Source: a virus. Taken from it: DNA of 64,000 nt. A model generated the notes under the pieces. The model had not been told where the DNA came from and ran no database searches. It was given only the letters and a program-made list of their open reading frames with translations. The DNA is taken from the IMG/VR virus record IMGVR_UViG_3300007512_002515, positions 114,345 to 178,344 of that record, one strand, 5' to 3'. The translations under genes and the position numbers were made by a program. Shown here piece after piece: positions 1 to 64,000 of this stretch; within the stretch, counting starts at the first letter, position 1, and each line of letters opens with the position of its first letter.

Positions 1-381
1 GGGAGTACATTTTCCGCTGATATGCTAATCAAGAGGGTAGAGTCGTTTTTCGGCTTAAAAGAGATATTCAGGATGTTGAATGACCAAGCGCAATCAGGAT
101 ATATCACTAATTTTTATGGCCGACCCATTGAGGTCACGGATGCTCGCCGCAATGTGCTTGTGAATAATTTCCTGCAATCATCCGCGGTCGACGTTGCATT
201 GGCAGGGTTTTGCCAGATCGCTGAAAATATTCCTTCATGCAAGCCGGTATTTATTATTCATGATGCTCTAATTATGGATGTGCCGAAAGGACAAGAAGAC
301 GCTTTGGAGAACATCGTTGCTCAAGGATTTTCTGATGAGAAGATGGGACACTTTCCTCTCAAGCTCACGAGGCTAAAATGA
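1..381 (+). CDS. Family A DNA polymerase, C-terminal part (5' end outside window)
   Basis: The frame is open from base 1 and no start is needed inside the window, so only the last ~126 residues are present. Two Pol A palm signatures are visible: a G-Y-I-T-N-F-Y-G-R segment followed by R-N-V-L-V-N-N-F-L-Q-S-S-A-V-D (the 'GR...R...N..iQ..aaD' region), and motif C as I-I-H-D-A-L-I-M-D-V. The catalytic Asp of motif C is kept, but the usual following Glu (HDE) is Ala. It would synthesise phage DNA. A complete DnaE-type polymerase lies at 19.4 kb in the same genome. The next gene overlaps its stop by 4 bases. Family assignment is firm; which polymerase is replicative is not known. Confidence 0.88.
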   Translation, partial: GSTFSADMLIKRVESFFGLKEIFRMLNDQAQSGYITNFYGRPIEVTDARRNVLVNNFLQSSAVDVALAGFCQIAENIPSCKPVFIIHDALIMDVPKGQEDALENIVAQGFSDEKMGHFPLKLTRLK

Positions 382-896
382 ACGAAGAAAAATTACGAAA
401 ATATATCCGGCGAATGCTTACAGAAGAGGCTGAGGAGCCACAACCTCCTACACGACCAAAACGTAGAGGTGTTAAAACGAAACCAGGATCAATAACTGCG
501 TCTATCGGTCGGGGGAACACCAGCACCGGCGTAAAAGAAGCAGGTGCATTAGCAAAAGACAACCCCAAGCAATTAATGAAAAATCTCAAGATTTCATCTG
601 GAGGCCCAGGCGATTTAAAGGGTATTGGGTATATTCTTAAACAAGCGTTTAAGGGGGCTGAAGCAATGCAACAAGCATACTCTGGTCATAGTACTGTGAG
701 TAAAGGTGATAAAAAAGGTATTAAGGTTTCTATGTCTAAGCTTGATCCTCGAAATGGTGTGAAATATCTTCAACATACTCTTTTTGCTGCGAAAGAAGCT
801 GGGATGTTCAAGTTAAAAGATGCGCTACAAATAGACGTCGATGGTAAAGATATCGTCATTTATTTTTCTGAACATAAGGGTAGCTGGAACAAATAA
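378..896 (+). CDS. Unknown protein with N-terminal LxE-type tag
   Basis: 172 aa, overlapping the polymerase stop as ATGA. I recognise no fold. It opens with a short basic amphipathic helix, M-N-E-E-K-L-R-K-Y-I-R-R-M-L-T-E-E, which matches the tag seen on many proteins in this window and ends in L-T-E. An acidic, proline- and lysine-rich stretch (about residues 20-50) follows, then a mixed alpha/beta region with D-V-D-G-K-D-I-V-I-Y near the end. The tag suggests it may be a virion-carried protein although it sits among replication genes. Its function is unknown. Confidence 0.75.
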   Translation: MNEEKLRKYIRRMLTEEAEEPQPPTRPKRRGVKTKPGSITASIGRGNTSTGVKEAGALAKDNPKQLMKNLKISSGGPGDLKGIGYILKQAFKGAEAMQQAYSGHSTVSKGDKKGIKVSMSKLDPRNGVKYLQHTLFAAKEAGMFKLKDALQIDVDGKDIVIYFSEHKGSWNK

Positions 897-900
897 AGCC

Positions 901-928
901 TTGTACATCCCACCAGGAATGTTAAAAT
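901..928 (+). promoter_or_regulatory. Possible promoter (TTGTAC-16-TAAAAT)
   Basis: Lies in the 53-base gap before the DnaQ-like gene. TTGTAC (901-906) and TAAAAT (923-928) are 16 bases apart, followed by a GGAG ribosome binding site. The match to sigma70 consensus is moderate, so this is a suggestion only. Confidence 0.4.
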
Positions 929-949
929 ATATCTTGGTAGGAGAAATGT

Positions 950-1789
950 ATGAAGCATTTAGAAAATAAGGACGGTCTTGTAGTTCTCACTAAGTTCTCT
1001 GGACTGTCGGCCCCTGATCGAGAGCCCATTTCTGGAGATGTTCCAGCAGTTGTGCTGGATGTGGAAACAACCGGCCTTCGAGCAGACAAAGACGAAGTTA
1101 TTCAAATCGCTATACGCCCGTTTTTTGTGAGCCCCTCGACCGGTGAAATTTCTGGTATTAAGAAAACGATCGAGTTCAAGCAGCAACCGACATACCCTCT
1201 CTCGCCTGAAATTCAAGACATTACAGGCTTCTCTGATGAAGACTTGAAGGGTCATGAGATTAATTGGGCTCGAGTTGCAAAGATTTTAAATTCATGTCAA
1301 TTTATAATTGCTCACAATGCAAGCTTTGATAGGGAATGGGTAGACACGAACCTTAAAAGGAACGGCCATTCGCCTCCCCCTGATGCCATCTGGTGTTGCT
1401 CAATGTCTCAAGTTATGTGGAAGGACATTTGCCGCCCATCAAAGGCTCTAGAGGTCCTCTGCGCCTGGCATGGTTTTTTCTATAATTCCCATAACGCTAT
1501 TGCTGACATTGATGCGACTCTCCACCTTCTGAGGATGAGTGATAAGATGGAAGAACTGCTTCAGACGGCAGTAAAATCTGATTATCATGTTTTTGCTGTT
1601 GGGTCTCAAAGGGATGAGAATCCGCTTTTGAAATCTCGTCGTTATCGCTGGAATCCCGAGCTAACATGTTGGTGGAAATCTACGCCGAATCAAAATGCGG
1701 CGGAAGATGAGTGCGAATGGCTAGCACAGAACTTAAGAAAAGTAGAGCCGCAATTTTTTGAAGTAGAGCCGCAGAATCGTTTTTCTTGA
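950..1789 (+). CDS. DnaQ-like 3'-5' exonuclease
   Basis: 279 aa, start chosen after a GGAG site. It is a DEDD-family exonuclease of the DnaQ/epsilon type. Exo I is V-L-D-V-E-T-T-G-L (about residues 35-43), Exo II is H-N-A-S-F-D (about 123-128), and Exo III is H-N-A-I-A-D-I-D (about 180-187), the DEDDh arrangement. It would remove mismatched 3' ends and so proofread for the phage polymerase(s). The C-terminal ~70 residues, with an S-R-R-Y-R-W-N-P...C-W-W-K pattern, form an extra domain I cannot name. Its place between Pol A and SSB supports a replication role. Pol A and DnaE are both present, so its partner is uncertain. Confidence 0.88.
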   Translation: MKHLENKDGLVVLTKFSGLSAPDREPISGDVPAVVLDVETTGLRADKDEVIQIAIRPFFVSPSTGEISGIKKTIEFKQQPTYPLSPEIQDITGFSDEDLKGHEINWARVAKILNSCQFIIAHNASFDREWVDTNLKRNGHSPPPDAIWCCSMSQVMWKDICRPSKALEVLCAWHGFFYNSHNAIADIDATLHLLRMSDKMEELLQTAVKSDYHVFAVGSQRDENPLLKSRRYRWNPELTCWWKSTPNQNAAEDECEWLAQNLRKVEPQFFEVEPQNRFS

Positions 1790-1803
1790 GATAATTAAAA
1801 TAG

Positions 1804-2073
1804 ATGAGTATCGATCACGAAAAAAAGCTTAGAGAGTTTATTAGGTTTCTTGTTGAGGAAGCCGAAGTTCTTGGCGAACCCGATTTTATACCGGGTCGTG
1901 ATGAGGATGATGATGAGGGTCATCATGATGAAGCTTCGACGGGCGGTGTCCCGGGTCCGATGCTTCCATTGGGTATGGGTTCCCCATCTGCTCGCCGAAA
2001 AAGACGGAAAGATGCCACGACCGCAAATGCGTCTGGTTTCGGCGGCGCAAAGGCCCATAAAAAAAGAAAATAA
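1804..2073 (+). CDS. Small tagged protein of unknown function
   Basis: 89 aa. It starts with M-S-I-D-H-E-K-K-L-R-E-F-I-R-F-L-V-E-E-A-E, a tag-like helix ending in L-V-E. The rest is low in complexity: an acidic D/H-rich run at residues 36-45 (about), a G/P/M-rich middle and a strongly basic C-terminus (R-R-K-R-R-K and K-K-R-K). No fold is recognised and it is probably disordered. The overlapping alternative frames look like shadows because only this one has the tag and a plausible start. No strong ribosome binding site is seen. Confidence 0.6.
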   Translation: MSIDHEKKLREFIRFLVEEAEVLGEPDFIPGRDEDDDEGHHDEASTGGVPGPMLPLGMGSPSARRKRRKDATTANASGFGGAKAHKKRK

Positions 2074-2075
2074 AT

Positions 2076-2104
2076 TTGAACATTGACAGCTTAACTATTA
2101 AATT
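2076..2104 (+). promoter_or_regulatory. Possible promoter upstream of ssb
   Basis: TTGAAC (2076-2081), 17 bases, TAAATT (2099-2104). A perfect TTGACA at 2083-2088 overlaps but has no good -10 partner at 16-18 bases. The 100-base gap in front of the abundant SSB makes a promoter likely, but its exact form is uncertain. Confidence 0.35.
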
Positions 2105-2173
2105 TTACTTGTCCTTAGGGATACCCATACTGGGAAATTAAACATTGCATATTAAAAATTTGGAGATTACAAA

Positions 2174-2980
2174 ATGGCAATTGATTTTGAAGCACTTCGT
2201 AAGAAGCTAGGCCAGCTTTCTGGCACCAACTCTCGCCGCGATAAGATGTGGCGACCTCAAGAAGGGGAAGAAGCTATTGTTCGGATGCTAGCATTCGATA
2301 CTGAGGATGGGCTTCCCTTTTCAGAACGATGGTTCTATTATAACATCGGAAATAATCCAGGTCTCTTGGCCCCCTATCAATTTGGCAATCCTGACCCGAT
2401 TCAGGAGCTGATTACCACTCTTCGTGATGAAGGAACAAAGGAGTCCTATGAGCTCTGCAAGAAGCTTTACCCAAAGCCTCGCTACTATGCTCCTGTTATT
2501 GTTCGTGGTGAGGAAGACAAGGGTGTTCGTCTTTGGGCTTTCGGGAAGACAGTGTATCAGTCACTTCTCAACATTATGCTTGATGAAGACTATGGCGACA
2601 TCACTGATCCCTCAAACGGTCGAGATGTAAAGGTTATCTGCACCAAGCAGCCCGGACGTCTTTACGCCTCAACAGAAGTTCGACCTCGAGGTAAGCAGTC
2701 TAAGCTGGCTTCTTCGACCAAGCAAGCCAAGGAATGGCTAGACTCTTTGCCCAACCTTGACGATCTTTACGAAGCGAAGTCTTACGACCAGCTTTCAAAG
2801 ATTGTTAATGACTGGTTGAGTGGGGATGATGCTGAAACCCAAAACTCAGAAGGTACCTCGCGTGGGTTTTCCAACGCTCAGGGCTCCAATACTACCACAG
2901 CCGGTGATAGCAACGAGCTCACGTCGAAGTTCAAGAGTTTGGATGATGCATTCGCTGATTTGGAAGATGACGGTTTTTAG
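2174..2980 (+). CDS. gp32-like single-stranded DNA-binding protein
   Basis: 268 aa, GGAG site before the ATG. The layout matches T4 gp32: a basic N-terminal segment (self-interaction), an OB-fold core with aromatic-rich strands (S-E-R-W-F-Y-Y-N-I near residue 52; R-Y-Y-A-P-V-I-V-R-G near 105; R-L-W-A-F-G-K-T near 122), then a Ser/Thr/Asn-rich linker and a short acidic tail ending D-L-E-D-D-G-F. The His/Cys zinc ligands of T4 gp32 are not evident; only one Cys falls in that area. It coats single-stranded DNA during replication and recombination, and the acidic tail normally recruits partners. It is a single-gene unit, closed by a strong terminator and followed by the recombinase promoter. Confidence 0.85.
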   Translation: MAIDFEALRKKLGQLSGTNSRRDKMWRPQEGEEAIVRMLAFDTEDGLPFSERWFYYNIGNNPGLLAPYQFGNPDPIQELITTLRDEGTKESYELCKKLYPKPRYYAPVIVRGEEDKGVRLWAFGKTVYQSLLNIMLDEDYGDITDPSNGRDVKVICTKQPGRLYASTEVRPRGKQSKLASSTKQAKEWLDSLPNLDDLYEAKSYDQLSKIVNDWLSGDDAETQNSEGTSRGFSNAQGSNTTTAGDSNELTSKFKSLDDAFADLEDDGF

Positions 2981-3006
2981 TCTCTAAAAAATAAGCGAAT
3001 ATCTCC

Positions 3007-3042
3007 GAGGGACCGAATCTCTGATTCGGTCCCTCTTTTTTT
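3007..3042 (+). terminator. Rho-independent terminator after ssb
   Basis: A perfect 13-bp stem (3007-3019 with 3023-3035), a 3-base loop and a run of 7 T. It ends the ssb transcript and insulates it from the recombinase promoter just downstream. It is the clearest intrinsic terminator in the window. Confidence 0.93.
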
Positions 3043-3069
3043 GAAAACATGCTGAGAAGATGTTATAAT
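3041..3069 (+). promoter_or_regulatory. Sigma70-type promoter for the recombinase operon
   Basis: TTGAAA (3041-3046), exactly 17 bases, TATAAT (3064-3069). It starts in the T-run of the preceding terminator and lies 20 bases before the recombinase ATG. The same spacing and a similar -35 recur at 19351, 46701, 50463 and 53053, which supports a real promoter class read by a host sigma70 holoenzyme. Confidence 0.8.
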
Positions 3070-3088
3070 CTTTCAACGGGGAAATTTA

Positions 3089-4285
3089 ATGGCAAAGAAG
3101 AAAGACAAGAAAGAAACAGAAGATTTTACCAGCGACTTAATCAAATCGCTGAATAAAGAGCACGGCACCAGGGTCGCATATAATTTGTCTCAAGATGAAT
3201 CTCCTACTCACGTCAAACGGTGGGTGAGCACTGGCTCTGCACAATTAGATTATATTATTTCAAATAGATCGAATGGTGGTTTACCAGAGGGACGTATCGT
3301 AGAGATTTTTGGTCCTCCGTCCATTGGAAAATCCCATATTGCTATTCAAATTGCTCGATCCACCCAAGAAATGGGGGGTATCGTAGTTTATATTGACACC
3401 GAGAATGCTACATCAGTAGAAAATCTAGCTTTGCTTGGGGTCAACATTAGTAAGAGGTTTGTTTACGTCGATACACATTGTACTGAAGAAGTACTTTCCA
3501 TTGCTGAGTCGACGATTATGAAGGCTAGAGCAATGGAAAAAGATGTACCAATCACTATCATTTGGGATTCTGTTGCTGCATCATCTCCCAAGGCAGAGTT
3601 GACCGGAACGTATGAGCAGAATTCGATCGGACTACAGGCTCGAGCCATTTCAAAGGGAATGCGAAAAATTACAGGGGTTATAGGTCAAACTAATACACTC
3701 TTTGTAATTCTTAATCAGACTCGAACAAAAATTGGTGTTATGTACGGTGACCCCACAACCACACCTGGCGGTAAAGCTATTCCATTCCATTCGTCGGTTC
3801 GCATTAAGCTCGGAGCTGGCCAGAAAATTGAAAATAAGGAAAAAGAAGTTATCGGTATCCACGTATCTGCAAAGACAATCAAGAATAAAGTGGCTGCCCC
3901 TTTTCGGACATGCAAATTTGAAATTCATTTTGGAAAAGGCATCCGCGAACATGAACAAGTTTTTGATGAATTACGTAAATTCGGAGCGGGAATTATTGAT
4001 GGCAAAGAGGTGTGTATTAAGGGTTCGTCAGCTTGGAAAAATTTGACTGTTACTGACACTAGCACAGGCGAAATTTTATTAGAGAAGAAATTCTATAAGG
4101 CTGACTTTAGAGATGTCTGGCAAGACCCTCAATATAAAGAATACATTGATGCTTTGCTAGAGCTCTGTATGATTCGAAAGTTAGAAGATCCCAATGAAGC
4201 ACATCTAGATACCGAGGCTTACGAAGAGGTAAGAGCGGCTGCAATGGAGATTAATCTTGATGACATTCCTGATTTAGATGCATAA
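3089..4285 (+). CDS. RecA/UvsX-like recombinase
   Basis: 398 aa. ATP-dependent strand-exchange protein. Walker A is G-P-P-S-I-G-K-S (residues 75-82), with an adjacent V-Y-I-D-T-E-N-A strand. Walker B is in I-T-I-I-W-D-S-V-A-A (about 150). An L1/L2-like region follows, with V-I-L-N-Q-T-R-T-K-I-G-V-M-Y-G-D and T-P-G-G-K-A-I-P-F-H, close to bacterial RecA and phage UvsX. The C-terminal part is longer than the core and ends in an acidic tail. It heads an operon with a 5' nuclease (8-base overlap), helicase and ribonucleotide reductase, so it likely serves recombination-dependent replication and repair. Confidence 0.92.
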   Translation: MAKKKDKKETEDFTSDLIKSLNKEHGTRVAYNLSQDESPTHVKRWVSTGSAQLDYIISNRSNGGLPEGRIVEIFGPPSIGKSHIAIQIARSTQEMGGIVVYIDTENATSVENLALLGVNISKRFVYVDTHCTEEVLSIAESTIMKARAMEKDVPITIIWDSVAASSPKAELTGTYEQNSIGLQARAISKGMRKITGVIGQTNTLFVILNQTRTKIGVMYGDPTTTPGGKAIPFHSSVRIKLGAGQKIENKEKEVIGIHVSAKTIKNKVAAPFRTCKFEIHFGKGIREHEQVFDELRKFGAGIIDGKEVCIKGSSAWKNLTVTDTSTGEILLEKKFYKADFRDVWQDPQYKEYIDALLELCMIRKLEDPNEAHLDTEAYEEVRAAAMEINLDDIPDLDA

Positions 4286-5228
4286 ACGACCGATACTCAT
4301 TATTGATGGTCTAAATTGTTTTTTTAGACATTTCGTTGCGAACCCATCATTAAGCGATAACGGCGATCCGGTTGGGGGTGTTGTTGGTTTCTTGAAAGGT
4401 CTACAGCTTTTGCTGGAGAGGTACAACCCTGATCGGGTTATTGTTGTTTGGGAGGGTGGTGGTTCACCTCGCCGTCGGTCGATCGACCCTAATTATAAGA
4501 TGGGCCGCCGGCCTGAAAGATTAAATCGTTTCTATTCAGATGACATTCCAGATACCGTCTCTAATCGAAATGAGCAGTTAGCAAAGCTTGTAAAAACGTT
4601 ACGGTACACTCCTGTTTTGCAATTTTATGTTTCTGATTGCGAGGCAGATGATATAATCGCAAGATTAGTGAACGTAAATTTTAAGGATGAAGACTGTATA
4701 ATCGTCTCCACCGATAAGGACTTGTATCAATTGGTCTCTGAAAAAATAAAGCAATGGTCCCCAGGGCAAAAAGCTGAGCTCAGCACTAGCGTTATTTTAG
4801 AGAAATTTGGTATTCATCCAATTAATTTTTGTGTAGCTCGTTGCTTCATTGGTGACGGATCTGACGGGTTAAAAGGCATCCCTGGAGCGGGGTTTAAAGC
4901 TATGGCAAAACGTTTTCCTGAACTTAAATCTTCTTCATTTGTGAGTGTCGAAGATATACTTACATTATGTCGCGAACGGCAAGAACAAAAGAGGTTAAAG
5001 CTTTATGATAATATCATGTCAGGAGAAGAAGTTGTTAAGAAAAATTGGAAACTTATGTATCTTGGAGATGGTAACCTTTCAGCCTCGCACGTTCAAAAAG
5101 TAGATGGTATTGTTGAAGCAGCAACACCCCGAAAAGACAAGCTAGGGTTTATGCGCTGCTTAATACAGCTTTGCATCAAAAACTTCGACACAGATAAGCT
5201 CTTTATGACTTTCAAAGCGTTAAATTAA
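4278..5228 (+). CDS. 5'-3' exonuclease / flap endonuclease (first copy)
   Basis: 316 aa, FEN/T4 RNase H superfamily. N-terminal I-I-D-G-L-N (Asp10), then an R-R-x-S-x-x-x-x-Y-K-M-G-R-R arch-like region, acidic cluster C-E-A-D-D-I-I-A-R, V-S-T-D-K-D-L-Y-Q-L and the helix-hairpin segment F-I-G-D-G-S-D-G-L-K-G-I-P-G-A-G. These supply the usual two-metal carboxylates. It would remove RNA primers and flaps. Its start overlaps the recombinase end by 8 bases. A second, diverged member is at 43878. Confidence 0.9.
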   Translation: MHKRPILIIDGLNCFFRHFVANPSLSDNGDPVGGVVGFLKGLQLLLERYNPDRVIVVWEGGGSPRRRSIDPNYKMGRRPERLNRFYSDDIPDTVSNRNEQLAKLVKTLRYTPVLQFYVSDCEADDIIARLVNVNFKDEDCIIVSTDKDLYQLVSEKIKQWSPGQKAELSTSVILEKFGIHPINFCVARCFIGDGSDGLKGIPGAGFKAMAKRFPELKSSSFVSVEDILTLCRERQEQKRLKLYDNIMSGEEVVKKNWKLMYLGDGNLSASHVQKVDGIVEAATPRKDKLGFMRCLIQLCIKNFDTDKLFMTFKALN

Positions 5229-5239
5229 AAAGGAACATC

Positions 5240-6643
5240 ATGGCATCCACTATTGCATTATTAGATTCGGTTCCATCCGGCCAATTTTCACAGTATAACA
5301 AAAATTTTCAAGAAAAGATTTTGCAGGGCTTGTTATCTGACAAAACTTGGGCAATGCAGATGGTAGAAGTTATGCGCTCAGATTTTTTTGAACTTCGATA
5401 TCTTGAATATCTTTGTGAAAAATACTTTACGTACTTTGCTGAGTACCGCTGCTTCCCAACACAGGTTTTGCTCATTAGTATTATTAAGGATGCCCTAAGC
5501 GAAGACGGTGATATTTTGCTCAGAGATCAAATAGTATCATATTTGATAAGAATGAAAGAAAACCCGAGCCCAAATGATCTGGCGTACGTTAAGGCTAAGG
5601 CGCTAGATTTTTGTAAAAGACAGGCCTTTAAAGAAGCCCTTGAAGAATCAGTTAATTTGATCACCACCGGTGAATTTGAGCATGTTATTACTCTAATGAA
5701 GAACGCTGTTTCGATTGGGATGCCCAATACTGCTGGTCACGATTTTTTTGAAGATATGGAAGCGAGATTTTTGAAAATCCAGCGTTGCGTTTGCCCAACA
5801 GGCTTAGCAGAATTGGATTCGAGAGAAATTTTAAATGGTGGCCTGGGACGAGGTGAAATTGGCGTCGTTGTTGCCAACACTGGTGTCGGAAAATCTCATT
5901 GGCTTGTGGCAATGGGAGCGAACGCAATGAGGAATGGAAAAAATGTTCTTCACTACACTTTTGAGTTGACAGAGCAGGCTGTTGGATTGAGATATGATGC
6001 CAATCTGTGTAATATATCAGCGTCTGATGTAATTGACCATAAGAAGACTGTTCAAGACTACTATGGGAAAAATGAAGGATTTGGCCGATTGATGATCAAA
6101 GAGTATCCAACAGGTTCCGCATCTGTGGTGTCTATTAGGAACCATATCGAGAAATTAGCTTTTCGTAATTTCAAGCCAAGCGTCATAATCGTAGATTACG
6201 CAGATATTATGCGCTCCACCAAGTCATATGACTCTTTACGACACGAATTAAAGCTAATTTATGAGGAGCTAAGAAATTTGGCCATGGAGCTTAATATTCC
6301 TATATGGACTGCATCACAAGCAAATAGGGATTCTGCAAATTCTGATATTGTTGGGCTTGAGAACATGTCAGAAGCATATGGGAAAGCCATGGTTGCAGAT
6401 TTTGTAGTGTCGATTTCCAGAAAGGCAACCGAAAAAGCCACCGGTGCCGGCCGGCTATTTATTGCAAAAAATCGTGCAGGGAAGGACGGGATCGTTTTTC
6501 CTATTCACATTGACACAGCTACATCTAAGATTAGCGTATTGGACGAAGATGTTTCTACACTTTCAGAAACAATCGAAAATGATGAGAAAGAAATGAAGTC
6601 TGCGCTTAGAAAAAAATGGAAGTCAATTTCAGGTATCGCTTAG
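5240..6643 (+). CDS. DnaB/gp41-family replicative helicase
   Basis: 467 aa, start after AAAGGA. The N-terminal helical domain (about 1-165) is followed by a RecA-type motor: G-L-A-E-L-D entry, Walker A A-N-T-G-V-G-K-S (212-219), F-E-L-T-E-Q switch helix, Walker B V-I-I-V-D-Y-A-D, and P-I-W-T-A-S-Q-A-N-R. These are the hallmarks of hexameric DnaB/T4 gp41. It would unwind the fork. No primase domain or primase gene is seen in this window. It ends just before the reductase, so the recombinase-nuclease-helicase-reductase set reads as one operon. Confidence 0.9.
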   Translation: MASTIALLDSVPSGQFSQYNKNFQEKILQGLLSDKTWAMQMVEVMRSDFFELRYLEYLCEKYFTYFAEYRCFPTQVLLISIIKDALSEDGDILLRDQIVSYLIRMKENPSPNDLAYVKAKALDFCKRQAFKEALEESVNLITTGEFEHVITLMKNAVSIGMPNTAGHDFFEDMEARFLKIQRCVCPTGLAELDSREILNGGLGRGEIGVVVANTGVGKSHWLVAMGANAMRNGKNVLHYTFELTEQAVGLRYDANLCNISASDVIDHKKTVQDYYGKNEGFGRLMIKEYPTGSASVVSIRNHIEKLAFRNFKPSVIIVDYADIMRSTKSYDSLRHELKLIYEELRNLAMELNIPIWTASQANRDSANSDIVGLENMSEAYGKAMVADFVVSISRKATEKATGAGRLFIAKNRAGKDGIVFPIHIDTATSKISVLDEDVSTLSETIENDEKEMKSALRKKWKSISGIA

Positions 6644-6654
6644 GGAGTTCCGGT

Positions 6655-9162
6655 ATGACATATGACTATAAAACGGCGGTCGAAAAATCGCTGGCTTATT
6701 TTGGTGGTGATGAGTTAGCTGCTAATGTCGTTGTAACGAAATATCTTTTGATGAATAAAGATGGTGAGTATCTTGAAGCCACACCTAACGATATGCACCG
6801 TCGTCTCGCAAAAGAATTTCACCGGATTGAAGCGAAATATGAGAACCCACTAACTGAAGAAGAAATATTTGATTTGTTGAAGGGATTTAAGAAGATAATC
6901 CCCCAAGGCTCTCCCATGGCTGGAATTGGTAACAATACCAAATTACAGTCTATCTCGAATTGTTTTGTCATTCCAGCGCCCGAAGACAGTTATGGGGGAA
7001 TTCTTTCAACAGACCAAAGACTCGTTCAGATTGCCAAGCGCCGCGGCGGTGTTGGTTTTGATATAAGCACAATTCGACCAAAGGGCCTTTCTACTGCTAA
7101 CGCTGCAAAGACTACCGACGGAATTGAGGTCTTCATGGATCGCTTTTCTAATTCGTGTCGAGAGGTTGCGCAAGGTGGCCGCCGCGGCGCATTGATGCTT
7201 ACGATATCTGTTCATCATCCTCAAATTCGTGACTTTATAAAAATCAAGAAAGACCTTAAAAGAGTGACAGGTGCGAATATTTCTATTCGTGTAACTGATG
7301 AGTTTATGGAAGCAGTTCAATCAAGCTCAAATGTACATTTACGTTGGCCTGTAGAGAGCAAAGAGTGCACGATATCAGAGTACGTTGACGCAAAAACGCT
7401 TTGGCATGAAATTATAGAGTCAGCTCATGCCACCGCTGAACCCGGATTGTTGTTTTGGGATACGGCAAAAAAGATGACTCCTTCTGATATTTACGCTAAC
7501 GAAGGTTTTTCATCGTGCTCCACAAACCCTTGCGGCGAGATTATTTTGTCTCCTCATGACAGCTGCAGATTGATGCTTGTGAACTTGACAAGCTTCGTAA
7601 AGAAAAAGTGGAAGTCTAATGCAAAATTTGACTTCGCTTCATTCGGCAAAGTGGTTCAAAAAGCTCAACGCTTAATGGACGACATGATCGATATTGAGAT
7701 TGAGCAAGTTGAAAAGATTCTTAAGAAGATTGAGGCCGATCCAGAGTCTGGCGAGGTAAAGCAAATCGAGAAAGACTTGTGGACAAATATCCAGACGATG
7801 GCTGTTCTAGGGCGTAGAACTGGCCTTGGAATCACGGGACTTGGTGATACTTTAGCAATGCTGGGTGTACAATATGGTAGCAAAAAAAGCATCAAGCTCA
7901 CTGAAGAAATATATCGAGCGCTAGCGGTTAATGCGTACTATTCATCTGCTGTCTTGGCAAAAGAACGCGGTGCGTTTCCTGCGCACGATCACGCCAAAGA
8001 GGATGGTCATCCATTTTTAGAGAGAATTTGGAAAGAAAATCCAGAAATTAAGGAAATGAATAAGGAATTTGGTCGCCGAAATATTTCAATAACTACGACG
8101 GCCCCAGCCGGATCAGTTTCTGTACTGACACAAACAACTTCCGGTATCGAGCCAGCTTATATGCTACACTATACACGTCGTAAAAAAATTACAGGTCAAG
8201 ACGAGGCTGCTAGTGTGGATTTTGTTGATGATAGTGGCGATAAGTGGCAAGAATATACAGTTTATCATCATGGATTTAGAGAGTGGATAGAACATTCGGC
8301 ATTTCGCAGCGATGATGATCCTGAAGAGATGGTCGAACTGAGTCCGTATAAGTGTTCAACAGCCTCAGAAATTGATTGGGTTGCAAAAGTGAGAATGCAG
8401 GCAGCTGCTCAAAAATGGGTATGTCATGCAATCTCTAATACGACAAATCTTCCCGCAGATATAGACATTGAGACCGTTAAAGATGTTTATATGACTGGTT
8501 GGGAGCTAGGGTGCAAGGGTATCACTGTATATCGTGATGGTTCACGAACTGGTGTTTTGGTCGCGAAAACAGAGGAAGAAGTTGACCCCCGGGAAAGTGA
8601 AAAGATCATCATAAAATCAGCTCCCAGAAGGCCTGAAATATTAGACTGTGATATTCACCAGGCAAACATTAAGGGTGAGGCCTGGACGTTACTAGTGGGG
8701 TTAATGGACGGTGTTCCCTACGAAATTATTGGTGGTCTTGCGGAATATGTGGAAATTCCACGACGCTATATCACTGGTCAAATTCGGCGTCGCCCTCGTA
8801 AGTCAATGCCTTCGAAATATGATTTAATTTTTGGGCAGAATGGTGACGAGATGACCATCAAGGACATTGTTAAGGTTTTTGATAACCCCAACCATTCGGC
8901 ATTTACAAGGACAATTTCGTTAGCATTACGCCATGGCGTCCCGACCCAGTATTTGGTGGAGCAATTATTAAAAGATAAAGATGCGGATTTATTTTGTTTT
9001 TCAAAAGTCATTGCACGGTGCTTGAAGAAATATATCGCAGATGGTACAAGGGCTAGCAATGGCGTACTTGAGTGTGATTGTGAAACACCAGAAGACTGTA
9101 ATGTTGTTTATCAAGAGGGCTGTGCGACATGCTTGACATGCGGCATGGCGAAGTGCGGATAG
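6655..9162 (+). CDS. nrdJ: Adenosylcobalamin-dependent (class II) ribonucleotide reductase
   Basis: 835 aa from the ATG at 6655, preceded by AGGGAG; an earlier in-frame ATG at 6616 lies inside the helicase gene and is less likely. It reduces ribonucleotides to deoxyribonucleotides using B12. Visible: S-N-C-F-V (Cys103, first redox Cys), A-K-R-R-G-G-V-G-F-D, the active-site loop N-P-C-G-E (291-295), T-T-A-P-A-G-S-V-S-V-L-T-Q-T-T-S-G-I-E-P, and a Cys-rich C-terminus (C-A-T-C-L-T-C-G-M-A-K-C-G) that would pass electrons from thioredoxin. There is no separate radical-generating subunit gene nearby, as expected for class II. The host must provide or take up cobalamin. Confidence 0.93.
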   Translation: MTYDYKTAVEKSLAYFGGDELAANVVVTKYLLMNKDGEYLEATPNDMHRRLAKEFHRIEAKYENPLTEEEIFDLLKGFKKIIPQGSPMAGIGNNTKLQSISNCFVIPAPEDSYGGILSTDQRLVQIAKRRGGVGFDISTIRPKGLSTANAAKTTDGIEVFMDRFSNSCREVAQGGRRGALMLTISVHHPQIRDFIKIKKDLKRVTGANISIRVTDEFMEAVQSSSNVHLRWPVESKECTISEYVDAKTLWHEIIESAHATAEPGLLFWDTAKKMTPSDIYANEGFSSCSTNPCGEIILSPHDSCRLMLVNLTSFVKKKWKSNAKFDFASFGKVVQKAQRLMDDMIDIEIEQVEKILKKIEADPESGEVKQIEKDLWTNIQTMAVLGRRTGLGITGLGDTLAMLGVQYGSKKSIKLTEEIYRALAVNAYYSSAVLAKERGAFPAHDHAKEDGHPFLERIWKENPEIKEMNKEFGRRNISITTTAPAGSVSVLTQTTSGIEPAYMLHYTRRKKITGQDEAASVDFVDDSGDKWQEYTVYHHGFREWIEHSAFRSDDDPEEMVELSPYKCSTASEIDWVAKVRMQAAAQKWVCHAISNTTNLPADIDIETVKDVYMTGWELGCKGITVYRDGSRTGVLVAKTEEEVDPRESEKIIIKSAPRRPEILDCDIHQANIKGEAWTLLVGLMDGVPYEIIGGLAEYVEIPRRYITGQIRRRPRKSMPSKYDLIFGQNGDEMTIKDIVKVFDNPNHSAFTRTISLALRHGVPTQYLVEQLLKDKDADLFCFSKVIARCLKKYIADGTRASNGVLECDCETPEDCNVVYQEGCATCLTCGMAKCG

Positions 9163-9166
9163 TGAT

Positions 9167-9562
9167 ATGAGTTATTCAGGTAAAGTTATAGACCATTTTG
9201 AGAACCCAAAAAATGTAGGAAGCTTCGATCAGGATGACCCTAGTGTTGGTACTGGGATTGTAGGCGCTCCAGCTTGCGGTGATGTAATGAAGCTTCAACT
9301 TAAAATTAGCGACACCGGCATTATCGAGGATGCCAAATTTAAAACTTTTGGTTGCGGTTCTGCAATTGCATCCACCTCGTTAATAACTGTATGGGTCAAA
9401 GGAAAAACGCTGGAAGAAGCCTCAGAGATAAAAAATACTGATGTTGCAAAAGAGCTTTGTTTACCACCAGTAAAGATCCACTGCTCTGTGTTGGCAGAAG
9501 ACGCGATTAAAGCTGCAATAGAAGACTATAGGAGAAGAAGTGCACTGGACATCAAAAATTGA
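9167..9562 (+). CDS. iscU: IscU/NifU-type Fe-S cluster scaffold
   Basis: 131 aa, about the size of bacterial IscU. The three cluster-binding Cys lie in their usual contexts: P-A-C-G-D-V-M-K-L-Q (residue ~38), F-G-C-G-S-A-I-A-S-T-S (~65) and H-C-S-V-L-A-E-D-A-I (~108). The motif read L-P-P-V-K-I-H-C matches the LPPVK box that the HscA chaperone recognises in IscU. It would assemble 2Fe-2S clusters. No cysteine desulfurase or other isc gene lies beside it, so it would have to work with host IscS/HscA. It sits between the reductase and a ClpP-like protease. Confidence 0.92.
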   Translation: MSYSGKVIDHFENPKNVGSFDQDDPSVGTGIVGAPACGDVMKLQLKISDTGIIEDAKFKTFGCGSAIASTSLITVWVKGKTLEEASEIKNTDVAKELCLPPVKIHCSVLAEDAIKAAIEDYRRRSALDIKN

Positions 9563-10142
9563 TAATAAAATTGAAAAAGTTGAGCTAAGAAAAAGCCCGG
9601 TCATTGTAAGAGTTAATAAATTTGACGAAGAATCAGCAAAAAAGTTTAACGATGAAATGGCTTTAGCACATAACACTGGACAAGATGTGATTCCAGTTGT
9701 TATTGATTCGTACGGAGGACAAGTTTACAGTTTGATGGCGATGATAAGCGCAATAAAGAATGCTGAAATACCCGTCGCTACGATCGTCGAAGGAAAAGCG
9801 ATGTCCTGTGGTGCGATTCTTTTTTCATTCGGTGAAGAGGGTCGCCGTTTTATGGACCCCAATGCAACAGTGATGATTCATGATGTGTCGTCAATGGACA
9901 TGGGGAAAGTAGAAGAATTAAAGGCTGGCGCAAAAGAAGCAGATCGTCTAAACGGTATTGTATACAAGATGATGGCTCAAAATTGTGGCAAGAAAGACGA
10001 TTATTTTATGAAGATTGTCGACAAGAAGAAACACGCAGACTGGTTTCTGGATGCTAAAGAAGCAAAGAAGCATGGGCTTGCAAATCACCTCCGTGTTCCA
10101 AAGCTTTCTATAACGGTCGAAGTTAATATCGAGATGGAGTAA
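9540..10142 (+). CDS. ClpP-like serine protease
   Basis: 200 aa, GTG start overlapping the scaffold gene by 23 bases. S14/ClpP fold: V-I-D-S-Y-G-G-Q-V-Y turn, nucleophile in G-K-A-M-S-C-G-A, catalytic His in V-M-I-H-D-V, and a C-terminal D-A-K-E-A-K-K-H-G-L-A region that supplies the Asp. It could pair with a host Clp ATPase or act in capsid maturation as some phage S14 enzymes do. The gene context is metabolic rather than capsid, so the first is slightly favoured. The propeptide is short or absent. Confidence 0.85.
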   Translation: MHWTSKIDNKIEKVELRKSPVIVRVNKFDEESAKKFNDEMALAHNTGQDVIPVVIDSYGGQVYSLMAMISAIKNAEIPVATIVEGKAMSCGAILFSFGEEGRRFMDPNATVMIHDVSSMDMGKVEELKAGAKEADRLNGIVYKMMAQNCGKKDDYFMKIVDKKKHADWFLDAKEAKKHGLANHLRVPKLSITVEVNIEME

Positions 10143-10146
10143 GGAA

Positions 10147-11106
10147 GTGGATAAAGACTTTTATAATAAATCTAGCTCTGATAGTCTGGGGTGGGAACCG
10201 TCTTGGTTCGGGTGTGAAGAGTTTAATAACGATCTAGTAAAAGCCGTCAAGGAGTGGCAGAAATCATACGGTTTAACAGCGGATGGTCTTGTTGGCCCAA
10301 TGACGTATAGAAGGCTCTGGACCGAAAGGGAGACGAACATTACTGATTGGATGGATGCGTTACCATTAAAACGAACCTATCGAGATGGAGACAAGCACAT
10401 CGTCCACAACGGGCACTTTATTCCCATAGAGTGGGACAAAGTAATTTTGTGGGATGAGTCTGATGGGTTCAAATCAAAAGACGGGTGCTACACAAGCTAT
10501 GCCGGAAAGCCCGATCGTAAACCAACGATGTTTGTCAACCATTGGGACGTATGTCTCAGCGCAGAATCGTGCGCAAAGGTTTTGAATAAGCGTGGAATAT
10601 CAGTACACTTTCTTATTGATAATGACGGTACCATTTTTCAGATGCTAGATACGCAGCATAAGGCATGGCATGCTGGAATTCCTCGCTACGAAGGTGGGAA
10701 CTCAAAGGGAATTGGCGTCGAAATTTCTAATGCATATTACTTGAAATATCAAGACTGGTATACTAAACAGGGTCTAGGGAAAAGACCGGTTCAAGAACAT
10801 GGTTATGTGCATGGAAGAACATTACCTCCGTTTACAGACTTTTATCCTGTCCAACTTGAGGCCCTTAAGGCTCTTTGGAAAGCGATACACACTGGAATTG
10901 GAATACCCTTAGATTATCCTAAGAATGTAGAAGGTCACATCGAAACAGGGGTGCACAAAGAGTGTGAGCGAGGAAAATTTCACGGTTTTTGTAACCATTA
11001 TAATTTCACTCGCGGAAAGATAGATTGTGCCGGATTAGATTTACCGAAACTGCTACAAGATGTTGCTGCTTCTCCTGCTTATTGTATCGATAAAGAACGA
11101 GGATAA
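10147..11106 (+). CDS. Endolysin: peptidoglycan-binding domain plus amidase_2
   Basis: 319 aa, GTG start after AAGGAAG. The N-terminal peptidoglycan-binding repeat (about residues 22-60) contains V-K-E-W-Q-K-S-Y-G-L-T-A-D-G-L-V-G. An N-acetylmuramoyl-L-alanine amidase domain (about 110-310) follows, with the zinc-ligand region V-N-H-W-D, H-F-L-I-D-N-D-G-T-I-F-Q, A-W-H-A-G, G-I-G-V-E-I-S-N and a late H-Y-N-F-T-R-G-K-I-D. It cleaves the bond between sugar chain and stem peptide to release progeny. No signal peptide is seen, so it needs a holin. Holin-like candidates lie at 16561 and 34290 rather than alongside. Confidence 0.9.
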   Translation: MDKDFYNKSSSDSLGWEPSWFGCEEFNNDLVKAVKEWQKSYGLTADGLVGPMTYRRLWTERETNITDWMDALPLKRTYRDGDKHIVHNGHFIPIEWDKVILWDESDGFKSKDGCYTSYAGKPDRKPTMFVNHWDVCLSAESCAKVLNKRGISVHFLIDNDGTIFQMLDTQHKAWHAGIPRYEGGNSKGIGVEISNAYYLKYQDWYTKQGLGKRPVQEHGYVHGRTLPPFTDFYPVQLEALKALWKAIHTGIGIPLDYPKNVEGHIETGVHKECERGKFHGFCNHYNFTRGKIDCAGLDLPKLLQDVAASPAYCIDKERG

Positions 11107-11110
11107 GATA

Positions 11111-11674
11111 ATGCCAGCATGTGATGGAAAGCTTTTTAAAAAATTTAAGCGGGGCTCCGCTTTTGTTGAGACAGGGGCATATCTTGGCGAGGGCGTGCAA
11201 GCTGCACTAAGGGCTGGGTTTGATAAAATCTGGACCGTTGAATTATCTGAGTCGCAGTACAAACATGTAGCCAAGAAATTTTGCGATAATGAAAAAGTTG
11301 TATGTTTATTTGGAGACTCGAGAGACCTTCTTGGGGAGATGCTGTTAAAGTGTAGAGACATGGACCCACTGATTTGGCTTGATGCACATGGCGGTCAATC
11401 AAACACGGGGGATATTACAATGCAAGATATGATTCCGCTTGAGTGTGGTATTATCAATAATGTGATGGAAAAACGAAGTTTTACGATTTTAATCGATGAT
11501 TTCGGCTACAGTAACGACAAGACTCTCCTAGAAGAAAATTGGATTGTTAAAGAAGTAAGAAGAATCTGGCCTGATGCTATTATTACTAGGGAAGACGGTT
11601 GCGGCGATCATCGCGGGGGATACCGGACTATGCCCGGTTTTGTCTTAGCAGTGCGTGTGGAAAATAAAATCTAG
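11111..11674 (+). CDS. SAM-dependent methyltransferase-like protein
   Basis: 187 aa from the ATG at 11111; the longer frame from 11060 overlaps the endolysin and is unlikely. A Rossmann-type start is visible: E-T-G-A-Y-L-G-E-G-V (motif I-like glycine loop), then W-T-V-E-L-S-E (acidic end of strand 2), G-D-S-R-D-L-L and L-I-W-L-D-A-H-G-G (strand 4), then F-T-I-L-I-D-D-F-G-Y. This is compatible with class I methyltransferases of the FkbM-like type. The substrate is unknown. It lies between the endolysin and glutamine synthetase. Confidence 0.6.
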   Translation: MPACDGKLFKKFKRGSAFVETGAYLGEGVQAALRAGFDKIWTVELSESQYKHVAKKFCDNEKVVCLFGDSRDLLGEMLLKCRDMDPLIWLDAHGGQSNTGDITMQDMIPLECGIINNVMEKRSFTILIDDFGYSNDKTLLEENWIVKEVRRIWPDAIITREDGCGDHRGGYRTMPGFVLAVRVENKI

Positions 11675-11743
11675 TGATTCAACGATTTACTGAGTGATGG
11701 AGTAGCGTAGTATTATTGCGTATATTCTGCTATAGGAGAAAAC

Positions 11744-12754
11744 ATGAAAGTAGCGCATATTGACTATATTTGGGTAGACGGGTTTGATGTACCATCAATT
11801 AGGTCAAAGACGAAGGTAGGTCCCATCACAACTAACGATGAGGGCCAATCCGCGATAGAAATAACACAGTGGAATTTTGATGGCTCATCGACCGGCCAGG
11901 CTTCGACGAGCGAGTCTGAAAGACTTCTAACACCTGTTCGTCTTTACCAGGTGTCACCAAGCCAGTACATGGTACTTTGTGAGGTGGAGGACGTTGATGG
12001 AACAGCACATTCTACAAACCATAGAGCTGTTCTGCGAGAGTATCTTACGGAAAATCCGACCAAAAATCTTTGGCTTGGTTTCGAACAAGAATATTTTTTA
12101 ACTGATAATAGAAGTAAGAATATGTTTTGGGCGGGTGAAGTAGAGCCGCCAAACACACCCATGTATTATTGTTCTTCTGGTGGGGACAGAGTGATGAAAC
12201 GAGGCTTAGTAAGAGCCCACGCTGATATTTGCTGGTCAATGGGAATTCAGGTTGTTGGATATAACGCTGAAGTCGCTCCAAGTCAATGGGAATTTCAATG
12301 TTTCGGTGAAGACACGCTAAAGGCATGTGATGATTTATGGGTTTCAAGATATATGTTGTCACTTCTCGCCGAGAACGATGGCGTTGGTGTCGATTGGTCC
12401 CCCAAGCCACATACAGGATGGAACGGCTCAGGTTGTCATACTAATTTTTCAACCGAGGAGATGCGGACAGGTACGGACAACGAGAAGTTGTATAATAGCA
12501 TTTTAGAAAAGATGTCCATGAACCATACCTCAACGATATCAGAATATGGCGAAGGGAATAATGATAGATTAGTGGGAGCGTATGAGACATCTAGTTTCGA
12601 GAAGTTTTCGTACGGCGTCGCCGACCGTAGTGCTTCTGTTAGGATTCCCACATCGACAGTCGACAACGAGTGGAAAGGGTATTTAGAGGACCGACGACCT
12701 TCTTCAAATTGTGATCCGTACCGAGTCGCAAACCAATTAATAAGATTTGTGTGA
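11744..12754 (+). CDS. glnA: Glutamine synthetase, type II
   Basis: 336 aa, close to the ~350 aa of GSII rather than the ~470 aa of GSI. It makes glutamine from glutamate, ammonia and ATP. Visible: W-N-F-D-G-S-S-T-G-Q (GSII signature, about residues 44-53), W-L-G-F-E-Q-E-Y-F metal-ligand strand, N-A-E-V-A-P-S-Q-W-E-F-Q, the ATP-site-like K-P-H-T-G-W-N-G-S-G-C-H-T-N and the C-terminal R-R-P-S-S-N-C-D-P-Y. All core motifs look intact, so it should be active. It is preceded by TATAGGAGA. It is followed at 9 bases by malate synthase, forming a GS-aceB-aceA-ThyX run. Glutamine is the amide donor for nucleotide synthesis. Confidence 0.94.
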   Translation: MKVAHIDYIWVDGFDVPSIRSKTKVGPITTNDEGQSAIEITQWNFDGSSTGQASTSESERLLTPVRLYQVSPSQYMVLCEVEDVDGTAHSTNHRAVLREYLTENPTKNLWLGFEQEYFLTDNRSKNMFWAGEVEPPNTPMYYCSSGGDRVMKRGLVRAHADICWSMGIQVVGYNAEVAPSQWEFQCFGEDTLKACDDLWVSRYMLSLLAENDGVGVDWSPKPHTGWNGSGCHTNFSTEEMRTGTDNEKLYNSILEKMSMNHTSTISEYGEGNNDRLVGAYETSSFEKFSYGVADRSASVRIPTSTVDNEWKGYLEDRRPSSNCDPYRVANQLIRFV

Positions 12755-12763
12755 GGGAATGCT

Positions 12764-14308
12764 GTGTCGTTAAAATTTACTGTTGATTTAACCGAAGAGC
12801 AGGCGTCTGTATTGTCTCTTGATGTTATAACATTTTTAGACGCCTTATGTGAAGAGTTCAGTCTTACGATTGCTCATCTTCTGGATGAGCGTGGGGGATT
12901 TACACCTGGTTTTCTGGAAGAAACGAAGTGGATACGAGAAAGCCAGTGGAAGATTGCGGATTTCTCAAAAGACCTCGAAGACAGACGTGTCGAAATTACT
13001 GGTCCTCCCGATCGAAAAATGATAATCAACGCATTGAATTCCGGCGCGAATGTGTACATGGCAGACTTTGAGGACTCCAATTCTCCGACGTGGAGCAACT
13101 GTGTAAATGGCCAGATAAATTTGCGCGATGCGATTCATAACGAGATTGATTTTCATGATGAGAAAAGAGACAAAATGTACTCCCTCGGCTCCGAGCTAGC
13201 AGTGTTATTTGTTCGTCCCCGCGGACTTCATTTATCAGAGGGTCATGTGATTCATGATTTGTGGGATGCGCCAATTCCAGCAGCGCTCTTCGACTTTGGT
13301 GTTTACATTGCGAATAATATCACCACCCTTGTGGAGACCGGCCGCAGTCCCTATTTTTATCTTCCCAAATTAGAGCACCACAATGAAGCTGCTCTTTGGA
13401 ATAAGATTTTTTCATTTTCTGAAGAATATTTTGGCGTGAAGAATGGAGTTATTAAGGCAACTGTGTTGATTGAAACCCTTCCAGCGGCATTTCAAATGGA
13501 CGAGATATTATACGAATTGCGAGAGCATTCAGTTGGGTTGAATTGCGGTCGGTGGGACTATATTTTTAGTTTCATAAAAACATTTCGAAATGACCCAAAG
13601 TATATTGTTCCTGATCGAGATGAAGTGGGTATGACGCAACATTTTATGCAGTCCTACTCGAGACTCTTAATACAAACATGTCACCGCCGGGGAGCGCATG
13701 CGATGGGCGGTATGGCTGCTCAGATACCTATAAAGAACGACCCTGTAGCGAACTCAACCGCGATTAGAAAGGTAGAGCAAGACAAGATTCGGGAAGTAAT
13801 GGATGGACATGACGGCACATGGGTAGCGCATCCAGGATTAGTGGCAATCGCAAAAAAAGTTTTCGATGAATATCTTATCACGCCCAACCAAATTAACAGA
13901 CCTCTATCAAATATTGAGATATCAACTGAAGACTTGGTGGAAGTTCCTGTAGGATCTTTCACAGAGGAAATGTTAAGAAAAAATATAAAAATTGGATATG
14001 AATATATGAAGGCCTGGGTTGCGGGGTCTGGGTGCGTGCCTCTTAACAATTTAATGGAAGACGCCGCCACTGCTGAGATATCTCGTGCACAGACCTGGCA
14101 GTGGTTGCGGCATAACGTAATGCTTGATAACGGAGCTGTTGTGACGCAAGAGTATTTAGGCGCACTGTTTCAGGAAGAATTGATTGGTGAGTGCGGAGTA
14201 GCGTATGATCTATGGCACATATTGTGCTTTCAAAATAATATGGATGAGTTTTTAACACTACAAGCCTATAATAGCTTGGAATTAAATGGAAAATTGGAGA
14301 TTCTCTGA
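12764..14308 (+). CDS. aceB: Malate synthase A
   Basis: 514 aa, GTG start after GAGGGA, near the ~530 aa of bacterial malate synthase A. It condenses glyoxylate with acetyl-CoA to malate. Recognisable are [18 protein letters not shown] (residues ~78-95), [14 protein letters not shown] (acidic metal site), R-P-R-G-L-H, a Y-L-P-K-L-E-H-H segment, [11 protein letters not shown] and G-L-N-C-G-R-W-D-Y. The stop overlaps the isocitrate lyase ATG by one base, as in bacterial aceBA operons. No truncation is seen. Confidence 0.95.
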
Positions 14309-15546
14309 TGACAGCTAATAATCGATGGGACGGAATTACCCGCCCTTACTCCGCTGAGCAGGTAGATAAATTACGCGGCTCATTTCGTGAAAACTATGGT
14401 TTCGCAACACACGTTGCAACAAAGCTTTGGAACCAATTATGCTCTGAGCCCTACGTTCATGCAATGGGAGCTGTGACTGGAAATCAAGCGATGCAGATGG
14501 TCAAGGCCGGTACACCCTCGATTTATTGCTCTGGATGGCAAGTCGCCGCCGACGCGAATGATTCTCATTCCATGTACCCGGACCAAAGTTTATATGCGGT
14601 AAACAGTGTTCCAATGCTTATTGAAAAAATAAATAATGCTCTTCGTCGTGCCGACCAGGTCGAATGGATTGAAAATTGCGGGTCAATAAGAGACTGGTTC
14701 GCACCGATTGTTGCAGATGCAGAAGCAGGTTTCGGTGGAAACCTCAATGCGTTTGAATTGATGCAAGCAATGATTCGCGCCGGCGCAGCAGGGGTGCATT
14801 TTGAAGACCAGTTATCTTCGGCCAAGAAGTGTGGTCATTTAGGCGGAAAAGTTCTTGTACCGACCAGCGAGTTTGTTAAGAAATTGATAGCTGCTCGGCT
14901 AGCAGCGGATGTGATGGATGTACCAACTATTTTAATTGCCCGTACCGATGCCGATTCAGCCCGTTTGATAACGTTAGATGTTGATCCTATAGACCAACAA
15001 TTTATTACATCAAATGAACGAACCGCAGAAGGATTTTATCATATCACTGGCGGGATAGATATGGCCATATCTCGAGGCTTGGCGTATGCGCCGTATGCCG
15101 ACCTTCTTTGGTGCGAAACCAGCACGCCTGATTTAGCAGAGGCGCAAAAATTCGCTGACGCTATACATGAAAAATTTCCCGGTAAGATGCTGGCGTATAA
15201 TTGTTCACCTTCTTTTAACTGGCGCGCGAACCTCGATGATGAAACTATTGCAAAGTTTCAAAATTCTTTGGGGGAAATGGGTTACAAATTTCAGTTTATC
15301 ACCTTGGCTGGTTTTCATTGCTTGAATTATTCAATGTTCAATTTAGCGCTGGATTACAATAAGCGAGATATGTCTGCATACGCCGAACTTCAAGCTGCTG
15401 AATTTGCCGCTGAAGATATTGGATATACTGCTACAAAGCACCAACGTGAAGTAGGAACAGGATATTTCGACGCAGTTGCACAAACGATATCGTCAGATTC
15501 ATCGACTTTAGCTTTAAAAGAGTCCACCGAAGCTGAGCAATTTTAG
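14308..15546 (+). CDS. aceA: Isocitrate lyase
   Basis: 412 aa, a little shorter than the ~430 aa of bacterial enzymes. It cleaves isocitrate to succinate and glyoxylate. The catalytic signature K-K-C-G-H-L-G-G-K is intact at residues 173-181, together with S-G-W-Q-V-A-A-D, metal-site [16 protein letters not shown] and the C-terminal lid region Y-N-C-S-P-S-F-N-W. It overlaps malate synthase by one base and ThyX by one base, so the three should be co-expressed. It supplies both glyoxylate for malate synthase and succinate. Confidence 0.95.
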
Positions 15547-16253
15547 TGAGTAGAATTGAATTATATGATGACAAGATAGGCGTTGTTGAATACGTTTCCC
15601 ATATGGGAGAAGACATTACAGTTGTTAATAGCGCCAGGGTTTCTTTTGGGAAACATAAGGATGTAATGGATGACAAAGATAGAAAGCTTATTAAGTATCT
15701 TATCAAACATAAGCATACGTCAACACTCGAACACTGTGTTATAACATATCGGTTCATAGTACCCCTTTTCGTTCGAAGCCAGCATCACCGTCATCGAACA
15801 TGGAGCTATAACGAGATATCACGTCGTTATACTGACGAGAATCTCCGGTTTTATGAGCCAGCAAGTTTCAGAACGCAGCATAAATCCAATCGACAAGCTT
15901 CAAATATTAATGAGCTAAGGGACCCTGTAGTGATACCAGACCTTTCGGATACGGATTATGGTATGACTGCATCTCAAGTTGTCAGTGATCATCACCGACG
16001 TTCTGTAATGTTATACAACGATCTTCTCAGGGTAGGTGTATGCCGCGAACAGGCTCGAGGTGTTCTCTCCCAAAACCTGTACACTGAGTATTACGGAACT
16101 GTCAATTTAAACAATCTTTTAAAGTTTGTTTCGCTTCGAACCCATGACGGTGCCCAATGGGAGATTCAACAAGTAGCAAAAGCTTGTTTAGAAATTGCTA
16201 AAAATTGCTGGCCAGAAACAATAGAAGCCTATCAAGAATTAACATCATCTTGA
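15546..16253 (+). CDS. thyX: FAD-dependent thymidylate synthase
   Basis: 235 aa, GTG start overlapping the isocitrate lyase stop. It makes dTMP from dUMP with flavin chemistry. The family motif RHR(x)nS is present as R-H-R-T-W-S (82-87), continuing Y-N-E-I-S-R-R-Y. The later dUMP-contact region is R-E-Q-A-R-G-V-L-S-Q-N. It supplies thymidylate, which frees the ThyA-fold enzyme at 23041 for a different reaction. Confidence 0.94.
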   Translation: MSRIELYDDKIGVVEYVSHMGEDITVVNSARVSFGKHKDVMDDKDRKLIKYLIKHKHTSTLEHCVITYRFIVPLFVRSQHHRHRTWSYNEISRRYTDENLRFYEPASFRTQHKSNRQASNINELRDPVVIPDLSDTDYGMTASQVVSDHHRRSVMLYNDLLRVGVCREQARGVLSQNLYTEYYGTVNLNNLLKFVSLRTHDGAQWEIQQVAKACLEIAKNCWPETIEAYQELTSS

Positions 16254-16277
16254 TTCAAGAAAGCTTATCTTTTGCTC

Positions 16278-16288
16278 TATATTTAAGA
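16278..16288 (+). promoter_or_regulatory. TATATTTAAGA motif (possible phage promoter element)
   Basis: An 11-base AT-rich motif 32 bases before the next ATG. The same word, with small changes, occurs in front of genes at 30325, 34940 and 56593. Its role is inferred; see the findings. Confidence 0.35.
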
Positions 16289-16319
16289 GCTGGATAGTTT
16301 GTTTCGGCGGTAATATAAT

Positions 16320-16556
16320 ATGTCAAAATGTGATAGCGGTTCTAGTATTTTACGGTTAAGAGCTCTTAGGGAGCAATTATGTGGTAAAGAACAAGAATGG
16401 AAGTCGGCATTTGAGGTACGTGATGAAGTTGTACAAAGGTTAGTGGATATACACACTTACTCTGGGTTGGATGACGCTGAAATGGAGGTTATTCATGAAA
16501 AGCTTGGTTGCATTTTAGAATACCTTCAAATAACACCTGACGAAGACACGGAGTAA
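16320..16556 (+). CDS. Small protein of unknown function
   Basis: 78 aa, helical and charged, with two Cys. It resembles no family I know. TATAAT sits directly before its ATG (16314-16319), and the ribosome binding site is weak (GGCGG). It is the first gene after a 66-base gap and is followed 4 bases later by a membrane-anchored coiled-coil gene, so the two are probably co-transcribed. Confidence 0.6.
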   Translation: MSKCDSGSSILRLRALREQLCGKEQEWKSAFEVRDEVVQRLVDIHTYSGLDDAEMEVIHEKLGCILEYLQITPDEDTE

Positions 16557-16560
16557 GATT

Positions 16561-16884
16561 ATGCCTGAAGAAACTAATGGATGGAGCGAATATTCTAGGC
16601 TTGTTTTAAAAGAACTTGAAACGCTAGCAACAAGTATCCAAGCACTAAATGCTGAGATTCAAGAGCTTAAGCAAGAAATTGCTAGAATGAGAGAGAGGGA
16701 AGACCGGGTAGACGAGCTTCGTGCCTGGAAAGAAAAGATTGATGAAGTTGCATCGCCCTCTCAGCTCGGAACGATGACAAAAGAAGTAGAAGACCTGAAG
16801 CTTTTTAAGACAAAGGCAATAACTGCTTTTGTGGTGGTCCAATTCGTTATGGCTGCCTTTGCTTGGGCTATAAATTATCTGTAA
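16561..16884 (+). CDS. Coiled-coil protein with C-terminal membrane anchor (XhlA-like)
   Basis: 107 aa. A long N-terminal coiled coil (about residues 10-80, rich in E/L/K/R heptads) is followed by one hydrophobic segment (about 88-106, A-I-T-A-F-V-V-V-Q-F-V-M-A-A-F-A-W). This layout resembles XhlA-type haemolysin/holin accessory proteins. A lysis role is inferred only from this architecture. The following 138 bases contain hairpins. Confidence 0.55.
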   Translation: MPEETNGWSEYSRLVLKELETLATSIQALNAEIQELKQEIARMREREDRVDELRAWKEKIDEVASPSQLGTMTKEVEDLKLFKTKAITAFVVVQFVMAAFAWAINYL

Positions 16885-16899
16885 ATCTCGATAATTTCT

Positions 16900-16920
16900 G
16901 TTATCATAACATATGATAAC
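16900..16920. other. Intergenic hairpin 1 (9-bp perfect stem)
   Basis: Inverted repeat GTTATCATA / TATGATAAC with a 3-base loop in the 138-base gap at 16885-17022. No T-run follows directly, so it is not a standard terminator. It is followed by a second imperfect hairpin at 16935-16970 (ACCCC/GGGGT outer arms, ATCAT/ATGAT inner arms). Confidence 0.55.
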
Positions 16921-16993
16921 TTGGATTCCGCTCAACCCCAGCAATCATACCTTGAATGATTATCGGGGGTGGTTACAAATGAATCATGACTCC

Positions 16994-16999
16994 TATAAT
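16994..16999 (+). promoter_or_regulatory. Possible -10 box (TATAAT)
   Basis: A perfect TATAAT 24 bases before the ATG at 17023. The best -35 candidate, TTACAA at 16973-16978, is only 15 bases away, so support is modest. Confidence 0.35.
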
Positions 17000-17022
17000 A
17001 TGATTAGTGAAATGGAGGAAAC

Positions 17023-17256
17023 ATGAACACTAATGAACTAAAAATGAATGATGATGCAATCAATCATCTCGCAAAGCTTCTGCAAATGGCTATTTTAACT
17101 GGTACTGATATTATGGACAATCTTCGTTCTGCTACATTTGTTGTACACAACGATGAGCTTCATATCCATCCAGATTATCATGAAGCGTTTGAGCAGAATA
17201 TTCAAAATATGATGTCTGCCTTGGCAACTGAAGAAGAAGTTGAAGAAGTTGAGTGA
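17023..17256 (+). CDS. Small acidic protein of unknown function
   Basis: 77 aa, start after GGAGG. Predicted helical, with H-N-D-E-L-H-I-H-P-D-Y-H in the middle and an E/V-rich end. No family is recognised. It overlaps the next (NTP pyrophosphatase-like) gene by 17 bases, suggesting translational coupling. Confidence 0.65.
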   Translation: MNTNELKMNDDAINHLAKLLQMAILTGTDIMDNLRSATFVVHNDELHIHPDYHEAFEQNIQNMMSALATEEEVEEVE

Positions 17257-17623
17257 CAAATTAGACCAAATGTTCGCCCGGCGGACAGCGTTTATGACAC
17301 GCTTAAAGGGAAAGAAGCCAGCTGAGTATCCAGATTGGCCGATCGATTTGTCAGATAAACGAAACCAACAGCACGTAAGAGATATGGCTCTAAGGGGTGT
17401 TGAGGAAATGTTCGAGGCATTGCAGCATCTCAAAAACTGGAAACCGCATAGAGACACAGAGGTTCATGAATTTGATAGAAGCGAATTTTTGGAGGAGGTT
17501 GTTGATGCGTTTAACTACTTTATGTCAGTACTTGTCTTGACTGGAGTCGATGCTGAAGAGCTTTTTAGCGCGTACTGTGAAAAAGACCAGATAATTCATG
17601 ATCGGTTGGATGAGGGTTATTGA
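17240..17623 (+). CDS. All-alpha NTP pyrophosphatase (dUTPase/dCTPase or MazG-like)
   Basis: 127 aa. The metal-binding helices typical of all-alpha NTP pyrophosphatases are visible: R-G-V-E-E-M-F-E-A-L-Q-H (E-E..E) and F-L-E-E-V-V-D-A-F-N-Y-F (E..D..N). The family includes dimeric dUTPases, MazG and T4 gp56 (dCTPase/dUTPase). If the ThyA-fold enzyme at 23041 makes hydroxymethyl-dCMP, a gp56-like activity here would clear dCTP and dUTP and supply dCMP. That role is inference. Substrate cannot be read from sequence. Confidence 0.65.
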   Translation: MKKLSDKLDQMFARRTAFMTRLKGKKPAEYPDWPIDLSDKRNQQHVRDMALRGVEEMFEALQHLKNWKPHRDTEVHEFDRSEFLEEVVDAFNYFMSVLVLTGVDAEELFSAYCEKDQIIHDRLDEGY

Positions 17624-17644
17624 TCGACGATATTTAATGACGTT

Positions 17645-18325
17645 ATGCAGCAATTCAAGCGTCAACTTCAAAGAAAAATTCGAATATTAAAATCTGAGCT
17701 AAAAATGCTCCAAAATTATTATGACGAATCGTATAACCTTTTTAAAGAGTATGAGCAGGAATGGCTTAGCGATTTAAATCACTTTCAAAAAAAATTTAAG
17801 GGCCCTCAACCAGTTGATGAAACCCCCGATACGACAGCAACAGGCGTGGGGTATAAGCTGGGACAAGCTGAAGAACGAAAAAATCATGATACAGCCGAGC
17901 AACCAGAGAAATTTCATCCGGAATGGGCAAAAAAATTATTTCGTAAGATTGCTATGTTGACGCATCCAGACCGCGCGATGCCAGAAGACAAAGCTAGGTT
18001 GGAAGCGTTATTTTTAAAAGCATCCACAGCACTAGAAAGCGAAGATCATGAAGAATTATTATCACTCGCTTTAGATCTCGGAATTTCGATTGATATAGAT
18101 GCACCCGAGCTTAGACCTCTTCTCGAAAAGCGTGTCGCTCAAGTGAAGGAAAAAATAGCTTCTTTAGAATGTGACATTCCATGGATCTGGGGCGAAGGAT
18201 TCGGTCTCCTTGAAATACGAATTCCTCTTTTAAGAGCAGTATTAGCTAATGATGGAATCGATACAAACGATGAAGAATTAAGAACTGAGATTAGTAAAAG
18301 AGAGAGCGAAAATGATACCGGGTGA
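17645..18325 (+). CDS. J-domain protein
   Basis: 226 aa. An N-terminal coiled coil (about 1-50) and a linker are followed by L-F-R-K-I-A-M-L-T-H-P-D-R (HPD at 107-109) with K-A-S-T-A-L-E after it, the core of a DnaJ J-domain. J-domains stimulate DnaK-type ATPases, so it may recruit host DnaK. The C-terminal helical region (about 150-226) is not recognised and carries no zinc or G/F domain. A phage GroEL is encoded at 44874. Confidence 0.75.
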   Translation: MQQFKRQLQRKIRILKSELKMLQNYYDESYNLFKEYEQEWLSDLNHFQKKFKGPQPVDETPDTTATGVGYKLGQAEERKNHDTAEQPEKFHPEWAKKLFRKIAMLTHPDRAMPEDKARLEALFLKASTALESEDHEELLSLALDLGISIDIDAPELRPLLEKRVAQVKEKIASLECDIPWIWGEGFGLLEIRIPLLRAVLANDGIDTNDEELRTEISKRESENDTG

Positions 18326-18527
18326 TGTGGCGTGTATTACGGAGTACCACTTCGGTGTAGGCTCAGACGGAACATCTTACATTCTCACGCCAGGTGACGG
18401 CGGATTGATTGTCGAACGCTATCATGAATTCGGGACAGTTATATTATTTATATTAGGTAACCTCATTGAGGTGGAAGAGCAAGCGCTAAGTCTACGTGAG
18501 TATAATAACCGGGAGATTATCAAATGA
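18312..18527 (+). CDS. Small protein of unknown function
   Basis: 71 aa, overlapping the J-domain gene by 14 bases and the next gene by 4. It opens M-I-P-G-D-V-A-C-I-T-E and looks like a small beta barrel (alternating hydrophobics, glycine turns), reminiscent of SH3/KOW-like small phage proteins. Similar P-G-D openings occur in the 76-aa protein at 52843. Confidence 0.6.
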   Translation: MIPGDVACITEYHFGVGSDGTSYILTPGDGGLIVERYHEFGTVILFILGNLIEVEEQALSLREYNNREIIK

Positions 18528-19354
18528 CAAAGAAGATTAATCAAGATCGATTAAACGAAATTATAAAAGAAGAAGTTGTTAGTCATTTTTTGATGGAATC
18601 AAACTTACGAGTGGTGAGCACCTTAACGAACCGCGTTACGCGCGCGATTCTTTTCCTTGTAAAAGATGGTAAGACAACCACTGAGGAATATCAAGTCTTG
18701 GAAGCAGACGATTTAATCGATACTGCCGGCCTACAAGATGAGACAGCTATCTACAGTCTTGATATAGATTTTCTCCCTGGAAAAATTAATCCAGACTTGG
18801 TCAGTGATGACTTCGGCGAAGACGACACTTATTTAAGCGTTTCGTTATTTATTACTCCCTCTGATGCGATCCATATTTCTGGTGATAATATCAACCGTAC
18901 GGGGAGCCCCGGAATTCATGTGGATGTATTTGCTCCGAACCCGCTCCCTGATAAGAAGCGTGCTCTTCTTCGATCTGAGATTTCGAATACTGTCCGTCAT
19001 GAGATTGAGCATATGCTTCAAGAGCTTCCAATGTATTATCGAGGGATGGAAGCTGCCGAGGGTGGAACATACGAATATGAAGACTTCGAAGTCATCGGTA
19101 CGCCGGTGTCAGATCGCGCGAAAGATTACTATCTTGATGTAAAAGAGGTCTCTGCTCATATTATGGGATATGCGCATAATGCACAATCAACAAAGGCATT
19201 AGAAAGTGAAATACGTTCCATGCTTCAGAATTGGGCTAAGCAAGATTGGGAAAAAGATCGAGAGCGATATATCGCACCTGAAGATGTAGATATTATTGCA
19301 GGCGCCTGGATGGATTGGGCAAAAAAACACCTGAGAAAACAAAGATTTCGTTGA
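18524..19354 (+). CDS. Tagged putative zinc metallopeptidase
   Basis: 276 aa, ATGA overlap with the previous gene, GGGAG site. The N-terminus carries a tag-like helix, M-T-K-K-I-N-Q-D-R-L-N-E-I-I-K-E-E-V, ending I-K-E. Mid-protein a helix reads V-R-H-E-I-E-H-M-L-Q, an HExxH zinc motif. A downstream K-E-V-S-A-H-I segment could supply a third ligand. It would be a zinc peptidase if the motif is real; no full family match is recognised. The tag suggests virion cargo. Confidence 0.6.
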   Translation: MTKKINQDRLNEIIKEEVVSHFLMESNLRVVSTLTNRVTRAILFLVKDGKTTTEEYQVLEADDLIDTAGLQDETAIYSLDIDFLPGKINPDLVSDDFGEDDTYLSVSLFITPSDAIHISGDNINRTGSPGIHVDVFAPNPLPDKKRALLRSEISNTVRHEIEHMLQELPMYYRGMEAAEGGTYEYEDFEVIGTPVSDRAKDYYLDVKEVSAHIMGYAHNAQSTKALESEIRSMLQNWAKQDWEKDRERYIAPEDVDIIAGAWMDWAKKHLRKQRFR

Positions 19355-19379
19355 AAAAGATTGCTAATTTCTCTATAAT
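19351..19379 (+). promoter_or_regulatory. Sigma70-type promoter for dnaE-like gene
   Basis: TTGAAA (19351-19356), exactly 17 bases, TATAAT (19374-19379), 18 bases before the ATG. It is nearly identical in build to the promoter at 3041. Confidence 0.78.
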
Positions 19380-19397
19380 GATTGGTATGGAGACAAA

Positions 19398-22300
19398 ATG
19401 CGAAAGACGAAACTAATCCCACCCAGTAAATTTATCTCCCTTCATTCACATGACGGGTTTTCTACTTTTGACGGTTTGGGGTACCCACAAGAACACATCG
19501 ATTTTGTTATTGAGAATGGCATGGATGGATGGTGTCTTACTAATCATGGTCATATGAATTCTTTTGGTCATGCATTTCTCCATGCAGAAAAAGTTCAAAA
19601 GCGCGGTGGTTCGTTTAAGTTCGTTCCAGGCTGTGAAATGTATGTGCATCCTGACCTTGAAGTATGGCAGCTCGATTACGAAATTAGGCAAGCAGCAAAG
19701 AAGGGTGACAAGGAGGCTATGTTCGCTCTTAGAGAGCGTCGTGAAGCAATAACAACTCCTCTTACTGCGATCATTGATGGCGATGATGAGATTGTTGATA
19801 TAGGCAAAGAAGACGCTGGCCTCACTGTAGAAAATGAAGAGGAAACCAAGTCTGGGAAATTTTATGATCCAGTAAAGCGTCGTCATCATCTTGTGGTTTT
19901 GCCAAAGACGAGTGAAGGTCTCCAGCGCTTGTTTCATCTCGTAAGTAGAGGTTACAGAGAGGGCTTCTATAGGTTCCCCCGTGTAGACTATAGGATGTTA
20001 AGGGAAGCCGCCCAGGGTGGCCATCTGATGATTTCTACAGCATGTATCGGCGGTCCTATTGCTTATGAGGTGTTTCGACATGCTCAACAGATAGAATTTG
20101 ATGATTTAAAGCATACTTTACTTGACGATCCTTCATTTCACCGTAATGTGATGACAGGAGTTGGGAACGCGTACCAAGGTCTTGTTGATGCGGTTGGAAT
20201 GGATGATGTACATCTAGAGCTTCAATTTAACAAGCTTCCTGCACAACACCTTGTTAATCGTGCGATTATTGAATTTGCAAACAACAATGGTCTAAATGAT
20301 AAGCTTGTCGTTACAACGGATTCACATTATGCTCGTCCTGAGCATTGGCGGGAGCGTGAACTTTACAAGAAGTTGGGGTGGTTAAATTATCGTGAATTCG
20401 ACCCATCTAAGTTGCCACAATCAAGAGATGACTTGAAATGTGAACTCTATCCCAAGAATGCACATCAGGTTTGGGACACATATCTTGAGTCAGCCGATGG
20501 CATGGATTTTTATGATGATCAAATAGTAAAAGATGCGATCGAACGGCCCCATGGGATAGTACATGAGGGTATTCAAGACATTGCCCCTGACCGCACTATG
20601 AAGCTCCCATCTTACGTTGTCCCCGAAGGACAAACTGATGATAAGGCGCTTCTTGAGGCTTGTAAAAAGGGGCTTATTGAACGCGGCTTTGCAAGCGACC
20701 CGAAGTATATTGAGCGCTTGAAGTATGAGTTGAAAGTTATCAAAGACAAGAAGTTTTCTCGATACTTTTTGACCATGACGGCAATCATTAACATCGCAAG
20801 AAAAGCAATGTTGGTCGGTCCTGGCCGAGGCTCCGCCGCCGGCAGTCTTGTTGCGTATGTGCTTCGACTAACAGACGTAGATCCTTTTGAGTACGACTTA
20901 ATGTTCGAGAGATTTTTGAACCCTTCTCGAAAAGGCGCCCCTGATATTGATACCGACGTCGGTGACCGCGATCTTTTGATTCAATTAATGAAAGATGAAT
21001 GGGGTGATGAAAATATCATTCCTATTTCGAACTACAACACCTTTAAGCTAAAATCACTTGTTAAGGATATTTCTCGTTTTTATGGAATTCCATTTCACGA
21101 AGTAAATAAGGCATTGTCCACCGTCGATCAAGACGTACGGCGAGCTGTTTTTAAGCCGGGTACTGATAAGAACCTGTTTGTCCTTTTGTACGAAGACGCG
21201 CTAGCACATTCGTCGAAGTTTCGGACATTCATTGAAAAACATCCAGAAGTAGCAGAGCCTATCCAGGTTTTGTTTAAGCAGAACAAGGCCTTGGGTCGAC
21301 ATGCTGGTGGGTGTATTGTAGCAGAGAATATTTCCGAAAGAATGCCACTAATCAAAGCCCGAGGAGAGCTTCAAACTCCATGGGCCGAAGGGATGAACTA
21401 CAAACATCTTGAAACATTCGGGTGGATTAAGTTTGATCTTCTCGGCCTTGAGACACTACGGATTATCCAAAGAACGATTGAGCTTATCCTTCAACGAAAG
21501 GAGGGTATCGAAGAGCCTACATTCGAGCAGGTTTCGGAGTGGTTTGAGACTCACATGAATCCCAAGATTTTAGATTTGAATGACCAGCATGTTTATGAGC
21601 ATGTTTATGCTGAAGGTCGGTTCCCGGGTGTGTTTCAGTTGGCTAATCGAGGCTCTAGAAATCTCTTTAAGAAAGCCAAGCCAAAGAGCATTGTTGATAT
21701 TGCAACACTGACGTCGATTTATCGTCCTGGTCCACTAACTGCAAAAGTTGATAGACACTACATTAAGGCAAAGAACAATCCGGGCAGTGTGGATTATGGT
21801 CATCCGCTGATTAAAGAAGTTCTTGAAGAAACATATGGGATGATTGTTTTTCAAGAGCAAATCATGCAATTGTGCTCTGTGGTCGCTGGTTTCCCAGAAG
21901 AAGAAACCGACACTGTGCGTCGTAGTATTATGAAGAGAAAGGCATCGGAAGCAGAGGAGTCTTTGGCTCAGGCCAGAGCGATTAAGGAACAGTTCGTTGC
22001 AGGTGCTGTAGGGAATGGTGTCGATCGACAGTTGGCAGACGACCTTTACGAGAAGATTTTGTACTTCTCTGGCTATGGATTCAATAAGGCACATGCTGTT
22101 TCATATGCTATTGACTCTTACTACTGTGCTTGGCTGTTGACGTATTACGAGGAAGAGTGGCTTTGCGCTTATCTAGAAGCTATGTCTGGTAATGATAAAA
22201 AGCGAGCTAAGGCTTTTGCTGAAGTTAAGGCTCTCGGTTATCGGGTTGCTCCAATTGATATCAATTATGCAACCAAGAAGTGGACAATTCTTGAGGGGAA

Positions 22301-23006
22301 AAAGTTCATGCCATCTCTTCTTTCATGTAAGGGCATCGGTGCAGCAGCTATCGACGAGCTTGTAGCTAATCGTCCTTACCAGAAAATTGATGATTTGCTC
22401 TGGACAGAAGACGGAAAATGGAAGCACTCTAAATTTAATAAACGCGCAATGGAGGCGCTGATTAACATTCGTGCATTCGAATCAATGAACCTTATCGGCA
22501 GCGAGTTTGAGTCTTATAAACATATGCATGAAGTCTTGATTGGTAAGAATAACGATATTAAAAAATGGACTAAAAAGGATGCTGATCGCGGAAGAAGAAA
22601 TTATCGAGAAGCATTGTTAGAAACGCAAGGTTGCGGAGACTGGTCTCGCAGAGAGCGTGTCGAGAACAGCGTAAAGCACTTCGGCTCGTTTAACGCATCC
22701 ACCCTAATTTCAGACGAAGTACAAGATAAGTTAACAGAAATGAATATCCATCCTATCGATGCGATTAATGGGCATGATTTGTATTGGTTTCTCGTGTCTG
22801 AGGTGAAGCCAAAGATGACAAAGAATAATCGCCCATATTTGCTCGTTACAGCCACAGCATTGTCAGGTCAAACATACCGAATGTTTTGCTGGGGATGGGA
22901 TGGAGAGACAGAGCTACCACTTTACAGCCTTTGTGTCGCAGAAGTAAAAAAGAACGACTTTGGGTATCAAACGTCAATGAAAAAAGTAAAATTGCTACAA
23001 ATGTGA
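19398..23006 (+). CDS. dnaE: DNA polymerase III alpha subunit (DnaE-type)
   Basis: 1202 aa, close to the full length of bacterial DnaE. The N-terminal PHP domain shows F-I-S-L-H-S-H-D-G-F and L-T-N-H-G-H. The palm has G-P-G-R-G-S-A-A-G-S-L and the catalytic P-D-I-D-T-D-V. The fingers and thumb are complete, with Y-R-P-G-P and G-F-N-K-A-H-A-V-S-Y. A helix-hairpin-helix L-S-C-K-G-I-G-A-A-A-I-D-E-L and a C-terminal OB-like region (about 1130-1190) follow. An unusual acidic insert lies in the PHP region near residues 130-155. Its coexistence with a Pol A gene at 1-381 is notable. It has its own promoter. Confidence 0.93.
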   Translation: MRKTKLIPPSKFISLHSHDGFSTFDGLGYPQEHIDFVIENGMDGWCLTNHGHMNSFGHAFLHAEKVQKRGGSFKFVPGCEMYVHPDLEVWQLDYEIRQAAKKGDKEAMFALRERREAITTPLTAIIDGDDEIVDIGKEDAGLTVENEEETKSGKFYDPVKRRHHLVVLPKTSEGLQRLFHLVSRGYREGFYRFPRVDYRMLREAAQGGHLMISTACIGGPIAYEVFRHAQQIEFDDLKHTLLDDPSFHRNVMTGVGNAYQGLVDAVGMDDVHLELQFNKLPAQHLVNRAIIEFANNNGLNDKLVVTTDSHYARPEHWRERELYKKLGWLNYREFDPSKLPQSRDDLKCELYPKNAHQVWDTYLESADGMDFYDDQIVKDAIERPHGIVHEGIQDIAPDRTMKLPSYVVPEGQTDDKALLEACKKGLIERGFASDPKYIERLKYELKVIKDKKFSRYFLTMTAIINIARKAMLVGPGRGSAAGSLVAYVLRLTDVDPFEYDLMFERFLNPSRKGAPDIDTDVGDRDLLIQLMKDEWGDENIIPISNYNTFKLKSLVKDISRFYGIPFHEVNKALSTVDQDVRRAVFKPGTDKNLFVLLYEDALAHSSKFRTFIEKHPEVAEPIQVLFKQNKALGRHAGGCIVAENISERMPLIKARGELQTPWAEGMNYKHLETFGWIKFDLLGLETLRIIQRTIELILQRKEGIEEPTFEQVSEWFETHMNPKILDLNDQHVYEHVYAEGRFPGVFQLANRGSRNLFKKAKPKSIVDIATLTSIYRPGPLTAKVDRHYIKAKNNPGSVDYGHPLIKEVLEETYGMIVFQEQIMQLCSVVAGFPEEETDTVRRSIMKRKASEAEESLAQARAIKEQFVAGAVGNGVDRQLADDLYEKILYFSGYGFNKAHAVSYAIDSYYCAWLLTYYEEEWLCAYLEAMSGNDKKRAKAFAEVKALGYRVAPIDINYATKKWTILEGKKFMPSLLSCKGIGAAAIDELVANRPYQKIDDLLWTEDGKWKHSKFNKRAMEALINIRAFESMNLIGSEFESYKHMHEVLIGKNNDIKKWTKKDADRGRRNYREALLETQGCGDWSRRERVENSVKHFGSFNASTLISDEVQDKLTEMNIHPIDAINGHDLYWFLVSEVKPKMTKNNRPYLLVTATALSGQTYRMFCWGWDGETELPLYSLCVAEVKKNDFGYQTSMKKVKLLQM

Positions 23007-23012
23007 TAAAAT
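23004..23012 (+). promoter_or_regulatory. Possible extended -10 (TGA-TAAAAT)
   Basis: TGATAAAAT overlaps the dnaE stop, 29 bases before the TTG start of the next gene. No -35 is evident, so it is weak evidence for a separate promoter of the modification block. Confidence 0.3.
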
Positions 23013-23040
23013 AAACTGACTAAAGGTTATGGAGTAAGAA

Positions 23041-24069
23041 TTGTACGCAGGAAGTTTCGAGAGTTTTACTGAATGTTATATTGAGTTGATTAAAGAGGTC
23101 TATAACAATCCGACCTATATGTCAGCTCCTCGTGGGCAAAAGATTAAAGAAAAACTGGGTGTTTCATTTACAATCGAGAACCCCAGAGATCGAATTCCGT
23201 ATGTTGCGGGTCGAAAATTTAGTATTTCTTATATGGTCGCTGAGCTATTGTGGTACCTTTCAGCCAATAATAAGACTGAGTGGATTTCAAGGTATTCGGC
23301 TTTCTGGAAAGATATTAGTGATGATGGTGTAACTGCAAACTCTGCTTATGGTGCCCGCTTGTTTGAGAAGCACCCCAAGATTGCCGATGGCCGTTATAGA
23401 CAGTGGCAATATGTTGTAAATGAGCTTAATCGTGATAGAGATTCTAGAAGAGCCGTGATGCACCTACGTGTTCCAGCTGATAGTATCGATGCTCGGCTTG
23501 ATGTTCCCTGTACTTTATCACTTCAATTTTTTATTCGTGATGAAAAGCTCCACATGATTGTGAATATGCGCAGTTCTGACCTTATTTTTGGGATTGCTTA
23601 TGATATACCTGCATTTACACTTTTCCAGGAAATTTTAGCTGAGCAACTGGAAGTCGGCCTCGGTTCTTATACACACATGAGTAATTCTCTTCATATTTAC
23701 GAGCGGCATTTCGAGATGGTCGAAGGTATTTTGGCCAGAGAAAATCGTACTCTTAAACTTCACGAAACTCATGGTCCAATGCCTCCACTCGGATCATTGA
23801 ATTGTAAGCAGTGGGTTCTTGAAGGGTGGATTGAGACACTAATGAAAGCTGAAGATCATATTAGCAGCTTAACTAGCCCGATAGAAATTCAGCAAGCATT
23901 TAATACTCATTTCATATCGACAGAAGAAGCTGACAACGTTTGGTCAGACTGGGCCAGGGTCTTGGCCGCACACAGATTAAGAAAGCTTGGCTTTACTGAA
24001 GATGCGAACCGTGTTCAAAACCAGACGGCATTTTCTGGTTATTCATTCAACATTAAAAAAGAGGGATAG
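23041..24069 (+). CDS. ThyA-fold enzyme, probable dCMP hydroxymethylase
   Basis: 342 aa, rare TTG start; the GGAG site at 23031 and an in-frame stop just upstream fix it. The ThyA/hydroxymethylase fold is clear: catalytic Cys157 in D-V-P-C-T and dUMP/dCMP-phosphate region R-S-S-D-L-I-F-G (177-184). The key base-reading position is I-A-Y-D-I, where thymidylate synthase has L-P-F-N-I. That Asn-to-Asp change (Asp188) is the one that gives T4 gp42 its preference for dCMP. ThyX is present, so a second thymidylate synthase is not needed. I infer 5-hydroxymethyl-dCMP synthesis. The C-terminal ~90 residues are an extension. It heads a sugar-nucleotide gene block. Confidence 0.75.
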   Translation: MYAGSFESFTECYIELIKEVYNNPTYMSAPRGQKIKEKLGVSFTIENPRDRIPYVAGRKFSISYMVAELLWYLSANNKTEWISRYSAFWKDISDDGVTANSAYGARLFEKHPKIADGRYRQWQYVVNELNRDRDSRRAVMHLRVPADSIDARLDVPCTLSLQFFIRDEKLHMIVNMRSSDLIFGIAYDIPAFTLFQEILAEQLEVGLGSYTHMSNSLHIYERHFEMVEGILARENRTLKLHETHGPMPPLGSLNCKQWVLEGWIETLMKAEDHISSLTSPIEIQQAFNTHFISTEEADNVWSDWARVLAAHRLRKLGFTEDANRVQNQTAFSGYSFNIKKEG

Positions 24070-24071
24070 AA

Positions 24072-25196
24072 GTGACAAATTACGATTATCTTATTGTCGG
24101 CGCCGGACTTTTTGGTGCAACTTTTGCGAGGGAAATGACAGATGCTGGAAAAAAGTGCCTTGTTATTGACAAGCGTCCGCATATTGGCGGAAACGTTTAT
24201 TCAGAAAATAGGAATGGAGTTGATGTGCATGTATACGGAGCTCATATTTTTCATACTAGTAGTGATCGTATTTGGGAGTATGTAAATCGATTTGCAACAT
24301 TCAACAATTACGTCAATAAACCAAAGGTCAGGTTTGGCGATAGGATTTTTTCTTTTCCTATTAATTTAATGACGCTACACCAGCTTTGGGGTGTGATGAC
24401 ACCTGCGGAAGCCGAGGCAAAGCTTAAGGAAGTTCGTATTCCATGCGAGAATCCAGATAATTTAGAGGACTGGATCTTATCTCAAGTTGGTCGTGAAGTA
24501 TATGAGACATTCATTCGTGGATACACAATGAAGCAATGGCAAAGGGATCCTCGAGAGCTACCTGCATCAATCATTAAGCGACTTCCCATTCGTATGGTTT
24601 TCGAGGAGAATTATTTCTTTGACAAGTATCAAGGGATTCCTGTCAAAGGGTATACAGAGATGGTCAATAATATGCTTGAGGATATTACGGTCATGACCGG
24701 CATGGATTACTTCGCACAACGTGAACACTTCAATTCTTTAGCGGAAACAGTCGTATTTACTGGGAAGGTGGATGAGTATTTTGATTTTTGCCATGGTGAA
24801 CTAGAGTATAGAACTCTCCGATTTGAGCATGAAGAGCTCGAAGGGGATTTCCAGGGAAATGCAGTTGTGAACTATACCTCACCAGACATTCCCTTCACTC
24901 GAATCGTTGAGCACAAACATTTTCTACCGTCTACCGCAAGCAAGTTGCCTAATACTATTGTTACACGAGAATATTCTGACGAGTATAAGCGAGGAAAGAC
25001 GCCGTATTATCCCATTAACAATGATCGAAATAACATGATGTATAAGAAATATGCAGCGATGGCCGCCGCGGAAGATGATGTAATTTTTGGTGGTAGGTTG
25101 GCAGAGTACAAATATTATGATATGCATCAAGTTATTGGTTCTGCGCTTGTAAAAGCCAAGCGAGAGCTCAATAATCAATCAATGGAGAAAGAATGA
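24072..25196 (+). CDS. glf: UDP-galactopyranose mutase
   Basis: 374 aa, GTG start, typical length. The FAD-binding start D-Y-L-I-V-G-A-G-L-F-G-A-T-F-A is followed by I-G-G-N-V-Y-S and Y-G-A-H-I-F-H-T, family hallmarks. Later G-Y-T-M-K-Q-W and Y-Y-P-I-N-N-D-R contribute to the substrate pocket. It interconverts UDP-galactopyranose and UDP-galactofuranose; relatives also act on UDP-arabinopyranose. A GalE-like epimerase at 27004 could supply UDP-Gal. The position right after the hydroxymethylase suggests sugar donation to modified DNA rather than cell-wall synthesis. Confidence 0.92.
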   Translation: MTNYDYLIVGAGLFGATFAREMTDAGKKCLVIDKRPHIGGNVYSENRNGVDVHVYGAHIFHTSSDRIWEYVNRFATFNNYVNKPKVRFGDRIFSFPINLMTLHQLWGVMTPAEAEAKLKEVRIPCENPDNLEDWILSQVGREVYETFIRGYTMKQWQRDPRELPASIIKRLPIRMVFEENYFFDKYQGIPVKGYTEMVNNMLEDITVMTGMDYFAQREHFNSLAETVVFTGKVDEYFDFCHGELEYRTLRFEHEELEGDFQGNAVVNYTSPDIPFTRIVEHKHFLPSTASKLPNTIVTREYSDEYKRGKTPYYPINNDRNNMMYKKYAAMAAAEDDVIFGGRLAEYKYYDMHQVIGSALVKAKRELNNQSMEKE

Positions 25197-25399
25197 GCCG
25201 TATTAATAGAGGCCGCCGCCGCAAAGAAGAACTTCGTGAAGTAGTAGAAGAAAATACAAAGGAACGTGCTAAACGATCGCCACAGCAGCAATTGGATTTG
25301 CTTGATGAAAGACTTGGCATCGGAATCGGAGCAGTTCGCGAACGAAAGCACTTACAGAAACTTTTAGCAAATAGTAAAAATAAAAAGGACAAAAAATGA
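25193..25399 (+). CDS. Small basic helical protein
   Basis: 68 aa, overlapping genes on both sides by 4 bases. It is Arg/Lys/Glu-rich throughout, with R-G-R-R-R-K near the start and K-N-K-K-D-K-K at the end. The middle L-D-E-R-L-G-I-G-I-G-A-V-R-E-R is the only non-charged patch. It might bind nucleic acid, but no family is recognised. Confidence 0.65.
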   Translation: MSRINRGRRRKEELREVVEENTKERAKRSPQQQLDLLDERLGIGIGAVRERKHLQKLLANSKNKKDKK

Positions 25400-26451
25400 G
25401 AGTACTTTACAGCTTTTGGGGATTTATTACCCCTCTTGAGAAAAACAGCATTGTCGACACACCTGATGGTGAACGAGGAAATCGAGTTGACTGGGTAAAC
25501 GAACTATTAAAGCGCGGTCATACACCAATTCAGCTTCAAAAGATGCGTGATGACGAGCAGTATCTGGGGGTTGAGTATGACGACTCTGGTTTCCCTGATG
25601 GCGATATTCTTTATGTAGAGTGGCGCTGGCCGACCTGGAAGAATTCCGGTCAGAATCCTGTTGAGTCTGATTATAATCGCCAATGCGAAGTACTTGACTA
25701 TTACCATGAACAAGGAATTCCCATTGTGATAGTTGACGGTGATTTGAAGATGACGCCTGAGGAAGAGTTGCGCTGGCCAGATGCCATCTTAGCAGATGCA
25801 TGTGTCGACCCCCAGCACCAAACTCGTAAGCGTATTACAATTCCCTGGTGCAATTATATGAAGCGATACTTCGATCCAGTAGAATATTCGTACAATTATA
25901 CATACGTCGGTAACAATTACGAACGTGAATATCAATTCGGGAAATACTATATTGACCCAAGCCGATATCTGAGAGAGGAGGGAATCCAGACTACGATTTA
26001 TGGAAATTGGCTTCAGAAATCGCCTGAAAGAGTTGATCCGGGAGAGCTCTTAGCCAAGACGCCTTGCGTTGCGTTTGGACCTCGCTTGGCATACAAAGAT
26101 ATTTTTAGTGTATTGAACTCTTCTATCACGGTAACTCACATTACAAAGGATGCGTATACTCCATTTGGCAACATCACAGGAAGATTTTTTGAGGCGATCA
26201 AAAGTAACGTTCCTGCGTTGATTCCAATTGAGTTTCGGCATGCATTACCTGTCGGGCTAAAGGGTGGCGCTCTTGTGGTTGAAACGGCAGATGATGTGAT
26301 CGATAAGGTGAAGTGGATTTCAACGTTAAGTGCCACAGAGCGAAAAGCGCTAGTCGACGAGCAAGAAGAAGCTCTACGTACTGTTATCGACCCTCGCCCT
26401 GAATATCGCACTGATCTTCTTGAACATATTGTGGGAGATTATCAAGCATGA
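25396..26451 (+). CDS. Glycosyltransferase-like protein (GT-B type)
   Basis: 351 aa. The C-terminal half has the pattern of GT-B enzymes: a strand-turn F-G-P-R-L-A-Y-K-D-I-F, then N-I-T-G-R-F-F-E-A-I-K-S-N-V-P-A-L-I-P, which parallels the 'RxxEa..~g.P.i' donor site. The N-terminal half begins M-R-V-L-Y-S-F-W-G-F, a first Rossmann strand. No close family is named, so it could be a DNA, protein or glycan transferase. Its neighbours (hydroxymethylase, UGM, nucleotide kinase, epimerase) make transfer of a sugar to hydroxymethylcytosine the best guess. Confidence 0.6.
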   Translation: MRVLYSFWGFITPLEKNSIVDTPDGERGNRVDWVNELLKRGHTPIQLQKMRDDEQYLGVEYDDSGFPDGDILYVEWRWPTWKNSGQNPVESDYNRQCEVLDYYHEQGIPIVIVDGDLKMTPEEELRWPDAILADACVDPQHQTRKRITIPWCNYMKRYFDPVEYSYNYTYVGNNYEREYQFGKYYIDPSRYLREEGIQTTIYGNWLQKSPERVDPGELLAKTPCVAFGPRLAYKDIFSVLNSSITVTHITKDAYTPFGNITGRFFEAIKSNVPALIPIEFRHALPVGLKGGALVVETADDVIDKVKWISTLSATERKALVDEQEEALRTVIDPRPEYRTDLLEHIVGDYQA

Positions 26452-27011
26452 AAGTTGCATTTATTGGTCCCGATATGACGGGGAAATCGAACATCGCTGC
26501 TGAGCTTTCGAAACAAACGGGCGTTCCAGTTTTTAAGAATTCTGGAGAGTGGAAAACGCAGTTAAACAGCTCGGAGTACTTTCTTAACCTACTGAGATTT
26601 GGTGGCCCATTTTTGATGGATTTCATCCGGCAAACAAACGTATCAGTCATCTTAGACCGTTTTTATCCTTGTGAGATGGTATATTCGCAAGCTTTCGGTC
26701 GAGAAACGGACGACACCGCATTAGCGTGGATGGACAAGAATTTCGCAGAGGTAGGCGGAAAGTTCATTATTTGCGTTCGGAATGACTATTCAGATTTGAT
26801 TGATGATCAATATCCTGAAGACCTGCCGCCAAATGTATTGGGTGCTTTAACTCTTCATTATCGAAAGTTTGCTAAATGGACAGGGTGTGAATGCTTGATT
26901 TTGGAAACAGATGATATGGACCTGAACAATCAGGTAAAAAAGATTAAAATGTTCTTAGGAATTAAGAATAGGGAAGATATGCAAGCGGAGGATTTTTGTA
27001 GTCATGCGTAA
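26448..27011 (+). CDS. P-loop deoxynucleotide kinase-like protein
   Basis: 187 aa, ATGA overlap. P-loop G-P-D-M-T-G-K-S (residues 7-14), then V-I-L-D-R-F-Y-P-C-E-M-V-Y, the D-R-[FY] element of thymidylate and deoxynucleoside kinases. A short lid region and a C-terminal I-L-E-T-D-D follow. It would phosphorylate a deoxynucleoside mono- or nucleoside substrate. In T4, gp1 kinase converts hydroxymethyl-dCMP to the diphosphate, and a gene in this position could do the same. The substrate is inferred. Confidence 0.7.
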   Translation: MKVAFIGPDMTGKSNIAAELSKQTGVPVFKNSGEWKTQLNSSEYFLNLLRFGGPFLMDFIRQTNVSVILDRFYPCEMVYSQAFGRETDDTALAWMDKNFAEVGGKFIICVRNDYSDLIDDQYPEDLPPNVLGALTLHYRKFAKWTGCECLILETDDMDLNNQVKKIKMFLGIKNREDMQAEDFCSHA

Positions 27012-27996
27012 AGCTTTAGTTACTGGCTGTTGTGGTTTTATTGGTGGACATCTTACTAGAATGTTAGTGAAAGATGGGTGGAATGTTGTTGGCGTCGACG
27101 ATCTTTCAAATGGTGATCCAGACGTCCTTCATGATATTGATATTCGATGTGTCCCACCGGCACTTCTCCCTGCCTATAACGGCGCGGAAGATGTAGACAA
27201 GACACTTATTATTACTGGTGATTTTGCAAATGAACATATTCTCATGAGAGCCGACCGCGGCGATTTTGATGTTATTTTTCATCTTGCCGCGAATCCACGG
27301 GTAGAGTATTCTGTAAAGAACCCTGCATCGACAACTCATACAAACGTCCAGAAGACGATTGAGCTAATGACTGCGGCCGTTGGAAAGATTGATCGATTTG
27401 TATTTGCTTCTTCTTCCGCAGTGTATGGTAACGGGGTTTCATTACCAACCAAAGAGTCTGAGTCAACAAATCCTCAATCTCCATACGCTCTACAGAAACT
27501 TGTAGTTGAGCAATTCGGTGAAATGTACAGTGAACTCTATGGCTTAGATTTTGTTGCATTGAGGTTTTTCAATGTATACGGCCCCGGACAGCTTGGGAGT
27601 TCTCCGTATTCTACTGCAATCGCCGCGTGGTGTGATAAGCTGAAGGCTGGAAAGCCCCTCCGAAGTGACGGGGACGGGGAGCAAAGTAGAGATATGGTTT
27701 ATGTTGAGGATGTCTCCAGGGCCCTTATTACGTGTGCAGAACGAAACAGCTCCTTTGGATTTGAAGTATATAACGTAGGCGCAGGTCAATCATTGACAAA
27801 TAATCAAATTTTGAATGGCCTTCGTGAATATTTTCCATCAATGGAAATCACGCATGCGCCTGAACGAACAGGAGACGTCAAGCATACTTTGGCTAACGTT
27901 AATAAGATTGAAACTGAAGTTCTATTTTCGGCAAAAGTACATTTTTGGCGAGGCTTACGAGACACCCTTTTATGGTGGGAGCTAATTGATGAATAA
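27004..27996 (+). CDS. NDP-sugar epimerase (GalE-like)
   Basis: 330 aa, GGAGG site, 8-base overlap with the kinase. Extended short-chain dehydrogenase: NAD loop G-C-C-G-F-I-G-G-H (8-16), V-D-D-L-S-N-G-D, catalytic S-S-S-A-V-Y-G and Y-A-L-Q-K (YxxxK), then R-F-F-N-V-Y-G-P-G-Q, all as in UDP-glucose 4-epimerase and close relatives. It would supply UDP-galactose (or another epimer) to the mutase at 24072. The exact sugar cannot be read. Confidence 0.88.
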   Translation: MRKALVTGCCGFIGGHLTRMLVKDGWNVVGVDDLSNGDPDVLHDIDIRCVPPALLPAYNGAEDVDKTLIITGDFANEHILMRADRGDFDVIFHLAANPRVEYSVKNPASTTHTNVQKTIELMTAAVGKIDRFVFASSSAVYGNGVSLPTKESESTNPQSPYALQKLVVEQFGEMYSELYGLDFVALRFFNVYGPGQLGSSPYSTAIAAWCDKLKAGKPLRSDGDGEQSRDMVYVEDVSRALITCAERNSSFGFEVYNVGAGQSLTNNQILNGLREYFPSMEITHAPERTGDVKHTLANVNKIETEVLFSAKVHFWRGLRDTLLWWELIDE

Positions 27997-28426
27997 AAAC
28001 GCATGGATTGGGAAGTCAACAGTATCGGAAAAACCCTGGGGTATAGAGACTGCATGGGCTGCTCTTCCTACGATCGCTGGAAAGAAGCTGGAAATCATGG
28101 AAGGAAAATGTACGAGTCTTAAATTTCATAAACATAAGAATGAAGTCTTATTTGTCGCGATGGGGAGCGTAAATGTTATATTCGCCTCAGAGCGCCACTT
28201 TATAGACCCGGTCCAGTATCCGTCAGAGAGTAGAGATTTGGTCCCTGGCCAACTACTGAATGTACAAGCTGGATGTCCATATCGAATATATGCAAAGAAA
28301 AATTCGATTGTGTATGAAATTTCTGACGGAACTACCTCAGACCAACCCGTGCGCTTAGAAGATGAATATGGTAGGGAAATCGATGCGAATCTTACTGATT
28401 ATCAGTTTACTTATCCTAAGGAGTAG
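27989..28426 (+). CDS. Cupin, mannose-6-phosphate isomerase type II-like
   Basis: 145 aa from the ATG at 27989, overlapping the epimerase stop. The cupin of type II phosphomannose isomerases is evident: K-P-W-G-I-E start, then S-L-K-F-H-K-H-K-N-E (metal His/Glu), a G-S-V-N-V strand, L-V-P-G-Q turn, and the C-terminal R-L-E-D-E-Y-G-R motif. It may isomerise or epimerise a sugar or sugar phosphate. Its placement extends the sugar-nucleotide block. The real substrate is unknown. Confidence 0.78.
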   Translation: MNKNAWIGKSTVSEKPWGIETAWAALPTIAGKKLEIMEGKCTSLKFHKHKNEVLFVAMGSVNVIFASERHFIDPVQYPSESRDLVPGQLLNVQAGCPYRIYAKKNSIVYEISDGTTSDQPVRLEDEYGREIDANLTDYQFTYPKE

Positions 28427-28447
28427 TACTTATTTCACGGAGGAAAT

Positions 28448-29287
28448 ATGAGTTCTTTAGACCCAAATTCGGTTGACGTGGTGATTTATCACGCAGACTG
28501 CACTGATGGTTTCGGTGCTGCGTATTCTGCATGGAAGTTGCTAGGAAATCGAGCTGAGTTTCATGCTTGTAAGCATGGTAACCCACCACCAAAGGTGAAG
28601 GGTAAGAACGTCGTTATTTTAGATTTTTCTTTTAGCAATGAAGTTACAAAAAAGATGATTAAGTCCGCCAAGAACTTACTGGTTATTGATCATCACAAGT
28701 CTGCGATGGTTGAGTTGCATGATATAACCAACACACATTTCGATATGACGAAATCGGGTGCAATACTTTCTTGGGAGTTCTTTCACCCAGGGAAGGAACC
28801 ACCAAAATTTATAAGGTATATCCAGGATAGAGATTTGTGGAAGTGGGAACTCGAGTATTCTAAAGAGTTTAGCGCGGCCTTCGATATGGTACCTTTTGAT
28901 TTTGAAGAATTTGAAAAATTTGAGGACGATTCAGTATTTGATGATGCAAGAAAACGCGGATCTTATATTTTGGCTTACTCAAAGACTGTTATCAAGAAAG
29001 TTTGTGAGAAAGCTGTCCCTCGTAAATATGAGGGAAAAGACATACTTGTTGTCAACGCTTCTCACTGGATGTCTGAGATCGGCGCACGCCTTTCTCCTGA
29101 TTGTGACTTTGCATTGATCTGGTATTGGGACCACGAAGATAAGGTCACCAAAGTCAGCTTACGCGCTTTCCATGAAACTATAGATGTGTCCGAAATTGCT
29201 AAAAAGTTCGGTGGCGGAGGGCACAAAAAGGCCGCCGGATTTACACTACCAAAGGAAACTCATGTCGAGGAACTTTTTGACTCTTAA
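28448..29287 (+). CDS. DHH/DHHA1 phosphoesterase
   Basis: 279 aa, CGGAGGA site. DHH motifs: Y-H-A-D-C-T-D-G-F-G (motif I), V-I-L-D-F-S, V-I-D-H-H-K-S (DHH box), and the C-terminal DHHA1 G-G-G-G-H-K-K-A-A-G-F. These enzymes hydrolyse phosphodiester bonds in short oligonucleotides, cyclic dinucleotides or pAp. Which one applies is not decidable here. Degradation of signalling cyclic nucleotides would be relevant in a phage, but that is speculation. Confidence 0.82.
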   Translation: MSSLDPNSVDVVIYHADCTDGFGAAYSAWKLLGNRAEFHACKHGNPPPKVKGKNVVILDFSFSNEVTKKMIKSAKNLLVIDHHKSAMVELHDITNTHFDMTKSGAILSWEFFHPGKEPPKFIRYIQDRDLWKWELEYSKEFSAAFDMVPFDFEEFEKFEDDSVFDDARKRGSYILAYSKTVIKKVCEKAVPRKYEGKDILVVNASHWMSEIGARLSPDCDFALIWYWDHEDKVTKVSLRAFHETIDVSEIAKKFGGGGHKKAAGFTLPKETHVEELFDS

Positions 29288-29864
29288 TAATGACCCAAAG
29301 TATGACATCATATATCTTGACCCACCCTGGGATTATAAGGGCCAGCTTCAGCATTCCAAACCAGGAATGGGTGATACAGGCGGCGCTCGTAAGCATTATA
29401 GCACTCTCAAACTGAATGATCTTAAGAAGTTTCCACTTCAAAAGATTATTTCGGAAGACGGCCTTGTTTTTATGTGGGTAACGAATCCACATCTGGACCA
29501 GGGTATTGAGCTCTTAAAAAGCTGGGGGTTAAAGTATTCAACGGTTGGATTTGTCTGGAATAAGATGAGGGTTAATCCAGGCTTTTATACGATGAGTCAG
29601 TGCGAGCTGTGTATCATTGGAAAGAATGGGAAGATCCCTCGACCTCGGGGAGCCAGAAATGTTCGGCAATATCTTGAGCATATGCGAGAGCAGCACAGCA
29701 AGAAGCCAGATGAGGCCCGAGAAAGGATCGAGCAAATGTTTCCAGACCAGTCTAAGGCTGAATTATTTGCAAGGCATCAGCACCCTGGATGGGCTGCATG
29801 GGGCCATGAAGTAGAGGGCGGCTGTGTCCGTCTGGAGGAATATCTGCGTGAACTTGGATGGTAG
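29262..29864 (+). CDS. MT-A70-family adenine methyltransferase
   Basis: 200 aa from the ATG at 29262 (AAAGGA before it); the longer frame from 29184 lies inside the DHH gene. The catalytic motif I-I-Y-L-D-P-P-W (DPPW) is followed by G-A-R-K-H-Y-S-T-L, V-F-M-W-V-T-N-P-H and G-F-V-W-N-K-M, which define MT-A70-like N6-adenine methyltransferases. It probably methylates phage DNA, adding to the presumed cytosine modification. The C-terminal E-R-I-E-Q-M-F-P segment is also typical. Confidence 0.88.
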   Translation: MSRNFLTLNNDPKYDIIYLDPPWDYKGQLQHSKPGMGDTGGARKHYSTLKLNDLKKFPLQKIISEDGLVFMWVTNPHLDQGIELLKSWGLKYSTVGFVWNKMRVNPGFYTMSQCELCIIGKNGKIPRPRGARNVRQYLEHMREQHSKKPDEARERIEQMFPDQSKAELFARHQHPGWAAWGHEVEGGCVRLEEYLRELGW

Positions 29865-30273
29865 ACCAGCATGGGACGAAATCTGGATGGATTTTGCGCA
29901 ATCTATAGCTCGCAGGAGCTATGATCCGCGTCATCAAGTGGGAGCAGTCGTAGTAACTGAAAGAAACACACAGGTGTTAGCAGTCGGCTACAACGGCAAT
30001 TATTCTGGTGGCCCTAATGAGGTGGAGTCGACAATTCCAGGCGAGTCCGGGATGATCCATGCAGAAATTAACGCTCTATTGAAGTGTGACTATAATAACG
30101 TATCTAAAAAGACAATGTACGTCACACTCAGCCCGTGTAGGATGTGTGCAAAAGCAATGGTGAATGGTGGTATTAAAGAAGTTGTTTATGATGATGAATA
30201 CAGAGATACATCTGGCCTGGATCTTCTACGAACGGCGGGAGTTGAAGTAAGGCGCCATTCAACCAAGAAATAG
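29848..30273 (+). CDS. Deoxycytidylate deaminase
   Basis: 141 aa from a GTG at 29848, chosen because GGAGG lies 9 bases before it; an in-frame GTG at 29824 is also possible. Zinc motif H-A-E-I-N-A-L and S-P-C-R-M-C-A-K, with an N-terminal R-R-S-Y-D-P-R-H-Q-V-G-A-V-V-V typical of dCMP deaminases (ComEB/T4 Cd type). It converts dCMP to dUMP, the ThyX substrate, and so sits at the branch between thymidylate and hydroxymethylcytosine. It overlaps the methylase gene by 17 bases. Confidence 0.88.
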   Translation: MNLDGRPAWDEIWMDFAQSIARRSYDPRHQVGAVVVTERNTQVLAVGYNGNYSGGPNEVESTIPGESGMIHAEINALLKCDYNNVSKKTMYVTLSPCRMCAKAMVNGGIKEVVYDDEYRDTSGLDLLRTAGVEVRRHSTKK

Positions 30274-30285
30274 TAGTTGCAGGGG

Positions 30286-30295
30286 TATATTTAGT
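30286..30295 (+). promoter_or_regulatory. TATATTTAGT motif (possible late promoter element)
   Basis: Lies 30 bases before the first gene of the probable virion block. It is a variant of the TATATTTAAGA word at 16278, 34907 and 56569. Confidence 0.35.
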
Positions 30296-30324
30296 CTTGT
30301 GATTTGTTTGATGGAGAACTGTGC

Positions 30325-31908
30325 ATGTCAAAAGGATTAGTAGAAAGTCTTGCTGAAGCTTCAATTTTAGCTGTTTACCGGGCTCATCATGACGAATTAA
30401 GTTATATTGCTTTACGAGAGGGCATTACTACTGGAATTCTTTTAAAAGAAGAATATTCGTCTGAAGATGCTAACAAGCTAGCGGACATTTCGAAAGAAAT
30501 GGAAGCAACAATTGATATGCTCGAAAAAGCCGGTGTTGCCGCAGCTGGTGATAGCAATGAAGCGGTAAAGGGCTGGAACAACGTTACAAAAGCGTTGAGG
30601 GGTGCGTTGTCAACAGTCAATCCAGCAGAGATTATCAATTTAATAAACGATCCAGACCCTAAAGCACTCCAGAAAAAAGCGACTGAACTTACCAAGGTGC
30701 TACAAAAAGTGCTTGGAGAGATAGCTGCGATTGTTGAGACAGTTGAGTCATTTAAGAAGAACTTTGGCAATGTCAAAATTCCAGACGGAGTTGATCCTGA
30801 AGGTGCCATGACGTTGCTACAACTATCTAATGCTTCATCAGGAAAAGGGGACGAACAACCTACCAAGCCGGCTTCCACCACCGAATCTTACATGTTGGCT
30901 GACCATTTATTACTTGAAGCTCCGCCACCCACCGAAGATCAAGAGCAGCCTGAGCAAGAGGGTCAACCAGCACCAGAACAGCAGGAAGCGGCAACAGGCT
31001 GGTTCCCAGATGCTGACAAGCTCAAGCAGGCAATAGAAAAAGCGTATAAAGAACCTTCCTGGTTTAAGCAAAAGTGGGCAGATGGCACCCAGGCAGCAGA
31101 GAAAGCCGTTGCTGATGAAGAAGGCGGCGGCGGATTTATGAAGAAAGCGCTTGGATTCGTGAAGGGCCTCTTCGGGGGTGGAGGAGAAACAAAGATCGTT
31201 TCTGGAGAACTTCTTGGTTCTGCAATTCTGAACACACCATATGATGCCTTTATGAAGATAGACCTCTCGGCATTAAAAGGCGATCTGGCTGATACAACTA
31301 CGGGAACAGCGGATAATACCACCCAAGCATTAGAGACGGCTGTGGAAGAGGATCCCGCACAGCCAACAGATGGGGATGAGCCGCCACCCCCCACGGAAGA
31401 AGAATCAATTGAGTCACAGAAAGCTGCCGAGACTGCCGCGAAAGAAGTCGCCGTAGCAGCCGCAAAATTAAATGACCCTCCAGGTGTCGCAGCCGGAAAA
31501 GCGATTGAGGGCTGGCGTGACGCTTTACCCCCTTCCACACAAAAATGGATCCAAGCCGCAGGTCGTTACGATGATCTAAAGGGGGGAATCGAGACAGTGT
31601 TTGCTGATCAAGCAAAGACGATGTCGGCAGCTGTTGAAACCGCAATATCAACATGGCATGAGAAAAATGCAGATGCAATTGCAAAATCAAAGCGTTTTTC
31701 TAAGAAAAGTCAAGCGGCCTTACAAAAGATGATTCCTGATATGGTCGCTTCAATTATGCAAAAAAAGCACGAGTCTACGGGACGATTTACCTACGGTACA
31801 GTTCAACGCGCAGTTTATCGTTACTGTGACAACTATTATTTTAATAATGACGTGCTAATAGAGTCCAGTAGATGGGGCAGACTAGCCGGCTTAGGAGAGG
31901 ACCGATGA
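30325..31908 (+). CDS. Large acidic helical protein, probable virion protein
   Basis: 527 aa from the ATG at 30325 (GGAG before it). It is rich in Ala/Glu/Pro with low-complexity acidic runs (E-A-P-P-P-T-E-D-Q near residue 195, D-E-P-P-P-P-T-E-E-E near 350) between helical segments. A tag-like L-A-D-H-L-L-L-E-A segment precedes the first acidic run. The C-terminus R-W-G-R-L-A-G-L resembles the R-W-R-K-L-A-G-L end of the 396-aa protein at 34940, pointing to a shared role. It could be a prohead core/scaffold-like or packaged protein. No family is known to me. Confidence 0.6.
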   Translation: MSKGLVESLAEASILAVYRAHHDELSYIALREGITTGILLKEEYSSEDANKLADISKEMEATIDMLEKAGVAAAGDSNEAVKGWNNVTKALRGALSTVNPAEIINLINDPDPKALQKKATELTKVLQKVLGEIAAIVETVESFKKNFGNVKIPDGVDPEGAMTLLQLSNASSGKGDEQPTKPASTTESYMLADHLLLEAPPPTEDQEQPEQEGQPAPEQQEAATGWFPDADKLKQAIEKAYKEPSWFKQKWADGTQAAEKAVADEEGGGGFMKKALGFVKGLFGGGGETKIVSGELLGSAILNTPYDAFMKIDLSALKGDLADTTTGTADNTTQALETAVEEDPAQPTDGDEPPPPTEEESIESQKAAETAAKEVAVAAAKLNDPPGVAAGKAIEGWRDALPPSTQKWIQAAGRYDDLKGGIETVFADQAKTMSAAVETAISTWHEKNADAIAKSKRFSKKSQAALQKMIPDMVASIMQKKHESTGRFTYGTVQRAVYRYCDNYYFNNDVLIESSRWGRLAGLGEDR

Positions 31909-32324
31909 CAAGAGCAGATTCAAAATTTCTCTTGGAGGTACTTAGATTTGAGTATTCTCAACGATTGTCTTTCATGCTTCACGAAGCAGAAGTTTTTGAT
32001 GCGCATGGCAATATTGTTATTAAGCCTGATTTGAAGGTTCGTCACAAAGCGTCAGGATACGAGTACACAGTGGACAGAGTGGAGGGAGACTCTCCAGGGA
32101 ATATTCAAATTATTTTACGCGACCCGGAAGAACCCCGTTTTGAAGCTCCGCCACCCAGTGAAGAAGTTTTGGATGAGGTCCCCGCGGTGCTAGCTGAAGA
32201 TGATTTACCGGTTATGTCTGTTGGGAATGTAGACATAATCTCTAAACTCGATGATGAGGATCCAGAAGAAGAGTTCTTTATTGTTGATGAAAAAGATTTT
32301 AAAGACGAATACGAGGTAAAGTGA
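31905..32324 (+). CDS. Acidic protein of unknown function
   Basis: 139 aa, ATG in an ATGA overlap with the preceding stop, AGGAG site. The N-terminal helix L-L-E-V-L-R-F-E-Y-S-Q-R-L-S-F-M-L-H-E-A is followed by a small beta domain (L-K-V-R-H-K-A-S-G-Y-E-Y-T-V-D) and an acidic tail with E-A-P-P-P-S-E-E. The helix plus L-H-E fits the loose tag pattern. It belongs to the virion-like block. Confidence 0.6.
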   Translation: MTRADSKFLLEVLRFEYSQRLSFMLHEAEVFDAHGNIVIKPDLKVRHKASGYEYTVDRVEGDSPGNIQIILRDPEEPRFEAPPPSEEVLDEVPAVLAEDDLPVMSVGNVDIISKLDDEDPEEEFFIVDEKDFKDEYEVK

Positions 32325-32325
32325 C

Positions 32326-33033
32326 ATGTCGATCAATGATAGAGAATTAGAGAAAGTAATTCGAGAGACGCTTGGATTGAAAGATACTAAGAAAACCCTG
32401 AAAGAAGCTTACGTTCTTGAAGCAGAGAAATATAATCTTACGACTGACTTGCTAAGTCAAAAAACAAACACTGCGCACCAAGAATTATTGGATGGGTATG
32501 TAGAGACATCTAACCATATTTCTGCGAAGCTTGATACCGTTGATAAGTCAGTCGCTAATTCTAATGATTCAGCGTTTCGATCTCTTAAGTGCGAGGAAGT
32601 GTATAATTTAAACGCTTCATTTCTTCATGCGTATTATTTTGATAATATAGCTGATCCTACATCAAAAATCACAATGGATTCATTAGCCTATATGAGGTTG
32701 TCTCGCGATTTTGGTACATTTGATAATTGGCAACAAGACTTTGTTGCATGTGCAATGTCTTCTCGTGAGGGATGGGCAATCACTGTTTACAATTGTTTCT
32801 TAGACCGCTTTATGAATATCGTTGTAGATCTGCATAGTATTCATGTTCCAATGAATTGTTACCCAGTAATTGTTGTTGACATGTGGGAACATGCTTATTA
32901 TCGTGATTACCTGAACGATAAGAAAAAGTATGTTTTTGCTATGATGAAAGAATTAAATTGGGATGTTGTAGAGGCTCGAGTAAAGCGCGCAGATAAATTA
33001 TCAAAATTATTTTCAAAACCCCTCGAGGTATGA
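32326..33033 (+). CDS. Tagged Fe/Mn superoxide dismutase
   Basis: 235 aa. A tag-like start, M-S-I-N-D-R-E-L-E-K-V-I-R-E-T-L, precedes an Fe/Mn-SOD fold. All four metal ligands can be placed: His51 (A-H-Q-E-L-L-D-G-Y), His101 (S-F-L-H-A-Y-Y-F-D-N), and Asp185 and His189 in D-M-W-E-H-A-Y-Y, the SOD signature. F-G-T-F-D-N-W (129-135) is also typical. It would convert superoxide to peroxide and oxygen, perhaps inside the virion or just after DNA entry. Sequence between the ligands diverges from cellular SODs, so activity is likely but unproven. It sits among acidic virion-type genes. Confidence 0.85.
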   Translation: MSINDRELEKVIRETLGLKDTKKTLKEAYVLEAEKYNLTTDLLSQKTNTAHQELLDGYVETSNHISAKLDTVDKSVANSNDSAFRSLKCEEVYNLNASFLHAYYFDNIADPTSKITMDSLAYMRLSRDFGTFDNWQQDFVACAMSSREGWAITVYNCFLDRFMNIVVDLHSIHVPMNCYPVIVVDMWEHAYYRDYLNDKKKYVFAMMKELNWDVVEARVKRADKLSKLFSKPLEV

Positions 33034-33034
33034 C

Positions 33035-33721
33035 ATGAAAATGAAAAAAGCAGACATTAGAAATTTTTTCGAGAGAGCATACACCCATGTCTTGAGAGAG
33101 CAAGACGAAGACCCATTCGCAACTGATGACGAGGGTGGCGACGACGCCGGTGGCGAAGAGGGTGGCGATGACCCATTTGCAGACGACGCCGGTGGCGATG
33201 AGGGCGGTGGCGAAGAAGGTGGTGATGAAGAAGGCGGCGAGGGTGAAGAGGAAGAGGAAGAAGAGCCCGAAGTTGAAGTAGACGAGGAAGATGAAGTTAG
33301 ATTCGGTAAATCCTTGGATGACCAATTACAAGCAATTTTTATCGATATAGAATCCGACGCACTTAAGTCCGCAGCCATCCAGGCAGAGGGCTACTCTTTG
33401 TCTCGGTTGTTTCTGCGAGAGCAAGAAGAAGCTCCTGACGCCCCGGCGATTGATATAGACAAATTTGCAGCAGAAACAGCTCGGCTTATTAAGAATTTTG
33501 ACGCATTTTTTGACATTGAAGAGCAATTACAGGCAAAAGCAATGAGCTTTTTATTAGACAAGTATGGAGAAGAAGTTGCAGACGAGTTTGCTGAGCTTTT
33601 AACAGTACGTCACGGAATTAAAACAAACGAAGAGCAGCGTGCAGAAAGAGAAGACCTTGATATGGAACAGCCGATTGCGGTAGGCGCATCTGGCGGCGGT
33701 GGTGGTGGTGGAGCTGTATGA
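33035..33721 (+). CDS. Tagged acidic protein with Gly/Asp/Glu repeats
   Basis: 228 aa. The start has a tag-like helix, A-D-I-R-N-F-F-E-R-A-Y-T-H-V-L-R-E-Q, ending L-R-E. Residues ~25-85 are imperfect repeats of G-G-D-D-A-G-G-E-E and poly-Glu. A second helical domain holds L-S-R-L-F-L-R-E-Q-E-E, another (L/I)-x-E site, and the C-terminus is poly-Gly. It looks like a prohead core or DNA-compacting acidic protein with internal cleavage sites. No homolog is recognised. Confidence 0.65.
   Translation: MKMKKADIRNFFERAYTHVLREQDEDPFATDDEGGDDAGGEEGGDDPFADDAGGDEGGGEEGGDEEGGEGEEEEEEEPEVEVDEEDEVRFGKSLDDQLQAIFIDIESDALKSAAIQAEGYSLSRLFLREQEEAPDAPAIDIDKFAAETARLIKNFDAFFDIEEQLQAKAMSFLLDKYGEEVADEFAELLTVRHGIKTNEEQRAEREDLDMEQPIAVGASGGGGGGGAV
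33110..33265. repeat. Low-complexity coding repeat (Gly/Asp/Glu)
   Basis: Imperfect GGTGGCGA/GACGACGCC-type repeats inside the acidic gene. They encode D-P-F-A...G-G-D-D-A-G-G-E-E twice, then a poly-Glu run. Slippage between copies probably generated them. Confidence 0.7.
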
Positions 33722-33996
33722 GCGACCTGATTCGTAAGAAGTCCGTTCACTTTAATCTTCTTCGGGAGACCCATGCAGAATTTCGAGTGCTCGCGTTTAG
33801 GAAAAAGTTGTCTATGCAAGAGATCGTGGAGGGGTTAATTTCAAGATTAGCCAATGGAAACCCATCGTTAGTGAAGATTGTTGATAAGATAGCAGAGGAA
33901 AAGCAGAGCAAAGAATTGAGGAAGGTTATTGGAACCGATGCAGAGAGTGTGTTTGATGCGATAGAGCAACATGACGCACTCCGGGGGAAAAATTAA
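33718..33996 (+). CDS. Small ribbon-helix-helix-like protein
   Basis: 92 aa, ATGA overlap. The first ~50 residues (K-S-V-H-F-N-L-L-R-E-T-H-A-E-F-R-V-L-A-F-R-K-K, written as pattern: strand, helix, turn, helix S-M-Q-E-I-V-E-G-L-I) fit an Arc/MetJ-type ribbon-helix-helix DNA-binding fold. The rest is a charged helix. A regulatory role is possible. Its place among virion genes is unexplained. Confidence 0.55.
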   Translation: MSDLIRKKSVHFNLLRETHAEFRVLAFRKKLSMQEIVEGLISRLANGNPSLVKIVDKIAEEKQSKELRKVIGTDAESVFDAIEQHDALRGKN

Positions 33997-34277
33997 TGTT
34001 TTGGCTTTTTAAAAGTCGCCGCGCCGAAGATGAAAAGCGGATTAAAGAGCTAGAACGAAAAGTGTATGTTATGCAACAAACTATGGAGATGGTAAAGATG
34101 AGTCTCCATAATTTGCAAAGCGCATTACTTGCGATATCTAAAACACAAGATACCATTGGACAAGACGTGTGTAACATTGGCGAAGTTATAGAAAATATCG
34201 TAAATGTCTTTGAGCTCGAGCCAAACCCACATTTAACGTTAGTACGCTTGAGTCCAGATGAGGATTTACCAAATTAA
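33996..34277 (+). CDS. Small coiled-coil protein
   Basis: 93 aa, start overlaps the preceding stop by 1 base. A basic/aromatic start (M-F-W-L-F-K-S-R-R) and long amphipathic helices with heptad spacing suggest an oligomeric coiled coil. No family is recognised. Confidence 0.6.
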   Translation: MFWLFKSRRAEDEKRIKELERKVYVMQQTMEMVKMSLHNLQSALLAISKTQDTIGQDVCNIGEVIENIVNVFELEPNPHLTLVRLSPDEDLPN

Positions 34278-34289
34278 AAGGAGCATAAA

Positions 34290-34505
34290 ATGAGTGAAGA
34301 AGTTGAAGTTCAGAGAACAGGTGTGATTGATAGAGTAGTTGCAAAGGCTATTTCTAGAAAGTTTTTGGTGTTTTTAACAGCCACGGGATTACTTGCCTGG
34401 TCAGATTTAGATAGCCAGACATGGGGAATGATTGCAATGATTTATATCGGAAGTCAAGCAGTCATTGACGCCGCCCTAGCATGGAAACACGGAACACTAC
34501 GATAA
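34290..34505 (+). CDS. Two-helix membrane protein (holin-like)
   Basis: 71 aa, AAAGGAG site. Two hydrophobic segments (about residues 26-40 and 48-65) with a short polar turn, and charged ends ending W-K-H-G-T-L-R. Size and topology suit a class II-type holin or a small tail/membrane protein. The next gene has i-spanin-like architecture, so a lysis cassette is possible, but the endolysin is 23 kb away. Confidence 0.5.
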   Translation: MSEEVEVQRTGVIDRVVAKAISRKFLVFLTATGLLAWSDLDSQTWGMIAMIYIGSQAVIDAALAWKHGTLR

Positions 34506-34506
34506 T

Positions 34507-34887
34507 ATGTTGATTTGGCTGAAGATTAAGACTGCTATTTGTAGCTGGTGCAAGAAGTACTGGCAAATTTTAGTTGGTTTTTTTGGAGCAATAATCGCTG
34601 TCTTTGCTTTTAGCGGCGGTAATAGGGGAGCTCGAAAAATTTTAGATGCCAAGAATGAGTTACAAAGAAAAGAAGAAGAGCTTGATCGTATTCTTCGAGA
34701 AGAGGAAGACGCGGCCATAAAAGAAAATATTGAGAGGTATTTCAAGGCAGAAGATCAGGCCAAGAGCAATTTATTAGGTAAGCTTAAGGATCTAGACGAT
34801 CAGCAGCGCAATCGAGTTAAAGAGCTTTTAGAGTCCGATAATCCAGAAGCTGAGATAGCAGCGGGTCTTCGAAAGTTTTTGGATTAG
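34507..34887 (+). CDS. Membrane-anchored coiled-coil protein (i-spanin-like)
   Basis: 126 aa, directly after the holin-like gene. One N-terminal membrane segment (about residues 20-38, W-Q-I-L-V-G-F-F-G-A-I-I-A-V-F-A-F) is followed by a long charged coiled coil. This matches the layout of inner-membrane spanins (Rz). Sequence identity to a known spanin is not apparent. Confidence 0.5.
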   Translation: MLIWLKIKTAICSWCKKYWQILVGFFGAIIAVFAFSGGNRGARKILDAKNELQRKEEELDRILREEEDAAIKENIERYFKAEDQAKSNLLGKLKDLDDQQRNRVKELLESDNPEAEIAAGLRKFLD

Positions 34888-34906
34888 ATAGTTTGTGGCT
34901 TTATGC

Positions 34907-34917
34907 CATATTTAAGA
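34907..34917 (+). promoter_or_regulatory. CATATTTAAGA motif (possible late promoter element)
   Basis: In the 52-base gap before the ParB-like gene, 22 bases from the ATG. It shares ATATTTAAGA with 16278 and 56569. TATAAT also lies directly before the ATG (34934-34939), too close to act as a -10 for a leadered message. Confidence 0.35.
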
Positions 34918-34939
34918 TGTAGATTTTTGGAGTTATAAT

Positions 34940-36130
34940 ATGTCAAAGAAAACTCTCTCAGAGGTATATGGGTACTCAAGACCAAAGAAGAAGTCTAGAA
35001 AACTTTCTTCGGGCGGCTTGCGTTCTATAATTTTACGCGAAATCCGAAGTGTCATAAGAGAGCAAGACGAAGAATCCGGAGGTCCTGTCAACGTAGAGGG
35101 TATACCCGACGCGTACAAAGAGCCAAAGGGAACGGCGATGGCTGGCAAAGACAACATCGCAGCAGCCGACGCAACAGAAATCGTAGCTCAACTTGTCAGT
35201 GGCGATTCCAAGATGCCCATCTTTGCAGCTATTGGTGAATTTCATAATCCAGAATACACCGAAGGTATTCCTAAGGCCAGTACTCCAGAGGGTGCAAAAG
35301 CAATTGCTGCCTGGGCGAAAGGATTAGGTCCTGATTTTTTAAAGCAGAACATTGAAAAAGTTCAGCAAGCGTTGCCCAGTAGCGGAATGCCCAAAGACTC
35401 TATGCCCGCCCTCGAACCGTCGGATAGCGGTCATGTTAAAGACGCGTTAAGTCCTGGCGGCCAAATTAATATCGACATGGATGGTAAGATGGCCGATGGG
35501 CTGGAAGATGTTGAAGATTGGCACCAGAAGTATGGAAGCGATGCTAAGCTCGGCGGAGCTGAGAAAGAAGAAACGACCAAAGAAGGGTCTAAGCGATCTC
35601 TTGCAAACATTCTTTTTGAAGACAAGTATCCACAAGGCCATAAGGGTGGCATGCCTGGTGCTCCCGTAAAGGGAGAGAAGGACGCTGTCGATCTCGGTTC
35701 AATCAAGGATTTGGCGCTTAGTTTCTTAACAAAAGGACTCCAAACATACGATGATGAAGGCGGCGACGACACGATAGAAGTTAAGGAGAATGAGCCTATT
35801 CAAGTTGCTTCGATGATCCCCACACAGAAAAATGTCCTTTTAGGAAAAGCTCTTGCGTTTGCAATCGGCGGTGGATTCGGTGGTAAAGAGCTTGGCGCAT
35901 ATATCACTGGTGGAAATGAGATCTTAGATGGTCACCATCGATGGGCCGGAACAATGATTGTCGATCCGGGTGCCGGGATTAAGGGCCATAAGGTAATGGC
36001 ACCAGCGAAGGATATTCTTCCCGTGCTGACTACTCTCGGCAACGCGTTAGGTCGGCAACAAAAGGGTATGGAGCATGGAGAGAAAAATGAATCTCTTCAG
36101 CGCTGGCGTAAATTAGCTGGTTTACTTTAA
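34940..36130 (+). CDS. ParB/sulfiredoxin-like domain protein with tag elements
   Basis: 396 aa, GGAG site. After a basic start, the tag-like helix L-R-S-I-I-L-R-E-I-R-S-V-I-R-E-Q (about residues 29-44) ends I-R-E. A second site, N-I-L-F-E-D-K-Y-P, lies near residue 207. The C-terminal part has P-T-Q-K-N-V-L-L-G-K-A and I-L-D-G-H-H-R-W-A-G (about 329-338), the D-G-H-H-R core of ParB/Srx-like domains that hold nucleotides or cut DNA. It ends R-W-R-K-L-A-G-L-L, like the end of the 527-aa protein at 30325. It is probably a virion-carried nuclease or NTPase. The biochemical activity is unproven. Confidence 0.65.
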   Translation: MSKKTLSEVYGYSRPKKKSRKLSSGGLRSIILREIRSVIREQDEESGGPVNVEGIPDAYKEPKGTAMAGKDNIAAADATEIVAQLVSGDSKMPIFAAIGEFHNPEYTEGIPKASTPEGAKAIAAWAKGLGPDFLKQNIEKVQQALPSSGMPKDSMPALEPSDSGHVKDALSPGGQINIDMDGKMADGLEDVEDWHQKYGSDAKLGGAEKEETTKEGSKRSLANILFEDKYPQGHKGGMPGAPVKGEKDAVDLGSIKDLALSFLTKGLQTYDDEGGDDTIEVKENEPIQVASMIPTQKNVLLGKALAFAIGGGFGGKELGAYITGGNEILDGHHRWAGTMIVDPGAGIKGHKVMAPAKDILPVLTTLGNALGRQQKGMEHGEKNESLQRWRKLAGLL

Positions 36131-36154
36131 GCCTTCCCTCTCTACTATTTTAGT

Positions 36155-36607
36155 ATGAGAATTCTTACAAATTTATTCTGCGGATACTTCTTCGCATGGA
36201 TAATTTTATTTCCCACTATTTCCTATGCAGATGAGCCGGTCCCAATAAGCGCTGGTGATCCTGCACCACATGATGGTGTTTTATTTACGACTGAAGACGC
36301 TGCTCGACTTCTAGCAAATTTAGAAACTCAAGAAGCGACATGCCAAGCTCGAGTCAATTATGAGGTCGCGTCTGCCGTTAATCAAACGCAATTATTACTA
36401 GATAATTGTCAATCGTCCTTAGATCTTAGAACACAGATGTACGAACAAAGACTTGCTTTTCACACAGACTATAGCAACTATCTTGAAAACAGATTAACAA
36501 AACCCAAAATATCGCCAGAGCTAACACTATTTATAGGAATATTGGCTGGGGTTGGTTTAACGATTGGCGCCGGTGTCGCAATGAACCAAGCAGCAACTTC
36601 TCCGTGA
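36155..36607 (+). CDS. Secreted, membrane-anchored protein
   Basis: 150 aa. A clear signal peptide (hydrophobic stretch about residues 7-22, likely cut after S-Y-A) opens it. A helical periplasmic region with two Cys follows, then a C-terminal membrane segment (about 125-145, L-T-L-F-I-G-I-L-A-G-V-G-L-T-I-G-A-G-V). This end-anchored periplasmic layout recalls spanin-type or envelope-stress proteins. Function is unknown. No strong ribosome binding site is seen. Confidence 0.6.
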   Translation: MRILTNLFCGYFFAWIILFPTISYADEPVPISAGDPAPHDGVLFTTEDAARLLANLETQEATCQARVNYEVASAVNQTQLLLDNCQSSLDLRTQMYEQRLAFHTDYSNYLENRLTKPKISPELTLFIGILAGVGLTIGAGVAMNQAATSP

Positions 36608-36648
36608 AAAAGCGCTGTTCTTGGTGATACTTATTGCTGAGGTATCCA

Positions 36649-37863
36649 ATGAAACGAAATTTTAGACATTTAAGAGAGCAAGCAAGGAAGCTTTTATTCG
36701 AGGATGTGTATCCCGAATACAGCAACTCTACCTGGGCTGATGGCGAACGCGCCGGTACCCAGTTTAATGAGCCAGAGACAGCTGATCCTATGGAGCCGCC
36801 AATAACACCTGAGCCACAAATGGCTGTCCAGCTATCAACGGATGAGCCACCAGTGGATGATCCTGAGTACGCTCCAATAAACAGCAAAGAATTAGCAAAA
36901 GCACTAGCCGTGCTTGCGCAGCGGTTACCTGATGATGTTGCTGAAACAACATATGATAAATTTGAGAAATTTGTAACTGATCATGAAATTGAGGGTGTTG
37001 AAATTATTGATGATGCTGGAGTGGATGATCCTGAGGAAGAGACGCTAGAAGTTGTAGAAGAAGCTCGAAAAGCAATCCGATTATCGCTACTCAAGCACCT
37101 TGCAGAGGGTAATTGGGGCGACTTTAAGCTGGGAAGGCATGACCACGATGATGATGATGACTTGGGGGAGGAAGGGTATTACTCTGAGTATACCCCCCCT
37201 GATGAAAGTGCTTCTTTTGAAGACATCGCCGATATGATACCTGGTGTGACAGGAGCTTCGGGCGCCAAGCAGTACGTAAATCGGGTGTTAAAAAAACTAC
37301 AAACCCTTGAAAAACATTTTCCTGGGGACATAGGACCTATAAGAGACCGCGCCCTCTATGCATTCACTCGTGCTAGCGTAAATCTAGACCTATTCCCTCA
37401 GGAAGAGGTTGAGGAGATTGGGTGGACCAATCCTGAGTGGGCTTCGCTTGATGCTTTCCGAATATTTCAGGATGAAGCCTTTATTCGTCCAGGTCATCAA
37501 TCGCTATTAAGAGATATGGGAAAAGAGCTCCGAAAAGAGATTCAGGACTCTGATATTGATCCCGCTGTTCATGAGATGATATTCAATCAGGCGGTTGGAA
37601 ACTCTGAGCCCTCTGCTCGCAAAATCGGTTTGAAGCTTCAAAGAAAAAATCCTGATATGTCAATGGAAGAACGAGATCTTCAAGTTTTGGATGCTGAGGC
37701 TTTGGTTGATCGTCTAGAAAAGCAATATGAGGACCTTGGCACACTTACTCCGGGATTGGCAGATAGAGCGATTGATGCGTGGGAAAGTAAGTCACAGTCA
37801 CGACAGTTGGAAATAGCAGCAAAGGCCTGGGAAGAAGCTCGTAACTATAAAATGGAGGGGTGA
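36649..37863 (+). CDS. Tagged acidic virion-type protein
   Basis: 404 aa from the ATG at 36649. It begins M-K-R-N-F-R-H-L-R-E-Q-A-R-K-L-L-F-E-D-V-Y-P, a tag ending L-F-E. The L-F-E-D-x-Y-P string recurs inside the 396-aa protein (I-L-F-E-D-K-Y-P). Acidic low-complexity (residues ~25-70 and a D-H-D-D-D-D-D run near 165) is followed by a helical domain of ~200 residues. No family is recognised. Packaging or a core function is inferred from the tag. Confidence 0.62.
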   Translation: MKRNFRHLREQARKLLFEDVYPEYSNSTWADGERAGTQFNEPETADPMEPPITPEPQMAVQLSTDEPPVDDPEYAPINSKELAKALAVLAQRLPDDVAETTYDKFEKFVTDHEIEGVEIIDDAGVDDPEEETLEVVEEARKAIRLSLLKHLAEGNWGDFKLGRHDHDDDDDLGEEGYYSEYTPPDESASFEDIADMIPGVTGASGAKQYVNRVLKKLQTLEKHFPGDIGPIRDRALYAFTRASVNLDLFPQEEVEEIGWTNPEWASLDAFRIFQDEAFIRPGHQSLLRDMGKELRKEIQDSDIDPAVHEMIFNQAVGNSEPSARKIGLKLQRKNPDMSMEERDLQVLDAEALVDRLEKQYEDLGTLTPGLADRAIDAWESKSQSRQLEIAAKAWEEARNYKMEG

Positions 37864-38267
37864 TGAAGCTCAATGAGCTAATGCATAGATATTTGGGCGA
37901 GCAGGTGTCGGAAAGAGACCCGCTTCAAAATATTGTGCCTCAAGATTTAATCATGGAAAGCAATACATTGCCAGTAGAGGTTATTGAATCGAAGTGGGAG
38001 ATTAAGGGTTCACCTGAACGAATGATTCGAGTATTTCATTTTAACGACCTCACAACGCGCAATTGGTTTTTGGCAGAAGTTTTAGAAAATGAAAAATCAA
38101 ATCATCACTTTGGGAAGATTTTGGTTGAGGGTATGGATGTAAAAGTTGAAGTTCAAACTCATGATATCAATCGAGTTACAGAGCTAGACCAAGAATATGC
38201 AGCATATTGTGATGATATTTGGGGTGACGTTGAGTTTATTGGGAGGACGCAAGCATGGGAGACATAA
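37863..38267 (+). CDS. Pterin-4a-carbinolamine dehydratase-like protein
   Basis: 134 aa from the ATG at 37863. After a short lead (M-K-L-N-E-L-M-H-R-Y-L-G-E-Q), residues 40-115 match the PCD/DCoH fold: W-E-I-K-G...R-V-F-H-F-N-D, then E-K-S-N-H-H-F-G (His81, His82), and V-Q-T-H-D (His100, Asp101), then a late D near residue 109. In PCD these His recycle oxidised tetrahydrobiopterin. A folate/pterin link could fit hydroxymethylase or ThyX chemistry, but its place among virion genes suggests another use. Catalytic residues look intact. Confidence 0.75.
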   Translation: MKLNELMHRYLGEQVSERDPLQNIVPQDLIMESNTLPVEVIESKWEIKGSPERMIRVFHFNDLTTRNWFLAEVLENEKSNHHFGKILVEGMDVKVEVQTHDINRVTELDQEYAAYCDDIWGDVEFIGRTQAWET

Positions 38268-38701
38268 AAGTAACTGAGGTTTACGGTGAATCAGAAAAAA
38301 TAAACGATGGTTTAACAGCGGAGCATGTAATAGTTTCTGAAGAATTAATAGGCTTGCTTGACATTCCCGAAGAAGATGCGTCAATCGATCTTAACGAATT
38401 ATCTATAATAAGAGAAGACGACAATGAAATGCTAAACGCACTTGTGCGTGGCAATTTATTTTCTATTGCTTCTGCTCAATATTTAATAGTGAAGTTTGTC
38501 GCAAAAAGCGATTGCAAGGATATGTTACAAGTTCTAAAATCATCTACGAACCCCAGCTCCAAGGTTGTCAGAATAAATGTCTCTGGCAAATATGGGTTTG
38601 AGGCTTCGGGAAAGCAGCTTGAAGCATGGGAGCTAGCGATGCTAGAAGACCGGTCTGCGCTGTTAACCCTTACTATGAGGACTAAAGATGTCACATTTTG
38701 A
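38255..38701 (+). CDS. Acidic protein of unknown function
   Basis: 148 aa, GGGAGGA site, overlapping the PCD-like gene by 13 bases. It has an acidic first half and a beta-rich second half (V-V-R-I-N-V-S-G-K-Y-G-F-E-A-S-G). No family is recognised. Confidence 0.6.
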   Translation: MGDIKVTEVYGESEKINDGLTAEHVIVSEELIGLLDIPEEDASIDLNELSIIREDDNEMLNALVRGNLFSIASAQYLIVKFVAKSDCKDMLQVLKSSTNPSSKVVRINVSGKYGFEASGKQLEAWELAMLEDRSALLTLTMRTKDVTF

Positions 38702-38870
38702 TAAGTTCATAAAAGATTTAGATAAACGCTCCCAAAAGAAGAAAGAAATTAAAAATATTTCTGAACAGGAGCAGACCTACCAGGAAAAGAGAAGGCTCCG
38801 AGTTCGACGCTTTCAAGAGCGGTGGCAAAATTCGGTTCGGTACATACCGATTCCAGGGAAGAAAAAATGA
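38688..38870 (+). CDS. Small basic protein
   Basis: 60 aa, overlapping its neighbours by 14 and 4 bases. Highly charged, Arg/Lys/Gln-rich helix with an R-W-Q-N-S-V-R-Y-I-P-I-P-G-K-K-K end. It may bind nucleic acid. Real by its coupled position and GAGGA site; function unknown. Confidence 0.6.
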   Translation: MSHFDKFIKDLDKRSQKKKEIKNISEQEQTYQEKRRLRVRRFQERWQNSVRYIPIPGKKK

Positions 38871-39877
38871 GACGTTTTAATCCTGAAATGATTGGTGATA
38901 GAATTGCACGTCTACTGCTACTGGAACAGGGTTTTGCTGGCGATGAAAAAAAGCGCCAAGAAAAATTATCTGGAAAAATAGACAAGCTTAAACTTCGAGC
39001 CCCGGAAGATTCCGCAGAAGAGAAAATCACTGATGAAGAAGACGAAGATGAAGAAGCAGTTGAAGCAAAGCCGAAGCCAGACGTAGAAGCTGGGGAGGAG
39101 AAAGCAGCTGCCGATGCAGAAGCAGAGGAGGATGCGGGTAATGAAGAAGAAGATGTTGAGGATGGCGCTAAATCCACCGGTGGTCAGGGGGAGGAGTTTG
39201 AAGTAAGCGCTCCGTCGTATATTCCAACACAGCTTAACATAAAAGACATCGAACGGCAACTAAACAATCTCAGGGCAGGTAAGAGTCTAAAAGATAAAGA
39301 AATATCGACAGAGCTAGAAACGTATTTTGCAGAACTGGGCCAAGGCGAACAACAGGCACTCTTTACATACCTCGCATCGCTTGCCGCTATTATGACTGGT
39401 GGCACTTCTGGCGCTGCTGCACCTCGTCCACAAAATCTCGATGTTGATATTGAGATCGCCCCCCAAACAGGCTCTGACAGTTTAGAGAAAGTTCGATATG
39501 ATAATGCTCGGCAAAGAAAGAAAGCAAAGCACAAAGGTACTGTTGATCTCGCAGCCCCCATTGTCGTGGGAGAGCAAGCAAACAAATACAGTGAATTAAA
39601 GTCGGTCTTTGAGAATTCTTCGTATGGTGATAGTCATCGATGTGTTAGCGGTAAGACGGTACCCTTCGGCAGCCAGCAATGCGTTGATGATCTGGATAAT
39701 CGCATTGGTGACCTTACAGATCAACGTGACAGCTTAGCTGGTGGAACTGCTGACAGAGCCAGTCTTAATGGTACGTTAAAATATCTACGTCAGAAGAGAC
39801 GCCGGGCAGGGAAGGTCGCTGATCAAGCGAGCCAAGAGAAAGTACAAGGCAGGCTGAATTTAGCAGATGAGGCGTAA
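38867..39877 (+). CDS. Tagged acidic low-complexity protein
   Basis: 336 aa from the ATG at 38867 (ATGA overlap). It begins M-R-R-F-N-P-E-M-I-G-D-R-I-A-R-L-L-L-L-E-Q-G, ending L-L-E, the tag pattern. A long E/D/A run follows (about residues 45-110), then a helical part and a basic C-terminus. It is similar in build to the proteins at 33035 and 36649, so a shared role in prohead core or packaging is plausible. Confidence 0.6.
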   Translation: MRRFNPEMIGDRIARLLLLEQGFAGDEKKRQEKLSGKIDKLKLRAPEDSAEEKITDEEDEDEEAVEAKPKPDVEAGEEKAAADAEAEEDAGNEEEDVEDGAKSTGGQGEEFEVSAPSYIPTQLNIKDIERQLNNLRAGKSLKDKEISTELETYFAELGQGEQQALFTYLASLAAIMTGGTSGAAAPRPQNLDVDIEIAPQTGSDSLEKVRYDNARQRKKAKHKGTVDLAAPIVVGEQANKYSELKSVFENSSYGDSHRCVSGKTVPFGSQQCVDDLDNRIGDLTDQRDSLAGGTADRASLNGTLKYLRQKRRRAGKVADQASQEKVQGRLNLADEA

Positions 39878-39880
39878 AGC

Positions 39881-40774
39881 GTGTTATTTAAGCCCACCCC
39901 ATACCTTTGGTCTCTTGAGGGTTTGACGTTAAATGAATTAGCAGAAGTAGCTGATACGCTATCTCATTCTTCTGTTCCAGTAAGACCAATTTTTGAGTGC
40001 GTAAAAGTCTACATTAAATTAGACGAAAATTCTAATGTACGATATGCGCGTCATATTAACGATTTTTTAGGGCTTGACAAAGTCGCCGTAGTTTCCAGAA
40101 TAAAAGACCCGATGGTTCGGGAAGCTGTGGAAGATGCACTAAATTACGTAGAGCAGACCATTAAGACCTATTGGCCTTTCCGTCCAGGTTCTTCGACATG
40201 GTGTTTATTGGAAATTTTAGACCCAAAAATCAATATAGCTGGCATGGAAAATCCACGTAGAATTATAATCCGAGAAGCAACTAGAATAGATATCAAGGGC
40301 TCTTTTTCAAAGTCACCATTGTTGGAAAGGATGTTCAGCAGAATGAAGGTTGATATAACGCGGGATGAGGATCCTGTCTATGTTGTCGACCCGATTGTCT
40401 ATCTTCGAAATATTAGTGGGACGGGTGTCTATACAGAGCTCAAAGCAGACCTCATCGGTATCGCTGCCCTTGAGGGTGGAATGGAATTAAGAGTTGAAGA
40501 ATTATCAAAAACATCTCAGAGTTATCTGGTGGAAGCTGTAAAGCGTTTTTCTGACGGACTGTTTTTAGGGAATTCTGAGTTTATATTATCTGAGACAGTA
40601 ATTCATGAAGAGAAACAGTTTTATTTAGAGTCTTTTCCAGGAATAAATGTGGAATTGGGTGCACGCGCATTCCGTCTTTCTGGGTCATTTTTAAGACGAA
40701 AAGATAAAATTGTGGCAAAAAGACGTAAGGCAAAAAAAACGTTTTTCCCGCCGCTTATGGCATGGAGGTCATAG
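39881..40774 (+). CDS. Conserved-looking protein of unknown function
   Basis: 297 aa, GTG start. Globular mixed composition, with W-P-F-R-P-G-S-S-T-W-C-L-L-E-I-L near residue 107 and M-E-N-P-R-R-I-I-I-R near 125. A basic C-terminal end (R-R-K-D-K-I-V-A-K-R-R-K-A-K-K) would suit nucleic-acid binding. I cannot assign a family with confidence. Confidence 0.65.
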   Translation: MLFKPTPYLWSLEGLTLNELAEVADTLSHSSVPVRPIFECVKVYIKLDENSNVRYARHINDFLGLDKVAVVSRIKDPMVREAVEDALNYVEQTIKTYWPFRPGSSTWCLLEILDPKINIAGMENPRRIIIREATRIDIKGSFSKSPLLERMFSRMKVDITRDEDPVYVVDPIVYLRNISGTGVYTELKADLIGIAALEGGMELRVEELSKTSQSYLVEAVKRFSDGLFLGNSEFILSETVIHEEKQFYLESFPGINVELGARAFRLSGSFLRRKDKIVAKRRKAKKTFFPPLMAWRS

Positions 40775-41008
40775 GTGACCCATGACGAAATTCTTGAGGA
40801 AGCTGTGAGTCTTGGTAGAGCCTGTGAAATAAGCGACTGGATGGACTTAAAGAAGATTCTGTTGGTAAGCATCCCTTCACCCGCGAGGAAAAATTTCTCG
40901 ATAAGAGACCCAAAGACGAAAAGACAGCAGTTAAATGATTTTGAACACTGGCTAATAGATAATTACTACCAGCAGGTGGGCATAAAGCTTAGGTTTAAAG
41001 AGCAATGA
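40775..41008 (+). CDS. Small protein of unknown function
   Basis: 77 aa, GTG start after TGGAGG, abutting the previous stop. Charged and helical, with E-H-W-L-I-D-N-Y-Y-Q-Q-V near the end. It overlaps the next gene by 4 bases. No family is recognised. Confidence 0.6.
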   Translation: MTHDEILEEAVSLGRACEISDWMDLKKILLVSIPSPARKNFSIRDPKTKRQQLNDFEHWLIDNYYQQVGIKLRFKEQ

Positions 41009-42339
41009 GAATGAGCGCAGACGAACGGTTTATACGAGAACAGATTCGAAAGATTCTTCATGAGTCTTCTTCACCGTTGTTATTAGAGAACCAATTTGGT
41101 GATTTCGCGTCTACCAGTGATATGTACAAAACATTTATTGCTCCGTTTACGAATGTGCTTAAGGTAGCCAAGACCGCATTTAAAGATATTACATCATCGA
41201 CGATTACTACATTACGACACAACTTTTCATTTGATAATGACTTTCGTAAGAAGATGGCTGCAAAGCAACGTTCTGACCGAGATAAGTACAAGCAAGAATA
41301 TGAGACAGTAATGAAAGACATCAATGCTTCGCTTGAGACAGGCGACGCCGCGCTTTTGATGTTCATGGCAAACCCAGGAGTAATGATTGGAAAAGCTATG
41401 TTCGATCAAGCGGCAGACATTGGTGAACCTGTTATCGATTTTACAAAAGAAAAAATGGGAATGTTTAGTCCTGAGCTGGACACGCTGTACCGAGACGTAC
41501 AAACGACGTCTAATACTGGAAAGGGACCAGTACGAGGTCTTTTAGGAGATCTCAAGTCGCTATTCTTTGGAGAAGGGTATCAGCACGGGCCTCTTCTTGA
41601 GGAAGAAGAAAAAGAAGAGGAACCGAAAAAAGAAGATGAAGCCGTGGAGCTTTCTGAACAGGAAGCGCTGGAGATGATTGATAAAGCAATCCAGAGCTCG
41701 AGCTGGGGCCAGCAATTAGAGAAAGATGCCCAAGAGTTTGTTGAGAATAAAGCACAACAAATTGAAGAAGTGAAGCAGAATGTCAAAGACCAAATGGCCA
41801 CATTGAATGCACTAGTTTCAGCCAACAGCTTAGAAGAAATGGTCCCGCCATTCAACGCTTTAAAGACAATGGGCGTTGATTTGTCACAGCAAATGAGCGA
41901 AGTGGAAAAGCTTGTTTCTTCTGCTAAAGAGCGTCTTATTGGAACGGGGGAACCTGTAGCTACGAAACCAGCAGAAGAAGAGAGTCAGAAAAAACCAGTC
42001 CAAGAAGATGATGAAGCGCTACCAGAGAAGCAAACCCAGACTCCCAATGAAGAAGCACAGACGATGATGGACGAGCTTAGAAAAACACCCGAAGGGAAAA
42101 ACCTTCCAAAAGACGCGAAGCCAGAAGACTTCGTTCCTCTCTTAGAGAAGGGAATCATTGCAGCAGCATTTCAGGGTGGCGTCGGAGAGGCTCGCCAAGA
42201 GCTTTTACAGAACGTTATGGATTTCGTTGCAGAGGACATGGGCCCAGCGGAGCTTAAAGATCTCGCAAAGACAAGCGCGCTCGGAAAAAAGTATTCTGAC
42301 CTCATTATGAACTTTGCTAAAGAGTTATCAGAACTTTAG
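41005..42339 (+). CDS. Tagged long helical protein, probable virion protein
   Basis: 444 aa. Tag-like start R-F-I-R-E-Q-I-R-K-I-L-H-E-S ends L-H-E. The remainder is mostly helical with Glu/Lys/Ala-rich acidic stretches (E-E-E-K-E-E-E-P near residue 195; a P/E/Q-rich run near 325-350), similar to the 527-aa protein at 30325. It closes the virion-type run, since the next gene follows a 56-base gap. No family is recognised. Confidence 0.62.
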   Translation: MRMSADERFIREQIRKILHESSSPLLLENQFGDFASTSDMYKTFIAPFTNVLKVAKTAFKDITSSTITTLRHNFSFDNDFRKKMAAKQRSDRDKYKQEYETVMKDINASLETGDAALLMFMANPGVMIGKAMFDQAADIGEPVIDFTKEKMGMFSPELDTLYRDVQTTSNTGKGPVRGLLGDLKSLFFGEGYQHGPLLEEEEKEEEPKKEDEAVELSEQEALEMIDKAIQSSSWGQQLEKDAQEFVENKAQQIEEVKQNVKDQMATLNALVSANSLEEMVPPFNALKTMGVDLSQQMSEVEKLVSSAKERLIGTGEPVATKPAEEESQKKPVQEDDEALPEKQTQTPNEEAQTMMDELRKTPEGKNLPKDAKPEDFVPLLEKGIIAAAFQGGVGEARQELLQNVMDFVAEDMGPAELKDLAKTSALGKKYSDLIMNFAKELSEL

Positions 42340-42361
42340 TTTTCATTTTCTAATTTGTGCT

Positions 42362-42367
42362 TATAAT
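42362..42367 (+). promoter_or_regulatory. Possible -10 box (TATAAT)
   Basis: Perfect TATAAT, 28 bases before the ATG at 42396, in a 56-base gap. No convincing -35 at 16-18 bases, so a phage-modified or activator-assisted promoter is possible. Confidence 0.4.
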
Positions 42368-42395
42368 AGAGTAAGACACATTCAGGAGATGTATT

Positions 42396-42755
42396 ATGAA
42401 CGAAGAAAGACAGTGGATTCCCGAAATCTGCTATGAAGAAGTTGAAGATGGGTTGACATCACATATCCCGTTTATTGAAGTGCCCGATACTGCAGAAATG
42501 CCAAGGGTACTTTTTATTTTTGAGTCTACCAATACAGGAGAGACCGAGCCCGGATTGGACGGGGAGGAGGTCCCCATTGTGGAGCTTAATCTTCATCAAT
42601 ATGCGAATATGAATACTTTACGTGATCAATTACCGACGAGCATTTATGATACAATAAGGCAAGCGCTTGGATTAGATCCGCTGGCGACTGCCGTCACCGA
42701 AGGGAAAAAGATCACAGAAAACATTCGAAGCAATCTCGATCAAAATGTTGAGTAG
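42396..42755 (+). CDS. Acidic protein of unknown function
   Basis: 119 aa, CAGGAGA site. Very acidic, with a predicted beta-rich N-terminal half (I-P-F-I-E-V-P, V-L-F-I-F-E-S) and a helical C-terminal half. Flanked by gaps with promoter-like boxes, so likely a separate unit. No family is recognised. Confidence 0.6.
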   Translation: MNEERQWIPEICYEEVEDGLTSHIPFIEVPDTAEMPRVLFIFESTNTGETEPGLDGEEVPIVELNLHQYANMNTLRDQLPTSIYDTIRQALGLDPLATAVTEGKKITENIRSNLDQNVE

Positions 42756-42763
42756 CGTGTAAA

Positions 42764-42793
42764 TTGAGCTGTTTTATGGTAAAATAATACTAT
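42764..42793 (+). promoter_or_regulatory. Possible promoter (TTGAGC-18-TACTAT)
   Basis: In the 60-base gap before the nuclease-like gene at 42816. Both boxes are imperfect and the spacing is 18, so confidence is limited. Confidence 0.4.
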
Positions 42794-42815
42794 AGCAACA
42801 GCAGTGGAGGTTTGT

Positions 42816-43490
42816 ATGCTACAATCATATCTTACGAGATCAGCCGCAATAGGCGCAGTTGATAATATTATGACATTTGCAGACGACATGCAGAAGACTT
42901 ATCAAAGACATGGCATCAATCTTGGAGCTGATGTCGGCCGACAAAACATTATTTTGTCACCAGCACAAGAGCACTTCTTTGCTGACGCAATTAGGATGGC
43001 GGTCGGAGCATGTCGAAATGATGGTCGAACTGGTGAGCCTGATATCATTATCACCGCGCTTGATAATCGTGAGCTGGAATGTAAGGTGGTCTGTAAGGGC
43101 AAGGCCGGTTCATGGCATCTTCAGGCCGACCGTAAATCTTTAGAAGCTGGTGGAAGTTTAGATTTCCTCTATCTTCTCTTTGATCGTACATACGAGAATG
43201 TGGGGGTTTTCCTTTTTAAAGATTTAGTATATGATGATTTTAAGGTCCCTTCTCCGGGATCAAGGGGAAAATCACGTATGAATAAAAAGTCAGCTTTTAA
43301 GAAGTGTGTTCCCTTAATCGGTGGATTTTATGACAAGCGAGAGCATTATCTTAAGCGATACGAGAATGATCTTAAGTCGGCGACGACGATTTATGAGGTG
43401 GGGAAAGCAAAGCAAAAATTGGAACTGTGGACAAACAAAGAGCCCCAGATCTCCATTACACTGGAGCCAATAGATGAAATTAGAACCTGA
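42816..43490 (+). CDS. Putative PD-(D/E)xK nuclease
   Basis: 224 aa from the ATG at 42816, with GGAGG 5 bases before it. A candidate nuclease core reads G-E-P-D-I-I-I-T-A...R-E-L-E-C-K-V-V (PD...E-x-K), preceded by a helix with E-H-F-F-A-D-A-I. The rest resembles no specific restriction enzyme. It could be a host-genome-degrading or repair nuclease. The motif is weak evidence alone. Confidence 0.5.
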   Translation: MLQSYLTRSAAIGAVDNIMTFADDMQKTYQRHGINLGADVGRQNIILSPAQEHFFADAIRMAVGACRNDGRTGEPDIIITALDNRELECKVVCKGKAGSWHLQADRKSLEAGGSLDFLYLLFDRTYENVGVFLFKDLVYDDFKVPSPGSRGKSRMNKKSAFKKCVPLIGGFYDKREHYLKRYENDLKSATTIYEVGKAKQKLELWTNKEPQISITLEPIDEIRT

Positions 43491-43875
43491 ACAAGACTTT
43501 GAAGTAGGACAAGTTGTCTTTTTTATAGCAAGTAAAACAGAATCGGTGATACCCGCACTTGTCGCAGAGAAAATTGTAAGAACTAGAATTGATGGTGCTC
43601 AAATAGCTTACGTGTTGCATATTAACACCCCCAAAGGGTTAAAGGAGCATGAGGTAAATCCAGGAAAAACAAGACTTTATGCAAGCTTGGAAGAAGTCCG
43701 GATGACAATGATGTCATCTGCTGAGACCGCTATCGGTCACCTTATAGCCGCGGCCTCTGCTGCTGCATCAGAGCTGGGTGGTAATATAAAGCAAGAAATT
43801 CCCCCACCAGAAATAGGAGAAGTGGCTCAGGTCACTTTAGATGATGGGCGTGTTGCAAAAATTAGGATGACTTAG
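43474..43875 (+). CDS. Protein of unknown function
   Basis: 133 aa, overlapping the nuclease-like gene by 17 bases. The N-terminal part is a small beta domain (V-G-Q-V-V-F-F-I-A-S...A-Y-V-L-H-I-N-T), reminiscent of the 122-aa protein at 51477; an Ala-rich helix and a final strand follow. No family is recognised. Confidence 0.6.
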   Translation: MKLEPEQDFEVGQVVFFIASKTESVIPALVAEKIVRTRIDGAQIAYVLHINTPKGLKEHEVNPGKTRLYASLEEVRMTMMSSAETAIGHLIAAASAAASELGGNIKQEIPPPEIGEVAQVTLDDGRVAKIRMT

Positions 43876-43877
43876 TT

Positions 43878-44720
43878 ATGAAGCACTTGATTTTAGATGC
43901 AAATAATCTGATCTTTAGAGCTCGCCACTCATGCTATAGACGTACGTATGAGAATGTTATCGTTCATGCATTTTTTCGTAGTCTAAAACCCATAATAGAA
44001 AAGTTTTCTCCGGATTTTGTATACTTCGTTTTAGATGGAAAACCAAAGAAGCGTTTAGCGGCGTTGCCTGAGTATAAGGCCAACCGCGTTTATCATGATA
44101 AAGATAATTTTGGTGCGCAACGAAAGGAAATCATTCGAATAATTCGTACCGATTTTCCATTTGTGACACTGCGCCATCCAGAAGCTGAGGCAGATGATGT
44201 AATTGCGCATCTGGCCCTTGAGGCGATTCCCGAAGACCATGAAAAAATTATCGTTTCAAGTGACACAGACTTCATACAGTTGTGCCAAGACGCTCCTTGT
44301 ACCCAGCTTTATAATCCCATTTCAAAAAGCTTCCGTCCTGCGCCCTCATACCCATACGCAGTTTGGAAAGCATTTCGTGGCGATAGTTCAGATAACATTG
44401 CGGGGATTCGAGGTATTGGGAACAAGCGCGCTGCTGTCCTTGCTACGGATGAGAATGCCCGAAAAGCTTTTTTTGAAAAGCGCAGCGATGCAGAGGAAAT
44501 CTTTATTAGAAATGTTGAATTGATTGCCTTAACTGCATTTAATGACATATCGCCGTTGCAAATTTCATGGGGATCAAAAAACTTAGCAGCTATATTGGAT
44601 ACCTTTACTAACCTTGGTTTTAAGAGTATGATTAGTGAGAAGGCTTGGAAGAAATATTCTGCCCCATTTGAAGGATTAAACGATGGAACACAATACATTA
44701 TCAACAGAGATCTTAAATGA
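43878..44720 (+). CDS. 5'-3' exonuclease (second copy)
   Basis: 280 aa. Pol I-type 5' nuclease: L-I-L-D-A-N-N-L-I start, V-L-D-G-K-P-K-K-R, E-A-E-A-D-D-V-I-A-H, V-S-S-D-T-D-F-I-Q-L and F-R-G-D-S-S-D-N-I-A-G-I-R-G-I-G. All acidic metal positions look kept. It is clearly diverged from the copy at 4278, so the two probably arose independently or were split by function (primer removal versus flap or repair). Confidence 0.88.
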   Translation: MKHLILDANNLIFRARHSCYRRTYENVIVHAFFRSLKPIIEKFSPDFVYFVLDGKPKKRLAALPEYKANRVYHDKDNFGAQRKEIIRIIRTDFPFVTLRHPEAEADDVIAHLALEAIPEDHEKIIVSSDTDFIQLCQDAPCTQLYNPISKSFRPAPSYPYAVWKAFRGDSSDNIAGIRGIGNKRAAVLATDENARKAFFEKRSDAEEIFIRNVELIALTAFNDISPLQISWGSKNLAAILDTFTNLGFKSMISEKAWKKYSAPFEGLNDGTQYIINRDLK

Positions 44721-44877
44721 GCTACGAAGCTCTGGGGTGATCACCCAAACTGAGGTTGTCTATAAAGAAGGGGACTTATTTGTCGCAAAAGATGTTGTCA
44801 CAAACGCAAAGCGTATTATTGAATATCGCGGGTCGATGGTCGAAGGCCAGAGCGGCAAGAGGCTTCTTAAGGGATGA
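44683..44877 (+). CDS. Small protein of unknown function
   Basis: 64 aa, overlapping the nuclease by 38 bases and GroEL by 4. Strand-rich, with V-V-Y-K-E-G-D-L-F-V-A-K and I-I-E-Y-R-G-S. Its place directly before groEL is where GroES would be expected, but it is shorter than GroES (~97 aa) and lacks a GroES mobile loop I can recognise. Confidence 0.6.
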   Translation: MEHNTLSTEILNELRSSGVITQTEVVYKEGDLFVAKDVVTNAKRIIEYRGSMVEGQSGKRLLKG

Positions 44878-46466
44878 TAGATAGTTCATCTAAAATTATT
44901 AATTTTTCGGATGATTCTCGAGAAGCCGTAAAGGTCGGGGTTGATATGCTTAACTCTGCTGTTCGTGTGACAATGGGCCCTAGCGGAAAAAATGTCCTGA
45001 TTGAAAGAGACGGAACATCACCTATTTTGACGAAAGACGGGGTAACAGTCGCAAGAGCCATAAATCTTCGGGACCGATTTGCAAATATGGGCGTTCATCT
45101 AGTTCGTGAAGCAGCACAGCGTACAGCAGAAGAAGCAGGAGACGGCACAACAACCGCCACCGTCTTGGCTGCTGCGATCTTTCAGGAAGGCTTAAAGGCC
45201 CTTAACGCCGGACATGAACTTAATGATATTCGGACCGGTATCCGCGGCGCTACCCAGAAGCTAGTTAATGAGCTTAAGCGAAAATCCAGTCCAGTGAAAT
45301 CAGATAAAGACCTATTAAGAGTTGCCAATATCTCTGTTAATGGCGAGAGCGATCTTGCTGAGCTCATTGTTGATGCGCTAAAAGCTGTCGGTGAAACAGG
45401 TGTTGTCACTGTAGACGAAGCAAAGGGCTTTGAGTCATCACTAGAGGTTGTGGATGGGTGTGAGGTCGACAGAGGATATGTTTCACCTTATTTCATAAAT
45501 CGTCCATCTCGGATGTGCTGTGAGCTCGAAAACCCAGCTATTTTAATCACGACTCACAAAATTCATATGCTTAGTCATATTATACATTTTTTAGAAGAAG
45601 CGGCCCACACAAATCGCTCTATAATATTTATCTCTCCTGAAATAATGGGAGAAGCATTGCAGGCGGTCATCTTAAATCATTCGAAGAACCTTATTAGGTC
45701 TTGCGCATTAGCAGCGCCAGAGTTCGGTGATGCGAGAATAGAGGCATTACGAGACTTGTCTATTTTATTGGGCGGTCAGCTCTTAACTGATGAGCCATCA
45801 TCCTGGAAAAATTATACGTTGGAAAACTTGGGTCGTTGCGACCGGATGTTAGCGTATCGTTTCAGAAGTGTATTCATAGGCGCAGCTGGTAGCGTAGAAG
45901 CCAGAGAAGCCCGAATTCAAGATATCTTGAATGCCAGGAAAGAACACACGGCAAGTAGTGAAACAACAGCTTCTTTAGATCGTCGTGTAAGACGTATGAG
46001 CAGTGGAATTGGTATCCTTCGGGTGGGTGGAGCGACAGAAGCAGAGATCAGAGAAAGAAAAGATAGAGTCGATGATGCTATCTATGCAACACGAGCCGCA
46101 ATCGAAGAGGGCATCATCCCTGGCGGAGGGTCAATACTCGCTAGAATTGCGATGGAATTTTTAAAGAATGAGTCTTCGATCGGGGAAAAGATTTTGTATA
46201 AAGCAGCTACATCACCCTTAAAACAAATAGCTAGAAATTGTGGCGCTGTACCAGAGGTTATTTTAGAAAAAATGCTTGAAAAACCCTTTGCGTACGGATA
46301 TAATGGATTATCCAATGAAATATGCAATCTTAATAAATCTGGAATTGTTGATCCCGTCAAGGTCGCTCGTTTAGCGTTAACAAACGCTTCAAGTGTTGCG
46401 GTTAACCTATTATCGATTGGGTGTGCGATGGTCACTGATGAGGAGCAATCAAGCGAAAATGTCTAA
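44874..46466 (+). CDS. groEL: GroEL-type chaperonin
   Basis: 530 aa, ATGA start. ATP-binding and hinge motifs are evident: V-T-M-G-P-S-G-K-N-V, L-T-K-D-G-V-T-V-A-R, and G-D-G-T-T-T-A-T-V-L-A. The apical domain has G-Y-V-S-P-Y-F-I-N, and the C-terminal equatorial part has A-I-E-E-G-I-I-P-G-G-G-S. The Gly-Gly-Met tail of bacterial GroEL is absent. It would fold phage proteins. No GroES-like gene is seen, so it may act alone, as reported for some phage chaperonins, or use host GroES. Confidence 0.92.
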   Translation: MIDSSSKIINFSDDSREAVKVGVDMLNSAVRVTMGPSGKNVLIERDGTSPILTKDGVTVARAINLRDRFANMGVHLVREAAQRTAEEAGDGTTTATVLAAAIFQEGLKALNAGHELNDIRTGIRGATQKLVNELKRKSSPVKSDKDLLRVANISVNGESDLAELIVDALKAVGETGVVTVDEAKGFESSLEVVDGCEVDRGYVSPYFINRPSRMCCELENPAILITTHKIHMLSHIIHFLEEAAHTNRSIIFISPEIMGEALQAVILNHSKNLIRSCALAAPEFGDARIEALRDLSILLGGQLLTDEPSSWKNYTLENLGRCDRMLAYRFRSVFIGAAGSVEAREARIQDILNARKEHTASSETTASLDRRVRRMSSGIGILRVGGATEAEIRERKDRVDDAIYATRAAIEEGIIPGGGSILARIAMEFLKNESSIGEKILYKAATSPLKQIARNCGAVPEVILEKMLEKPFAYGYNGLSNEICNLNKSGIVDPVKVARLALTNASSVAVNLLSIGCAMVTDEEQSSENV

Positions 46467-46710
46467 AAAGCGAATGAGAGCAGAGCCATTTATGAAAGTG
46501 AATATGGAAAGTATTTCGTATATGCACGACCATAAGGTTGAAATGCTCTTAGAGAGATATAGGTTACGAAGAAGAACCAGCAACCGGGCATTTCACAAAG
46601 ATTTAGAAGAAGAAATTTGTTATATTTTTCGTGAACACGAGATTCGAAAGAGGAGAAAAATTGCGCACCAAGCTTATTTAAAGAAAAAGAATTTCCGCCG
46701 TGCAAAGTAA
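46459..46710 (+). CDS. Small basic protein
   Basis: 83 aa from the ATG at 46459 (AGGAG upstream), 8-base overlap with groEL. Arg/Lys-rich helices, including R-Y-R-L-R-R-R-T-S-N-R. It may bind nucleic acid. No family is recognised. Confidence 0.55.
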   Translation: MSKKRMRAEPFMKVNMESISYMHDHKVEMLLERYRLRRRTSNRAFHKDLEEEICYIFREHEIRKRRKIAHQAYLKKKNFRRAK

Positions 46711-46729
46711 CGGTTAATTGTGGTATAAT
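46701..46729 (+). promoter_or_regulatory. Sigma70-type promoter for the sigma factor gene
   Basis: TGCAAA (46701-46706), exactly 17 bases, TATAAT (46724-46729), preceded by TGG as an extended -10. The same TGCAAA-17-TATAAT arrangement is at 53053. Confidence 0.6.
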
Positions 46730-46793
46730 AGTATTATAGAGTGATTTAGCCAATTGCTTTATTTTTCATTCACATATTCTTCAGGGGTAAATT

Positions 46794-47549
46794 ATGGCTC
46801 TAGACAATTATTTTCAAGACGTAGGTCAGCACGCTCTTCTCACTAGAGAAGAAGAAGTTGTGTTGGCAAAAGCAATAGAAGCGGGTGATAAATACGCCCG
46901 TGACAAGATGATCCAGTCAAATCTCAGACTGGCCATCTCAATCGCAAAAAACTTTCGAGATCGAGGGTGCTCATTTGAGGACCTAATCCAGGAGTCTAAT
47001 CTTGGTTTGATCAGGGCCGTGGATCGCTTCGATTGGCGCCGAGGCTTTAAGTTCAGCACCTATGCTGTGTGGTGGATTCGACAAGCGGTCCAGTCTCATG
47101 TTGCAGGCCAATCTGGCGCAATTAAAATGCCCACCTCTGCAAGAGCGCTCATGTACAAGGCGTACAAGTTCTCTGAAGAGTATCAGGAAGCATTTAAGTG
47201 CGAGCCCTCTCCAGAGGAGGTTGCCGAAGCGGTGGGCGTGCCAGTTCAAACGCTAAAAGCTATTCGGAAGTCGGGCGCGCCACAATTGTCGCTTGATGCA
47301 CCAGTCAGCAAGAGCGATTCTGGAAGCAGAACGTTTGCTGAGCTTGTGGGTGGGGTCGACGATAGAGACCCGGGGGACGATATGGACAAGGTCACTCTCC
47401 GAGGTGCCCTTGTTGAAGCGCTGATGAAGCTGTCACCGCGTGAAGAAAAGATCATTCGTCTTCGTTTTGGGCTTTCGGAAGAAGATACCGATTCGAAGAA
47501 TTTTCCAATTTCTAAGAAAGACTTTGTACGTCTTCAGAGGAGCCGTTAA
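46794..47549 (+). CDS. Sigma70-family factor lacking region 4.2
   Basis: 251 aa. Regions 1.2-2.4 are complete: [47 protein letters not shown] (-10 recognition). Region 3 and the start of region 4 ([15 protein letters not shown]) follow, but the -35-binding HTH of region 4.2 is replaced by a short unrelated tail ending L-Q-R-S-R. No frameshift restores it. T4 gp55, which reads late promoters by their -10 alone, also lacks a usual region 4. A small HTH-like protein follows immediately. It probably redirects host RNA polymerase. Confidence 0.88.
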
Positions 47550-47550
47550 C

Positions 47551-47835
47551 ATGAGTATGCCAAAAGGGTTTAAAGCACAACATGGATATGCGACCGTCGC
47601 AGATCGAGGCGGGAAGGGTTATCGAGAAATCGCTGAAATCATGACCAGCGAAGGAGACTCAATGAAGCATTCTGCTGCCAGAAATTATTTCCTAAGTGGA
47701 ATGCGGAAGGTGGCGACTGTAGTTTGTGATCTTTACGAAATGACAGATGCGGAGATTGATCGAATTGCGCTCGATCCTCGATTTCAGGAAAGCGTTGCAG
47801 ACATCATGTCCGAGGTAAAAGGAATCGATTTGTGA
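47551..47835 (+). CDS. Small HTH-like protein (sigma region 4-like)
   Basis: 94 aa, ATG right after the sigma stop, AGAGGAG site. It has an HTH-like pattern, G-Y-R-E-I-A-E-I-M-T-S-E-G followed by H-S-A-A-R-N-Y-F-L-S-G-M-R-K-V-A, reminiscent of the helices of sigma region 4.2. It could provide DNA or beta-flap contacts missing from the sigma factor, as T4 gp33 helps gp55. That idea rests on position and pattern only. Confidence 0.6.
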   Translation: MSMPKGFKAQHGYATVADRGGKGYREIAEIMTSEGDSMKHSAARNYFLSGMRKVATVVCDLYEMTDAEIDRIALDPRFQESVADIMSEVKGIDL

Positions 47836-48170
47836 TTTTAGCAACATTTATAAGACAAGTCCAGCAGCTCCGTGATCATACGGAGCTGCTGGAATGCCTG
47901 AATTGGGACGAAGAGCTTACAGACAATTTTGTGAATGAGCTTCAAGTGATGCTAATGGTAGCACCCCCAAATTTAGAAAAAGCATTATTTTGGTTACAGA
48001 ACACTCCTTGGGAGTGTTTTGAGGGTGGAAAGATGCCCGATAATGTTTTTCAGACTGTGGAAATACTTATTACTAGAACACGTAATCAATTGATAGTTGA
48101 AGAAGCTGCAAGGGATAGACATGGCTCTTTTGCAGCCGGTTCGTGGGGAGATGAGGATGACTGGAATTAG
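47832..48170 (+). CDS. Protein of unknown function
   Basis: 112 aa, GTG start overlapping the previous stop. Helical, with W-D-E-E-L-T-D-N-F and P-W-E-C-F-E-G-G. A 13-bp perfect inverted repeat lies within its codons 11-20. No family is recognised. Confidence 0.6.
   Translation: MILATFIRQVQQLRDHTELLECLNWDEELTDNFVNELQVMLMVAPPNLEKALFWLQNTPWECFEGGKMPDNVFQTVEILITRTRNQLIVEEAARDRHGSFAAGSWGDEDDWN
47861..47892 (+). other. Strong hairpin inside a coding region
   Basis: A perfect 13-bp stem (CCAGCAGCTCCGT / ACGGAGCTGCTGG) with a 6-base loop, 29 bases into the 112-aa gene. There is no T-run, so it is not a classic terminator. It may attenuate translation, be an RNA-processing site or be a protein-binding site. 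Confidence 0.75.
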
Positions 48171-48480
48171 TGGACGAACATTTGAGCAGTGGATTTTTCG
48201 CCGGAAAATTAATCTAAAAGAGTGGCTTGAAAATCATTCGATTAAAACAATCGATGAATTGAATGAGTGGTGCAAGAAGAGCAATCTTTTGCTACCCACA
48301 TCTCCAGTTGTGCTAAGCCATCTTCAAGCGCCGATCGCTACAGAGACTATTGTAAAAAGTAGCAAGAAGAAAGTCAAGCAGTCATTAAAGAAGCGTCGTA
48401 GCTCTAAGCAGGCTGATGAAGTAATAGACAAAGCTTGGCACACTCCCGCTGCCGAACGGCCAAGACGAAAGAAAAAATAG
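48157..48480 (+). CDS. Small basic protein of unknown function
   Basis: 107 aa from the ATG at 48157; an ATG two codons earlier is also possible. The N-terminal half is globular (F-E-Q-W-I-F-R-R-K-I-N-L-K-E-W-L). The C-terminal half is Lys/Arg/Ser-rich and ends P-R-R-K-K-K. Possibly nucleic-acid or ribosome binding. Confidence 0.55.
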   Translation: MTGISGRTFEQWIFRRKINLKEWLENHSIKTIDELNEWCKKSNLLLPTSPVVLSHLQAPIATETIVKSSKKKVKQSLKKRRSSKQADEVIDKAWHTPAAERPRRKKK

Positions 48481-48488
48481 GAGAGATT

Positions 48489-48668
48489 ATGATTCCAAAG
48501 AGTTGGAAGGGTCGAATATTTGTTGTTTTGACATTTTTAAATTTTGGTGTCGCTTCATTTTTTGCTGCGTTAGGAGAAGTTCAGCAGGTTGTGTTTAGCG
48601 GGGTCACTGCCACTATTTGTTTCGGCGTATGGTGGTCTGAATTTGCAAAAGAAAATGAGGATGAGTAG
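48489..48668 (+). CDS. Small two-helix membrane protein
   Basis: 59 aa from the ATG at 48489, with AGGAGA before it. Two hydrophobic segments (about residues 9-27 and 34-50) with short charged ends. No family is recognised. Confidence 0.6.
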   Translation: MIPKSWKGRIFVVLTFLNFGVASFFAALGEVQQVVFSGVTATICFGVWWSEFAKENEDE

Positions 48669-49324
48669 TGTACAAAAAGATTGTTACGTGGCCAAACAGG
48701 TCTTTATTCAAAGAGTGTGTACCCGTTAAGCTCACTGATTCTTATTTTGCCAAGTTAGACGATCTTGTTGATACATTCCGCGTCACCCAGGGCTATGGTT
48801 TGGCGGCGCCACAAATTGGCTATCACTTAAGAGCCTTTGTCATTAATCCTCAAATGCTTGGCATCGAGGGTTTTGATGGCGAATATATGGAAATTATCAA
48901 TCCTACGATCGAGTGTTCAGGAGAAGAATTCGTTGCAAATGAGGCATGCTTCTCGGTACCAGAAGTGGGTGCTCGGGTGAAACGTTATGAAAATTGCGAA
49001 GTGAAATTTTCTGATAGAAACGGTAGCCAGCATACTCTTAGGACTGTTGGGTTCCCATCGGCATGTTTGCAGCACGAATACGATCATCTAGAGGGTGTTT
49101 TGTTTTTGGGGAGGGTTTCAAGCTTAAAGCGATCGATGTTGACTCGAAAGATAAGCAAAATTAGGAAAAGAAAAGCTCAAGCAGCAAAACTTGCTAGAGA
49201 GCAATTTCAAGAAGACAGTATGCTTTATCAAGATGAGTCACCCTCGAGGAAGAAAGCACCCTCTACGAAAAAGAGAAAAAAGCGTGTTAAGAGAAAAAAA
49301 CAGCAAAAACGGAAAAGAAAGTAA
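48668..49324 (+). CDS. def: Peptide deformylase with basic C-terminal tail
   Basis: 218 aa, GTG start overlapping the previous stop. The three PDF motifs are present: G-L-A-A-P-Q-I-G, E-A-C-F-S (usual E-G-C-L-S) and Q-H-E-Y-D-H-L-E-G with the HExxH zinc site. It removes formyl groups from nascent proteins. The catalytic part ends near residue 160. The remaining ~55 residues are an unusual Lys/Arg-rich tail (K-K-R-K-K-R-V-K-R-K-K-Q-Q-K-R-K-R-K). The tail might contact rRNA or ribosomes. Phage PDFs are normally short and lack it. Confidence 0.92.
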   Translation: MYKKIVTWPNRSLFKECVPVKLTDSYFAKLDDLVDTFRVTQGYGLAAPQIGYHLRAFVINPQMLGIEGFDGEYMEIINPTIECSGEEFVANEACFSVPEVGARVKRYENCEVKFSDRNGSQHTLRTVGFPSACLQHEYDHLEGVLFLGRVSSLKRSMLTRKISKIRKRKAQAAKLAREQFQEDSMLYQDESPSRKKAPSTKKRKKRVKRKKQQKRKRK

Positions 49325-49381
49325 ATAAAAACTGTTAACTTCGTTATTTAGAATTGAACAACAAGCTTTAAGGCGTCAGAG

Positions 49382-49972
49382 GTGGGTTACACAGCTATTG
49401 TTTGTCAAATTCTCGTTGCATGGATTTACGGACATTTTTTAGAATATTGCGCTCATAGATTTTACCTGCATGGCCGGTATCGTGCAGCTAAATCAGCTTT
49501 TGCTTCCCACTTCAAAGACCATCATTCTTCATCTCGAAAAAATAGGATGGGCGATCCCAAGTATGCCTCATGGCACCTCGATCCACGAAACGATTTTGAG
49601 CAACGGGCATTATTTTCTCTTGTAATCGCGCATTTACCAGTGTTGTTTTTCTTTCCCTTCGCTTATTTGACACTACTATATTCTGCGGTTTCATATTATG
49701 TCATTCATAATTTACAGCACCGATATCCCCTGTGGGGGCGCAAGTATTTTCCATGGCATTTCGCTCACCACTTAGCGTCTGATCAACACAAAAACTGGGG
49801 TGTACGTTTGCCGATCTTCGATTATGTTTTTAATACACGTAGAAAGTATGTCGGCTCAGAGAAAGAAGCAGAAGATATTTTTAAGTACGTTTTTAAACAA
49901 CGAGAAAAACATGCAGCTCGATCATGTAGCAATACAGGTAAAGGACATCAATCGAGCGATCGAGTGGTATAA
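49382..49972 (+). CDS. Fatty acid hydroxylase / sterol desaturase superfamily protein
   Basis: 196 aa, GTG start. Histidine boxes of the di-iron hydroxylase family: H-R-F-Y-L-H, H-F-K-D-H-H, H-N-L-Q-H and F-A-H-H...D-Q-H-K-N-W-G. Membrane segments are visible near residues 8-22 and 78-108, and F-D-Y-V-F-N-T ends the core. It would hydroxylate or desaturate a membrane lipid or carotenoid. Membrane remodelling is the simple inference. The substrate is unknown. Confidence 0.85.
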   Translation: MGYTAIVCQILVAWIYGHFLEYCAHRFYLHGRYRAAKSAFASHFKDHHSSSRKNRMGDPKYASWHLDPRNDFEQRALFSLVIAHLPVLFFFPFAYLTLLYSAVSYYVIHNLQHRYPLWGRKYFPWHFAHHLASDQHKNWGVRLPIFDYVFNTRRKYVGSEKEAEDIFKYVFKQREKHAARSCSNTGKGHQSSDRVV

Positions 49973-50222
49973 AGAAAATTTAGGTGCAAGAGTACATTAC
50001 GTAGATGATACTTGGGCGATGTTATTAATTGGTGATGCCGCTAATTGCTGCTGGGTTGCTCTCGTTACACCAAGCCAGCACCCACCTCATATTGCATTTC
50101 GTGTTTCTTCAAAAAAAGAGCTAGATGGGGAGAAAGTAAAAGTACATCGCGATGGAAGCTCTTATATTTACAAAGCTGATTCGGAAGGAAACATCATTGA
50201 GTTAATTTGTTGGGAGGACTAA
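49911..50222 (+). CDS. Glyoxalase/VOC-fold protein
   Basis: 103 aa from the ATG at 49911, overlapping the hydroxylase by 62 bases; the earlier frame start is inside that gene. VOC start L-D-H-V-A-I-Q-V-K-D-I-N-R-A-I-E-W-Y, then H-I-A-F-R-V and D-S-E-G-N-I-I-E-L at the end. The His/Glu metal positions of VOC enzymes are present. It could be a lactoylglutathione lyase, dioxygenase or antibiotic-resistance-like protein; not decidable. Confidence 0.8.
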   Translation: MQLDHVAIQVKDINRAIEWYKENLGARVHYVDDTWAMLLIGDAANCCWVALVTPSQHPPHIAFRVSSKKELDGEKVKVHRDGSSYIYKADSEGNIIELICWED

Positions 50223-50226
50223 AACA

Positions 50227-50466
50227 ATGTCAAGTGAAATTAAGCTACGAAAAGGTCAACGAGTCATGAAGTCACGACGGGGTGAACGAGGGTTTTATTA
50301 TCCTACATCCATTGATAAAGTGACGATTATGGAAGACTGTGTTGGATTAAGAATGACTGGGTATGTTGGAAGTGACAATAGAACGGCTTACTCTATTCCC
50401 ACCTCTGCTGTGGGAGCTGAAGACCAGTATGATCCAGAGATTCCCTATATGGTCATCTGGGAATGA
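50227..50466 (+). CDS. Small protein of unknown function
   Basis: 79 aa, GGAGGA site. Strand-rich and basic at the start (R-K-G-Q-R-V-M-K-S-R-R-G-E-R-G). A small SH3-like barrel is possible. No family is recognised. Confidence 0.6.
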   Translation: MSSEIKLRKGQRVMKSRRGERGFYYPTSIDKVTIMEDCVGLRMTGYVGSDNRTAYSIPTSAVGAEDQYDPEIPYMVIWE

Positions 50467-50491
50467 AAAGCTTAGTCTTCTCTCATATAAT
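50463..50491 (+). promoter_or_regulatory. Sigma70-type promoter (ATGAAA-17-TATAAT)
   Basis: ATGAAA (50463-50468), exactly 17 bases, TATAAT (50486-50491), 24 bases before the GTG at 50515, with AGGAGA between. One change from the promoters at 3041 and 19351. Confidence 0.7.
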
Positions 50492-50514
50492 AATTGAGTA
50501 TATGAGGAGAAGTT

Positions 50515-50856
50515 GTGGCGAAAAAGAAGACCCGAAGAACACGTACTAGAAAAGGTATATCAAAAGACTGGGGACGTAAGGCAGATGTGAAGGTAGAATA
50601 CACACCTTGTCTTATTGCAATTCCATCTGGAACATGTCCGGTCAAGTTAACAGGTTGTGATTTGCAATCTGTAAGAGATTGGGTTGTTGCGTTGACTAAC
50701 AAAAAGCCAACCGCATATACTTACAAACCAACTGTATACCGGTATTGGGTAAGAAATTTTTATGATTTCTGGACCGACGAGCACAAAACCGTACAAGAAA
50801 ATATCGAAAAAATTGTAAAGTGTGATATTAAGACTGTCACAGATTTGGAGGACTGA
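50515..50856 (+). CDS. Protein of unknown function
   Basis: 113 aa, GTG start. Basic start (K-K-K-T-R-R-T-R-T-R-K), then a globular region with Y-K-P-T-V-Y-R-Y-W-V-R-N-F-Y-D-F-W. No family is recognised. It has its own promoter. Confidence 0.6.
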   Translation: MAKKKTRRTRTRKGISKDWGRKADVKVEYTPCLIAIPSGTCPVKLTGCDLQSVRDWVVALTNKKPTAYTYKPTVYRYWVRNFYDFWTDEHKTVQENIEKIVKCDIKTVTDLED

Positions 50857-50891
50857 CATGCCAAGTGTACTATCGAGCTAAGGAGCTAGCT

Positions 50892-51221
50892 ATGTCTAAT
50901 GGTCGACAATACCATCTAGCTGCTATTCTACGTCGCAACGGGAAAGTTGTGCGTATTGGTGAAAATACATATAAAACGCACCCTCGCTTTAAGCGCCAGT
51001 ACTCTGATGGTACCTGGGGCTCTCATATGCATGCTGAAATGAATGTTCTCCGGTTCGCAGAGCCGGGTGATGAGGTAGAAGTAATGAGGTTTAAAAAGTG
51101 TGACCACACATTTTCGATGGCGAAGCCATGCTTCTTTTGCGTAGGTGAAATGCAAAAAGCGGGTATCAAAAAAGTAAGATACACCAATTGGGATGGAACC
51201 TGGGAGGAACTTCAGCTATGA
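50892..51221 (+). CDS. Cytidine deaminase-like protein (second deaminase)
   Basis: 109 aa from the ATG at 50892, preceded by AAGGAG; an in-frame GTG at 50865 lacks one. Zinc motif H-A-E-M-N-V-L and P-C-F-F-C, with G-I-K-K-V-R-Y-T-N after it. It is shorter than the dCMP deaminase at 29848 and has a different N-terminus. It may act on a free nucleotide or on nucleic acid; not decidable. Confidence 0.78.
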   Translation: MSNGRQYHLAAILRRNGKVVRIGENTYKTHPRFKRQYSDGTWGSHMHAEMNVLRFAEPGDEVEVMRFKKCDHTFSMAKPCFFCVGEMQKAGIKKVRYTNWDGTWEELQL

Positions 51222-51487
51222 TAAGAAAGGGTTCTTTGGCTCGACGAAAGGGAAGTAAGTATTGCTTTCACTTACGAAGAGATATTCTTTCTCACGATTA
51301 CCCACCCGAGGGAGAAGTGTGTATTGTGGTGACTGTCCCAAAAGAAAAAGATCTCACCTATCAGCAACGAAGAGTGAGGGCGGTTGAAGTTTTAGCATTA
51401 AAGACATCGATTGATGTTATTCATAATGGAAAATTATTTGGTCCTTGCGACATGTTTCTATTTGACGAGGTGAAAAATGAAGGGTAA
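51218..51487 (+). CDS. Small protein of unknown function
   Basis: 89 aa from the ATG at 51218 (GGAGG upstream), ATGA overlap. Mixed alpha/beta with E-V-C-I-V-V-T-V-P-K. No family is recognised. Confidence 0.6.
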   Translation: MIRKGSLARRKGSKYCFHLRRDILSHDYPPEGEVCIVVTVPKEKDLTYQQRRVRAVEVLALKTSIDVIHNGKLFGPCDMFLFDEVKNEG

Positions 51488-51845
51488 GCTATTAAGAGTT
51501 CTAGATGTATTTCACCAAATGCCCTTACCTACATTCTATCCCCCTCCAGGAGCTCGCGTTTTATGCGTGGAGGAGCATCCCGGTCTCAAAACGGGTGACC
51601 CATGGTTCGAAGTCCTATATAGAGATAGGATATATGCGGTGGATATGTACATGGTAAAAGAATGCGAGGTAGAAAAACTTGAGCTCGGCGACATAATAGT
51701 CCTTAATAGCGGAGGACAAGCTGTTATAACCAACGTACACTCTTCTGAGGAGCTTGGGATGTTTTTTACTGTTCTAACCCATAATCAAACTATGGAAATA
51801 TCAGCTTTAGACATTAAGGAAATTGTCTCTCCTTTGGGTGAGTAG
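51477..51845 (+). CDS. Small beta-rich protein of unknown function
   Basis: 122 aa, 11-base overlap with the previous gene. Two repeated barrel-like halves (D-P-W-F-E-V-L-Y-R-D; L-G-D-I-I-V-L-N-S-G). No family is recognised. Confidence 0.6.
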   Translation: MKGKLLRVLDVFHQMPLPTFYPPPGARVLCVEEHPGLKTGDPWFEVLYRDRIYAVDMYMVKECEVEKLELGDIIVLNSGGQAVITNVHSSEELGMFFTVLTHNQTMEISALDIKEIVSPLGE

Positions 51846-51846
51846 G

Positions 51847-52188
51847 ATGAAGCTCCTTTCAGCTGCGGCTCTTTTTACGCTGCTCCATACGTTGGTTTGG
51901 TTTGCTGCTAATACTCAATTCATTTCACCCGAATGGAAAACAAGGTCTCTACATATTGCTCTAGCTGTGGCTATTCCAGCTACGCTTTGTTCATACTATG
52001 GCGCTCGATTTGCCTATGATGCTTTGAACAATAGCGTTTGGGCGTCCAGGTTTTTGGCATTTGGAATTTCTTATCTCGTCTTTCCTACCTTGACATATTT
52101 GCTTTTGGGAGAATCAATGTTTACGATAAAAACAATGACTTGTGTTTTCCTTTCTTTCCTAATAATCTTTATTCAAATTTACTGCTAG
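51847..52188 (+). CDS. Membrane protein, about four segments
   Basis: 113 aa from the ATG at 51847. Hydrophobic segments near residues 3-20, 32-52, 64-85 and 92-112. Small, tightly folded; resembles phage membrane proteins of the DUF type, without a recognised family. Confidence 0.6.
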   Translation: MKLLSAAALFTLLHTLVWFAANTQFISPEWKTRSLHIALAVAIPATLCSYYGARFAYDALNNSVWASRFLAFGISYLVFPTLTYLLLGESMFTIKTMTCVFLSFLIIFIQIYC

Positions 52189-52236
52189 CGTCAAGTTTGC
52201 ACATTACCGCGATACTTAGTAATTCCGGATTGTGTA

Positions 52237-52836
52237 ATGCCTCAAAGAAGATTTTCTAAAGAAGACTTTGAAGACGTCTATGCCACCGCGCGAATGGCTC
52301 ACATGGGCCAGAAACGACGGTCAGGCCAAGATTATCTTTCACATCCGAGTGCTGTGCGAAACTTAGCAAGAAGATATTATCCAAGTGATAAAGAGGCACA
52401 GCTTGTTGCACTGCTCCACGATACACTAGAAGACGGTCCCCGAGTTGGTAATGTGTCTTCAAAAGAGGAAATGCGCGCTTGGATTATGGCATCAGTGGCT
52501 GATCAGTCCGCAGCTAAAGAAATTTTAGACTCTGTGGAGATGTTGACTCATGAGAAAGGAATTCGTTATGACGTATATCTTTCTTCGCTACTGGGGAACC
52601 CACTTGCCATCCGAGTAAAGCTTTTGGACATGTTGCATAATCTAACCACCAGCCCAACCGAACGTCAGGCCAATAAATATAAAAGCGCGCTGAGGACGCT
52701 AGAGGATGTGGCTAGCGGGTCACCTCCAAGTATCAGTCGAAAACACTGGAGTGATTTAAAACTGGCATTAGAAGCGGTGACTGAAAGTAATACAGCTGAT
52801 GTCCGCATGCTAATTAGGGAGCTAATGTTTGAGTAG
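52237..52836 (+). CDS. HD-domain (p)ppGpp hydrolase-like protein
   Basis: 199 aa. SpoT/MESH1-type HD motifs: Y-L-S-H-P-S-A-V, A-L-L-H-D-T-L-E-D (HD) and V-K-L-L-D-M-L-H-N (the KxxDxxHN motif). No synthetase or TGS/ACT domains. A small alarmone hydrolase would lower (p)ppGpp in the infected cell and counter the stringent response. Hydrolase-only activity is inferred from the motif set. Confidence 0.8.
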   Translation: MPQRRFSKEDFEDVYATARMAHMGQKRRSGQDYLSHPSAVRNLARRYYPSDKEAQLVALLHDTLEDGPRVGNVSSKEEMRAWIMASVADQSAAKEILDSVEMLTHEKGIRYDVYLSSLLGNPLAIRVKLLDMLHNLTTSPTERQANKYKSALRTLEDVASGSPPSISRKHWSDLKLALEAVTESNTADVRMLIRELMFE

Positions 52837-52842
52837 GAGATA

Positions 52843-53073
52843 ATGGCTAGAAACGCGTGGGATACGATTATGGCATCGTATATAAAGCCCGGAGACATGA
52901 TTCGTCATAAGTCCTCCGGGGAACATGGGATCGTTATTAGAAGATTTCCGGCTCTGTCCAGTACCTTCGTCGAAGTGAAATTTACTTCTCGCATGATAGC
53001 AGTCGATTATAAAGAGGTTGAAAAAGTATTTGAAGTTAAAGACTTTTACCCGTGCAAATTACCTCAAAAATAA
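52843..53073 (+). CDS. Small beta-barrel-like protein
   Basis: 76 aa, TAGGAGA site. I-K-P-G-D-M-I-R-H-K-S-S-G-E-H-G-I-V-I is a typical small barrel start. Related in style to the proteins at 18312 and 51477. Function unknown. Confidence 0.6.
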   Translation: MARNAWDTIMASYIKPGDMIRHKSSGEHGIVIRRFPALSSTFVEVKFTSRMIAVDYKEVEKVFEVKDFYPCKLPQK

Positions 53074-53081
53074 GATATAAT
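53053..53081 (+). promoter_or_regulatory. Sigma70-type promoter (TGCAAA-17-TATAAT)
   Basis: TGCAAA (53053-53058), exactly 17 bases, TATAAT (53076-53081), 24 bases before the ATG at 53106. The -35 lies in the previous gene. Confidence 0.6.
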
Positions 53082-53105
53082 AATAATGTAGGTAGGAGTT
53101 TATCT

Positions 53106-53309
53106 ATGCCATTTTGGAAATTTACTAAGGGGCCTTATAAGGACAAAGTTGCACTGGTTGTTGATAATGAAAAGCTAAAAGCAGCAACAACATGGGAAAA
53201 AGAATTAATCACGCTGTATGTGGATGGAACGACGGTTGCATTCATACGCGAAGCTTTAGAACAAATAGCTGATTACGTAGACGAAAAGAGCAATCTACTG
53301 TCCCAGTAA
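53106..53309 (+). CDS. Small protein of unknown function
   Basis: 67 aa from the ATG at 53106 (TAGGAG upstream). Starts M-P-F-W-K-F-T-K-G-P-Y. Its end overlaps, tail to tail, the minus-strand kinase gene by 15 bases. No terminator hairpin is seen between the converging units. Confidence 0.6.
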   Translation: MPFWKFTKGPYKDKVALVVDNEKLKAATTWEKELITLYVDGTTVAFIREALEQIADYVDEKSNLLSQ

Positions 53310-54158
53310 AGTACGTCTTTCCTTGTTGGTTCCACCACCCCGTGTGGAAAGCTGATCTTCAATCCATTGTCGACCTATCGGGTTCTGGATTGGACGCGCG
53401 ATAAAGGCATCCACTGCCGCTTCTACATCTTCGGGTAGCGGACCATACACTGTATTATCAACGATCGTGATGGCTGCCTGGCTAAACAGGCTTTGAAATG
53501 CTCCAAGGTTGGCTTGCACGTCAGTCCAGATTTCTTCCACTTTCGGTGGGGGAAGCTTTCTTTTACGCTTCATGTTTCTTTCTTGGGCAACTTCAAGGGT
53601 GGTGTTCACAAACACCATATATGTGTCATACCCAAGTTCTTCCATCGCAGCTTTCTTGGTGGTAATTTTCTCTAAATCATCACCGGTACCATCAATAATG
53701 ATACCAAGCCGTGAGTTGGGTCCAGTCCAAGCTCTTTGCAATGACGTCTTATATCTTTTTGCTTTTCCTCGGGGGGAGTCGGGTGGAATACCTCTCTCAT
53801 CATCCAGACCAAGTTCATAAGCAAGTTCTGGATCATCTTCTGCTATTGTAGCAAGATCACCTGGATCGACTCCCACATCATTAAGATACTTTTCAAACGC
53901 CGGGTCTGAGTTTAAGATTTTAAGACCAGTGTTGGTTGCTGTAGTAAGTTCGCTAGCTTGGACTCCACCAAATAATGCTTTGGCTGTGAAGCTCTTTCCG
54001 CTTCCTGGTCCACCTGCCATGAATACGGCTTTAAGAATTCCAGGGTCGTAAATACCCTCGGTGAGTATGCCATTAATCGCTTCACGAAAAATTCTTTGTT
54101 CGTTTCGAAAAAGCTCTTCTCTAATAATCCGAAGTAATTGCTTTTTAGACACTCTCAT
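53295..54158 (-). CDS. Zeta-toxin-like kinase with double tag
   Basis: 287 aa. Two tag-like segments open it: M-R-V-S-K-K-Q-L-L-R-I-I-R-E-E and I-F-R-E-A-I-N-G-I-L-T-E-G, ending I-R-E and L-T-E. A P-loop kinase of the zeta toxin/AAA type follows: G-G-P-G-S-G-K-S (49-56), then L-N-S-D-P-A and I-I-I-D-G-T-G. Zeta kinases phosphorylate UDP-N-acetylglucosamine or other substrates, and phage homologs include polynucleotide kinases. The tag suggests entry with the virion. It follows the 134-aa tagged gene by one base. Confidence 0.75.
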   Translation of the reverse strand: MRVSKKQLLRIIREELFRNEQRIFREAINGILTEGIYDPGILKAVFMAGGPGSGKSFTAKALFGGVQASELTTATNTGLKILNSDPAFEKYLNDVGVDPGDLATIAEDDPELAYELGLDDERGIPPDSPRGKAKRYKTSLQRAWTGPNSRLGIIIDGTGDDLEKITTKKAAMEELGYDTYMVFVNTTLEVAQERNMKRKRKLPPPKVEEIWTDVQANLGAFQSLFSQAAITIVDNTVYGPLPEDVEAAVDAFIARPIQNPIGRQWIEDQLSTRGGGTNKERRTLLGQ

Positions 54159-54159
54159 T

Positions 54160-54564
54160 TTAGAGCTCGTTTATTGCAATATCAATAACACCTGTTTCTG
54201 ATCCTAAGCCAGCAGATTCTGAAACGAGTTGAGTTTGAGCATCCAGCATTTCTTGTAAGGCTTCTGCTTGTGCGACTACTGCTTCCATAATTTGAGCTTG
54301 TGCAGCAATTGGACCTGTGCAGTCCGGACAAAGATGAGCGGCATTTTGGACCGATTCAACTACCTGTTCAAGCGCTCGACTTGCAACTTCCATTTCAACA
54401 ACAAGATCACCATCGGCCCCTTCCGTCTCTGCCATAAGAGCCGGCTCGGGAGAGGGTTCGATGACATCGATGACATCGACGGGGGCAGCGTCGCCACAAC
54501 CTTCACGCATCTTATATTTTTCTTCTCTAATAATTCTGCGCAATTGGCGCTTAGAAATCTTCAT
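54160..54564 (-). CDS. Tagged acidic helical protein
   Basis: 134 aa, AGGGAGA site. Canonical tag M-K-I-S-K-R-Q-L-R-R-I-I-R-E-E, then an acidic stretch and a helical domain with a C-P-D-C pair (H-L-C-P-D-C). No family is recognised. It is one of the cleanest tag copies and the only unit near the tubulin gene. Confidence 0.7.
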   Translation of the reverse strand: MKISKRQLRRIIREEKYKMREGCGDAAPVDVIDVIEPSPEPALMAETEGADGDLVVEMEVASRALEQVVESVQNAAHLCPDCTGPIAAQAQIMEAVVAQAEALQEMLDAQTQLVSESAGLGSETGVIDIAINEL

Positions 54565-54639
54565 GTGGTATATCTCCCTGTATCATGATGGGTGAACATC
54601 CATTAAATATGCACAAAGAGTTGATATTTGCCCTGCTTT

Positions 54640-55869
54640 TTACAGCCCACCAAGAAGTGTGATTGCTATAAGCCCAGGGATACCTTCTTTGATATAAATT
54701 CCTGAGAAAACTGTTTTTGCTCTTCCGCCTACATACGAGAAAGCAGACTCAAGTCGTCGACCTACATCTGGGTCAGATGCCATAGCGTTGTCGACGATTA
54801 GCAAAAGAGCACCAGTCTCTGTGCCTCCGCTTGGAGTGGGACATGGTGAGGATCTTAAACATCCTTGATATACCAACGATCCCAGGTCATTTCTGTTAAC
54901 GTCTCTTACAACTGTACTTCCGATGACCATTCTACCAGGTGTGCTCAAACATCTTTCCAGATCTTTCGTGTCAAATGTTTGCACCTCGGTATGCTCTGAT
55001 GCCAACTTAAAGACTTGTGAAACAAGCTTTGCAAAGTTTTTATTCGCAACAGGCATCATATTAAGTAGCCCAGCTTTTCCACGAAGCAATTGAAGTTGAC
55101 GTTCATTATCAATGATAATGTACGGGCTATTACCCACATCGCTTAAAAGCGATGCATAATTTGTTTTGATTGTCGGATTAAGTAATTCTTGAGCCGTTGG
55201 TTTGGTGATGATATAAACAACTTTTCCTGAAGCCTCGATGGACTGGAGATATCTGTTAAGAGACGCATCGAGTTCGTGGCAAGCACTTCCAGTGCCTCCG
55301 CCCCCACCTGCTACAACAAACAACCAGTCTACATGACCGATTCTGGTTCGTACTGCATCTTCAACGAATGCGCTGTTTTCTGCAATGACTTTTTTTCCGA
55401 GAGCAATATCTTTCCCGACACCATCTGCGCCTGGTACTAAGACGAAGTGCTGTGGGTCAACACCCCCTGGCTGGTCTTTTTCTGTGGTGTTAACCAAAAT
55501 CGTTTTTGTAAAGCCTACGTCAAGAAACGCTTTTACAATTTTTCCACCACCACCACCAACGCCAATAAAGCCGCAATTGATTGCGGATGGTGCTGAATTA
55601 TCTGGTAGGAGTCTTTCATCCCCAGCAGCAGGATCATCGTCATAGGCCATCACGAAGTCAAAATCGTCTCCAACATCTGGCGTGTTAATATAAGTGTCGT
55701 CTTGTTTTTCGCCACCTGTCATTATTTGCTCCTCGTCTATTTTTGGATCTGGCATAATCTCTTTTAACCTCTTTGCAATTATAGCGTCTTCTGAATCAGA
55801 TATTTCTTTTTCTTTTTCTTTCAGCGCGGGCTGGCTCAGACCAACCCTGTTCCACGTTGTCGAAGCCAT
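54640..55869 (-). CDS. FtsZ/tubulin-family protein
   Basis: 409 aa. After an acidic ~95-residue N-terminal extension, the GTPase core begins C-G-F-I-G-V-G-G-G-G-G-K. The tubulin signature is V-A-G-G-G-G-G-T-G-S-A (187-196), and a core helix with I-I-I-D-N-E-R-Q follows. The T7 catalytic-loop region reads V-A-N-K-N-F-A-K-L (275-282). By my alignment to FtsZ I-N-V-D-F-A-D-V, both acidic residues that complete the GTPase are replaced by Asn and Lys. Filaments might assemble with slow or no turnover. It could act as a phage cytoskeleton (compare PhuZ) or interfere with host division. A TATAAT-like box lies upstream. Confidence 0.85.
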   Translation of the reverse strand: MASTTWNRVGLSQPALKEKEKEISDSEDAIIAKRLKEIMPDPKIDEEQIMTGGEKQDDTYINTPDVGDDFDFVMAYDDDPAAGDERLLPDNSAPSAINCGFIGVGGGGGKIVKAFLDVGFTKTILVNTTEKDQPGGVDPQHFVLVPGADGVGKDIALGKKVIAENSAFVEDAVRTRIGHVDWLFVVAGGGGGTGSACHELDASLNRYLQSIEASGKVVYIITKPTAQELLNPTIKTNYASLLSDVGNSPYIIIDNERQLQLLRGKAGLLNMMPVANKNFAKLVSQVFKLASEHTEVQTFDTKDLERCLSTPGRMVIGSTVVRDVNRNDLGSLVYQGCLRSSPCPTPSGGTETGALLLIVDNAMASDPDVGRRLESAFSYVGGRAKTVFSGIYIKEGIPGLIAITLLGGL

Positions 55870-55883
55870 ACCTCGTTCCTAAG

Positions 55884-55889
55884 ATTATA
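55884..55889 (-). promoter_or_regulatory. Possible -10 box for tubulin-like gene
   Basis: TATAAT on the minus strand, 15 bases before the ATG at 55869. The matching -35 (ATTTAT at 17 bases) is weak. Confidence 0.4.
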
Positions 55890-55945
55890 TTCGTTCTCAT
55901 AATGTTATAAATATGTTGCTACCCTTTAACTATAACAAAGAATGG

Positions 55946-56021
55946 TGGTGGAGACGACTGGGATCGAACCAGCGACCTCCTGCGTGCAAAGCAGGCGCTC
56001 TCCCGACTGAGCTACGTCCCC
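55946..56021 (-). tRNA. tRNA-Ala (anticodon TGC)
   Basis: 76 bases including encoded CCA. A 7-bp acceptor stem closes (one G-T), the D arm GCTC/GAGC, the anticodon stem CCTGC/GCAGG around TTTGCAC, and the T arm with GGTTCGATCC-type loop are all present. The TGC anticodon reads Ala codons. It lies immediately after the 51-aa gene and near tmRNA, which is itself alanylated. Confidence 0.95.
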
Positions 56022-56024
56022 CTT

Positions 56025-56180
56025 TTAGCGGGCTCTTAAAAAGTTTCTGAAACAAAACGCTGCAAAAACAGAGCACACCCCGAATATAATCCAGCTTCCA
56101 GCCACAAATGACTGGAAAGCAAAAAGAGTGTTGACACCTGCACATACGAGGCTTACCCATTTATTAGCTAAAAAATCCAT
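56025..56180 (-). CDS. Small membrane protein (51 aa)
   Basis: Reading from the ATG at 56180 on the minus strand, with AAGGAGA 6 bases upstream, gives 51 aa: M-D-F-L-A-N-K-W-V-S and two hydrophobic stretches (about residues 9-25 and 27-45), then R-N-F-L-R-A-R. It ends 3 bases before the tRNA. A frame on the same strand with no good start overlaps it and looks spurious. Function unknown; its place between tRNA and tmRNA is unusual. Confidence 0.65.
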   Translation of the reverse strand: MDFLANKWVSLVCAGVNTLFAFQSFVAGSWIIFGVCSVFAAFCFRNFLRAR

Positions 56181-56197
56181 CTATCTCTCCTTAAAAG

Positions 56198-56540
56198 TGG
56201 TGGAGGCGGCGGGAGTCGAACCCGCGTCCAAAGCATCTCAAAATTCAAGTCATTCACAGGTTTAGTTAGTTTCTTTAAACCAACAAAGCATCCACTGTGT
56301 GTTATCCTCCATAGTCCGTGGCCGAAGGAGTGTTGATCTTATTTATTTCGGTGGGATCAACCACTTAGCCCAAATTGGATAGATGGTCTTGGGCGACCAC
56401 CCGATTAAGCTGCTAGAGCTTGTTCGTAGTAATAATTGTTATTGGCAATTAAATTTTTGAAACCGCACTTAAGGTCTGCTATTTCGTGAGACCACCTGCA
56501 CTATCCTCTCTTAATACCCTGTCGAAACCGTTTCGCCCCC
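56198..56540 (-). ncRNA. ssrA: tmRNA (one-piece)
   Basis: 343 bases, CCA encoded. The 5' end GGGGGCGAAACGGTTTCGAC and the 3' TTCGACTCCCGCCGCC-type T arm form a tRNA-like domain with a 7-bp acceptor stem (5' GGGGGCG with CGCCTCC, one G-T). The internal frame from 56446 to 56405 encodes A-N-N-N-Y-Y-Y-E-Q-A-L-A-A and stop, with the typical A-L-A-A degradation end. It would rescue stalled ribosomes and tag proteins for ClpXP. A pseudoknot-rich body of normal size is present. Phage copies of tmRNA are uncommon. Confidence 0.95.
56405..56446 (-). other. tmRNA tag-peptide reading frame
   Basis: 14 codons including stop. The likely resume codon is GCC (Ala). The tag reads A-N-N-N-Y-Y-Y-E-Q-A-L-A-A; L-A-A at the end is the ClpX-recognised element. 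Its middle (Y-Y-Y-E-Q) differs from the common A-N-D-E/D-N-Y type. Confidence 0.88.
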
Positions 56541-56568
56541 TCATGAAAAATATAAGTATTCCCTTTAT

Positions 56569-56579
56569 TATATTTAAGA
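56569..56579 (+). promoter_or_regulatory. TATATTTAAGA motif
   Basis: In the 52-base space between tmRNA and the divergent HAD gene, 14 bases before its ATG. Same word as at 16278 and 34907. On the minus strand a TATAAT at 56567-56572 overlaps it and could serve tmRNA. Confidence 0.38.
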
Positions 56580-56592
56580 ATGAAGGTATTTC

Positions 56593-57336
56593 ATGACGAT
56601 TAGAAAAATAGTTGCATTTGATTTTGATGACACACTAGCCACCACCGAATCGCAAGTTGCGGTGCAACGTATTGATGCGTCCGGTGTGCCAGATTCTTCA
56701 TTCGAAGACTGGCTATTAGATCACAATATTCAGTATAGCGGAAGATCAAACGACTTCTATTGGTTTGATTCTGCAAATTTTGCTCTATACGAAGAGTATG
56801 CTCATGGCTTTGACGATATCATCGATTACGCTGGAACATCAACATTTGATATTGAAACTGCAGAAATAATTCCACCAATGCTTCGTAAGCTAGCCGAAGC
56901 CGAATCAGACCCTAACACTTTGGCGCTTATTGTAACTGCGCGTGGTGGTAAGAAAGAGCTGTATAGCCCATCGCAGGGCGCCACAATCCAGCCCGACAAC
57001 CGTCGTCAGATCCTTCAGTTGCTTAAAGACAATGGAGTCAGCATCGACGCCTCTCGCTTGTATACTGTGGGTGATATGAGCGAAGACAGTGCAGTTGCAA
57101 AGACTGTTGTATTGACACGTTATCTCGAAAAGTATAAACCTGAAGAGCTAATTTTTTATGATGATAATGAGAATAATGTTCGCGCTGTCGCGGAGTTATG
57201 TAAGCGTTTTGCACCATCAGTGAGGATAACGGCTTATCGTGTTGCTAATGGAGCTATTTCTTCACCCTCTGGATGCAATGAGGTGGTTAATTTACCGCGG
57301 AAAAAGATATTTAGTCGTACCGGCCGCTATCGATAA
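56593..57336 (+). CDS. HAD-superfamily phosphatase-like protein
   Basis: 247 aa, GAAGG site. Motif I D-F-D-D-T-L-A (Asp10, Asp12), motif II V-T-A-R-G-G, and motif IV-like F-Y-D-D-N-E-N-N-V. Phosphatases of this type in phages often act on RNA ends or nucleotides. It heads the run of tagged effectors. It has no tag itself. Confidence 0.8.
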   Translation: MTIRKIVAFDFDDTLATTESQVAVQRIDASGVPDSSFEDWLLDHNIQYSGRSNDFYWFDSANFALYEEYAHGFDDIIDYAGTSTFDIETAEIIPPMLRKLAEAESDPNTLALIVTARGGKKELYSPSQGATIQPDNRRQILQLLKDNGVSIDASRLYTVGDMSEDSAVAKTVVLTRYLEKYKPEELIFYDDNENNVRAVAELCKRFAPSVRITAYRVANGAISSPSGCNEVVNLPRKKIFSRTGRYR

Positions 57337-57365
57337 AGCGCGGCCCTGTATAGAGGAGCCGCCGA

Positions 57366-58367
57366 ATGCCGCGTAGAATGATTCTTAAAGAAGAGACTAG
57401 CGCCTATAATATCGCTTTAGATGTCGTGGGTCTTATACCCGGTGTCGGTGAATTTGCAGATCTTGCCAATGCTTTAGACTATGCCCGAAAAGGTGATTAT
57501 TTGTTTTCAGCGTTGTCTTTGGTCTCTATTATTCCTGAGCTGGGAGACCTTGTTGGGAAGGGTGGTAAGGTTGCAATCGCACTTTCGAAATTGGGGAAGG
57601 GTGGCAAGGCGATGTCTAAGGCTGGCCAAGCCGCCGTTAAAAATAAGAAGTTCACTGATACATCTGACTACATTGTCAAACTTAAGAAAGTACTAACTGC
57701 GAATCAAGACTTGATTGATAGCGTTTTCGAAAAAGCAGCAGAAATCGATAATGAAGAATTGCAAGAGCACCTTCCAAGAATTAAGGAAGCTGTAGACCTA
57801 TTCATCAGAGAAGCTGAAGAGGTTGAAACAGCGGTCCTTGAAGCTACCCTACGCGAGTGCGTGCGTGAATTATTAAATGAAGGGACCGAGTTTCGTACCC
57901 TTGATTCTCCACTTACATATAATCGATACGGTGATGTTAAGCGGATAGCTTATTGCGACAACTCGGTAACAGAGCCTCCAGAATATCGTGACGCTTATTT
58001 CAAAGAATGGGAAAACTGGCGCAGGTATACAAAGAACCATAGCAGGCGACTTAAAAAGCCAGTTCTTGAAGAGATTGTCCCTGGTGTTTCCGATGTTTGT
58101 ATTATTGGATTTTTAGATTATCATTCCCAGGGGACCTATAACGACGGCCAAAACACTCATTGGTATATCGACTATATGAAGACCCGCGGGGATGCTCAAG
58201 GTACAGGCATCGCTAGTAAATTAATGGATCACTGGTACCAAACAGTCCCGCAACCTGGCGATAATGTTAATTTTGGAAAGATGATGCGGAAAGAGATTGG
58301 TCACCTTAAAGACAAGATGGTAGACAAGCACCCCGATATCAAGACTAGAGGGGGCGTGTATTACTGA
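57366..58367 (+). CDS. Pre-toxin-like domain, tag, then GNAT-like domain
   Basis: 333 aa, AGAGGAG site. Residues ~18-70 follow the glycine/proline-rich pattern G-L-I-P-G-V-G-E-F-A-D-L-A-N-A-L and S-I-I-P-E-L-G-D-L-V-G-K-G-G-K, typical of the pre-toxin segments in polymorphic toxins. A tag-like L-R-E-C-V-R-E-L-L-N-E-G (about 166-177) follows. The C-terminal part has R-G-D-A-Q-G-T-G-I-A-S-K-L-M (about 274-287), a GNAT acetyl-CoA loop. Cleavage after L-N-E would free the enzyme domain. It is a strong candidate effector. Confidence 0.65.
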   Translation: MPRRMILKEETSAYNIALDVVGLIPGVGEFADLANALDYARKGDYLFSALSLVSIIPELGDLVGKGGKVAIALSKLGKGGKAMSKAGQAAVKNKKFTDTSDYIVKLKKVLTANQDLIDSVFEKAAEIDNEELQEHLPRIKEAVDLFIREAEEVETAVLEATLRECVRELLNEGTEFRTLDSPLTYNRYGDVKRIAYCDNSVTEPPEYRDAYFKEWENWRRYTKNHSRRLKKPVLEEIVPGVSDVCIIGFLDYHSQGTYNDGQNTHWYIDYMKTRGDAQGTGIASKLMDHWYQTVPQPGDNVNFGKMMRKEIGHLKDKMVDKHPDIKTRGGVYY

Positions 58368-59866
58368 TGCAAATCACTCGTAACAGAATCAGTAGAATAA
58401 TAGTCGAGTCCGAAGAACGAACTGCTTTGCTTCGAGACGTGGACGATATTCTGGATGATGTGATTATGGATGCTGCACCTGAGCTGGTTCAGATGATTCG
58501 TGAACGTGAGGTTGACGAAGATATTGACGAATTCATAGACGGTGCGCTTCATGGCGGTTGGGATGCAAGAACCCAAGACTATGCGGACCCACCTGCGGTC
58601 GGAGATGATGATGCAATCGGCGATGGTGAGACCACCGAGATGTATGTGCTTGGGTACGACTGGGGATGGGAGCATCCTCAAAAAGCGAAAGATAAGAACA
58701 TCCCACCCGCGACAAAGACCGAGATGATCGAGTACGCATTGGAGAATTTTAGCGGAAGGATCACCGAAGAATTTGTGATAGATGCTTTAGAGAAAGCGGT
58801 TGGATATGCAAAGAATCAAATTGATGACATCCATTCGCTGGTTAAGAAAGCCCAGGATCGATGGGGATGGAAAATAGCTCCAGCTGTGGTCGGGGTAGAA
58901 GTTTTTGAACACGCTATTCTGCCAAGTGTACTTGGAGCGATCCATCCAGCTTTTTATGCATTAGCCGCAGTCCCCACAATAGAGATATTGGCAGCCAGTG
59001 CTTTAGCGATTGCAAAGGCACGAATGCCCAAGAGAGAAAAAGAAGAATTGCCTCCAGGACACTTAGATTGGTACGAGGACGAAGGTCGTAAAAAGGCCGT
59101 TGGAGAAAATATAAAGATTAAAAGAAGCCAGTTAAGGCGCCTTATCCGAGAAGCTCTGTTGAACGAAGAAAAAGAGGGATACATGGTTCCTCGTTTTGAG
59201 ACCACAGAAGACATGATGCTTTTTCTTGATGAGCTTGAACCGGAAGACACAACAATGCACGATGTTGTTGATCCAGAAACTGGTGAAGTCTGGCTCGAAG
59301 CTGGGTATACACCCCTTGAAATCGGGCTTGTAGAACTTGAAGAAGAGGAGCCTGAAGAAAGCGATCCACAAGAGCTTGACAATTATGATTGGGATGCCTG
59401 GGATCGAGAGCAAGAAGAAGAAGAGAAGGCCGAAGAGGAAAAATATGAGCGTACTGTGAAGAAGGTCCAGGAAGATGCAGTCCAAGCAGGAAAGGATTGG
59501 GCAATGGATACAATGGGTGATGCGGTTCATAGTCCAAGCATGTGGCAGGACCAGGGCTACGGGCAATGGAGCTCACCTGAGGATTACGTTAGCGGCTTTG
59601 GTCAAGACGTAACAGCAGACGTTGCAGACGCGCTTCTTACGTACAGTGCTGATGAAGATGTCAATGATATGTACAAGTCACTTCCGACCGAAGAACGAAT
59701 GGGGGGATATTATAGGGACCCTTACACTGATCGACCCTCAAGACAGATTATGAAAGACATTGTTGCTGATTCTGTTTATGACGGTATCATGCAAGGTATA
59801 GAAGAATATAAGGAGAAATATCCAGAAAAGGTTTTACCATGGACAGACCTTGAGGCTACAACATGA
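58367..59866 (+). CDS. Tagged two-part protein with internal tag
   Basis: 499 aa, one-base overlap. N-terminal tag M-Q-I-T-R-N-R-I-S-R-I-I-V-E-S and a second complete tag at about residues 248-262, I-K-I-K-R-S-Q-L-R-R-L-I-R-E-A. A hydrophobic helical patch (about 170-225) precedes the second tag, and a very acidic stretch (about 325-365) follows it. This looks like two once-separate tagged proteins fused in frame. No enzyme family is recognised. Confidence 0.7.
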   Translation: MQITRNRISRIIVESEERTALLRDVDDILDDVIMDAAPELVQMIREREVDEDIDEFIDGALHGGWDARTQDYADPPAVGDDDAIGDGETTEMYVLGYDWGWEHPQKAKDKNIPPATKTEMIEYALENFSGRITEEFVIDALEKAVGYAKNQIDDIHSLVKKAQDRWGWKIAPAVVGVEVFEHAILPSVLGAIHPAFYALAAVPTIEILAASALAIAKARMPKREKEELPPGHLDWYEDEGRKKAVGENIKIKRSQLRRLIREALLNEEKEGYMVPRFETTEDMMLFLDELEPEDTTMHDVVDPETGEVWLEAGYTPLEIGLVELEEEEPEESDPQELDNYDWDAWDREQEEEEKAEEEKYERTVKKVQEDAVQAGKDWAMDTMGDAVHSPSMWQDQGYGQWSSPEDYVSGFGQDVTADVADALLTYSADEDVNDMYKSLPTEERMGGYYRDPYTDRPSRQIMKDIVADSVYDGIMQGIEEYKEKYPEKVLPWTDLEATT

Positions 59867-60333
59867 AAATTACAGAACGCGAACTTCGAAGAATTATTAA
59901 AGAACAGATGGCTTCTAAAAAAATACAACAAGTAGCAGTTGAGTGGGAGCTCGGGGATCATGATTCAACCGAAGGATTTGATAATCTTCCACCAATCGTA
60001 AATTTACCCTCTTCTGTCATGGCAGAATATAGGGCTGAGCTAGCAGAATATGGTGAACAAGACGCCGCGCATGTCATCAGCAATTGGTTAGACGATACAT
60101 TTGGGTGGCTGAGCCAGTGGGAATTTATTGGTCCCCGCCGACTACGTGAAGCGTATGTAGCATCGGCAATTGGACAGGTCCCAGTATTCGCGGAGTGGTC
60201 AGCAGACGGACTCGTGATGGAGCTAAAAACTCCGGGGGATGTACCCATCAAGTTCCGAACCCAAAGGGACGTACGAGCTCTCATTACCATGCTTGAAGAA
60301 TTATTGGATGGACCAATGAGGACATCTCCGTGA
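59863..60333 (+). CDS. Tagged protein of unknown function
   Basis: 156 aa, ATGA overlap. Tag M-K-I-T-E-R-E-L-R-R-I-I-K-E-Q, then a domain with V-E-W-E-L-G-D-H and a central helix H-V-I-S-N-W-L-D-D-T-F-G-W-L. No family is recognised. Part of a chain of tagged genes joined by 4-base overlaps. Confidence 0.7.
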   Translation: MKITERELRRIIKEQMASKKIQQVAVEWELGDHDSTEGFDNLPPIVNLPSSVMAEYRAELAEYGEQDAAHVISNWLDDTFGWLSQWEFIGPRRLREAYVASAIGQVPVFAEWSADGLVMELKTPGDVPIKFRTQRDVRALITMLEELLDGPMRTSP

Positions 60334-60581
60334 AGATAACAAGGCGCCAGCTTAGGAGAATCATTGCTGAGGAGCTTGCTTTAGACCTCGAGGTTGGTGA
60401 TGTGATCCTAACTGGACGCTTTAAGAATAAGCGGACGGTGGTAAAGAAGCTTGGAACAGACGATCTCGGTCAACCTACTGTCAATGGGATGAAGGTCCTT
60501 TCATTTAGGATCGAAAAGCTAATGCCCAAAAGCAAGTGGAGCAAGAAAACTCTTGAAGAGCTTGAAGAGGATGAAGAATGA
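60330..60581 (+). CDS. Tagged small beta protein
   Basis: 83 aa, ATG in 4-base GTGA-type overlap. Tag M-K-I-T-R-R-Q-L-R-R-I-I-A-E-E, then L-E-V-G-D-V-I-L-T-G-R-F-K-N-K-R, a small barrel, and an acidic end. The start codon at 60330 reads as GTG. Confidence 0.65.
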   Translation: MKITRRQLRRIIAEELALDLEVGDVILTGRFKNKRTVVKKLGTDDLGQPTVNGMKVLSFRIEKLMPKSKWSKKTLEELEEDEE

Positions 60582-60621
60582 AAATCACAAAACGACAGCT
60601 TAGAAGAATTATTAGAGAAGC
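60578..60621 (+). repeat. 44-base direct repeat, copy 1 (tag-coding)
   Basis: Identical over 44 bases to 61015-61058; both begin at an ATG and encode the tag. Their flanks differ, so the repeat covers only the tag. Confidence 0.95.
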
Positions 60622-61018
60622 AATAATTGTTGAGGCTCGTCCAACAAATTATGAACAACTTCCATATGATATGGGCGGACCATGGGTTGATAAAGACGCT
60701 CCAGTTGGAAAAGGCGCTTCACAATACGATGACCTTGACGTAGAACTGACTGACGCAGAAATAGAAGCCTCTATGGGCTGGGAGAAGGGAACTGATTACG
60801 AACGTCATCAAGAAGTTCATTGGAAAGAGGGAGATCTTGTTCGCCAGGTTGATTTCGAGGGTGATGAATGGGGTGGAGACTACGAGAAGACTGTGGGAGA
60901 CCAGGTTGGACAAGTCATTGAAATTGATAAAGATCCGGATGGTACGCAGTATACTGTTCTTTTTCCTGACGGCACAACGGTAATGGATACTTACGATTCA
61001 TTTGAGGCGGCAAAATGA
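60578..61018 (+). CDS. Tagged protein of unknown function
   Basis: 146 aa, ATGA overlap. Canonical tag M-K-I-T-K-R-Q-L-R-R-I-I-R-E-A, then an acidic domain with V-R-Q-V-D-F-E-G-D-E-W-G-G and V-G-Q-V-I-E-I-D-K-D-P-D-G-T, an SH3/KOW-like barrel. No family is recognised. Confidence 0.7.
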   Translation: MKITKRQLRRIIREAIIVEARPTNYEQLPYDMGGPWVDKDAPVGKGASQYDDLDVELTDAEIEASMGWEKGTDYERHQEVHWKEGDLVRQVDFEGDEWGGDYEKTVGDQVGQVIEIDKDPDGTQYTVLFPDGTTVMDTYDSFEAAK

Positions 61019-61058
61019 AAATCACAAAACGACAGCTTAGAAGAATTATTAGAGAAGC
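61015..61058 (+). repeat. 44-base direct repeat, copy 2 (tag-coding)
   Basis: Second copy of the repeat at 60578. Base-perfect identity in a codon-degenerate region implies a recent copy or gene conversion. Confidence 0.95.
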
Positions 61059-61377
61059 CACCGGCGACTGGTATAGCGATGAACACGAAACATTAGCAGA
61101 CCGGAAATTTGCTGATAGTCATCGCGGAAACGCTAACCTTAGGTCTAGTAAGGGCTGGCAAACCAGCGATGGTCGGTGCAACTCTCATAATATTCCAGAG
61201 AATGAAGCGTACGAAGCCGTCGCAGTACTACAAGAATTTGGGTTTGAGCTTGGAATACCCATAACAACTGATTCAAACAATATTGCGATTGATGATGCTT
61301 TGGCAGCATACCCTGGTGAGTATACATACGATGACTTTTACTGCGCCGTACAGGTCGTAAAAGGTCGGGGCGCGTAA
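61015..61377 (+). CDS. Tagged protein of unknown function
   Basis: 120 aa, ATGA overlap. Tag identical to the previous gene, then a short domain with two conserved-looking Cys (G-R-C-N-S and F-Y-C-A-V) and an acidic helix pair. No family is recognised. Confidence 0.68.
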   Translation: MKITKRQLRRIIREATGDWYSDEHETLADRKFADSHRGNANLRSSKGWQTSDGRCNSHNIPENEAYEAVAVLQEFGFELGIPITTDSNNIAIDDALAAYPGEYTYDDFYCAVQVVKGRGA

Positions 61378-62253
61378 ATGAAAATTACAAGACGACAACT
61401 TAGAAGAATAATTCTTCAGGAGAAACAAGATCTTCCTGGAAGGTTCTTAAATTGGGTTTTCGATTCAGATGAGTATATTAAGGATGAACTTGAACAACTT
61501 CGTCACCCAAGTCTTGATACGATTGTTGATGCTGTTAATATTGCCAAACATGAGGTGGAGTTCGCGGTGTTGAAGAATTTTTTATTCAATATCAATTCCA
61601 AATTTGCAAACCGTGAGCTTATCGAAGTAACAGGGAACGATCTCAGAAGGCTTATACGAGATGTATTATTAGAAAAGAAGTTCAGCGATATTACTCCCGG
61701 GAAAAGCATTTATTTAGATGTCCCCGAAGAGGAGATTGCTTTTCATGACGCCAGCACGATCGATTTGGATGACGAAATATTTGATCTGGTGACCACCGCG
61801 TACGCTTCTCTTCCAGGAGGCAACATTAAAGTAAAAAGTCCAAATGATCTACCCGGTTCATACACTGTTTTTCGGGCAGTCGATGTCGATGAGGATCCAG
61901 ATCCTGACGCGGTGGTCTTTGGTAAGATGCGAGGTCCTAATTTAAAGATTGGTGGAATGGGTCATGATGGTGGAAAAGGCATTCGAGCTTCCATCACTGA
62001 GTTGCTGAACATGCTGCGGCAACCAGGCACATTCGCCGAGCTTTCCGGTAAGCCAGCTGAGATAGCGATCAAGGCCGGTATCCCTGCGATCATTGATCCA
62101 GATGTGGTTCAAGCTGTCGTTCGGAGAGACATTGATTGGGTTGGCGCACACCCAACGGGTCAGTACCCGGCTGGCTACGAGGGCTGGTATTCTAGAGGCT
62201 ATTCAGGTGAGTCCGGGAGTCCGCATCTGAAAATGATTTTTGGGAATGTATAA
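61378..62253 (+). CDS. Double-tagged protein, GNAT-like possibility
   Basis: 291 aa, start directly follows the previous stop. Tag 1 is M-K-I-T-R-R-Q-L-R-R-I-I-L-Q-E. Tag 2 near residues 83-97 is I-E-V-T-G-N-D-L-R-R-L-I-R-D-V-L-L-E. The C-terminal domain has D-V-D-E-D-P-D-P-D-A-V-V-F-G-K and G-M-G-H-D-G-G-K-G-I-R-A-S-I. These could suit an acetyltransferase-like fold, but the match is weak. The layout tag-helical lead-tag-domain parallels 58367. Confidence 0.65.
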   Translation: MKITRRQLRRIILQEKQDLPGRFLNWVFDSDEYIKDELEQLRHPSLDTIVDAVNIAKHEVEFAVLKNFLFNINSKFANRELIEVTGNDLRRLIRDVLLEKKFSDITPGKSIYLDVPEEEIAFHDASTIDLDDEIFDLVTTAYASLPGGNIKVKSPNDLPGSYTVFRAVDVDEDPDPDAVVFGKMRGPNLKIGGMGHDGGKGIRASITELLNMLRQPGTFAELSGKPAEIAIKAGIPAIIDPDVVQAVVRRDIDWVGAHPTGQYPAGYEGWYSRGYSGESGSPHLKMIFGNV

Positions 62254-63068
62254 TGAAGTTGCTGAGAGAATATGCAAGAGAAATCATGACGTCCCAGGTC
62301 GATCCCGGGAACGTTGATCTTTATATCTGCGCCAAGAAAATAAGCGTCGAGCTTGCGACCACAAACGAGACTAGAAATCGTGGTCTCATGTATCGTCATT
62401 CTCTTGGGGCAGATGATGGAATGCTTTTCGTTTTTCCAGATAACGATTACCGTTCGTTTTGGATGGAGAATACCTACATCCCTCTTTCCATTGCGTACCT
62501 CACGGAAGCTGGTACGATTATTAATATAGAAAGAATGTACCCTCACAATCGGACATCGGTGAAATCCAGGGCTCCAGCAAAGTATGCGCTCGAAACGAAT
62601 GCCGACTGGTTCAAGAAAAACGGAATCCAAGTAGGAGATTGCGTAGAAGGTCTCCCTAACTTCACTGAGACTGTGATAAGGGAGCAGGCATCATTGCGTC
62701 AAATGGTTCAAGAGCAGGAAGCTCTGGAAGCTAATGGAGATTGCTATGAGGCCGCCGGGCAATACATGATGCAAGAATGTACATTCGGTAAGGATAACTG
62801 CGGTCTCGTATTGGTTCATGGTGAAGTCATGGGCCAAGGGCCGATTGAGGGAATTACATTCGGTCATGCCTGGGTTGAGATTGATGGAATGGTAATCGAT
62901 AAATCTAATGGAAGAGACCTCAAGCTACCAGCTGCCCTTTATTATCACGCTGGAAAAATTAACGAGATTAATAATGTAATTCGGTATCCGTGGTCCGAGG
63001 CAAGAGTGAAGATTATTGACAATGGTACCTGGGGCCCTTGGGATCTAGAAACTTCGAGTGGATATTAA
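62253..63068 (+). CDS. DUF192 domain plus Cys-His-Asp domain
   Basis: 271 aa, one-base overlap. Residues ~22-135 match DUF192: R-N-R-G-L-M-Y-R (42-48), G-M-L-F-V-F, F-W-M-E-N-T-Y-I-P-L-S and A-L-E-T-N. A linker follows with V-I-R-E-Q (141-145). The C-terminal part has C164 (D-C-Y-E-A-A), H205 (F-G-H-A-W-V-E-I) and D216 (V-I-D-K), an order seen in papain- or transglutaminase-like enzymes. The tag-like I-R-E would separate the two parts. Enzymatic activity is inferred from the triad only. Confidence 0.65.
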   Translation: MKLLREYAREIMTSQVDPGNVDLYICAKKISVELATTNETRNRGLMYRHSLGADDGMLFVFPDNDYRSFWMENTYIPLSIAYLTEAGTIINIERMYPHNRTSVKSRAPAKYALETNADWFKKNGIQVGDCVEGLPNFTETVIREQASLRQMVQEQEALEANGDCYEAAGQYMMQECTFGKDNCGLVLVHGEVMGQGPIEGITFGHAWVEIDGMVIDKSNGRDLKLPAALYYHAGKINEINNVIRYPWSEARVKIIDNGTWGPWDLETSSGY

Positions 63069-63069
63069 G

Positions 63070-63708
63070 ATGAAAAAAATACCGCAAATATTTACGACGA
63101 TAGACGCACAAGACGTTCCGGTCGCACCGGGAGTAATCGATGCGATCGAACAGGAAGAGCTTAGAGAGTGTGTGCGCGACCTCCTCAAAGAACAGGGGCA
63201 GTATTACGCCAAAGATCCAGAGAAAAGAATGGTCTGGCGCGGCATGAAGATTGATATGGGCTCTGCAAAGCTGGCTAGCGTCATTCGTAAAACATGCCGA
63301 GTCTGGGGTGATGAAAATACCGGAATGAGCAGAAGAGAAGCTCGAGACTTTATTCTTGCAAAGTGCGAAGGAAATTGCGGGGGTAGCTGGTCAACTGCCT
63401 GGAACGTTGCTGTTAGTTTCGCAGACGTCTGGGGTGTTGAGAGGAATGCAGGTAAAACCCTCCATGTAATTATTCAAGCGACTATCGATCAAGATACGGG
63501 TTACGATCCCCAAGCTGCCGGCGAAGAGCCAATGATATTTTATGATGAAGGCGAAGTCCGCATTAAAGCTGATACGCCCATTCCAATAACAGGAGTTTTC
63601 ATTTATTTTAAGAGCAAAGACAAATGGGCCAAGCCATCAAGTCCGCTACAATGGTGTGCGATGTGGAGAGATTACAAAGAAGATAGCCCAATAATAATGA
63701 AGGCGTGA
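63070..63708 (+). CDS. ADP-ribosyltransferase-like effector
   Basis: 212 aa from the ATG at 63070. An internal tag L-R-E-C-V-R-D-L-L-K-E-Q (31-42) precedes an R-S-E type fold: V-W-R-G-M (Arg57), G-G-S-W-S-T-A (Ser106/Ser108) and E-G-E (Glu160, Glu162), the E-x-E of arginine-specific transferases. NAD-dependent modification of host proteins is inferred. T4 Alt is a packaged R-S-E enzyme with a cleaved targeting peptide, so the parallel is close. Confidence 0.65.
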   Translation: MKKIPQIFTTIDAQDVPVAPGVIDAIEQEELRECVRDLLKEQGQYYAKDPEKRMVWRGMKIDMGSAKLASVIRKTCRVWGDENTGMSRREARDFILAKCEGNCGGSWSTAWNVAVSFADVWGVERNAGKTLHVIIQATIDQDTGYDPQAAGEEPMIFYDEGEVRIKADTPIPITGVFIYFKSKDKWAKPSSPLQWCAMWRDYKEDSPIIMKA

Positions 63709-63710
63709 CC

Positions 63711-64000
63711 GTGCGAATCACTGAGCTAGAGCTAAGATATCTAATCGCTGAAGCGTTGTCCGGCCCAAGTGGTTTAGATGAGAAAGCAGTCCGCGGACAT
63801 GGGAAAGATAAGAAGGTTCTGTATCACATTAATCGCTTTCGTCCCGCTCGTCCCCAGCCAAAAATGTCGTATTTTCGAGAATGGGACCCGGATGCAATTG
63901 ACCCGGACACGCATGAAAGAACAGGCGACTATGTAGACGTTCCAGGAACCGACAACTGGCAACGACACTGGCTTGATAGTCCAGTTAAGTCCGGCGTTTT
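63711..64000 (+). CDS. Tagged protein, 3' end outside window
   Basis: GTG start at 63711, open to the end of the window (about 96 residues seen). Tag V(M)-R-I-T-E-L-E-L-R-Y-L-I-A-E-A, ending I-A-E, then a polar basic domain with H-I-N-R-F-R-P-A-R-P. It continues the tagged series. The family is unknown. Confidence 0.65.
   Translation, partial: MRITELELRYLIAEALSGPSGLDEKAVRGHGKDKKVLYHINRFRPARPQPKMSYFREWDPDAIDPDTHERTGDYVDVPGTDNWQRHWLDSPVKSGV

Follow-up and report, generated by a model that had tools for sequence, protein, structure and literature searches.

A run of six genes in the genome of a large uncultured phage (IMG/VR record IMGVR_UViG_3300007512_002515; the window is the 64,000-nucleotide stretch at positions 114,345 to 178,344 of this record) raises the question of whether a virus decorates its DNA with a sugar in the furanose form. 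The sugars known from phage 5-hydroxymethylcytosine (hmC) are mainly glucose and gentiobiose, and arabinose or another pentose is found on cytosine in a few phages. If galactofuranosyl-hmC were made here, it would bring a hexofuranose into DNA chemistry, explain the presence of a UDP-galactopyranose mutase beside DNA modification genes in some phages, and provide a distinct substrate on which type IV restriction enzymes, anti-phage DNA glycosylases and CRISPR nucleases could be tested; the rare furanose sugar would then be a new viral DNA coat against bacterial defences. On balance, we judge it rather probable that the locus encodes cytosine hypermodification in the style of T4, extended by a furanose branch and leading to hmC that carries a furanosyl sugar, most likely galactofuranose.

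The gene run and its setting

The gene set proposed in the first-pass annotation (a ThyA-fold enzyme, a mutase, a GT-B-like transferase, a kinase-like protein, an epimerase and a cupin) was recovered in full: the ORF listing and the Pfam search place six open frames between 23041 and 28426 (Table 1), with family matches ranging from 7.6e-78 for the mutase to weak. Their spacing is operon-like, with intergenic distances of 2 bp and 199 bp followed by overlaps of 4, 8 and 11 bp. The order hydroxymethylase-mutase-transferase-kinase-epimerase-cupin is syntenic among IMG/VR contigs of this clade (hydroxymethylase, mutase and transferase occur together in 18 contigs, about 11 distinct sequences, one contig ending after the transferase), with most genes 52-90% identical and the most diverged cupins 38%, and the cluster is therefore no chance arrangement. 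Genes relevant to the pathway also reach outside the run, namely those at 17240, 15546 and 29824. A scan for promoters and terminators gave counts close to the shuffled expectation and was uninformative. The MT-A70 gene at 29268 adds a second gene for DNA modification to the run, and another sugar-nucleotide island lies at 20-27 kb of the genome, so that the phage would make further sugars too, a point that counts against the furanose reading.

Table 1. Genes of the cluster and of its surroundings (positions in the window).
Position	Strand	Product and predicted role	Basis
15546..16253	+	ThyX; dTMP synthase encoded by the phage	Thy1 2.2e-46
17240..17623	+	dCTPase/dUTPase of the T4 gp56 kind; predicted dCTP removal	dUTPase_2 above cut-off; hhalign
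19398..23006	+	DNA polymerase III alpha; gene immediately precedes the cluster	ORF; synteny in related contigs; named by eye from sequence
23041..24069	+	dCMP hydroxymethylase, ThyA superfamily; predicted product 5-hm-dCMP	Pfam Thymidylat_synt 6.8e-35; PDB profile; signature residues
24072..25196	+	UDP-galactopyranose mutase, flavin-dependent; predicted product UDP-Galf	GLF 7.6e-78; TIGR00031; PDB; active-site residues
25396..26451	+	GT-B glycosyltransferase, T4 beta-glucosyltransferase (BGT)-like; predicted hmC-DNA glycosylation	weak Glyco_trans_1_2 only in Pfam; PDB profile; hhalign; AlphaFold
26448..27011	+	P-loop (deoxy)nucleotide kinase; predicted 5-hm-dCMP kinase	weak AAA_28; predicted fold; pairing with transferase
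27004..27996	+	UDP-hexose 4-epimerase, SDR; predicted UDP-Glc to UDP-Galp	Epimerase 4.3e-50; PDB; Y161/K165
27986..28426	+	Cupin protein	weak Cupin_1 match, 0.0011
29268..29864	+	MT-A70 family DNA N6-adenine methyltransferase	MT-A70 1.9e-25; phrog_359 2.7e-63; query was the longer ORF from 29184
29824..30273	+	dCMP deaminase	phrog_174 1.4e-50; dCMP_cyt_deam_1 3.4e-23

The predicted modified nucleotide

In the PDB profile ranking, the 23041 enzyme scores 222 bits with the CMP 5-hydroxymethylase MilA, 161 with T4 dCMP hydroxymethylase and at most 120 with any thymidylate synthase. The hydroxymethylase-type Asp pointed out earlier is real: Asp188 (RSSDLIFGIAYD) occupies the site of Asn177 in E. 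coli thymidylate synthase and of Asp179 in T4, and all 32 homologues examined share it. Residues were compared following PMC6400193 and PMC5175136, and those of the signature are E68, W89, S101, Y103, R136/R137, D154, C157, S178, D180 and D188. The T4 type is marked by an acidic residue (Asp145) three positions before the catalytic Cys, together with Ser94 and Tyr96 (PMC6400193); D154, S101 and Y103 take these places, and with Asp188 all published T4 dCMP-hydroxymethylase signature residues are kept. The Ser/Arg pair that favours deoxyribo- over ribonucleotides is present as S178 and R136, where MilA instead has A176 and K133. An ordinary thymidylate synthase was rejected on Asp188 in place of Asn177 and on equivalog scores of 104 versus 327 bits and 78 versus 108 bits; judged by sequence, the enzyme is very likely a dCMP hydroxymethylase. 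Its relatives in the cultured phages VPE25 and G lie near DNA glucosyltransferases.

Production of another base, such as 5-hydroxy-dCMP (RB69), 5-methyl-dCMP (Xp12) or hm-dUMP, seems very unlikely. The same superfamily is used throughout and the alignment identity is 28% to the RB69 protein and likewise 28% to T4 gp42, but in ORF048c of RB69, the single sequence compared and the synthase to which annotation points, the folate-site residues Trp (89), Asp (180) and Gly (184) are missing and Thr/Glu stand for Ser101/Asp154. The 23041 enzyme retains all of these, and an RB69-type synthase was rejected on its W89, D180 and G184; Asp188 also speaks against uracil (PMC5175136).

The surrounding genes fit a supply of hydroxymethylated dCTP. 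The 17240 product aligns with T4 gp56 in hhalign (91.6%, 8.1e-7, 34% identity) over 70 columns of the C-terminal half, the dCMP deaminase is syntenic across the family, and since ThyX is present, the ThyA-fold enzyme need not produce dTMP. Going by their sequences, the putative dCTPase, the deaminase and ThyX complete the T4-style pathway: dCMP would come from the dCTPase and from ribonucleotide reductase products, the 23041 enzyme would convert it to 5-hydroxymethyl-dCMP, and dTMP would be provided by ThyX. The 26448 protein would then begin the conversion of 5-hm-dCMP to the triphosphate, which the phage Pol III would incorporate. For this protein, the label dNMP-kinase-like holds at the level of predicted fold (SPbeta YorR is closest, with deoxynucleoside and thymidylate kinases next), although likeness to T4 gp1 is undetectable by sequence, and homology to gp1 was rejected (hhalign probability 1%). 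Its substrate may be 5-hm-dCMP.

A predicted DNA glycosyltransferase related to BGT

When the family profile of 25396 was run against the whole PDB, the single significant match was T4 DNA beta-glucosyltransferase (6e-6). In hhalign, it matches the BGT family at 96.9% (1.6e-10) and places R263/E266 on BGT R269/E272, in an alignment that spans the nucleotide-binding half only. The AlphaFold model (pLDDT 88) has a GT-B fold; 1bgt appears at rank 8, with the top target-normalised TM-score in the list. Sequence and structure thus agree on a relationship to BGT, and we describe the protein as BGT-related and do not file it as BGT because PF09198 (T4-Gluco-transf, N-terminal part) gave no match in the Pfam search. 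A tblastn search against named phages gave no match either, hence all relatives of 25396 come from IMG/VR. An Asp-type hydroxymethylase lies within 6 kb of the transferase gene at 34 of 38 loci (two of the four exceptions are on cut or short contigs), including those of relatives with 27% (L228) and 42-46% (L216-L224) identity, and the family is also tightly linked to the 26448 kinase family, the two being paired in nearly all lineages. A protein of 434-440 aa beside kinase, epimerase and hydroxymethylase in two other loci (L043, L045) was not called a glycosyltransferase because it has no Pfam or PHROG match.

A BGT-like DNA glycosyltransferase with hmC as its predicted acceptor is therefore well supported, as is glycosylated hmC as the predicted product; this part of the first-pass proposal draws strong support from residue-level, profile, structural and synteny evidence. 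It could be supposed that the sugar genes act on host or virion surface glycans and have nothing to do with DNA, since polysaccharide clusters often contain mutase, epimerase and cupin families and phage mutases are mostly found outside DNA modification loci. This we regard as hardly credible, given a BGT-like transferase genetically tied to the hydroxymethylase, the kinase and the dCMP deaminase; among the genes of the cluster, nothing pointed to membrane export, a polymerase or lipid-linked steps.

The probable form and identity of the sugar

The 24072 gene encodes a UDP-galactopyranose mutase: it scores 367 bits against the TIGR00031 equivalog (cut-off 304), its nearest PDB entry is E. coli Glf 1i8t (422 bits), and the active-site residues are invariant in the alignment columns. 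At position 61 it has His, as E. coli Glf does, where the 4mo2 chain has Arg; its substrate may be UDP-Galp rather than UDP-GalNAcp or UDP-Arap. The top PDB matches of 27004 are SDRs of the UDP-hexose 4-epimerase type and its Y161 and K165 are invariant; its score of 149 bits stays below the 262 bits of the GalE equivalog. In the proposed scheme, this epimerase would convert UDP-glucose to UDP-galactopyranose, the 24072 flavoenzyme would contract the ring to UDP-galactofuranose, and 25396 would attach the furanosyl unit to hmC in DNA at its hydroxymethyl group, the resulting furanosyl-hmC possibly shielding the phage DNA from restriction enzymes and CRISPR nucleases. That 25396 takes up the mutase product, which sugar it is, and this biological role are inferred. 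The cupin at 27986, with no significant match in the PDB, is conserved throughout the clade, and most of the sister clade has it too.

A mutase by itself was rejected as evidence of a furanose: outside the clade, 1 of 149 viral mutase loci lies near a hydroxymethylase, so phages also use the gene for other purposes, and alone it says little. The mutase-bearing T4-superfamily phages Aeromonas Aes508, Sinorhizobium phiM9, Rhizobium RL38J1 and Agrobacterium Atu_ph04 were left out as support because no annotated hydroxymethylase or BGT adjoins their mutase; Aes508 has an Asp-type hydroxymethylase elsewhere, away from the mutase. The argument for a furanose comes instead from independent recurrences of the pairing. 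Lactobacillus phage ATCCB (MK504445, genes 0045-0047) has hydroxymethylase, BGT (PF09198, 9e-22) and mutase adjacent, and in L176 a BGT-like gene and a mutase overlap by 4 bp. In L059, with the order kinase-transferase-mutase-deaminase-hydroxymethylase, the mutase and a domain that matches phrog_842, beta-glucosyl-HMC-alpha-glucosyltransferase (2.7e-5), form one fusion protein. In two loci distantly related to the cassette (L227, L229), an RGP gene (PF03214, 1.8e-32 and 1.7e-46) lies directly upstream of kinase-transferase, that of L229 matching the UDP-arabinopyranose mutase 8cid (5.8e-19) in the PDB. RGP/GT75 enzymes convert NDP-pyranoses to NDP-furanoses (PMC9937993), and this mutase, at the same spot in the cassette, is non-homologous to UDP-galactopyranose mutase.

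These recurrences, the fusion and the non-homologous replacement favour the earlier proposal of a furanose made through the mutase, which the sister clade (L021-L030) weakens: it retains the transferase, kinase, hydroxymethylase and epimerase genes but lacks a mutase in their vicinity, and in the sequence examined a mutase is found elsewhere in one of eight contigs. The sister clade is likewise consistent with a pathway in which 25396 adds a pyranose, glucose or galactose, to hmC and the mutase is there by chance, serving for example a surface glycan. UDP-glucose is the donor of T4 BGT and viral mutases lie mostly outside DNA modification contexts, but chance does not readily account for the pairing in unrelated phages, and we consider the pyranose unlikely.

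Within the furanose reading, the sugar might be arabinose or another non-galactose sugar, the mutase acting on UDP-arabinopyranose or similar, which we regard as improbable. A UDP-galactopyranose mutase homologue may, according to a passage in PMC10615251, join UDP-Araf synthesis in Campylobacter, the RGP/UDP-arabinopyranose mutase family is represented in L227 and L229, and UDP-arabinose could still come from the host. However, 24072 stands well above the galactopyranose mutase cut-off, the 178 kb record yielded no UDP-glucose dehydrogenase, and the remaining SDRs that turned up belong to the Gmd, Fcl and HldD-like kinds rather than to UDP-xylose synthase. A search for RGP in the source genome found none, and a UDP-arabinose pathway encoded there was rejected on the lack of both enzymes. 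Returning to galactofuranose on hmC for the present clade, we see about even chances that it belongs to a wider pattern: a phage DNA glycosyltransferase family specialised for furanosyl donors, with another furanose (e.g., arabinofuranose) in the RGP/GT75-bearing relatives, and with two unrelated enzyme families as independent sources of the pyranose-to-furanose step, once in a fusion with a DNA glycosyltransferase-like domain.

Comparison with known systems

The locus resembles T4 (gp42, gp1, gp56, b-gt) in its dCMP hydroxymethylase, gp56-like dCTPase, dCMP deaminase, nucleotide kinase and BGT-related transferase, and differs in having ThyX where T4 has Td, a kinase whose sequence is unlike that of gp1, and an added epimerase and pyranose/furanose mutase. 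In T4, UDP-glucose comes from the host. ATCCB likewise places an Asp-type hydroxymethylase, a T4-type BGT and a UDP-galactopyranose mutase side by side, but it is an unrelated cultured phage with a PF09198 BGT and a run without epimerase or cupin; its genes are annotated, and the literature search found no report on modification of its DNA.

Phage-encoded sugar activation for cytosine modification is shared with the pentose system of Shewanella phage Thanatos, which instead uses a UDP-sugar pyrophosphorylase, the paper mentioning no mutase (PMC12838424). Mosigvirus/RB69 phages also make their own sugar donor and carry the sugar, arabinose, at cytosine C5 (PMC6024577, PMC13390438), but on 5-hydroxycytosine without the methylene, by way of a divergent homologue of ThyA and a sugar pathway that is unrelated; the annotation of this module lists no UDP-galactopyranose mutase. 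This sugar is reported as a furanose, going by the title of He et al. (2026) cited in PMC13390438 as arabinofuranosylation, a report that also lends some weight to arabinose at the present locus. Furanose on phage DNA, described as unusual in the first-pass annotation, is still so, but because of this 2026 report, as far as its title goes, it is not without precedent.

The Enterococcus phages VPE25 and VFW have a related hydroxymethylase near a BGT but no annotated mutase in the stretch examined. Their cytosine modification was demonstrated by bisulfite and restriction tests, and a second protein was noted by the authors to be 28% identical to a galactofuranosyltransferase (PMC4999554).

Cluster organization and nucleotide enzymes

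The record comes from an uncultured virus and is 178,344 bases long, the window being its final 64 kb. All six ORFs described in the first-pass annotation are present with operon-like spacing: 2 bp separate the hydroxymethylase and mutase genes, 199 bp precede the transferase, and the ORFs after it overlap successively by 4, 8 and 11 bp. The hydroxymethylase-mutase-transferase order is kept in 18 IMG/VR contigs, which represent about 11 distinct sequences, and is usually flanked by DNA polymerase III alpha on one side and on the other by kinase, epimerase, cupin, DHH phosphoesterase, MT-A70 methyltransferase (in most contigs) and dCMP deaminase. In our judgement the cluster very probably makes glycosylated hydroxymethylcytosine; the pathway would work like that of T4 with a furanose branch added.

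The nearest PDB entries to the ThyA-fold enzyme (gene 23041) by profile are the CMP 5-hydroxymethylase MilA and T4 dCMP hydroxymethylase, above every thymidylate synthase, and its score falls far under curated thymidylate synthase cut-offs. Hydroxymethylation is marked by Ser94, Tyr96 and an acidic side chain at position -3 from the catalytic Cys (PMC6400193), cytosine specificity by Asp, and deoxyribose specificity by Ser and Arg (PMC5175136). The enzyme carries every signature residue (D154, S101, Y103, D188, S178, R136), including the hydroxymethylase-type Asp (D188) first noticed. A 5-hydroxy-dCMP route is known from RB69/Mosigvirus (PMC13390438), and this option was checked by alignment with RB69 ORF048c, which is annotated as similar to dCMP hydroxymethylase and which we infer to be the 5-hydroxy-dCMP synthase. 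Because 23041 retains three folate-site residues missing from ORF048c (Trp, Asp and Gly), and its signature is complete, it is predicted with high confidence to be a dCMP hydroxymethylase. The genome also encodes ThyX (15546), making 23041 dispensable for dTMP, together with a relative of the T4 gp56 dCTPase (17240) and a dCMP deaminase (29824). The proposed dNMP-kinase-like character of 26448 holds at the level of its predicted fold, which resembles YorR, deoxynucleoside kinases and thymidylate kinases, but sequence comparison with T4 gp1 shows no detectable likeness.

The transferase and its acceptor

Pfam and PHROGs are nearly uninformative on the transferase (25396). A profile of 21 relatives searched against all PDB sequences gave T4 DNA beta-glucosyltransferase (BGT) as the only significant match (6e-6), and profile-profile comparison of the family with seven BGT-type sequences (96.9%, 1.6e-10) aligns R263/E266 with BGT R269/E272. 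The predicted structure is GT-B (pLDDT 88, pTM 0.87), as the first reading had proposed, and its top 15 PDB matches include both T4 DNA glucosyltransferases, intermixed with other GT-B enzymes. Since the N-terminal half could not be aligned to BGT and PF09198 gave no match, the enzyme is labelled BGT-related, not BGT. The strongest argument for DNA as its acceptor is genetic linkage: an Asp-type hydroxymethylase lies within 6 kb of the transferase in 34 of 38 loci of the family, two of the remaining four being cut or short contigs. The kinase family adjoins it in nearly all loci, and a P-loop gene does so even in distant relatives at 25-27% identity.

In contigs L043 and L045 an unrelated protein, matchless in family searches, takes the transferase's place beside kinase, epimerase and hydroxymethylase, and is perhaps another DNA glycosyltransferase.

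Identity of the sugar

The mutase (24072) scores above the UDP-galactopyranose mutase equivalog cut-off and closely matches E. coli Glf, in agreement with its initial naming; the supposedly GalE-like epimerase (27004) is of the UDP-hexose 4-epimerase kind but does not reach the GalE equivalog cut-off. Because no UDP-glucose dehydrogenase was found across the 178,344-base record, gene content points to the series UDP-Glc to UDP-Galp to UDP-Galf more than to a pentose pathway, barring UDP-arabinose from the host. Elsewhere in the record, a second sugar-nucleotide island (on its piece L096) is followed by two genes resembling glycosyltransferases.

Among 149 other viral mutase loci, a hydroxymethylase lies near the mutase in one and a BGT- or 25396-like gene in two. 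Viral mutases thus usually serve other purposes, and the presence of one is by itself no evidence for DNA modification; against this background the exceptional pairings are telling. Lactobacillus phage ATCCB has consecutive hydroxymethylase, BGT and mutase genes; in contig L176 mutase and BGT-like genes overlap by 4 bp, adjoining genes resembling T4-type head genes (named by eye). The 300 kb phage L059 has the order kinase-transferase-mutase-dCMP deaminase-hydroxymethylase, and the C-terminal domain of its mutase, with no match in Pfam, matches T-even beta-glucosyl-HMC-alpha-glucosyltransferase (phrog_842, 2.7e-5).

In L227 and L229, from two uncultured phages with distant relatives of the kinase-transferase cassette, UDP-galactopyranose mutase is absent and an RGP/GT75 gene stands directly upstream of that cassette. 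GT75 enzymes are flavin-free producers of NDP-furanoses (PMC9937993), and the L229 protein matches UDP-arabinopyranose mutase in the PDB (8cid, 5.8e-19). Such genes seldom occur: one of 14 control genomes has one, and among 23 contigs searched only these two do. Two unrelated pyranose/furanose mutases adjoining one transferase family are hard to explain unless that family takes furanosyl donors.

The sister clade L021-L030, in contrast, keeps transferase and kinase without a mutase nearby, and where contigs reach far enough also hydroxymethylase, epimerase and usually cupin; a mutase occurs elsewhere in only one of eight contigs (several being fragments), adjoining a GalE-like SDR. These transferases could move a pyranose instead. 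For the window, we consider a furanosyl group on hydroxymethylcytosine probable, and galactofuranose specifically somewhat favoured.

The cytosines of phages VPE25/VFW are modified, and the authors remark on a protein resembling galactofuranosyltransferase (PMC4999554); 23041 and the VPE25 hydroxymethylase share 32% identity (alignment A2), and a BGT lies close to the latter. The title of He et al. 2026, which PMC13390438 cites, reports arabinofuranosylation of phage cytosine. Searches of the open literature found no description of DNA carrying galactofuranose, and none that gives a UDP-galactopyranose mutase a part in DNA modification.

Other genes of the window

Coordinates of features in the window, elsewhere in its record (L096) and in compared contigs
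Source	Positions	Feature	Remark
Window	11744-12754	Glutamine synthetase	
Window	12764-15546	Malate synthase, isocitrate lyase	back to back
Window	44874-46466	GroEL-type chaperonin	
Window	49382-49972	Fatty-acid-hydroxylase family protein	
Window	53295-54564, 58367-62253	ORFs with common N-terminal motif	
Window	54640-55869 (-)	Tubulin/FtsZ-family GTPase	weak match, 0.00012
L043	8672-9994	434-440 aa protein	
L045	7713-9017	434-440 aa protein	
L059	7490-9547	UDP-galactopyranose mutase with fused C-terminal domain	
L096	222-6789 (20222-26789 of the whole record)	HldE-like kinase, HldD-like epimerase, Fcl, Gmd, transketolase-like pieces	last by eye
L176	6895-9122	UDP-galactopyranose mutase and BGT-like genes	
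L227	6248-7417	RGP/GT75-family NDP-pyranose mutase	DDD motif present
L229	6205-7263	RGP/GT75-family NDP-pyranose mutase	DDD motif present

The adjacent malate synthase and isocitrate lyase genes encode a complete glyoxylate shunt, here carried by a phage; the matches listed from the phage collection were in Salmonella/E. coli-derived records, plus one isocitrate lyase-like protein of Phage C48C1. The putative GTPase gene adjoins tRNA-Ala and tmRNA genes. An N-terminal motif such as MKITKRQLRRIIREA recurs in many ORFs of the two stretches tabulated and may serve as a targeting or cleavable leader.

Follow-up and report, generated by a model that had tools for sequence, protein, structure and literature searches.

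A superoxide dismutase-fold protein with a predicted capsid targeting propeptide in a virus with a T4-type head module

The window, 64,000 nucleotides of DNA at the end of a virus record of 178,344 bases, encodes a protein of the Fe/Mn superoxide dismutase (SOD) fold with a 27-residue N-terminal extension. Our best reading, which we hold to be highly probable, is that of a T4-type processed internal head protein built on an Fe/Mn SOD. We observe the SOD fold with intact metal ligands, an N-terminal tag shared with other genes, an invariant site ahead of the domain, a prohead protease and a capsid protein on the same record, and repeated loss of the metal ligands among relatives.

Results

The SOD gene (Table 1) is tightly packed between its neighbours, with 1 nt between its start and the upstream stop codon and 1 nt between its end and the downstream start. 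In Pfam, the Sod_Fe_C profile matches the ORF with 75.1 bits (4.9e-21; curated cut-off 20.9), whereas Sod_Fe_N reaches only 13.1 bits, under its cut-off of 27; matches to the NCBIfam SOD equivalogs also fall under their cut-offs, and a PHROGs search assigned neither the SOD nor the acidic genes beside it to an informative family. The top PDB match by sequence is 1coj, the Fe-SOD of Aquifex pyrophilus (3e-27). Structure prediction had been proposed as a check in the preliminary description, and the AlphaFold2 model of the precursor has the SOD fold (mean pLDDT 88.3; about 66 for the N-terminal 30 residues), with TM scores of 0.80/0.89 to 1coj by Foldseek and, by VIA, a Z of 26.9 and an rmsd of 1.8 over 205 residues, residues 28-234 being aligned to 2-212. 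This alignment covers the N-terminal helical hairpin region that holds ligands 1 and 2, despite the sub-cut-off Sod_Fe_N profile. Searching a viral fold library with the SOD returned two phage SODs only. The SOD identity assigned earlier is thus upheld by the Sod_Fe_C match, by the model and by the ligands in place.

Table 1 Features of the SOD gene and its surroundings (window positions; a slash marks the site within a motif)
Feature	Position	Strand	Remark
SOD-fold gene	32326..33033	+	235 codons, ATG start, ORF intact
Predicted propeptide / capsid targeting sequence, residues 1-27	32326..32406	+	tag helix MSINDRELEKVIRE and cut site LKE27
L25-K26-E27 codons, predicted prohead protease site (cut before A28)	32398..32406	+	L/I-X-E motif
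Predicted mature SOD domain, residues 28-235	32407..33030	+	structure alignment to 1coj
His51, metal ligand 1	32476..32478	+	ligand-column alignment
His101, metal ligand 2	32626..32628	+	ligand-column alignment
His170, proposed second-sphere His	32833..32835	+	lost along with ligands in relatives
Asp185 to His189 (D-M-W-E-H), metal ligands 3 and 4	32878..32892	+	ligand-column alignment
Large acidic gene, C-terminal RWGRLAG	30304..31908	+	motif in common with candidate head-core scaffold
Upstream acidic partner gene (w31872)	31872..32324	+	relatives' orthologues N-terminally tagged, e.g. MKNLTEEDIIRVMREEW
Downstream very acidic partner gene (w33035), VLRE/QDE site	33035..33721	+	orthologues tagged, e.g. 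MMSRLTVDQLRRLIVEE
Gene with VIRE/QDE site, C-terminal RWRKLAG	34940..36130	+	

The counts given below rest on relatives sampled as the best 80 of 552, the best 80 of 212 and 32 of 42; taken as best-matching relatives, these samples lean towards the window protein. The patterns of the first two scans lie over the metal site, so that ligand loss is undercounted there, and those of the third avoid it. Left out of the counts are L034-L043 (distant phage SODs, handled apart), L110 (for which no ORF was extracted), L279 (whose start was placed within the gene), and rows whose sequence is part of a kept row or contains one. As cellular control we used 45 complete proteins out of 79. H2 (MW462191), which is surrounded by bacterial-type genes, was not used as phage evidence.

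The preliminary description had placed all four metal ligands, and His51, His101, Asp185 and His189 indeed fall in the ligand columns, with the D-M-W-E-H-A-Y-Y motif intact in the ORF; the same four columns read HHDH in all 45 complete cellular relatives. His170, which we take to be a second-sphere residue, completes the set of active-site histidines discussed here. His51 precedes Tyr58 by 7 residues (H-x6-Y), and the corresponding spacing in textbook SOD enzymes is 8 residues. A register error of one residue at His51 was set aside: the H-x6-Y form is present in 27 of the 45 cellular relatives, and among the 101 phage relatives His51 is lost only jointly with His101, His170 and His189 (12/12), which supports its placement as a ligand. 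A helix bulge behind the spacing is not claimed; a literature search found no supporting paper. Given the intact metal site, the window SOD is rather likely to be an active enzyme.

Ahead of the domain lies a predicted prohead protease site. In T4, the prohead protease gp21 cleaves behind an L/I-X-E motif, and IPIII needs no more than its ten N-terminal residues to be targeted to the head (PMC9026906). Glu27 does not vary among the 101 distinct relatives (101/101), P3 is L in 76, I in 15, V in 7, K in 2 and M in 1 (L/I in 91/101), and P1' is A in 65, S in 29, G in 5 and N in 2. Alignments of the model to cellular SODs start at residues 24-30, with residue 28 placed against residue 2 of 1coj, so the predicted cut coincides with the start of the domain. 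No L/I-x-E site ahead of the domain is found in any of the 45 complete cellular relatives, and the median number of residues ahead of ligand 1 is 26 in these proteins versus 54 in the phage family. The propeptide would measure 27 residues in the window SOD and 22-61 in relatives. The SODs of the group formed by L025-L030 and L033 have two LxE sites in a longer propeptide and are extended at the C-terminus by some 100 residues rich in Pro.

The record itself carries genes for S77, a prohead protease of T4 type, and for the capsid protein Gp23. The N-terminal stretch of this Gp23 ends in LREQ (propeptide end LRE), and L-R/K-E is kept there by each of 16 Gp23 proteins from the phage group. Both S77 and Gp23 are present on 15 of the 16 core-family records tested; on the remaining one, a 147-kb fragment (L020), neither was found. 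Neither was found on any of four distant SOD records tested. Among ten distant phage SODs examined, seven (L036, L037, L040-L043 and L129) have an [IL]xE/A site 12-14 residues from the start, just ahead of the SOD domain; S77 was looked for on three of these site-bearing records (L036, L037 and L042) and not found.

The N-terminal end of the protein resembles a tag that recurs across the window. Eight window genes start with close variants of MKITxRQLRRIIRE, and against a matrix of these eight tags the N-terminus of the SOD, matched in register (offset 2), scores 9.5 bits, which ranks fourth among 103 other genes of the window and the head stretch. Of 18,613 internal windows used as controls, two reach 9.5 bits; the score of a gene being the best of up to 40 positions, this amounts to about 0.4% per gene. 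In the SOD model the tag forms a helix at residues 5-15, with a low pLDDT of about 67. N-termini of the SOD family have a median of -1.3 bits against the tag matrix (39/85 at or above zero), those of cellular SODs -9.7 bits (2/45) and those of metabolic neighbour genes -10.1 bits (0/69), a comparison whose rows are related, so that the significance of the group differences is overstated. Since 46 of the 85 family members score under zero, the tag is loose in sequence; the mean fraction of the top residue in the 85 proteins is 0.35 for residues 1-22 versus 0.67 for residues 28-230. A gene of the head module (L047:8184-8630) resembles the SOD tag, and head targeting of the tag-sharing genes is what we infer.

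The tag, in the form M(K)IT.RQLRRIIRE, is common to eight genes that include those at 53295-54158(-), 54160-54564(-) and 58367-62253(+), and its 42 bases of DNA are identical in two of the eight. Those of the tagged window genes that were scanned against PHROGs gave no match. Together, the eight are likely a repertoire of head-targeted cargo. Returning to the SOD, the tag-like starting helix of the preliminary description is recovered in the model and in the in-register match to the eight genes, and strong support for its packaging-type character comes from the invariance of LxE, from the sharing of the tag, from the presence of a protease and a capsid protein of T4 type, from the position of the site at the domain boundary and from the controls with cellular SODs. 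Judged by sequence, the extension has the look of a capsid targeting propeptide of T4 type.

The surroundings of the gene were said to be acidic, and they are: the genes flanking the SOD carry net charges of -12.0 and -21.5 per 100 residues. Many relatives keep dCMP deaminase, the w31872 orthologue, the SOD and the w33035 orthologue in this order, and the partner orthologues are often clearly tagged; in the L025-L030 and L033 group other genes, and not the w31872 partner, lie upstream of the SOD. An RWxxLAG motif stands at most 5 residues from the C-terminus of two nearby gene products (Table 1) and of the candidate scaffold (L047:10096-11766). In the sets scanned, 9 of 10 RWxxLAG matches are at the C-terminus, and the motif is possibly a second, C-terminal head-association tag. 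RWxxLAG is also seen on genes in L002, L006, L007 and L008.

A head module in T4 order, with terminase, portal, S77 protease, a candidate scaffold named from its position alone, and Gp23, is located some 60 kb upstream of the SOD. Genes around the SOD encode a UvsX-like recombinase, a DnaB-like helicase, ribonucleotide reductase, a DNA polymerase, GroEL, a sigma factor and peptide deformylase. The phage GroEL-type chaperonin is at 44874-46466, with the sigma factor gene nearby at 46794, and the gene at 54640-55869(-) has a weak match to PhuZ-like tubulin (E 2.4e-4) and adjoins a tRNA-Ala and a phage tmRNA with the tag ANNNYYYEQALAA. One relative, L156, lies on a 305,838-base jumbo phage contig that also carries S77, so some phages of this group exceed 300 kb; the contig was binned into a Methylococcaceae MAG (TMED69), which is a weak hint at the host.

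The metal site is not kept throughout the family. Counting the window protein itself, 87 of the 101 distinct relatives have the full set of His, His, Asp and His, and one or more ligands are lost in the other 14, of which 12 lack His51, His101, His170 and His189. In the scan with patterns off the metal site, a ligand is missing in 12 of 67 distinct proteins, L279, whose ligand-1 column is cut off by a wrong start, being counted as intact. When the tree is built with these columns removed, complete loss of the histidines takes four changes, three of them forced by well supported branches, and loss of any ligand takes six, four of them forced. These counts give no direction of change; loss is the simpler direction because all 45 cellular relatives have the metal site. 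In the 85-protein tree, six ligand-less proteins group together in one clade, with the window protein and L002 as its sister (support 98).

Ligand-less members as pseudogenes can be rejected: their ORFs are intact and dN/dS is 0.018, 0.042 and 0.054 in three pairs (dS < 2.5), against 0.032-0.070 in three intact pairs, with dS near saturation. The model of ligand-less L007 has the same fold (Z 26.6 to 1coj), L007 and L031 retain synteny, and 29 positions are at least 98.5% identical across 85 members, ligand-less ones included. Backup by a paralogue was also rejected, no second Sod_Fe_C match being found on 11 of 11 ligand-less records, all of them fragments of 45-281 kb. The Glu at the cut site is retained in 14 of 14 relatives with lost ligands; the predicted packaging signal is thus conserved where catalysis is not. 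Judged by sequence, the metal site is dispensable in relatives and has been lost several times under purifying selection, including in the sister clade of the window SOD.

Discussion

Packaging, cleavage, activity and ejection of the window SOD are what we infer, along the following path. An SOD of the Aquifex/clostridial type would have gained a capsid targeting propeptide; residues 1-27 would serve as this propeptide and bring the SOD into the prohead core, and the phage's own S77 prohead protease would cleave after Glu27, leaving a mature SOD that starts where cellular SODs start. The mature protein would remain in the head with the DNA. It might leave the head with the DNA, to which we give an even chance; T4 internal protein IPI is injected with the DNA from the head, according to parts of PMC9958956 and PMC9026906. 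Because its metal site is intact, the window phage SOD would probably remove superoxide, either within the particle or once a new cell has been infected. A second role, structural or acting on a host protein, would need no catalysis: several lineages lost the site yet kept the cut site and the fold, which points to a family role independent of the metal site. Protection by the enzyme from an oxidative burst, as suggested in the preliminary description, is therefore possible for the window protein with its intact site but insufficient for the family: with ligands lost in 14 of 101 relatives, catalysis is hardly the sole role.

Some points speak against this reading, namely the moderate tag similarity with scores under zero in 46 of 85 members, the shortness of the L/I-x-E motif, the V, K or M at P3 in 10 of 101 relatives, the different upstream genes of the L025-L030 and L033 group, and the L020 record, which shows neither S77 nor Gp23. 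The protein could be an ordinary intracellular phage SOD that counters oxidative stress during infection, unpackaged and with an incidental N-terminal helix, as the metal site of the window protein and of 87/101 relatives (itself included) would allow and as the SODs of Vibrio phage 2.275.O and Pseudomonas phage MIJ3, placed among metabolic genes, would suggest. We regard this as improbable, since the LxE at the domain boundary is invariant and has no counterpart in 45/45 cellular relatives, acidic or tagged neighbours are conserved, and ligand-less members are under purifying selection. Somewhat less improbable, though still unlikely, is a structural protein of the head core in which the metal site survives as a relic and catalysis has no part even where ligands are kept. 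All active-site histidines are gone in 12 sequences (four tree changes, three forced), some ligand is lost in 14/101, the 29 near-invariant positions span ligand-less members among the 85, and none of the 11 ligand-less records, fragments as they are, holds a second SOD. However, all four ligands are kept in 87/101, and in 12 of 14 cases the loss is concerted rather than piecemeal, as expected if the metal site is otherwise under selection for metal.

A virion location on the capsid surface, neck or tail instead of inside the head would agree with the roughly 60 kb that separate the SOD gene from the capsid gene. The named substrates of the T4 prohead protease are prohead shell and core proteins, as given in parts of PMC9026906 and PMC9958956, and the protease site in the SOD is invariant; such a location is very improbable. 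The processed internal head protein also allows a wider and more speculative reading, which we consider possible but doubtful: the SOD fold may have turned into a general cargo for the heads of a large T4-headed group of jumbo phages, in which a protein-protein job is conserved and dismutation is optional. The protein could be injected and dock on a host protein as decoy or partner, for example in mixed dimers with the host SOD, or it could be a head core component, and enzyme activity would have been given up more than once, also in the sister clade of the window SOD.

The closest known systems for the predicted packaging route are the T4 proteins IPI, IPII, IPIII and Alt, which carry capsid targeting sequences processed by gp21. 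They are alike in the L/I-x-E end of the propeptide with the cargo behind the site, and in the phage-encoded T4-type protease and Gp23 capsid protein. The SOD differs from them in its cargo fold, its longer propeptide (27 residues) and its tag family, and its packaging is predicted from sequence. Cellular Fe/Mn SODs (Aquifex pyrophilus 1coj; Deltaproteobacteria, Clostridia) share the fold, the four ligands and, in 27/45, H-x6-Y, but those examined have no propeptide site and keep the ligands in 45/45, whereas phage relatives lose them in 14/101. Phage SODs are already known as annotations; those of MIJ3, Vibrio phage 2.275.O and L034-L043 are Fe/Mn SODs with 24-35% identity to the window SOD over the matched part. 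The Cu,Zn-SOD of Megavirus chilensis is likewise virus-encoded, in another virus class, and its fold is unrelated to Fe/Mn SOD. SOD is listed among the enzymes of giant-virus virions in part of a review (PMC9405923). The nearest printed analogy is offered by poxvirus SOD-like proteins, of which vaccinia A45R is in the virion lateral bodies, which deliver effectors at entry, and the leporipoxvirus homologues are described as catalytically inert decoys (PMC9282662 and, for the decoys, a reference cited in it); they have the Cu-Zn SOD fold and animal hosts, and both fold and packaging route are unrelated. Loss of the catalytic metal site, the trait of the poxvirus decoys, is seen in 14/101 relatives and not in the window SOD. 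In open-licence PMC text we found no report of a phage virion SOD, of an invariant prohead protease site on it or of repeated metal-site loss. What is new here, at the level of sequence, is the loss of metal ligands in 14/101 relatives with the predicted cut site kept.

If the processed internal head protein is borne out, tailed phages would bring a redox enzyme into the cell ahead of any transcription, so that one could test directly if the first minutes of infection are limited by superoxide. Relatives that share the cut site but differ in keeping or lacking the ligands would separate catalysis from other roles with no engineering needed, and the signature of tag and cut site would list the injected proteins of uncultured jumbo phages by sequence alone.
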